Positions 1 through 22,464 of a DNA stretch of 22,464 nt are shown one piece after another. The stretch is from an uncultured Clostridia bacterium. Its GTDB lineage: Bacteria; Bacillota; Clostridia; Oscillospirales; Ruminococcaceae. The notes under the pieces are model-generated. The model was given only the letters and a program-made list of their open reading frames with translations, did no database searches and was not told the origin of the DNA. Position 1 is the first letter of the stretch. Every line of letters starts with the position of its first letter. The position numbers and the translations under genes are program-made. The DNA is taken from the NCBI GenBank assembly GCA_947385505.1, contig CANDLP010000003.1, positions 1-22,464 of the forward strand. Reading direction: 5' to 3'.

Positions 1-1
1 G

Positions 2-634
2 AGCGTTACAAATGCCGGAACAAAGAAGATCATCACCATAAGCCGCCAATACGGAAGCGGCGGAAGAGAGATCGGACAAAAGCTTGCCGATAAGCTTAAT
101 ATTCCTTTTTATGACAATGCTCTTATTGAAAAAGCCGCACAGGAAAGCGGTCTTATTCCCGCCTTTTTTGAGGATACCGAGCGCCACGCGGGAAACAGCC
201 TGCTGTATGCTCTTTACAGAGGCGCGCAGGCGGATCGTTTCGGAACCTCGGTTCTGTCCATGGAGGACAATATCTATCTGGCGCAGTCCAACGTTATACG
301 CAAGGCAGCCAACGAAGGTCCTTGTGTTATAATAGGCCGTTGCTCCGATTATGTTCTCAGTGACATGCTTAATTTAGTAAAAATCTTTGTACATGCCGAT
401 ATGGATTTCCGAAAGGAAAGAGCGGTTCGTATAGACGGAGTTGACCCCGCCAAGGCGGAAAGCGTTATCCTCACCAAGGATAAGCGCAGGCAGAATTATT
501 ATAATTTCCATGCCGACCGCAAGTGGGGGATTGCCAAGAATTACCATTTGTGCATAGACAGCGGTTACTGCGGTATTGACTGTGCAGTAGACGTTATCTA
601 TAATTATATTGTTAAAAACAAGAGTGAGGGCTGA
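2..634 (+). CDS. Cytidylate kinase-like family protein, 5' end cut off by the window
   Basis: The reading frame is open from base 2 and ends at TGA 632-634, giving 210 residues with no start codon inside the window, so the N-terminus lies to the left. The first readable residues (KKIITISRQYGSGGREIG) match the P-loop-like opening of the cytidylate-kinase-like family common in Firmicutes, where it sits about five residues after the start; few residues are therefore missing. Further on, GPCVIIGRCSDYVL and a basic segment rich in K/R (FRKERAVRID, KDKRRQNYYN) fit the NMP-kinase lid and core. Family members are presumed nucleotide or small-molecule kinases in the cytosol; the substrate of this subgroup is uncertain and it is not the essential Cmk. 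It is the only + strand gene here, converges on the long - strand operon, and is probably unrelated to it. Family call fairly sure, activity not. Confidence 0.8.
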   Translation, partial: SVTNAGTKKIITISRQYGSGGREIGQKLADKLNIPFYDNALIEKAAQESGLIPAFFEDTERHAGNSLLYALYRGAQADRFGTSVLSMEDNIYLAQSNVIRKAANEGPCVIIGRCSDYVLSDMLNLVKIFVHADMDFRKERAVRIDGVDPAKAESVILTKDKRRQNYYNFHADRKWGIAKNYHLCIDSGYCGIDCAVDVIYNYIVKNKSEG

Positions 635-748
635 CGGCGCTCTTTGAAGGAACGCCGCAGCTACGGATACTGTTCATAATGAGTTTTCCTAATTTTCCTT
701 CCGTTTTTTCATAAAATTACTTCTCCTTATTTTATCTTATTTTATTTC

Positions 749-779
749 GGCGGCCTTTGACGGGTCGTTTTTCTTTTTT
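749..779 (+). terminator. Possible Rho-independent terminator of the kinase-like gene
   Basis: GGCGGCC (749-755) can pair with GGTCGTT (763-769) across a 7-nt loop, with three G-U pairs in the RNA. The stem is followed by a T-rich run reaching 779. It lies about 115 nt past the stop of the kinase-like gene. The stem is weak because of the wobble pairs, so this is a moderate call. Confidence 0.4.
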
Positions 780-869
780 GGAATAAGGAAAAGTTGATGT
801 TTAAGATTTGGCCGCGGATAAATATTTTTGCCGTTCCGCACCAATTCCGCATGAGGGATATGTAATACC

Positions 870-1099
870 AATCCCTTTTTAACCCGACGTAATTCCCACG
901 GTTCAAAAAGGGATTATTATAAATATTAGAATAGAATTATAATTGATGAAAACACGTCGGAATTGAGACCAACGTGTTTTCTATAGCTTATACTATTAAC
1001 CAATTAAAATTTAGAAAAATGGATTTTAATTAGTTAATAGTGCTTTGGGTGTAATAACCATTTCAACTCTGATTTTATTCTGTGTTGAAATGGTTATTA
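870..1099. repeat. Run of four consecutive long AT-rich hairpins
   Basis: Four inverted repeats follow one another. H1: AATCCCTTTTT (870-880) with AAAAAGGGATT (905-915), extended by AACC/GGTT with one bulge. H2: GAAAACACGT (948-957) with ACGTGTTTTC (972-981). H3: ACTATTAAC plus AATTAAAAT (992-1010) with ATTTTAATT plus GTTAATAGT (1023-1041), 18 bp with one mismatch. H4: TAATAACCATTTCAAC (1052-1067) with its perfect complement at 1084-1099, 16 bp. None has a classical U-tract, so simple terminators do not explain all of them. They may be transcript-end structures, a small structured RNA, or remains of small palindromic elements. Confidence 0.7.
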
Positions 1100-1177
1100 G
1101 TATTAATGTAATTCGGACTTTTCCAAAACAAATTTTGCAGGCTACGATGATTTTGTTTTGCGTTGTGCGGCGTTGTC

Positions 1178-2254
<1,077 letters not shown>

Positions 2255-2257
2255 AAA

Positions 2258-3901
2258 TCAATCAGCCGCCTTTCTCTGTCCTTGGCGTTTTTTGGGGTCA
2301 AGACGTATTTCAATTCTGCTGAGCGCCACAGTCAGCAGCCACGAGATCACAAAATAAATTACCGCGGTAACAATAAGCGGGAAAAATGCTTCGTATGTGC
2401 GGCTTCGGATAATGTCCGAAGCTTTTGTAAGGTCCTGAATGGTGATATATCCCACAATGGAGGTCATCTTCACCAGCGAGATGAATTCACCCTTGATAAC
2501 GGGGAGAAAATGTCTTGCCGCCTGCGGGAACACGATTTTAAAGAAGCTCTGCGTTTTTGTATATCCGAGAGCCAGCGCCGCTTCATTCTGCCCCTTATCC
2601 ACAGCCTCAATCCCCGTTCTCATAATTTCCGATACATAAGCGGAGAAATTGACGCTAAATCCGATAATTGCCACAATAACCGGAGATATATCGCTCTTAC
2701 CGAATATTACATAATATAAGATCATCAAAAAAACAAGAATCGGCGTACCTTGCATAATTCGTATATATACGGCGGCAATACCGCCGAGTATTTTATTTTG
2801 AGAGCGCCTAAGCATACAAACGCCAAAGCCCAGAACCGCGCCGAATATTCCCGAACATACCGAAATAAGAACCGTTATTCCAAGACCTGACAGCAGTATT
2901 TTCCATCGGTTTTCTTTTATAAAATTTTTATAAAAGCTCTCCTTTAATCCTTCAAAAAATCCGAGCTGATCTCCCGCAGTGTTTTCATCAGCCACCACCG
3001 CGACCACGCCGCCCTCATAATTCGCGTCGGAAAAATATACGCTTTCAGCGCGCTCCTCAGTTACGGCAATACAGCCCGCCGCCAAGTCCGCTTTTCCCGT
3101 TACAAGCGCGGGAATTAACGACGCCATAGCCGCGTCTGAAATCTCAAGTCCGTAACCGTATTTTTCGCAAAACCGACACAGTATATCAATGTCATATCCG
3201 ACAATTTTTTCATTCTTGACATAACAGAAGGGGGCCGCGTCACTGTTTGTAATAAATTGCAGAGTCTCCGCCCCATCCGGTGAAACCGGATAAGTCACAT
3301 TTTTAACCGACTCGCCGCCGCCGAACCATATGTCCTCGATCTGGTTCAAAGTGCCGTTCGCGCGTATTTCAGCGAGAAATTCATTGAAGCAGTCGCGCAG
3401 TGCGGCTCCATTCTCGGTTTTTGGGAACATAAAGGCATAATCGTCACGGCTGACGTATTTTTCCAGATATCGTATTCCGTCTTGCTCGAAGCACAGTAAA
3501 CGCGCAACCGGTTCGTCGGTAAGAAATGCCGATACCTTTCCCTGTTTCAAAGCAATGATCAGGTCCGGGTAGGATTCAAAATACTCTTTGCGGACGTTTT
3601 CAAAAGCATCGTCAATCATTACGTCAAATACAGTGCCGGTTATAACGCCTATGCTTCGTCCGTTAAGCTGGGATATATCGATAATTTCGCTCTTTTCCGT
3701 ATCCGTGAAGGGTTCGCGATGTTCTTTCTGAGCGTTGTCTATGAATTCATCTGTCACGGCTTCCAAGGCGGAAACCGTTCTTACTCTGATTTTCTGCCCC
3801 GCAAGCTGTGATACGTCAGTTATGCGCTTCGCACAGCCAACCAGCGTAAGCCCCACAACGACAGGCAGCAGAAAACACATAACCTTTTTGATTATTTTCA
3901 T
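2258..3901 (-). CDS. Amino-acid ABC importer, lipoprotein substrate-binding domain fused to permease
   Basis: The N-terminus is a lipoprotein signal (basic start, hydrophobic stretch, lipobox LVGC with Cys23). Residues about 70-210 and 215-310 read as solute-binding segments of the SBP_bac_3 kind (DISQLNGRSIGVITGT; GYDIDILCRFCEKYG; DLAAGCIAVTEERA). From about 335 to 535 comes a His/Glu/Gln-type permease with several membrane helices and the EAA-like loop that contacts the ATPase (NEAALALGYTKTQSFFKIV). Sensor and channel are thus in one polypeptide, as in some Firmicute glutamine importers. Residues 29-53 (DVSQLAGQKIRVRT and following) look like a partial copy of 75-99 (DISQLNGRSIGVIT), so the binding region has an internal duplication. 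The gene follows the RsbW-like gene by 15 bp with AAGGAG upstream, and is followed after 3 bp by its ATPase. The substrate cannot be read from the sequence; a polar amino acid is likely. Confidence 0.9.
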   Translation of the reverse strand: MKIIKKVMCFLLPVVVGLTLVGCAKRITDVSQLAGQKIRVRTVSALEAVTDEFIDNAQKEHREPFTDTEKSEIIDISQLNGRSIGVITGTVFDVMIDDAFENVRKEYFESYPDLIIALKQGKVSAFLTDEPVARLLCFEQDGIRYLEKYVSRDDYAFMFPKTENGAALRDCFNEFLAEIRANGTLNQIEDIWFGGGESVKNVTYPVSPDGAETLQFITNSDAAPFCYVKNEKIVGYDIDILCRFCEKYGYGLEISDAAMASLIPALVTGKADLAAGCIAVTEERAESVYFSDANYEGGVVAVVADENTAGDQLGFFEGLKESFYKNFIKENRWKILLSGLGITVLISVCSGIFGAVLGFGVCMLRRSQNKILGGIAAVYIRIMQGTPILVFLMILYYVIFGKSDISPVIVAIIGFSVNFSAYVSEIMRTGIEAVDKGQNEAALALGYTKTQSFFKIVFPQAARHFLPVIKGEFISLVKMTSIVGYITIQDLTKASDIIRSRTYEAFFPLIVTAVIYFVISWLLTVALSRIEIRLDPKKRQGQRKAAD

Positions 3902-3916
3902 TTGGATTGCGCTCCT

Positions 3917-4324
3917 TTATATATTTTTTCTTATCTTCAAAATATTCTTTCCGTTCCGGTACTCATACGAAATATCGTCCATCAGCTTTTTCGTCATATA
4001 AATACCAAGTCCGCCAATTTGTCTGTCCTCGGCGGAAAGCGTAATATCGGGGTCGGATTTTGCAAGAGGATCGTAAGGCGTTCCGTTGTCGATAAATGTT
4101 ATCACAACAGCAAGCGGGTTTTCGGTTACCTCCACACGCACAGTTGCCGCGCCGACTTCGGGATTATATGCGTAATTGGCAATATTCCCAAACAGCTCGT
4201 CAATCGCTATATCTACCTGCATCTGCGTTTTCAAAGGGCAGTCAAGCTGTTCCAGCTGTTCATCTACAAACGCGGTTACGGCAGCAACGTTTTCAATCGT
4301 TGCATCAATTGTCAGCTCTTTCAT
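3917..4324 (-). CDS. RsbW-like anti-sigma factor / serine kinase (HATPase_c_2)
   Basis: A 135-residue Bergerat-fold ATPase of the RsbW/SpoIIAB/BtrW type. The N-box is intact (IDELFGNIANYAY, Glu43 and Asn47), the G1 box is DNGTPYDP (79-86), and the glycine-rich lid is IGGLGIYMTKK (103-113). Such proteins hold a sigma factor or other partner and phosphorylate a STAS antagonist on Ser/Thr. The likely STAS partner is encoded at 9318-9629 and the opposing phosphatase directly upstream. The start chosen is ATG 4324, which overlaps the phosphatase stop by 4 bp (ATGA) and has GGAGG seven bases upstream; an earlier in-frame start at 4360 lacks this. This is the only one of the three RsbW-like domains in the operon with all key motifs, so it is the likely active kinase. 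Its partners are inferred from context. Confidence 0.88.
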   Translation of the reverse strand: MKELTIDATIENVAAVTAFVDEQLEQLDCPLKTQMQVDIAIDELFGNIANYAYNPEVGAATVRVEVTENPLAVVITFIDNGTPYDPLAKSDPDITLSAEDRQIGGLGIYMTKKLMDDISYEYRNGKNILKIRKNI

Positions 4325-5937
4325 TTCCGCTCCTCCATTCTTGCCCTGTACTCCAGACAAAGCATCGTAATGTCGTCAAACTGCGACGCGCCGCCCACAA
4401 AGCCGTCGATCTCCTCTTTTATTTTCGGGAGCAGCTCCGCGGGCGAAAGCTCTGAATGTTCGCCGAGAACCGCGGTCAGGCGCTCCATTCCGTACAGCTC
4501 GTTCTGCGCGTTTGTCGCCTCGGTAACGCCGTCCGTGTATTGAAATATTTTATCGCCTATTTCCAAATGCATCTCGCCGCACTTGTAGCGCATACCCTCC
4601 ATACCCGCAAGCACAAAACCCGCGCGCACCTTGTACGGTTCAAATTTGCCGCCCCTTTTGCATATAAATGGTATCTCATGACCCGCATTGACGAAGCGGA
4701 AATCACCGCTTACCAAATCAAGAACGCCCTCAAACGCGGTTATAAACAAGCCCTCGCTGTTGGACTCGCAAAGCAGCTCGTTCACCTCGGTGAATACCTC
4801 GCCCAAATCCTTGCCAGGCTGAGTATGATCCTTTATCAGCGTCTTTCCGATGACCATAAACAGCGCCGCGGGAACCCCCTTTCCCGATACGTCCGCCATA
4901 ACGACAGCGAGATGCCGTTCGTCCACCATAAAGAAGTCGTAAAAGTCGCCGCCCACCTCTTTTGCGGGGTTCATGGTTGCGTAAATATCAAACTCTCTGC
5001 GTTCGGGGAACGCGGGGAAAATGCTGGGCAGCATATTCGCCTGAATCCTTGTCGCCACGGAAAGCTCGGTGTTCACCCGCTCCTTTTCGGCGGTTATCGC
5101 AGTAAGATTTTCGGTGTATTCGACGATGTCCGTTTCCATTTTTTCAACCGCACGCGCCAAAATTCCTATTTCGTCTTTTTGCTTGATTACAGACAAATTT
5201 TCGGAGGGAGTGTTGCTTTCCGCAAAATGCTTCGCTTCGTCCGTGACAGTCAGGATCGGCTTTATAACCCCATGCCGCAGTATAACCGCATACAAGAAAA
5301 TAAACAGGATTATCGCCGCCAGCGTCCATAAAATAACATGCAGGACGTAGGTATTCCGCGCGGTCTCAAGGCGCGTCATCGGCTTTTCGACGCAAAGCAT
5401 TGCGATTATTTTGCCGTCAGAGTTTTTCACGTCAACAGCGGCTGTCGTATGCGCGCCCGATTCATTTGAGTATGAATACAGATATTTTTCCGCGCGCCCG
5501 CCTTCCGTCATAATTTTAATTACGTTTTCAGTATGCTTTTCGTCAAGATCGGAAGCTGTGTAGCCGAGGGGATATCGGCTGAAGCCTGTGTTTGAGTTGA
5601 CCGTATCATAAATGTATGTAAGCGTTTTGTAATCTTCGCTTACTTTCGCCGCGTATATAAACGTGACGTTGGTCGCGTCGGTAAGCGCGTCTAATCTCGC
5701 CAGAATATTATCATACTCCTCATCGGTCTCCCCCGTTTCAAGATATTGCCCGAATTTGTCCGGATTTAAAATTGCTCTCGCCGTTTCCGCTGTCTCGTAT
5801 GCCGAATCGTTATACTGCTGTTCAAGTACCGCAGTAAACTCAATATAACCGACCATACTGCATACTATACCCAATAATATCCCGAAAAGAATTACTCCTA
5901 TCGTAAGCTTTCCCGCTATTCCGGTGAGCTTTTTCAT
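4321..5937 (-). CDS. Membrane sensor with HAMP and SpoIIE/RsbU-type PP2C phosphatase
   Basis: Domains in order: membrane helix about 11-33; an extracytoplasmic domain about 34-198 (ending with VDVKNSDGKIIAMLCVEKPM, like a Cache/PAS-type sensor); a second helix about 199-220; HAMP 220-275 (HGVIKPILTVTDEAKHFAE, KDEIGILARAVEKM); a short coiled coil; then a PP2C_SIG phosphatase about 300-530. The metal-binding motifs are present: EVGGDFYD (327-334), ADVSGKGVPAAL (348-359), GHE, QYTDGVTEA and FDDITML near the end. Such proteins remove the phosphate from a STAS anti-anti-sigma protein when the sensor is triggered, which frees a sigma factor. The gene overlaps the genes on both sides by 4 bp, so it is translationally coupled to the GH3-like gene before it and the RsbW-like kinase after it. 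The ligand is unknown. Family call sure; target inferred. Confidence 0.92.
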   Translation of the reverse strand: MKKLTGIAGKLTIGVILFGILLGIVCSMVGYIEFTAVLEQQYNDSAYETAETARAILNPDKFGQYLETGETDEEYDNILARLDALTDATNVTFIYAAKVSEDYKTLTYIYDTVNSNTGFSRYPLGYTASDLDEKHTENVIKIMTEGGRAEKYLYSYSNESGAHTTAAVDVKNSDGKIIAMLCVEKPMTRLETARNTYVLHVILWTLAAIILFIFLYAVILRHGVIKPILTVTDEAKHFAESNTPSENLSVIKQKDEIGILARAVEKMETDIVEYTENLTAITAEKERVNTELSVATRIQANMLPSIFPAFPERREFDIYATMNPAKEVGGDFYDFFMVDERHLAVVMADVSGKGVPAALFMVIGKTLIKDHTQPGKDLGEVFTEVNELLCESNSEGLFITAFEGVLDLVSGDFRFVNAGHEIPFICKRGGKFEPYKVRAGFVLAGMEGMRYKCGEMHLEIGDKIFQYTDGVTEATNAQNELYGMERLTAVLGEHSELSPAELLPKIKEEIDGFVGGASQFDDITMLCLEYRARMEERK

Positions 5938-7592
5938 GTTTTTCCCTCCACGTTTATAATCTGCGCCGCAAAAAAGCTTTTCTTTTCCTTTGTATTCAGA
6001 AAATGCGGCATTTTGATTTGCGCCGTGGGCTTTCCGCTATCGGAAATCGCTTGCTCGTAGCGTCTGAAGCTTCCTTCCCGAAGGTATTCGATACGAAGCG
6101 GCTCAATTTCACGCATATTCAGACACGATTTATACTCCCTGTTTGCTTCGCACATACATCTCTCAAAGATTTTGTCGGCGCTTTCGGGGATTTTTTTGCA
6201 CTCCATATAAAACAAGTATCTCGGCGCGATCCCCGAAAAGTCCTCTTGGACGCAATATCCGCTGACTTCGGTTCCCGTAAGCTCCGCAAACTTTTTTACA
6301 GCCGAGTCAAACTGCTGCTGATTGCTTTTCTCTCCCGCTATATTTATTATCTGATTTCGTCTGTAACAGAATTTCACAATCGGCGTATTCCCGCGCATTC
6401 CCACTACCCTGACAATGTCTCCGAGCCTGTAACGGTACAGTCCGGAACGGTTGGTTACAACAAGCTCATATTGTTTTCCCGCTTCAACGCTGCTCATAAG
6501 CAGCGGCGCGCTGTCTCCGTCCTCCGGGATAAATTCAAAGAAAACCGATTCGGGCAGCAGCATATATCTGTCCGCCGCGCTAACGTTCTCCGCCAGCCCG
6601 AAAACGCCTTCCGAAGCGGCGTAAACAAAAAAATGCAAAGGAACATCACCCGCGTAGCCGCGCATTTTTTCGGTATAATAAAAAAAACTGTCGCCGCCTA
6701 TCGCAAGAATGTATTTTACATTTTTCCAGATTTTCTTAATTATTCCTTTATGCATATTCTCACGCGGAATATTCCGAAGTTCCCTCGCGCGTTCGGGATT
6801 GGGCGGAAGATTTTCGACAATATATTTTCTTTGTTTTTCGGAAATATCTGCGCTCACCGTACCAAATTCCATATCATTCAGCAAAAGCTCCCAATTACGT
6901 AGAATATACTCGGTCACCCCCGCGGCGCGGTTGATAAAAACGCCGTGTATTGCCGTCAAATCCCGCTCCACAAGCGCAAATCTGACCTTGATATACAACA
7001 TATCCTCCAGAAAATCGGGAAACAGTATTTCCTTTGGAACGCAGTAATCGGAAGCGTCAAATCCCCCGTTTCTGTCAAGCCATTGATAAATACAGCCGGA
7101 ACGTATACCGTTCATTCTTCCGTCGGGCATATATGTTTTTGCGAATTCGCCTATCTGAAATATTTTTCCGAAAATATCCTCTTCGCTTAATTCTTTATAA
7201 TAATCGCGGATTTGTCCGAAAACCGCGCCGTACATAAAAATATAATGGGCTTCAAGATCGTATTCGGTTAGGGGAATATATTTTTCATCTCCCACGGTTC
7301 CGGAGCTTATACAGAAGTAAACGGCGTCCCGCGCGGTCAGAATATTTTTTTCTCCGTCAATAATTCGTTCAATGTATCGGGCGTAATCCACATATGAGGA
7401 AAGAGGAACTTTTTTCCGATACTCACTGACAGAATCAATCTTCCCGAAGCCGTATCTTCTGCCGAATTCGGTATCTTTGTTTTCATTCAGCCAATTGAGG
7501 AGAAATTTTGTCTGCACCGCCTCAGCATTTTGTGCCGACGCTTCGAGGCGCTTGACAGCTTCTTCGCCAAGCCGTCCGTATTCGGTTTTCAT
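5934..7592 (-). CDS. GH3-family acyl-acid amido synthetase-like protein
   Basis: The 552-residue protein shows the main motifs of the GH3 family, a branch of the adenylate-forming superfamily: SSGTVGDEKYIPLT (96-109, nucleotide loop), YAASEGVFG (324-332), LVVTNRSGLYRYRLGD (377-392) and INIAGEKSN (416-424). Plant GH3 enzymes join an amino acid to an acyl acid such as auxin or jasmonate through an acyl-adenylate; bacterial members are mostly uncharacterised. Length and motif order match the full family, so it seems intact. The start ATG overlaps the MATE-fusion stop by 4 bp, and the stop overlaps the phosphatase start by 4 bp. Its place inside a partner-switching operon suggests it makes, removes or caps a small amide signal sensed or transported by the neighbours, but that is inference. 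It could equally be a tailoring enzyme for an exported metabolite. Confidence 0.88.
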   Translation of the reverse strand: MKTEYGRLGEEAVKRLEASAQNAEAVQTKFLLNWLNENKDTEFGRRYGFGKIDSVSEYRKKVPLSSYVDYARYIERIIDGEKNILTARDAVYFCISSGTVGDEKYIPLTEYDLEAHYIFMYGAVFGQIRDYYKELSEEDIFGKIFQIGEFAKTYMPDGRMNGIRSGCIYQWLDRNGGFDASDYCVPKEILFPDFLEDMLYIKVRFALVERDLTAIHGVFINRAAGVTEYILRNWELLLNDMEFGTVSADISEKQRKYIVENLPPNPERARELRNIPRENMHKGIIKKIWKNVKYILAIGGDSFFYYTEKMRGYAGDVPLHFFVYAASEGVFGLAENVSAADRYMLLPESVFFEFIPEDGDSAPLLMSSVEAGKQYELVVTNRSGLYRYRLGDIVRVVGMRGNTPIVKFCYRRNQIINIAGEKSNQQQFDSAVKKFAELTGTEVSGYCVQEDFSGIAPRYLFYMECKKIPESADKIFERCMCEANREYKSCLNMREIEPLRIEYLREGSFRRYEQAISDSGKPTAQIKMPHFLNTKEKKSFFAAQIINVEGKT

Positions 7593-9316
7593 TGTGCGGA
7601 AACTCCCCCTTCCACAAAGATCTGTACGGTGTTTGTGCCGAATGTGCGCTGATACAGTATCTGCTCACATATGCTCTCGATAAGGCGAACGCCAATATAC
7701 TCATCGTCACTGTCCCCACATACAAGCGGGTTAAAGTCGTTCCCGCCGTAGCGTATCCGTATTCCTATAACTCCCTGAAGCGAGTATACCCGCAGATCAA
7801 ATTCCACGGTGCTTTCGTTTTTCGAGGAGATAAGCGCCATAATTTCTTCGAGTGCAAGACTGATTTTCATTGTTTGCTTTGGGGACATTCCGTTATTCGC
7901 GCAAAAAGCTGTTATCTTTTCTGAAGCGCCGCAAATGCTTTCTATGTCGCCGTTTACAGAGAAATTTATAACGTTTCCCGACTGTTCGAGAGAATTGTCC
8001 AGCAATAAAAACCGCGATGTTTTTTTATGAAAAACTCCTGTGGCGGCAAACCAAAAAAACAGCGTAAGAATTTCCCCGAAAAACAAAAACATCCATGGAC
8101 TTTGCCCAAAGTAAAGCAGCGCGAACAGGCTTGCGCAGGACATAACGAACACCCGCAAAAAGATTATCAGGTTTGCCCACACGTTACGCCCCGAAACGTT
8201 GTAAAATCCCGACAGAATACAGTTTATAAGCGCGGGAATTATGCCGAGAGACAGGCAGATAAGCGCGAATCTTAACGAAATATTAAGCCCGTATGCGCCG
8301 GATATCAAGTCAGCACCGAATATAATTACCGCCGAAAAAATAAGCGCGCAGGGTATTCCGCTTTTTAGCTGCCGTTTTATTAAAAGCCGAGTGCTTTCGT
8401 TGTCATGCTCTCCGCTGTAAATTCCGAGCATTGCCGACGCGGCTTGAGGCACTCCGCCCGTGACGCTTTCCGCGAAGGCAGCGATGCAGTTCACCGCCGT
8501 GAACGCCGCCACCGTTTCACTGCCGCAGAATTTTAGTAAAAGCACGTTTATTATAGATATGCGCAGCGTCTGGAACAGATTGTTTGCCGCCGACGGGCTT
8601 CCCGCTTTGGCGATCTCCGAGAATTTTATCCCCTTCGCTTTCACGCAAAAACCCAATTTAAAACCGCTTTTTTTACCGCACAGCCGAATAAAACCAAGCA
8701 CGCATGCGGCGGCGGTGGACAGAACGCTTGCCAGCGCCGCGCCGAATACTCCCATATCAAGTGCGTATAAAAACAATACATCCAGCGCCACATTGCCTAT
8801 GCCCATTATAAGCATCATCAGCGTGACCTGACCGTTTCGGCCGTCCAGCCGCAAGAACCAGAATGGTATGTATATAAGAATTTTCGGCAGCGCGCCGGCT
8901 ATCGTCACGCCCGAATATTCCATAACAAGCGGCATAACGGTTTCGTCGGAGCACAGAAAAAGCGACAGCGGTCTCAGGAAAACAAGCCCCGAAACCGTTA
9001 TGAAAATCGAGATGGCAGTACACCAGAAAATCGACATTTGATACAGTTTCTGAGCCTGTTCTGTCCGGTTTTTTCCGATTGCGTCAGAAGTGCTTATCGC
9101 CGTTCCGGACACAATGAACGAGCCCGCGATACACAGCGCCAGATATACCGGCAGACTGAAATTTATTGCCGCAAGCGCAGTTGTTCCCAGCCTTTGACCG
9201 ACAAGTATGCCGTCCGCCAAAATATTGATGTTTCCGCTCAGCACCGACATAACGCACGGCAGAAGAGCCTTATTGTACGCTTTTTTCAGAAATTGTTCGT
9301 TTTGTTTAAGTTCCAA
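7589..9316 (-). CDS. MATE-family transporter fused to a C-terminal RsbW-like domain
   Basis: Residues 1-440 have about twelve hydrophobic segments and read as a MATE-type multidrug/metabolite exporter (LPCVMSVLSGNINILADGIL; GTTALAAINFSLPVY; SGTAISTSDAIGKN). After a short linker, residues about 448-575 form a soluble domain resembling the RsbW-like kinase: LALEEIMALI (488-497) in the N-box position and EYIGVRLIESICEQILYQR where the lid helix sits. The N-box Asn is replaced by Leu and the DxGxx box reads RYGGND, so ATP use is doubtful. The start appears to be TTG at 9316, one base after the STAS stop. The ATG at 9321 is out of frame, and the next in-frame ATG would delete the first membrane helix; only a weak AAGG lies upstream. 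A transporter physically joined to a switch domain suggests that STAS binding controls transport, which is inference. Confidence 0.87.
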   Translation of the reverse strand: MELKQNEQFLKKAYNKALLPCVMSVLSGNINILADGILVGQRLGTTALAAINFSLPVYLALCIAGSFIVSGTAISTSDAIGKNRTEQAQKLYQMSIFWCTAISIFITVSGLVFLRPLSLFLCSDETVMPLVMEYSGVTIAGALPKILIYIPFWFLRLDGRNGQVTLMMLIMGIGNVALDVLFLYALDMGVFGAALASVLSTAAACVLGFIRLCGKKSGFKLGFCVKAKGIKFSEIAKAGSPSAANNLFQTLRISIINVLLLKFCGSETVAAFTAVNCIAAFAESVTGGVPQAASAMLGIYSGEHDNESTRLLIKRQLKSGIPCALIFSAVIIFGADLISGAYGLNISLRFALICLSLGIIPALINCILSGFYNVSGRNVWANLIIFLRVFVMSCASLFALLYFGQSPWMFLFFGEILTLFFWFAATGVFHKKTSRFLLLDNSLEQSGNVINFSVNGDIESICGASEKITAFCANNGMSPKQTMKISLALEEIMALISSKNESTVEFDLRVYSLQGVIGIRIRYGGNDFNPLVCGDSDDEYIGVRLIESICEQILYQRTFGTNTVQIFVEGGVSAQ

Positions 9317-9317
9317 C

Positions 9318-9629
9318 TCATTTAACCTTTTTTTTGCTTGCCTTCGATACCTTCAGCACTATGTTGAAGCCGGTGGTTTTGAATATATCGTAAACCACGG
9401 AGGAAGTGTTTATTACTTCCGTTTCAGGCACTTTTTTTCTCACGTTCAGAATAATTCTGAGTCCCGCGCTGCAAATATACTGCATATCCTTTGCGTCCAT
9501 AAAAACAGCTTTCGGTTCATATTCTTCAATCAGGTCCATCAGCTTCATTTCGGTATCCTGCGCGTTTACTGAATCAATCCTGTCAGGCAAAAAAATTGTC
9601 AATTTCTCATTTTGAAAAGTGTGTTCCAT
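9318..9629 (-). CDS. STAS-domain anti-anti-sigma factor (SpoIIAA/RsbV-like)
   Basis: A 103-residue protein filling one STAS domain. The strand KAVFMDAKDMQYICSAGLRI ends in a C-S-A-G-L motif whose Ser54 sits where RsbV and SpoIIAA are phosphorylated. Unphosphorylated STAS proteins bind RsbW-type kinases and release the kinase's captive. The likely kinase (3917-4324) and phosphatase (4321-5937) are in the same operon, and two further RsbW-like domains are fused to transporters, so this single STAS protein may serve several partners. It starts 4 bp after the sigma-factor gene and is followed by the MATE fusion after one base. The C-terminus is unusually basic (KASKKKVK). Confidence 0.9.
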   Translation of the reverse strand: MEHTFQNEKLTIFLPDRIDSVNAQDTEMKLMDLIEEYEPKAVFMDAKDMQYICSAGLRIILNVRKKVPETEVINTSSVVYDIFKTTGFNIVLKVSKASKKKVK

Positions 9630-9633
9630 ACCA

Positions 9634-10131
9634 TTATCCTTCGTTCATGAATTTTTGCATTGCGTTTAATGCCTTTGCATGCAGCAGCTTTATATAGCTG
9701 TATGAAATGTCCATTTTTCCGGCGATACTTTTTAACGTTTCTCCGCTGTAATAATGCAAAACAATTATATCACGCGATCTCTCGGAGAGCATTTCAAGCG
9801 CTTTTGCGAGCCGTTCGAGAGTTTCCTCCTCCAATGTAATCTCGTCACTGCCAATCGTGCAGAAAAGATCCTCGGACAGCCCGCAAACCTGTTTTGATGT
9901 GCGGAAGTAATCGGTGACGGTATTTCGGGTAATAGTGTAAATCCAAGTGGATAATGAAGCCTTGTTTTCGTCAAATTCCGAAAGACGGTTCAGCACCTTA
10001 ACGAAAACATCGGAAACAACATCTTCCGCGTCGTGAATATTCGCAATTTTTCCTCTTACATACCGTGAAACCTTATCTTTATACTCGGCGTAAACGCGTT
10101 CAAAATCCTGCTTTTCGCACAATTCAGTCAT
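9634..10131 (-). CDS. ECF-type sigma-70 family RNA polymerase sigma factor
   Basis: A 165-residue protein with sigma region 2 at about 11-77 (DAEDVVSDVFVKVLNRL, LSTWIYTITRNTVTDYFR) and region 4 at about 107-160, a helix-turn-helix reading LSERSRDIIVLHYYSGETLK followed by ISYSYIKLLHAKALNAM. There is no region 3 or 1.1, as in ECF sigma factors. The start chosen is ATG 10131: it overlaps the upstream stop by 8 bp (ATGACTGA) and has GGAGG nine bases upstream, whereas longer in-frame starts have no such site. Candidate target promoters include those of this operon, which lie outside the window. There is no membrane anti-sigma gene beside it, so the RsbW-like protein further down, or the 61-aa protein just upstream, may be its antagonist (inference). 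Confidence 0.92.
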   Translation of the reverse strand: MTELCEKQDFERVYAEYKDKVSRYVRGKIANIHDAEDVVSDVFVKVLNRLSEFDENKASLSTWIYTITRNTVTDYFRTSKQVCGLSEDLFCTIGSDEITLEEETLERLAKALEMLSERSRDIIVLHYYSGETLKSIAGKMDISYSYIKLLHAKALNAMQKFMNEG

Positions 10132-10309
10132 TGAATTTATCCTCCGTTTTTTCCGAAGGAAACGGCTCACCCGCAGCGCTTAAGTTTTTTAAATCGTCAT
10201 CGGAAAGCGTGCCGCAATAACGTTTTTCGGTTTCGGAAATTATTTTTGCAAGACGAGGATTTCCGGAAAAATTCTGAAAATCGAACAGAACTTTTAATGT
10301 TTTTTCCAT
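10124..10309 (-). CDS. Small protein (61 aa) with a leader-like SDDDLKNLSAAG tail, function unknown
   Basis: I do not recognise a characterised family. The protein begins MEKTLKVLFDFQNFSGNPRL, is likely helical and soluble, has one Cys (Cys32), and at 35-47 carries LSDDDLKNLSAAG. That segment closely resembles the end of the precursor leaders in this locus (LSDDELDNVAGGG) but has Ala-Ala-Gly instead of a Gly-Gly-Gly/Ala-Gly-Gly cleavage site and is followed by a short acidic tail. Two adjacent ATGs exist (10312 and 10309). The second is preferred because GGGAG lies six bases upstream of it; the radical SAM stop overlaps both. It overlaps the sigma-factor gene by 8 bp at its end. Possible roles: small anti-sigma or adaptor, leader mimic that titrates the radical SAM enzyme or exporter, or a degenerate precursor. 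Confidence 0.75.
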   Translation of the reverse strand: MEKTLKVLFDFQNFSGNPRLAKIISETEKRYCGTLSDDDLKNLSAAGEPFPSEKTEDKFND

Positions 10310-11706
10310 CATTCTCTCCCAATAGGCGCAAGGTTTCTCCAACCGTCAAGAAGCATTGTTATACGCTCGTACCAGCCCTTTTTGAAGAATGCGCATTTTG
10401 CAATATCGCAACCGAGCTTGTCGCCGGTAAGGGCTAACGCCAGTGCGCGACAGCCGCCGACGCAGTACTTGAAATACTTACATTCGGCGCACTTGGGATT
10501 ATGTTCGGCAAGCGTTTTTACCGTGGTGCACACTTCGTCGAGGTATTTTCCGCCCTGCAAAAGCGGCTGTAAGCCGTCTTTTTTTATGTTTCCGAGAACC
10601 TTTCCGCGCGCGTCGTAATACCCCGAATGCTGTAAGCACGGATACACGTTTCCGTTTGCCGCAACCGCGATCTTACCGCGGTTTCCCCTGCACACGGGAA
10701 GACTGTCGCGGTATTCGCCCTCGGCGCACTCCACCGGACGAACACGGAACGCTTTTCCGCCGGGGAATATGGTCAGAAACTGCCATATATCAATGTCCAT
10801 ATTTCGCGGCTTTTGGATATATTTTTCGGCGAAAGCAAACATATTTTCGTAGTATTCGTCCACACTGAGACAGGCGTCACCCGCATTTTCCGTCCAACGG
10901 GGAGATTCCGAGGTGCGTATTATTCGCATTTCGTCAATGCCCATATCGTCAAGCAGCTCCGCTGTTTGGAGCAGGGAATCAAGGTTCAACCGATGGACGT
11001 TAGTCTGCGCCCGCGTTTCAAAGCCGTTTTCCTTGCACAGCCTAAGCGCCGCCAGCGCGTTTTCTTCCGCGCCCTCGCGGTTTCTCAGCCAGTCATGGTG
11101 ACCCAGACCGTCAAAGGATATTTTGATAACGGGAACACAGTCCATGGACTTCAATCTGTCAAGCGTCTCACGATTTATAAAATACCCGTTGGTGTTGATT
11201 TCGCTGACGAACATTCCGCACTTGTAAATTTCCTCGATTATTTCAAAGAAATTCTTATGCAGCATCGGCTCGCCGCCCGTTAGGGTTATTGCGTTTAAAC
11301 CACATTTTTGCGCCTGTTCCAACATGATTTTTGCCTCTTCCAATGTCCATTCGCTCATTGACGGCGCGTTATCGGCGGCGTTGAAGCAGTGGAGGCAATT
11401 AAAGTTGCATTTTCCCGTTATCGCATATTCCATGGCTGGAAAATAGCGGTTATCGCAGTCCATGTGCTTTTGCCATTCCGAAAGCGCTTCGCCGTCTTTT
11501 GCGGGCGCGATAAAGCCGAGTTCGGTGAATTTTTTTACAAGGGGAGAATTTTCATCTAACTCCGTTTTGCCGTCGCATTTCAAAAGGAGTTCAAATTCGT
11601 CCTTTTTAAGCCCCTTCGCATCGCGAATGCCCTTTATGTAATAGGCATAAGGCACCAGCCGCCACGAACGCAGGGCAATATTCGGATTTAATATGTAATT
11701 TTTCAC
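10309..11706 (-). CDS. Radical SAM/SPASM RiPP-modifying enzyme
   Basis: A 465-residue protein with three parts. Residues 1-90 look like a small winged-helix or RRE-like N-terminal region. The radical SAM core has the cluster motif CNFNCLHC (Cys100, 104, 107) and TGGEP (143-147). A SPASM domain follows with GNVYPC and CAECKYFKYCVGGC (Cys406, 409, 415, 419), then Cys433 and Cys438, which bind auxiliary iron-sulfur clusters. Such enzymes cleave SAM to make a radical that modifies peptide residues: Cys-to-alpha-carbon thioethers in sactipeptides, other positions in ranthipeptides, or C-C crosslinks. It is the only candidate maturase here, lying 16 bp after the last precursor, so the Cys-rich cores are the likely substrates. 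The start appears to be GTG at 11706 with GGGAG eight bases upstream. The exact chemistry cannot be read from the sequence, and it could act on only some of the precursors. Confidence 0.92.
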   Translation of the reverse strand: MKNYILNPNIALRSWRLVPYAYYIKGIRDAKGLKKDEFELLLKCDGKTELDENSPLVKKFTELGFIAPAKDGEALSEWQKHMDCDNRYFPAMEYAITGKCNFNCLHCFNAADNAPSMSEWTLEEAKIMLEQAQKCGLNAITLTGGEPMLHKNFFEIIEEIYKCGMFVSEINTNGYFINRETLDRLKSMDCVPVIKISFDGLGHHDWLRNREGAEENALAALRLCKENGFETRAQTNVHRLNLDSLLQTAELLDDMGIDEMRIIRTSESPRWTENAGDACLSVDEYYENMFAFAEKYIQKPRNMDIDIWQFLTIFPGGKAFRVRPVECAEGEYRDSLPVCRGNRGKIAVAANGNVYPCLQHSGYYDARGKVLGNIKKDGLQPLLQGGKYLDEVCTTVKTLAEHNPKCAECKYFKYCVGGCRALALALTGDKLGCDIAKCAFFKKGWYERITMLLDGWRNLAPIGRE

Positions 11707-11722
11707 TTTATATACTCCCGCG

Positions 11723-12034
11723 TCAGATGAAATTTATACTTCTGCTGTCCATGCCATATACTTCAAAATCTCCCTCGCAGTTTGGATAAAGCGTAATGTG
11801 ATCCGTTACCACTGCTTCCAGATCATTTGCTCCCCTATTGTCGAAGGGGCAGGACTGCCAACCGCATTTTTTGCATCTCGCGATAAAAAAGTTAGCGTCG
11901 AGAACGGCGCCGCCCGCTACTCCGTCCAAAGCGTCGTCAGGGAGTTCTCCGCTCGGCATAACGTTCTCCAAAGGAGTTTGCGCCGCTTTTTTTAAGCTGT
12001 TGATCTGCAATTCGTTTTTCTTGTTATATTCCAT
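11723..12034 (-). CDS. Precursor peptide NP10, divergent leader, CKKCG core
   Basis: A 103-residue peptide with a shortened, divergent leader. The end SGELPDDALDGVAGG (28-42) clearly matches the Nif11-like leader end of the other precursors, but the N-terminal half (MEYNKKNELQINSLKKAAQT) does not keep the SPEELLALAKEN segment. The core starts AVLDANFF rather than Cys and contains four Cys: CKKCG (54-58, the same five residues as in NP2, NP3 and NP5), Cys62 and Cys86. It ends in an acidic tail (DSRSINFI). It sits directly before the radical SAM gene, so it may be that enzyme's dedicated substrate. AAGGGG lies five bases before the ATG. Confidence 0.78.
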   Translation of the reverse strand: MEYNKKNELQINSLKKAAQTPLENVMPSGELPDDALDGVAGGAVLDANFFIARCKKCGWQSCPFDNRGANDLEAVVTDHITLYPNCEGDFEVYGMDSRSINFI

Positions 12035-12060
12035 AGTAACCCCTTATCTATAAAATCAAT

Positions 12061-12090
12061 AGTAAACGACAAATCAATTTGCAGTTTACT
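12061..12090 (-). promoter_or_regulatory. Hairpin between precursor array and NP10/radical SAM genes
   Basis: AGTAAAC and GTTTACT (12061-12067 with 12084-12090) pair over 7 bp; a 2x2 internal loop is followed by CAAA/TTTG around a 4-nt loop. It lies in the only sizeable gap (67 bp) inside the precursor and enzyme run. It could be a processing site or partial attenuator that lets precursors exceed the enzyme in amount. No strong U-tract follows on the - strand, so full termination is unlikely. Confidence 0.4.
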
Positions 12091-12101
12091 GTTTTGTTGT
12101 T

Positions 12102-12515
12102 TTATTCCAATATTAAATCTATTTCCGGAAGTGTGGTCGATATAATCAGTTGATTTTGATGCTCACGGCAGTACACATAACACCAAAAATCCAAAGCCGC
12201 ACTGTCAACCCATGTTTTTTTAACTATACCGTGATTGGAACCGCATACGGGACAAGAAGCGGTTTTGCACAATACATTCGCATTGTTGTAGGTTCGTCTC
12301 AGCTTTTCCTCCGGCGGTACACTTTTGTCAATGCACCCGCCGCCCGACACGTTGTCAAGTTCCTCATCGGAAATCTCCCCCGAACCATGAAACTGTTCGA
12401 AATACGCTTTCGCACTTTCCTCGTCAAGCGGGTAGTTATTTTCCTTTGCAAGGGTCATAAGTTCCTCCGGAGAGCTTGCTTGTTTTGCTTTTTGTAAAAG
12501 TTCGATGTTTTTCAT
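12102..12515 (-). CDS. Precursor peptide NP9, Nif11-like leader, six-Cys core
   Basis: A 137-residue peptide. Leader 1-60 begins MKNIELLQKAKQASSPEEL and ends DNVSGGG, the C39 cleavage motif. The 77-residue core starts with Cys and has six Cys, including CPVCG and WCYVYC. Unlike NP2-NP7 it lacks the RLVVT and EKGLWLCN segments and ends in an acidic hydrophobic tail (LPEIDLILE), so it is a different core family behind the same leader. It starts after a 27-bp gap from NP8 with AAAGGA upstream of ATG 12515. Confidence 0.85.
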   Translation of the reverse strand: MKNIELLQKAKQASSPEELMTLAKENNYPLDEESAKAYFEQFHGSGEISDEELDNVSGGGCIDKSVPPEEKLRRTYNNANVLCKTASCPVCGSNHGIVKKTWVDSAALDFWCYVYCREHQNQLIISTTLPEIDLILE

Positions 12516-12542
12516 CTTTTTTCCTTTCTGTACGAACTGAAG

Positions 12543-12809
12543 TCAGAATCCTCTTCCGCATTTGCGGCATCTGAAATGACCGTCAACCTTTTCCATCGGA
12601 TACCCGCAGATACATTCCCTAAAGCTGCAGCCGCCGCCCGATACGTTTTCCAGTTCCTCTTCGGACATCTCGCCCGACCGATGCAGCTTCTCAAAATATT
12701 CCTCAGCCGATGTTTCGCTGAGTTCAATACCGTTTTCTTTTGCCAACGCTAAAAGTTCATCGGGCGAATTTGCTTGTCTTGCCTTTTCCAAAAGTTCCTT
12801 GTTTTCCAT
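12543..12809 (-). CDS. Precursor peptide NP8, Nif11-like leader, short five-Cys core
   Basis: An 88-residue peptide: a 60-residue leader (MENKELLEKARQANSPDEL ... ENVSGGG) and a 28-residue core beginning CSFRECICGYP and ending HFRCRKCGRGF. The spacing CxCG then CRKCG about 12 residues later resembles a minimal zinc ribbon. The start is ATG 12809, seven bases after GTGAGG; the ATG two codons earlier is too close to that site. The site overlaps the stop of the relic ORF just upstream. Core far shorter than in NP2-NP7. Confidence 0.85.
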   Translation of the reverse strand: MENKELLEKARQANSPDELLALAKENGIELSETSAEEYFEKLHRSGEMSEEELENVSGGGCSFRECICGYPMEKVDGHFRCRKCGRGF

Positions 12810-12818
12810 AAACATACC

Positions 12819-12875
12819 TCACTTTCTTCTTTCGGGATTGTTGCAAAGCCACAAACCTTTTTCATTAGTAACCAT
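12819..12875 (-). pseudogene. Relic of a precursor gene: leader start joined to core end, 18 codons
   Basis: Between NP7 and NP8 lies a small ORF, MVTNEKGLWLCNNPERRK, with its own Shine-Dalgarno site (ATGAGG overlapping the NP7 stop) and a TGA placed inside the NP8 site. Its first five residues match the leader start of NP7 (MITNE) and the rest matches the core end shared by NP2 and NP7 (YEKGLWLCNNP). About 30 bases of its 3' part are identical to the end of NP2. The simplest reading is an internal deletion of a full precursor, probably through the short ATGAA match found in both places. It may still be translated as an 18-aa peptide without a leader or export signal. Confidence 0.75.
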
Positions 12876-12886
12876 AATAATTTACC

Positions 12887-13291
12887 TCATTTACAATTGA
12901 CAGGGTTATTGCATAACCACATTCCTTTTTCATAGCTGCAATATGCGCAGGTGTTGCAGCAGACGGCGTGAGATCTGTTGTTGGCGTGACAGTGATGGTT
13001 CTTGCTGTTCATACATCTGCCTCCCCTTACCCTTTTGCCGCAATTAGCGCATTTGTATTCGTCACAGGCGTTTTTCATTGTTACAATAAGTCGGTCGCCT
13101 TTGTAACACCCGCCGCCCGAAACATTGTCAAGCTCGTCGTCCGAAAGCTCGCCCGACTTGTGAAACTGTTCAAAATAAGCTTCGGCGCTTTCCTCGGTCA
13201 GTTCCATATCATTTTCTTTTGCGAGAGCCAAAAGCTCTTCGGGAGAGTTTGCCCGTCTTGCCTTTGCAATAAGTTCTTCGTTAGTAATCAT
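12887..13291 (-). CDS. Precursor peptide NP7, Nif11-like leader, twelve-Cys core
   Basis: A 134-residue peptide whose leader (1-61, MITNEELIAKARRANSPEEL ... DNVSGGG) starts differently from the MENKELL of its siblings. The 73-residue core has the family frame (CYKGDRLIVT, C-x4-C-x2-CG, CNTCAYCSYEKGMWLCNNP) and about twelve Cys, the most in the array, plus several His in the variable loop (NSKNHHCHANNRSHAVCC). ATG 13291 is chosen with GTGAGG nine bases upstream; a GTG further up overlaps NP6 and has no site. The Cys/His richness suggests metal binding or many crosslinks (inference). Confidence 0.87.
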   Translation of the reverse strand: MITNEELIAKARRANSPEELLALAKENDMELTEESAEAYFEQFHKSGELSDDELDNVSGGGCYKGDRLIVTMKNACDEYKCANCGKRVRGGRCMNSKNHHCHANNRSHAVCCNTCAYCSYEKGMWLCNNPVNCK

Positions 13292-13302
13292 AATAATGTG
13301 CC

Positions 13303-13695
13303 TCACTTGTTATTGGCAGGGAAGTTGCATAACCACAGTCCCTTTTCGTATGACATATTTACGCAGCCGCTGCACTTAAAATGATCGATACGCTTCAATG
13401 TGCAGTCTGGGGACGCCCAATTATAGGTATTATGTGTTCGTCCGCACGACTTGCAGAGCCAATACTCGCAGGAATTCCCCAACGTTACAATCAGACGTCC
13501 GTCACCGTTATGACAACCGCCGCCGGACACGTTGTCCAGTTCTTCATCGGACAATTCGCTCGACTTGTGAAGCTGCTCAAAATAAGCTTTGGCGCTTTCC
13601 TCGGTCAGCTCCATATCGTTTTCTTTTGCGAGAGCCAAAATTTCTTCGGGCGAATTTGCCTGTCTTGCTTTTTCCAAAAGTTCTTTGTTTTCCAT
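13303..13695 (-). CDS. Precursor peptide NP6, Nif11-like leader, eight-Cys core
   Basis: A 130-residue peptide: leader 1-60 (MENKELLEKARQANSPEEI ... DNVSGGG), core 70 residues beginning CHNGDGRLIVT with one extra residue before RLIVT. Eight Cys in the pattern C, C-x4-C-x2-CG, C, C-x2-C, then SYEKGLWLCNFP. The usual CxYCSYEK is changed to CVNMSYEK, losing one Cys. GTGAGG lies seven bases before the ATG. Confidence 0.87.
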   Translation of the reverse strand: MENKELLEKARQANSPEEILALAKENDMELTEESAKAYFEQLHKSSELSDEELDNVSGGGCHNGDGRLIVTLGNSCEYWLCKSCGRTHNTYNWASPDCTLKRIDHFKCSGCVNMSYEKGLWLCNFPANNK

Positions 13696-13732
13696 AATGA
13701 CGCCTCACTTCCTGTTTTAGATTTTGTACAGG

Positions 13733-14128
13733 TTATTTGGGATAGTTGCAAAGCCACAAAGCTTTTTCATAGGAACAATATTTGCAATCCAAACAGCCAA
13801 TTTTTCTATTGACCCACCGCCCTTTGCAAAGGTGTTGATCTGCAATAGGCCGGATAAGAACGTGTTGATAAGAGTCCCCGCACTTCTTGCATATCCAATT
13901 TTCGCAGCAATGAAACTGCGTGACCACAAGTCTGCCGCCGTTATAACATCCGCCGCCCGCAACATTGTCCAATTCGTCATCGGACAGTTCGCCAGTCTTT
14001 TTAAGCTGCTCAAAATACGCTTTTGCGCCTTCCTCGTCAAGTTCGTAGTCGTTCTCTTTTGCCAGAGCTAAAAGTTCTTCGGGAGAATTGGCCTGTCTTG
14101 CCTTTTCCAAAAGTTCTTTGTTTTCCAT
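13733..14128 (-). CDS. Precursor peptide NP5, Nif11-like leader, ten-Cys core
   Basis: A 131-residue peptide: leader 1-60 ending DNVAGGG, core 71 residues (CYNGGRLVVT, ENWICKKCG, CLDCKYCSYEKALWLCNYPK). It is the closest sibling of NP3, sharing GGRLVVT, NWICKKCG and CLDCKYCSYEKALWLCN, though NP4 lies between them. Its C-terminus stops early (NYPK) compared with NRK-type ends. The bases after the stop still carry an AACAGGAAGTGAGG block like the usual gene end, so the end was probably shortened by mutation. The ATG overlaps the NP4 stop by one base (TAATG). Confidence 0.87.
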   Translation of the reverse strand: MENKELLEKARQANSPEELLALAKENDYELDEEGAKAYFEQLKKTGELSDDELDNVAGGGCYNGGRLVVTQFHCCENWICKKCGDSYQHVLIRPIADQHLCKGRWVNRKIGCLDCKYCSYEKALWLCNYPK

Positions 14129-14529
14129 TAGTTAACTCCTTTTCTGTTTGCGGGATGGGTGCAAATCATTCTTATACCCCGATTAACTCTGTATTTACAG
14201 GTTTTGCAGTTTGTGGAATACTGTCCGAGGCCGCTGCAGCAATGAGTATCGCCAAAATGAGGATTGGTAAACGATTTCCCGCAATGATTGCAAACATAGT
14301 GGCTGCAGGAATACCCTACGGTTACAACAAGTTCATCGTTGTTGTAACAGCCGCCTCCCGCAACGTTGTCCAATTCGTCGTCGGACAGCTCGCCGACCGT
14401 ATGAAGCTGCTCAAAATACGCCTTTGCGCCTTCCTCGTCAAGAGGGTAGCCGTTCTCCTTTGCCAGAGCCAGAAGTTCTTCGGGTGAATTTGCCTGTCTT
14501 GCCTTTTCCAAAAGTTCTTTATTTTCCAT
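14128..14529 (-). CDS. Precursor peptide NP4, Nif11-like leader, divergent nine-Cys core
   Basis: A 133-residue peptide: leader 1-60 (MENKELLEKARQANSPEEL ... DNVAGGG) almost identical in DNA to that of NP3, but with a more divergent core: CYNNDELVVT, SHYVCNHCG, a CC pair, CKTCKY, then RVNRGIRMICTHP in place of the usual CSYEKGLWLCN. About nine Cys. It ends with three extra residues (GVN) because the position that is a TGA stop in NP3 is GGA here; translation runs to a TAA overlapping the NP5 start. Confidence 0.87.
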   Translation of the reverse strand: MENKELLEKARQANSPEELLALAKENGYPLDEEGAKAYFEQLHTVGELSDDELDNVAGGGCYNNDELVVTVGYSCSHYVCNHCGKSFTNPHFGDTHCCSGLGQYSTNCKTCKYRVNRGIRMICTHPANRKGVN

Positions 14530-14537
14530 TAGTTAAC

Positions 14538-14942
14538 TCACTTTCTGTTTGCGGGATGATTGCACAACCATAGCGCTTTTTCATAGGAACAATATTTACA
14601 GTCCAAACAGCTGATGTTTCTCTCGGTCCACCGCACCTTACAAAAGTGGCGATCTGCCACATCCCTGATAAGACCGGTTTGATAATCTCCACCGCACTTC
14701 TTGCATATCCAATTTTTGCAGTTATGAAACTTCGTGACCACAAGCCGTCCGCCGTTATAACACCCGCCGCCGGCAACATTGTCCAATTCGTCATCGGACA
14801 GCTCGCCGGTCGTATGAAGCTGCTCAAAATACGCCTTTGCGCCTTCCTCGTCAAGTTCGTAATCATTCTCCTTTGCCAGAGCCAGAAGCTCTTCGGGTGA
14901 ATTTGCCTGTCTTGCCTTTTCCAAAAGTTCTTTGTTTTCCAT
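14538..14942 (-). CDS. Precursor peptide NP3, Nif11-like leader, nine-Cys core
   Basis: A 134-residue peptide: leader 1-60 (MENKELLEKARQANSPEEL ... DNVAGGG) and a 74-residue core with CYNGGRLVVT, KNWICKKCG, CLDCKYCSYEKALWLCNHP and nine Cys. Between the two knuckle blocks is a variable loop (GDYQTGLIRDVADRHFC). GTGAGG lies seven bases upstream of the ATG and overlaps the NP2 stop codon. Confidence 0.88.
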   Translation of the reverse strand: MENKELLEKARQANSPEELLALAKENDYELDEEGAKAYFEQLHTTGELSDDELDNVAGGGCYNGGRLVVTKFHNCKNWICKKCGGDYQTGLIRDVADRHFCKVRWTERNISCLDCKYCSYEKALWLCNHPANRK

Positions 14943-14951
14943 AATGCTACC

Positions 14952-15365
14952 TCACTTTTTCATCTTCGCCGGATTGTTGCAAAGCCACAAACCTTTTTCA
15001 TAGGAACAATACTTGCAGTCTTTACAAATGTTGTTCATTTTGATTGTCCCGTTCAAACAATCGTGATCAAAAGACATAAAGATGGTTTTATAAACTCTTT
15101 TGGGCATCCCTCTGCCGCATTTTTTGCATACCCATTCATAGCATTGGTTATATAATGTAACAACAAGTCTGTCGCCGTTATAACATCCGCCGCCCGCAAC
15201 ATTGTCCAACTCGTCGTCGGAAAGTTCGCCGGTCTTATGAAGCTGTTCAAAATACGCCTTTGCGCCTTCCTCGTCAAGGTCGTAATCGTTCTCCTTTGCC
15301 AGAGCCAGAAGTTCTTCGGGGGAATTTGCCTGTTTCGCCTTTTCCAAAAGTTCTTTGTTTTCCAT
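14952..15365 (-). CDS. Precursor peptide NP2, Nif11-like leader, nine-Cys core
   Basis: A 137-residue peptide with a 60-residue leader (MENKELLEKAKQANSPEEL ... DNVAGGG) and a 77-residue core: CYNGDRLVVT, CYEWVCKKCGRG, a basic loop (MPKRVYKTIF), then CKDCKYCSYEKGLWLCNNP and a KMKK tail. Nine Cys. Best Shine-Dalgarno site of the array (AGGAGG, seven bases before the ATG). The leader matches the nif11-like leader domain (TIGR03798 type) and would guide export and cleavage by the C39 exporter upstream. Confidence 0.88.
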   Translation of the reverse strand: MENKELLEKAKQANSPEELLALAKENDYDLDEEGAKAYFEQLHKTGELSDDELDNVAGGGCYNGDRLVVTLYNQCYEWVCKKCGRGMPKRVYKTIFMSFDHDCLNGTIKMNNICKDCKYCSYEKGLWLCNNPAKMKK

Positions 15366-15392
15366 TGTAAAACCTCCTGTAAAAGTTTTTTC

Positions 15393-15638
15393 TTAAAATC
15401 CGTGGGGCAGGTTATCCAAATTGCACCCGCCGCCCGAAACGCTGTCAAGCTCCTCTTCGGACAGTTCGCCGAAGCTGTGGATACGTTCAAAGTACGCTTT
15501 CGCGCCGTTCTCGTCAAGGGGATAATCAACTTCCTTGGCAAATTCAAGCAGTTCCTCGGGAGAATTCGCCTGTTTCGCTTTTTCCAGAAGCTCCTTATCG
15601 GAAAGTTTTCCGATAAATTGTTTGTTTTCGTTTCCCAT
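15393..15638 (-). CDS. Precursor peptide NP1, long Nif11-like leader, 10-residue core
   Basis: An 81-residue peptide, first of the array and 18 bp after the sulfatase-like gene. It has the leader motifs (DKELLEKAKQANSPEELLE, SEEELDSVSGGG) with an eleven-residue N-terminal extension (MGNENKQFIGK). After GGG only CNLDNLPHGF follows, with a single Cys. The start is ATG 15638 with GGAGG five bases upstream; a TTG four codons earlier lies within that site. With one Cys and no Ser/Thr it cannot make the internal Cys crosslinks available to its neighbours, so it may be a signal peptide, a differently modified product, or a truncated precursor. Confidence 0.85.
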   Translation of the reverse strand: MGNENKQFIGKLSDKELLEKAKQANSPEELLEFAKEVDYPLDENGAKAYFERIHSFGELSEEELDSVSGGGCNLDNLPHGF

Positions 15639-15656
15639 AATGTCCTCCAATTCCCC

Positions 15657-17669
15657 TTAAGGCTCAATAATATTAAAATACGGTTCAAACTGCGCGCGGT
15701 TTTCCGCGAAAATTTTCAGAATGTCCTCTTTCCCCTCGGCGGATTCGACGGTTTTATCCATAAGCGCCTTGTTGTTCTGCGCTATTCCCACTATACCCGC
15801 GCGTTTCAATTTTAATACGGCGTCGGGATCGTCGCTCCATTCCTCTTTTGAATAAAGCAGAACGCCGCTGTGGATACGAAGCAGATATTTTTCCTTGTCG
15901 TCGGTCACTTCCAAATTTATTACAAGGTTTTTATCCTCAAGCTTTTTGGAATCAAGACACATGGAGAGATAATCGAGCATTGTTTCCGTACTCATAGCGA
16001 GAGCGGAAGCGCCGGTGCCGCCTACAGTTGTTTCGGCATAGCCGCCCGTTCCGTTACGAAGCTCGTAGGCTCCCGTAAGATACGCATTGCGCCACGCCCC
16101 CGACTCCGACTGATATCCCAGCTGCTCCAAAGCGTCCGCACACAGATAACGCGCCTGCGTGTTGTCCGGCTGAGCGTATACAATGGCATTGGTTATCTCC
16201 GCCACCCACTGATACTCTCCCTTTTCAAAATCGGCTTTCGCCATTTCCAATGCCTTGTCGGTATCTCCAAGGTATTCCACAAGCTTCCGCGCGTATTCCG
16301 ACGGCGCAAGCTCCGCCAAATGAACGGGATTGGCGTCATACCAGCCCATATATTTCTGATAGACTGCCTTGGCGTTATGTTCAAGAGTTCCGTAATACTG
16401 TCTTGTATACCACACCTTTTCCAGATCGGCGGGCAGGCTTATCATATCGGCAATCTCGGCGGAGGTATAGCCCTCGTTGATATACTGAAGCGTTTGTGAA
16501 TGTATGTAACGGTAAACCGCGGCGGTGTTCAATAAATATTCGTTGACAATATCATTTCCCCAATGAGGCCAGTTGTGGGACTGAAAAACCACCTCCGCCT
16601 CTCCCCCGAAAAGCGCCTTTGCTTTCATAATGTAGTCGCCCCATGCTCCCGCGTCTCTTATTTCCGCTCCGCGCAGGGTGTAAATGTTGTGCATTGTCGC
16701 CGTGCAGTTTTCAGCCATCCAAAGCGCCTTGTAATCGGGAAGGTATGTATTCATTTCCGCCGGTGATTCTGTTCCCGGGGTGAGTTGAAATACCATTTTC
16801 ACGCCGTCAACCGTAATCTCTTCAATATCCTCCTTTACTTCGTAGGTGGGAGTGTAATAGGACGTTGTTCCCGCGCATACGGTAAGACCGATTCCCACCG
16901 AAAGAGCGCCGTTTTCGCTCTTGGGAATCAACGAGCCGTACTGAAAATTTGAACGGCGCTTCATGGCGTTGCCCGCAAGCACATTCTCTTCCATAGCGGC
17001 GGTTTCAAAGCCCTCAGGCACTATAAGAAGCGTCTTTCCCGAAGCTATCTGTTCCGTAAGCTCTAAATCGGGATCGGCGAGATTCTCCTTGGAAACAATA
17101 CCTCCCACTCCCCCGTAATGATCTATATGCGCATGGCTTATAACCACCGCCGAAATGTGCGCATCGCCGAATTCTTCCTCAAAAAGCTCCAAAGAGGCGG
17201 CTGCCGTTTCAATTCCCGTACCGCAGTCAAAAACGATCCAGCCTTTGTCGCCCTTGACAAAAGTAACATTCGCCACATCATATCCTCTGACCTGATATAT
17301 CCCGTCCGTGACCTCATAAAGTCCGTACAGCGCGTTAAGCTGTGTGTTTCTCCACAGACTTGGGTTTGCCGAATCGGGGGGATTCGCGCCGCGCACAAAG
17401 TCGTAAATTTCCTGACTCCACACGGCTGCACCTTTTTCGTTGGAAATTTCAAGGGTCTCGGGGGCGCGGATAAATCCCCGCTCCGCAAACTCTTTCTCGC
17501 TTTCGTCGTTAAAATCCAGTTTACCCGTAACATCGGCGTTGATCTTTTTTGTATACTCCGTTGCCGGCTTTACCTCGGCGGTCAGCGTCGTTTCTTTGCC
17601 GCAGCCGGTTAGCAGTGTCGCAGCGCATACTGCGGCTGTTATTTTGAACAAGTTTTTTTTACCAAACAT
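15657..17669 (-). CDS. Alkyl-sulfatase-like metallo-beta-lactamase-fold lipoprotein
   Basis: A 670-residue protein with a lipoprotein signal (LLTGC, Cys23), so anchored outside the membrane. The catalytic domain has the metal motif HAHIDHYGG (179-187) and later SHNWPHWGND (His365), with acidic residues near 305-320 (EMNTYLPDYKALWMAENC). This set fits the SdsA1/YjcS group of zinc alkyl sulfatases rather than a beta-lactamase. The family's alkyl-sulfatase dimerisation region follows (about 385-530, MGWYDANPVHLAEL), then an SCP2-like C-terminus (about 555-665). Family members release sulfate from alkyl sulfates. The gene lies 18 bp before the first precursor and 81 bp after the exporter, with GGAG six bases before ATG 17669; I see no clear promoter in that 81-bp gap. 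A sulfatase beside a RiPP array is unusual: it may act on a sulfated host or dietary molecule, on a self-made signal, or be an accessory hydrolase. Confidence 0.88.
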   Translation of the reverse strand: MFGKKNLFKITAAVCAATLLTGCGKETTLTAEVKPATEYTKKINADVTGKLDFNDESEKEFAERGFIRAPETLEISNEKGAAVWSQEIYDFVRGANPPDSANPSLWRNTQLNALYGLYEVTDGIYQVRGYDVANVTFVKGDKGWIVFDCGTGIETAAASLELFEEEFGDAHISAVVISHAHIDHYGGVGGIVSKENLADPDLELTEQIASGKTLLIVPEGFETAAMEENVLAGNAMKRRSNFQYGSLIPKSENGALSVGIGLTVCAGTTSYYTPTYEVKEDIEEITVDGVKMVFQLTPGTESPAEMNTYLPDYKALWMAENCTATMHNIYTLRGAEIRDAGAWGDYIMKAKALFGGEAEVVFQSHNWPHWGNDIVNEYLLNTAAVYRYIHSQTLQYINEGYTSAEIADMISLPADLEKVWYTRQYYGTLEHNAKAVYQKYMGWYDANPVHLAELAPSEYARKLVEYLGDTDKALEMAKADFEKGEYQWVAEITNAIVYAQPDNTQARYLCADALEQLGYQSESGAWRNAYLTGAYELRNGTGGYAETTVGGTGASALAMSTETMLDYLSMCLDSKKLEDKNLVINLEVTDDKEKYLLRIHSGVLLYSKEEWSDDPDAVLKLKRAGIVGIAQNNKALMDKTVESAEGKEDILKIFAENRAQFEPYFNIIEP

Positions 17670-17750
17670 TCTTTTCTCCTGTTGTAAAATTTTCTTTTAT
17701 CTCTTTATACGAACGAAATCCGAAAAAGGCTAATAAATTTTCAAAATTTT

Positions 17751-19952
17751 TTATGTTCCTGTTTTCACTGTGTCATCCAGCCTTTGCCGCGCTACCAGCT
17801 CCGCGAAAAAGCCGCCCTTTTCTATCAGTTCGTCATATGTTCCGTCCTCGATGATTTTTCCTTTATCCAATACGATAATTCTGTCGCACTGCTTTATCGT
17901 GGAAAGCCTGTGCGCTATAACTATTCGCGTGCATTTCAGTCCGTCCAGCGATTCGGAAACGGTCTTTTGCGTAAGGTTATCCAGAGCGGAGGTCGCTTCG
18001 TCAAACATAAGTATTTTAGGTTTTGGGGCAATCGCGCGTGCTATCATAAGCCGCTGCCGCTGACCTCCCGAAACGCCGCCCGAACCCTCGGAAATTATCG
18101 TGTGCATTCCCATCGGCATACGGCGGATATCCTCCGCGATACCTGACAGCTCGGCTGCGCGCCATGCTTCGTCCATAGTCAGCCACGGCGCGGATATAGT
18201 AATATTTGAGAAAATATCCCCCGAAAACAGCTTGCCGTTCTGCATCACAACTCCGATATTCCGCCGCAGAGATTTCAGATCCACCGTAGAAATATCTTTT
18301 CCGTCAAAATACACGGCGCCTTTCTGCGGTGTTTCAAAGCCCAGCATAAGCCTCAGCAGAGTGGATTTTCCGCAGCCTGTCGCCCCCACTATTGCCACAT
18401 ACTGCCCGGGGCGGATTTTCAAGGACAAGTTATCCACCACAAGGGGCATATTTTCATTGTATCGGAAGGAAACATTGTTCAGCTCAATACCGCCCGAAAG
18501 CCGCGTTATCATCTGCTTCCCCTCGGATATCTCCGGAACTGTCTGTAAAATCGGCTTCACCATATCCGTTATCGGCTTTATCTGCGCGACGGTAAGCGCA
18601 ATCCCCGCCAAGGACATAAACGCTCCCGAAACCATTCCGTAAGCCGTGTTAAAGGCGTAGTAGTCCGCCACCGATACCCCCGATGACACCGCGAAATAAT
18701 ACATCACAAGTGTTCCTAAAAGAGATATTGCGCTTGAAATAACCGTGTTTATTTTTAGAAATGTCGGCGGATTATAGCTGAACCTCGCGCTCTGCGCAAA
18801 GAGATTTCCCCACCTTGCGAATGCGCGTTTCTCCGCGCCCGAAAGCTTTATCTTTTGTACTCCCGAAATCAGCGCATAGGAAATTCCGCTTTCCTTTGAG
18901 GAAATCTCCATTTGCCGCTTGCTGAGCTTCATCTGCACAAAAGCGGAAATTATCGAAAACGCCACTGTCACCAGCGTGATTATAAGCGACGGCACAACCA
19001 AAGCGGGCGCATAAACGAAAATCTGTGATATGTAAGCAAGTGAAAATATCGAAGTAAGTCCCGTTGACAGCACTGCCGAAACCAGCATATTACAAAGGGA
19101 ATTGATATATTGCGCCCTCGCTGACAATTCGCCTGAGCCGTAATTCTTAAAAAACTCGGCGGGGAGCGACATCATGCGCGACATTGTCGCCGCCTGGACG
19201 GAGATGTTCATTTTCGTGTTTATCCGCGCCATAATCAGCGATTTTACCCCGTTTACCAGCAAGCTGCTTATCGTTACGCAGATCATAAATGCTGTTATAG
19301 CAAGTAACAGACGATAACTTCCGTTTTCAATCACGGTTGAAAAAAGTAAATTATTTAATTTCGGAGAAATCATCCCGATAAGAGTTATAGCAAGGGTAGA
19401 AGCGCATATCAGAATGAAATCCGCGGGGGAGAGCGTTCCTAAAATGTACCTCATTAAATCGATAATGCCGAGTTTTTTCAGCGGAAGCGGCTTATAAAAC
19501 GCTATCGCTTCTTCCTCAAACAGATCTTGATTTTTTCGGTTTATTTTTACGCGCTTTCCCGTTTTTTCATCGGTGAAGGAATACCCCGAAAGCCCTGTGG
19601 GGATAAGCGCAACGACCGTTTTGTCATCTTTGCGAACGCCTAACATAGCGCCGAAGGCGTCCTTGTACCAGCCCTTGGACAAAACGACCATACGGCGCAT
19701 TATCCCATGCGGATGAAGCAGATATTCAAGCTGCTCGTTTCTGTCCTTGATATTATCCGGAATTTCACGCGTTTTCACATGGTAAAATTTAAGTATTTCG
19801 TCAAAGGCGTTTTTCGCGATTTGGCGCCGGTCGTTCAGCGCCGAAGAAACTCGGCTGCCCATAACAGCGCCCGCGATATTTACAAAGGAGTCCGCGAAAA
19901 CGTCGTCATCGTTTTTCTTACGCTGTTTTATCTGTTCGTCAAACCAACCCAT
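17751..19952 (-). CDS. NHLM-type peptide ABC exporter, permease/ATPase without peptidase
   Basis: A 733-residue exporter half. Residues 1-160 form a soluble N-terminal domain (EEEAIAFYKPLPLKKLGIID leads into the membrane part) rather than a C39 peptidase. About 170-470 is a six-helix ABC transporter membrane domain. The ATPase domain has Walker A GATGCGKST (523-531), signature VSGGQ (627-631) and Walker B ILMFDEA (647-653). This arrangement matches the second ABC protein of NHLM bacteriocin systems (TIGR03797 type), which pairs with a peptidase-containing partner and a HlyD-like protein, both encoded just upstream. The start ATG follows the partner's stop by 20 bp. Probably forms a heterodimer, or a parallel channel, for Nif11-leader peptides. 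Confidence 0.92.
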   Translation of the reverse strand: MGWFDEQIKQRKKNDDDVFADSFVNIAGAVMGSRVSSALNDRRQIAKNAFDEILKFYHVKTREIPDNIKDRNEQLEYLLHPHGIMRRMVVLSKGWYKDAFGAMLGVRKDDKTVVALIPTGLSGYSFTDEKTGKRVKINRKNQDLFEEEAIAFYKPLPLKKLGIIDLMRYILGTLSPADFILICASTLAITLIGMISPKLNNLLFSTVIENGSYRLLLAITAFMICVTISSLLVNGVKSLIMARINTKMNISVQAATMSRMMSLPAEFFKNYGSGELSARAQYINSLCNMLVSAVLSTGLTSIFSLAYISQIFVYAPALVVPSLIITLVTVAFSIISAFVQMKLSKRQMEISSKESGISYALISGVQKIKLSGAEKRAFARWGNLFAQSARFSYNPPTFLKINTVISSAISLLGTLVMYYFAVSSGVSVADYYAFNTAYGMVSGAFMSLAGIALTVAQIKPITDMVKPILQTVPEISEGKQMITRLSGGIELNNVSFRYNENMPLVVDNLSLKIRPGQYVAIVGATGCGKSTLLRLMLGFETPQKGAVYFDGKDISTVDLKSLRRNIGVVMQNGKLFSGDIFSNITISAPWLTMDEAWRAAELSGIAEDIRRMPMGMHTIISEGSGGVSGGQRQRLMIARAIAPKPKILMFDEATSALDNLTQKTVSESLDGLKCTRIVIAHRLSTIKQCDRIIVLDKGKIIEDGTYDELIEKGGFFAELVARQRLDDTVKTGT

Positions 19953-19972
19953 TTTAAATTTTCACGCCCCCT

Positions 19973-22153
19973 TTACTCATTGGTTACAAGCGACGTATAA
20001 AAACCGTTTTTAGCGTACAATTCCTTGTGAGTGCCGCGTTCGACCACAACGCCGTTATCAAGTACGATTATTTCGTCGCAGTCTCGTATAGTCGACAGCC
20101 TGTGCGCCACCACAATGCAGGTTATTCCGCGGTTCTTTATCGATTCCACTACATCAAATTCCGTTTTCGCGTCAAGAGCGGAGGTCGCCTCGTCAAGAAT
20201 GATTATCGTCGGGTCTTGGGCGAGAACCCTTGCTATCTCCATCCGCTGCCGCTGACCGCCCGAAAAATCCTTGCCGCCCTCGGTTATTTTGTAATTGTAA
20301 CCTCCGTCGCGCTGCATAATATCCTCGTGGAGCTGTGCGTCGCGCGCCGCCATTATCATTTCAAAATCCTCAATGGAATTATCCCACATTTTAATATTAT
20401 TTGCGATGGTATCCTCAAACAAAATAATCTCCTGATCTACCACTGCGAGAGAGCCTGTAAAAACGCTTCTGTCAATGTCCGCAATAGGTTTTCCGTCAAA
20501 CAAAATTTCGCCGCTCCACGGCTTGTAAAGCCCCGAAATCAACTTTGAAAGCGTGGATTTTCCGCATCCCGAAGCGCCTACAAACGCCACTCTGCTGCCT
20601 GTTTTCAGAGTTAAATTAAAATCGCGGATCAACGGTTCGGCAAGCTTTGAATAGCCGAAAGTTACATTTTTCAGCTCCACGTTTCCGGATAATTTGCCGT
20701 ACTCCGCGTTTTCGTCAACATTGTCATTATCGTAATTCACGTCGGTGGGATATTCCATGACGTCCTCGACGCGCTCCATTTGCGTGCGCATTTCCTGTAA
20801 GGTCTGCCCTGCGGAAATAAGAGTCTGTGCGGGCGCGGTGAAGGAGCCTAAAAAGCCCTGAAACGCCATTATCATGCCCACAGTAAACTCACCGTTTATC
20901 GTGAAATAAACGCCTAAAATCAGCACGGCTGTGTTCGCCAACGAAGATACGAAAGCGGGTATCATTCCAAGGTACTGATTGAGTTTTTCAAAACGCACCT
21001 GCTGTGTGTTCACGCTTGCCTGATAGCCCGACCATTTCTCAAAAAAACCGTTTTCCGCTCCGCTTGCTTTGATAGTTTCGATCATTTCAATTCCCGCAAC
21101 GGTAGCGCCTGCCAGCTTTCCCGAATCGCGCATCTGCACGCGCGTTATGTTTATTCTTTTCTTTGAAATTAACCGCGAAACCGCAATATTTATTACGATA
21201 GAAACCAGTCCTACAATAGTCAGCGGCAAACTGTAACGGATCATTACAACCAGATAAAAAAACATCATAGCCGCGTTAAGAGCAAGAGGCGCGAAGGTTT
21301 GCACAAGAGACTGCGCGACGCTCGCGTTCATGTTTTGCCGCTGCTGAATATCCCCCGCCATACGCTGCGAGAAAAATTCCATCGGCATACGAAGCACCTT
21401 CCACATATATTCCGTATTGCCGATAACGGACAATTTACCGTTTATTTTCAGCGAATAAACGGTCTGTATACACTGTACTGCAAGCTGCACGATCCCCATT
21501 CCCGCAAAGGCAAAAATAAAGGGCATGAACCATTCGGGATTTTCTCCCGTCAGGAGTCTGTCCAGAAAAATTCGTGAAAATGCGGGATTGATTATTCCGA
21601 TAAGCGAGGAGATCACGGTAGTTAATATCACAAAGGCTATTGCCGCTCCCGCTCCCCTTAAGCGTTTTTTAGCAAAAGTGAGCACGCTTTTGGGTTTACC
21701 GCCCGGCTCGAAATTTTCTCCCGGCTCGAACATAAGGCAAATTCCCGTAAAGGATTTGTCGAAGGTTTCCATGTGCACGGAATAGCTGCCTTTCGCGGGG
21801 TCGTTAAGATACGCCTTATTGCCCTTAAAACCGTCCAATACCACAAAGTGATTGAAGTTCCAGTGGATAATGCACGGGAATGTTCCGTTTTTCTTTAAGT
21901 CTTCGGGCTCATAGCGGTAGCCCTTGGCAATCAGCCCGTAGCTTCTCGCGGCTTTGAGGACGTTCTTCGCATTGGAGCCGTCACGGGACACGCCGCAGTC
22001 TGCGCGCACCTGCTCCAGCGGCACCCATTTCCCGTAATACGCAAGTATCATCGTAAGGGAAGCCGCGCCGCACTCCAACGCCTCCATCTGCATTACAACA
22101 GGAACTTTGGCGGCGCCGTTTTTTACAGGCTGTTTAATGTTTTTTTGACTCAT
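19973..22153 (-). CDS. NHLM-type C39 peptidase / peptide ABC exporter
   Basis: A 726-residue exporter that cuts leaders at the double-glycine site while exporting. N-terminal C39 peptidase: VVMQMEALECGAAS with Gln22 and catalytic Cys28, HWNFNHFVVLDG with His102, and LNDPAKGS with Asp118. Then a six-helix membrane domain (about 160-470) and an ATPase with Walker A GASGCGKST (526-534), signature FSGGQ (630-634) and Walker B IIILDEA (650-656). It fits the NHLM_micro_ABC1 family (TIGR03796 type). The start ATG 22153 has GAGGTGG six bases before it; an ATG five codons earlier overlaps the HlyD stop but lacks a site. All catalytic residues are present, and the GG/GGG ends of the ten leaders here are obvious substrates. 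Confidence 0.94.
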   Translation of the reverse strand: MSQKNIKQPVKNGAAKVPVVMQMEALECGAASLTMILAYYGKWVPLEQVRADCGVSRDGSNAKNVLKAARSYGLIAKGYRYEPEDLKKNGTFPCIIHWNFNHFVVLDGFKGNKAYLNDPAKGSYSVHMETFDKSFTGICLMFEPGENFEPGGKPKSVLTFAKKRLRGAGAAIAFVILTTVISSLIGIINPAFSRIFLDRLLTGENPEWFMPFIFAFAGMGIVQLAVQCIQTVYSLKINGKLSVIGNTEYMWKVLRMPMEFFSQRMAGDIQQRQNMNASVAQSLVQTFAPLALNAAMMFFYLVVMIRYSLPLTIVGLVSIVINIAVSRLISKKRINITRVQMRDSGKLAGATVAGIEMIETIKASGAENGFFEKWSGYQASVNTQQVRFEKLNQYLGMIPAFVSSLANTAVLILGVYFTINGEFTVGMIMAFQGFLGSFTAPAQTLISAGQTLQEMRTQMERVEDVMEYPTDVNYDNDNVDENAEYGKLSGNVELKNVTFGYSKLAEPLIRDFNLTLKTGSRVAFVGASGCGKSTLSKLISGLYKPWSGEILFDGKPIADIDRSVFTGSLAVVDQEIILFEDTIANNIKMWDNSIEDFEMIMAARDAQLHEDIMQRDGGYNYKITEGGKDFSGGQRQRMEIARVLAQDPTIIILDEATSALDAKTEFDVVESIKNRGITCIVVAHRLSTIRDCDEIIVLDNGVVVERGTHKELYAKNGFYTSLVTNE

Positions 22154-22164
22154 AGACAGCCACC

Positions 22165-22420
22165 TCATTTCAGAATAAAGGACATCGGCGAAACGCTTTC
22201 CGTTACAATTTCAGCCTTGTAAACTCCGTCCGCAAGAGCTCCGTTCGCCTTTATCTCATAAAGCCATTCCCCCTCGTAAAAATTGCCGAGGTAAAGTAAA
22301 TATTCGTCCATATCCGCATTTAGGGAAATGGGCTTTTCGGAAATTTCCACGACGGAAAACGCGTTTCCGTCCACGTATAGGTCCATTCCCGACTTGATCT
22401 TCGCGGCATTTTCTTCATTT
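22165..22420 (-). CDS. HlyD-like secretion protein of the NHLM system, C-terminal fragment only
   Basis: The real sequence gives 84 codons (NEENAAKIKSG ... ESVSPMSFILK) ending at TGA 22165-22167; everything to the right is adapter. It reads as the last beta-rich part of a periplasmic-adaptor (HlyD-type) subunit of peptide exporters, and its position directly before the C39 exporter (TGA overlapping an ATG) supports that. The call rests mostly on context because the diagnostic lipoyl and coiled-coil regions are missing. The apparent N-terminus read through the adapter (MTLRDWSSDVCSSDL) is an artefact and must not be annotated as protein. Confidence 0.7.
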
Positions 22421-22454
22421 AGATCGGAAGAGCACACGTCTGAACTCCAGTCAC
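22421..22454 (+). other. Illumina TruSeq adapter sequence left at the contig end
   Basis: The 34 bases starting AGATCGGAAGAGCACACG and ending CCAGTCAC are the standard TruSeq read-1 adapter, running outward from the insert. This is untrimmed library sequence, not genome. Its reverse-strand translation contains WSSDVCSSDL, a well-known adapter signature in public protein records. Confidence 0.98.
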
Positions 22455-22464
22455 GGAGCGTCAT
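22455..22464 (+). other. Likely 10-base library index following the adapter
   Basis: GGAGCGTCAT directly follows the adapter, where the i7 index sits in TruSeq-type libraries, and the sequence ends there. It is not genomic. Confidence 0.8.

Follow-up and report, generated by a model that had tools for sequence, protein, structure and literature searches.

Ten open reading frames (ORFs) in a clostridial genome appear to encode secreted, diversified, two-zinc, ribbon-like mini-domains, each carried on a Nif11-type leader; judged from the sequence, this reading is given a probability of about 0.55. The ORFs (NP1–NP10, numbered in order of transcription) all lie on the minus strand, at 11723-15650 of the 22,464-nucleotide stretch of DNA that was analysed (the window). 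They are flanked by an NHLM export system and a single radical SAM/SPASM gene. The host is probably an animal-gut bacterium.

In the proposed arrangement the ten genes would supply precursors for export. The conserved Nif11-type leader would be recognized by the NHLM transporter, and probably by the radical SAM/SPASM protein too, and the C39 domain of the transporter would cut after the double glycine. The released cores would be small zinc-ribbon-like mini-domains, and for the main type two metal sites are predicted. Site A would consist of C3-x2-C4 and a pair of residues from the loop, which in most cores form (His or Cys)-x-C5, and site B of C2, C6-x2-C7 and C9. Because the loops between the ligands vary, the array would display a range of surfaces on a common frame. 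An outward role is proposed for it, most likely in competing or communicating with other bacteria of the gut.

All ten ORFs described as leader-sharing precursors in a first-pass annotation are present, and all the leaders terminate in GG or GGG. NP1 (15393..15650) has a Nif11-type leader and a core of 10 residues (CNLDNLPHGF); position 15638, given earlier as the end of the locus, is an inner ATG of this gene. NP2 (14952..15365), NP3 (14538..14942) and NP5 (13733..14128) join the leader to the main type of Cys-rich core, as does NP6 (13303..13695), which lacks an extra Cys after the second CxxC. NP4 (14128..14529) has a core with an altered tail and NP7 (12887..13306), which likely starts at the inner ATG at 13291, a core with 12 Cys. 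The frame attributed to NP2–NP7 is found in all six: C1, RL(V/I)VT (NP4 has EL for RL), C-x4-C-x2-CG and, further on, C-x2-C. NP2, NP3, NP5 and NP6 carry the tail motif EKxLWLCNxP, which reads GMWLCNNP in NP7. The annotation correctly reported a changed tail in NP4; NP6, for which it reported a partial change, keeps the tail motif. Its range of eight to twelve Cys for these cores also holds (NP2, NP3 and NP4 contain 9, NP5 10, NP6 8 and NP7 12), with counts of 1, 5, 6 and 4 in NP1, NP8, NP9 and NP10.

Between NP7 and NP8 an orphan core tail (MVTNEKGLWLCNNPERRK; 12819..12875, minus strand) can be read in the sequence and is probably what is left of a former member of the array. NP8 (12543..12815) joins the leader to a short, single ribbon-like core (CICG...CRKCG) and NP9 (12102..12515) to a diverged core with a CPVCG knuckle. 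NP10 (11723..12034) has a shortened leader, with Ala after the GG, and a different core containing RCKKCG; a relative of it lies directly before the radical SAM gene in another locus (L037, 150 bits). A CxxCG knuckle is present in nine of the ten cores, the exception being NP1.

NP3 is placed among the Nif11-leader precursors by TIGR03798 (34.3 bits, cut-off 32.3); of the three peptides scored with this model, NP7 falls below the cut-off (28.4 bits) and NP10 gives no match. The cut-off of the leader profile PF07862 is exceeded by NP2–NP5 (NP2 26.7 bits, cut-off 23.8) and not by the other six. With NP3 as query, NP3 itself and eight of the nine other ORFs are retrieved with E values from 7.7e-76 to 4.7e-24, NP10 being missed. 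Leader comparisons give dN 0.02-0.13 at dS 0.29-1.24, and the NP3/NP5 core pair dN 0.17 at dS 0.59. Other genomes also contain the core frame, in loci with up to 17 leader-bearing ORFs.

Both transporter subunits exceed the NCBIfam cut-offs for NHLM/NHLP export systems, and like the rest of the locus they are encoded on the minus strand. The first (ABC1, 19973..22168) contains a C39 double-Gly peptidase domain (TIGR03796, 949 bits, cut-off 853.3; Peptidase_C39, E 1.1e-34) and is the sole match above the TIGR03796 cut-off in the genome; the second (17751..19952) scores 750.9 bits on TIGR03797 (cut-off 709.4). ABC1 is preceded by the C-terminal piece of an ORF (22165..22420), truncated by the end of the contig and by an adapter that can be read in the sequence; the piece had no matches in family searches and may encode a secretion accessory. 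An alkylsulfatase-like metallo-beta-lactamase protein with a lipoprotein-like N-terminus (15657..17669; PF14863, E 5.8e-58) is probably an insertion outside the core part of the locus, since a comparison of 22 loci, several of them short contigs, gave no match to it. Beyond the radical SAM gene (10309..11706) lie an ECF-type sigma factor (9634..10170; PF04542, E 1.6e-16), relatives of which occur near other NHLM loci and which is a possible regulator, and a protein that we take to be a STAS-like anti-sigma-factor antagonist (9318..9629), kept with the sigma factor and a MATE gene in locus L133. A SpoIIE phosphatase (4321-5937; PF07228, E 1.2e-44), with relatives near other Nif11 loci, and a presumably HATPase-like protein (3917-4360) make partner-switching regulation possible (3917..5937). 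A search of the whole window against Rfam gathering thresholds gave no matches.

The case for metal binding comes from a set of 70 cores, chosen for having Cys behind the leader together with a [VIMR][VI][TS]...C pattern. Of 62 references, 60 were aligned (L043:11295-11540 and L044:2663-2941 were left out as poor fits). In all 63 cores with C3xxC4 the next loop holds at least two further Cys or His residues. That loop contains an (H/C)xC motif in 39 of the 63, whereas shuffling gives 7.7 on average and never as many in 2000 trials, and the CxC and HxC forms are nearly exclusive (1/24 vs 15/39, p 0.0024). Loss is also co-ordinated: the five cores without C3 are all without C4 (p 1.7e-6), four of them also without C5, and they retain C2, C6 and C9, while five of the seven without C4 also lack C5 (p 3.8e-4). 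This pattern of exchange and co-loss supports the view that the cysteines act as metal ligands, and the paired CxxC knuckles with ligand-like conservation are as expected of zinc ribbons.

Among plain CxxC...CxxC sister cores (10 of 36 rows, some of them repeats, with one Cys-fixed shuffle each), nine of ten reached E 0.01 or less with at least one zinc-named Pfam profile, compared with two of ten shuffles. The best matches of the core profile among PDB sequences were to zinc-binding bL36 (E 0.023). An AlphaFold model of the NP3 core is confident and mostly beta (pLDDT 85.2, pTM 0.70) and had no meaningful match in the PDB, an absence that tells little as the search (VIA) gave four chains only. 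The annotation had proposed zinc-ribbon-like rather than lanthipeptide cores and an HMM search as a check. Such cores are supported, short of proof, by the Cys/His behaviour, the weak zinc-family matches of the sister cores and the lack of LanC and YcaO (below).

The radical SAM/SPASM protein (PF04055, E 1.9e-22; PF13186, E 1.6e-7) is, as had been suggested, the only maturase candidate at the locus, an assignment supported by co-occurrence. Of 394 genomes from the host's order, at least four contain the core family and at least nine an orthologue of the enzyme, the four being among the nine; these are lower bounds because only part of the candidates was scored in some genomes. The chance of such an overlap, calculated by hand, is 1.3e-7, or 5.6e-6 without the window's own genome. 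Of 22 genomes that have the enzyme or a piece of it, 17 encode leader-type peptides on that contig. Near four orthologues (L101, L102, L128 and L129, the first two on short contigs) the leader profile finds no peptide, and inspection of other small ORFs there revealed no clear Nif11-type precursor. No second recurrent enzyme was seen by eye among the unmatched ORFs of nine core loci. The reported lack of LanM and YcaO agrees with the genome (87.5% complete), in which PF05147 (LanC-like cyclase) and PF02624 (YcaO) have no matches, so that neither lanthipeptide nor azole (TOMM/LAP) machinery is recognized.

As the only recurrent enzyme recognized beside the core family, and with a readable SPASM motif C-x2-C-x5-C-x3-C, the radical SAM protein could instead join several Cys to carbons of the backbone or of side chains, giving sactipeptide- or ranthipeptide-like thioethers in which the CxxC spacing reflects rings. 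First-position Cys also favours this: it is found in 110 of 126 cores (21 loci of genomes with the enzyme) and in 5 of 28 from loci without it, a strong enrichment whose p value is not a true probability, the counted cores being paralogues and the script favouring a GG run followed by Cys alike in both groups. A GG run is lacking in four more cores in the first group and one more in the second, which comprises L028, L031, L032, L047 and L035, the last being an additional locus in a genome (G005) whose copy of the enzyme lies elsewhere. A genome with only distant relatives of the enzyme (L033, L034), kept apart, has first Cys in 1 of 20 cores. However, the enzyme is present in L103, L107 and L108 beside cores with mostly other first residues, and those of L103 and L107 (partial) are among its closer relatives at 61-62% identity; first Cys as an obligatory site of the enzyme was thus rejected as a rule. 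His replaces Cys in the loop of some cores, which is unexpected for a thioether ring, and plain CxxC...CxxC cores occur both beside this enzyme and in genomes without it, so that the ribbon is independent of the enzyme. The protein is also below the cut-offs of all NCBIfam models among the 25 of 73 matches listed, far below for StsB (101 of 625 bits), PapB (65.6 of 340) and the Nif11-class maturase TIGR04103 (80.4 of 725), and TIGR04064 is absent among those listed. Thioethers are thus considered unlikely, at perhaps one chance in a handful.

In design the array, with its Cys-rich peptides for export that combine a constant frame and varied loops, resembles disulfide-rich toxins. The cores could be bacteriocins in which Cys pair after export and the radical SAM enzyme has a minor role or none. 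The odd number of Cys in 32 of the 70 cores, the His/Cys exchange and the CxxCG knuckles make this improbable, and no thiol oxidoreductase was recognized among the part of the window's ORFs searched. Iron, like zinc, is bound by Cys4 sites, and rubredoxin is among the weak core-profile matches (E 0.6), which would suit a secreted metallophore set of rubredoxin-like or metal-scavenging peptides; bufferins are known metal-chelating RiPPs (PMC12452194). That iron or another metal replaces zinc is nevertheless the least probable reading, as scavenging needs no varied loops on a fixed frame and no metal-uptake or metal-response gene was recognized among the window ORFs searched, again a part of them.

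If the preferred reading of zinc-ribbon-like mini-domains holds, a pathway linked until now to lanthionine and azole products and, from gene context, to radical SAM maturases also serves bacteria to secrete whole libraries of peptides structured by zinc. The core type may have been overlooked by genome-mining tools that seek known ring chemistry. As a naturally occurring scaffold it would combine constant ligands with loops that are free to vary, and it would raise the question of what a radical SAM enzyme might do to a metal-binding domain. The ribbon-like core type on Nif11 leaders beside a radical SAM gene looks new, the literature search having found no earlier description of it with this leader and enzyme. 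To call it a new RiPP class, as had been done, goes too far, because a 2011 paper (PMC3023750) already described Nif11-type leader peptides whose sole candidate maturase is a radical SAM protein. A new exported peptide class of diversified two-zinc mini-domains, with one radical SAM enzyme modifying many cores and metal-structured RiPPs used between gut bacteria, is a tentative proposal to which we would give well under even odds.

Classical zinc ribbons share the knuckles of these cores and lack an export leader; this holds for the TFIIB/TFIIS type and for bL36, the weak match of which is to the core tail CxxC...C. The closest systems in leader and transport are the N11P precursors (TIGR03798/PF07862) with NHLM transporters (Haft, 2010; PMC2887384), which are alike in leader family, GG end, transporter families (TIGR03796/TIGR03797) and expansion of paralogues with varied cores. 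In the relevant passages their partners are lanthionine or thiazole/oxazole machinery, and ribbon-like cores are unmentioned. The Nif11 and radical SAM pairing (Haft, 2011; PMC3023750) shares the leader class and the enzyme's Cys motif; its cores are not described in the passages concerned, and the present enzyme is far from TIGR04103. Prochlorosins (PMC10783134) similarly present many varied Nif11-family cores to one promiscuous enzyme, but there LanM forms lanthionine rings, whereas the host genome here has no LanC match. Finally, bufferins (PMC12452194) are modified metal-binding peptides, as proposed here, although theirs are modified by MNIO enzymes and bind copper.

The precursor array in the window comprises ten small ORFs on the minus strand, in transcription order from first to last NP1 (15393-15650), NP2 (14952-15365), NP3 (14538-14942), NP4 (14128-14529), NP5 (13733-14128), NP6 (13303-13695), NP7 (12887-13306), NP8 (12543-12815), NP9 (12102-12515) and NP10 (11723-12034). 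The ORF list and direct reading of the sequence bear out the ten leader-bearing precursors reported in the first-pass annotation. Their Nif11-type leaders are closely alike in nine cases and shortened in NP10. NP3 passes the curated cut-off of TIGR03798 (34.3 versus 32.3 bits) and NP2-NP5 that of PF07862; outside the array, the rest of the window's genome has no Nif11 match over cut-off. The leaders of NP2-NP6 diverge with dN 0.02-0.13 at dS 0.29-1.24 and the cores of NP3 and NP5, the part following the leader GG/GGG, with dN 0.17 at dS 0.59 (first 70 codons). By these values the leader is strongly conserved and the core freer, on a conserved frame. Between NP7 and NP8, at 12819-12875, direct reading also located an orphan core tail (MVTNEKGLWLCNNPERRK). 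This is probably the remnant of a lost array member and suggests that the array underwent loss or recombination.

Alignment of 70 cores gives the cysteine columns C1, C2, C3-x2-C4, C5, C6-x2-C7, C8 and C9, of which C1 and C2 are partly a product of the selection of the set; C8 is present in 44 cores and C9 in 68. The cysteine number is even in 38 of the 70, which fits poorly with a fully disulfide-paired family. The main evidence on the cores comes from a test of the loop before C6. All 63 cores with C3xxC4 carry at least two Cys/His in this loop and 39 of them contain (H/C)xC there (shuffled mean 7.7, maximum 18 in 2000), with CxC and HxC close to mutually exclusive (1/24 versus 15/39). Where C3 is absent (five cores), C4 is always missing as well and C5 is missing in four, while C2, C6 and C9 are present in all five and C7 is missing solely in L046_6314. 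The simplest reading is that of two predicted metal sites, site A formed by C3, C4 and two loop ligands and site B by C2, C6, C7 and C9. Against this, CxC and HxC are both missing from 24/63 cores, five further cores lack C5 in its column and have a loop Cys elsewhere, and the cores are paralogues, so that few independent events are represented.

The best PDB sequence matches of the core-family profile are bL36 zinc proteins (E 0.023), followed by mS66 (0.1) and rubredoxin (0.6). Against Pfam, each family matched by members of the core-family alignment A2 is matched by one member alone, with zinc families prominent, and the NP3 core matches no family. Ten simple CxxC...CxxC cores, or plain ribbons, were picked out of 36 rows for comparison; shuffles with Cys fixed in place gave a zinc-named Pfam match in 2/10. 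Of the ten plain ribbons themselves, nine hit at least one Pfam profile with a zinc name at E 0.01, in every case below the gathering score. Plain ribbons adjoin the radical SAM gene in L026, L027, L030, L041, L042, L105, L106 and L130, and also occur in genomes without it (L028, L031, L032). L028 (8288-15010), from a genome without a radical SAM match, holds twenty Nif11-leader ORFs; many of the cores are short and amphipathic-looking (DLKDKLKKRIKELLF, IVDTVKEWFGSLFGK) and some fuse a helix-like stretch to a plain zinc ribbon. These peptides look unmodified and are perhaps membrane-active. Leader-profile matches ending in plain zinc-ribbon-like CxxC...CxxC cores are also seen in Coriobacteria, including Eggerthellaceae and Coriobacteriaceae (L059, L063, L064, L074, L077).

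Both NHLM exporter subunits lie upstream of the precursors on the same strand, each over its cut-off. The first contains a C39 peptidase domain, and the window's genome has one C39 transporter of this NHLM kind over cut-off. An alkylsulfatase-like gene is placed between exporter and precursors. Downstream of the precursors is one radical SAM/SPASM protein (rSAM, 10309..11706, minus strand), the candidate maturase, in which the motifs CX3CX2C and C-x2-C-x5-C-x3-C are legible. Among the matches listed (25 of 73) rSAM is under the cut-off of the NCBIfam models; SkfB (46.5 bits) is its top sequence hit in the PDB. LanM and YcaO enzymes had been noted as absent, and LanC and YcaO indeed give no match in the window's genome (87.5% complete, 415 contigs). 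After rSAM come an ECF sigma factor and then a STAS-like, MATE, GH3, SpoIIE and HATPase-like set. The ECF sigma, STAS-like, SpoIIE, HATPase-like and MATE genes (3917-10170) partly recur near the Nif11/NHLM loci of relatives and in L133, and GH3 is found near the locus in L037; the regulatory set in this region possibly exerts partner-switching control of peptide production. A small ORF preceding the sigma factor (10124-10342) matches none of the families searched, has a relative in L133 (88.9 bits) and is a possible sigma partner. Near the contig end, 22421-22454 is identical to the Illumina TruSeq adapter; the last contig bases and the start of ORF 22165-22464 are an artefact.

Leader-type peptides and an rSAM orthologue (E 1e-80 or better), or a piece of one, share a contig in 17 of 22 rSAM genomes: the window, L026, L027, L030, L037, L038, L040, L041, L042, L045 and L046, together with L103, L105, L106, L107, L108 and L130. 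In G451 the peptides lie on a contig other than that of rSAM, and in G071, G077, G571 and G773, which have the orthologue, leader-type peptides were looked for and none found. These four genomes may use another leader; in G571 (L128:7857-13841) the orthologue (451 bits) is immediately followed by relatives of the NHLM transporter. Cys opens 110/126 cores of rSAM genomes versus 5/28 in loci without rSAM, and within one homologous core subtype the first residue is Cys in L036 and Thr in L047, whose genome has no rSAM match. A first Cys is not obligatory, since L103, L107 and L108 carry the enzyme with mostly other first residues. L103 (7968-8535) encodes two peptides with Nif11 leaders whose cores (CDPSSDDDDDDDYED..., ASGCSEEDDEPE...) are acidic and poor in Cys; immediately after them comes an rSAM of 61% identity to that of the window.

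The rSAM orthologue is rare at every rank (6/71 genomes in the genus, 9/394 in the order, 4/391 in the class and 2/398 in the phylum), the samples overlapping and each including the window's own genome. Searching with profile A2 (E 1e-6) detected the core family in 4/394 order genomes, apparently the same sample, all within the nine bearing rSAM. A further set of 17 genomes was chosen for holding Nif11-type peptides; an rSAM relative at E 1e-40 is present in 13 of them, including G002 with solely distant relatives (30-31% identity) and G451 and G454 with fragments at contig ends. Of the four left without a match, G018, G030 and G031 lack the main core type in the stretches read, and G460 (L047) encodes one peptide, which belongs to a related subtype. 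NP3 is matched in 9/60 genomes, the window's own counted; in several of them the match covers the leader alone. Among 84,980 species genomes scanned, 53 loci were recovered, of which 11 (L036-L046), all from uncultured Clostridia, have the core frame of the window in common. Hints at a source for these genomes, where there are any, point to animal gut (goat cecum, 'Lapin'), and the largest of the loci contain 17 leader-bearing ORFs.

We infer that the peptides are secreted, metal-structured and diversified effectors or signals, for which competition or communication would be a likelier role than metal scavenging. A literature search, with most subscription papers outside it, found no publication joining Nif11 with a zinc ribbon, on Nif11 in rumen Clostridia, or on cysteine-rich zinc-finger RiPPs with radical SAM. 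In the accessible portions of earlier work, Nif11 precursors are already described together with the NHLM transporter (Haft 2010, PMC2887384), radical SAM proteins are put forward as the only possible maturases for peptides of the NHLP and Nif11 types (Haft 2011, PMC3023750), and a survey of anaerobes names Nif11-type RiPPs solely with LAP and LanM enzymes (PMC4289311). On these sources the Nif11/NHLM/rSAM system is of known type, and the suggestion of a new RiPP class overreaches; what looks new is the core type.
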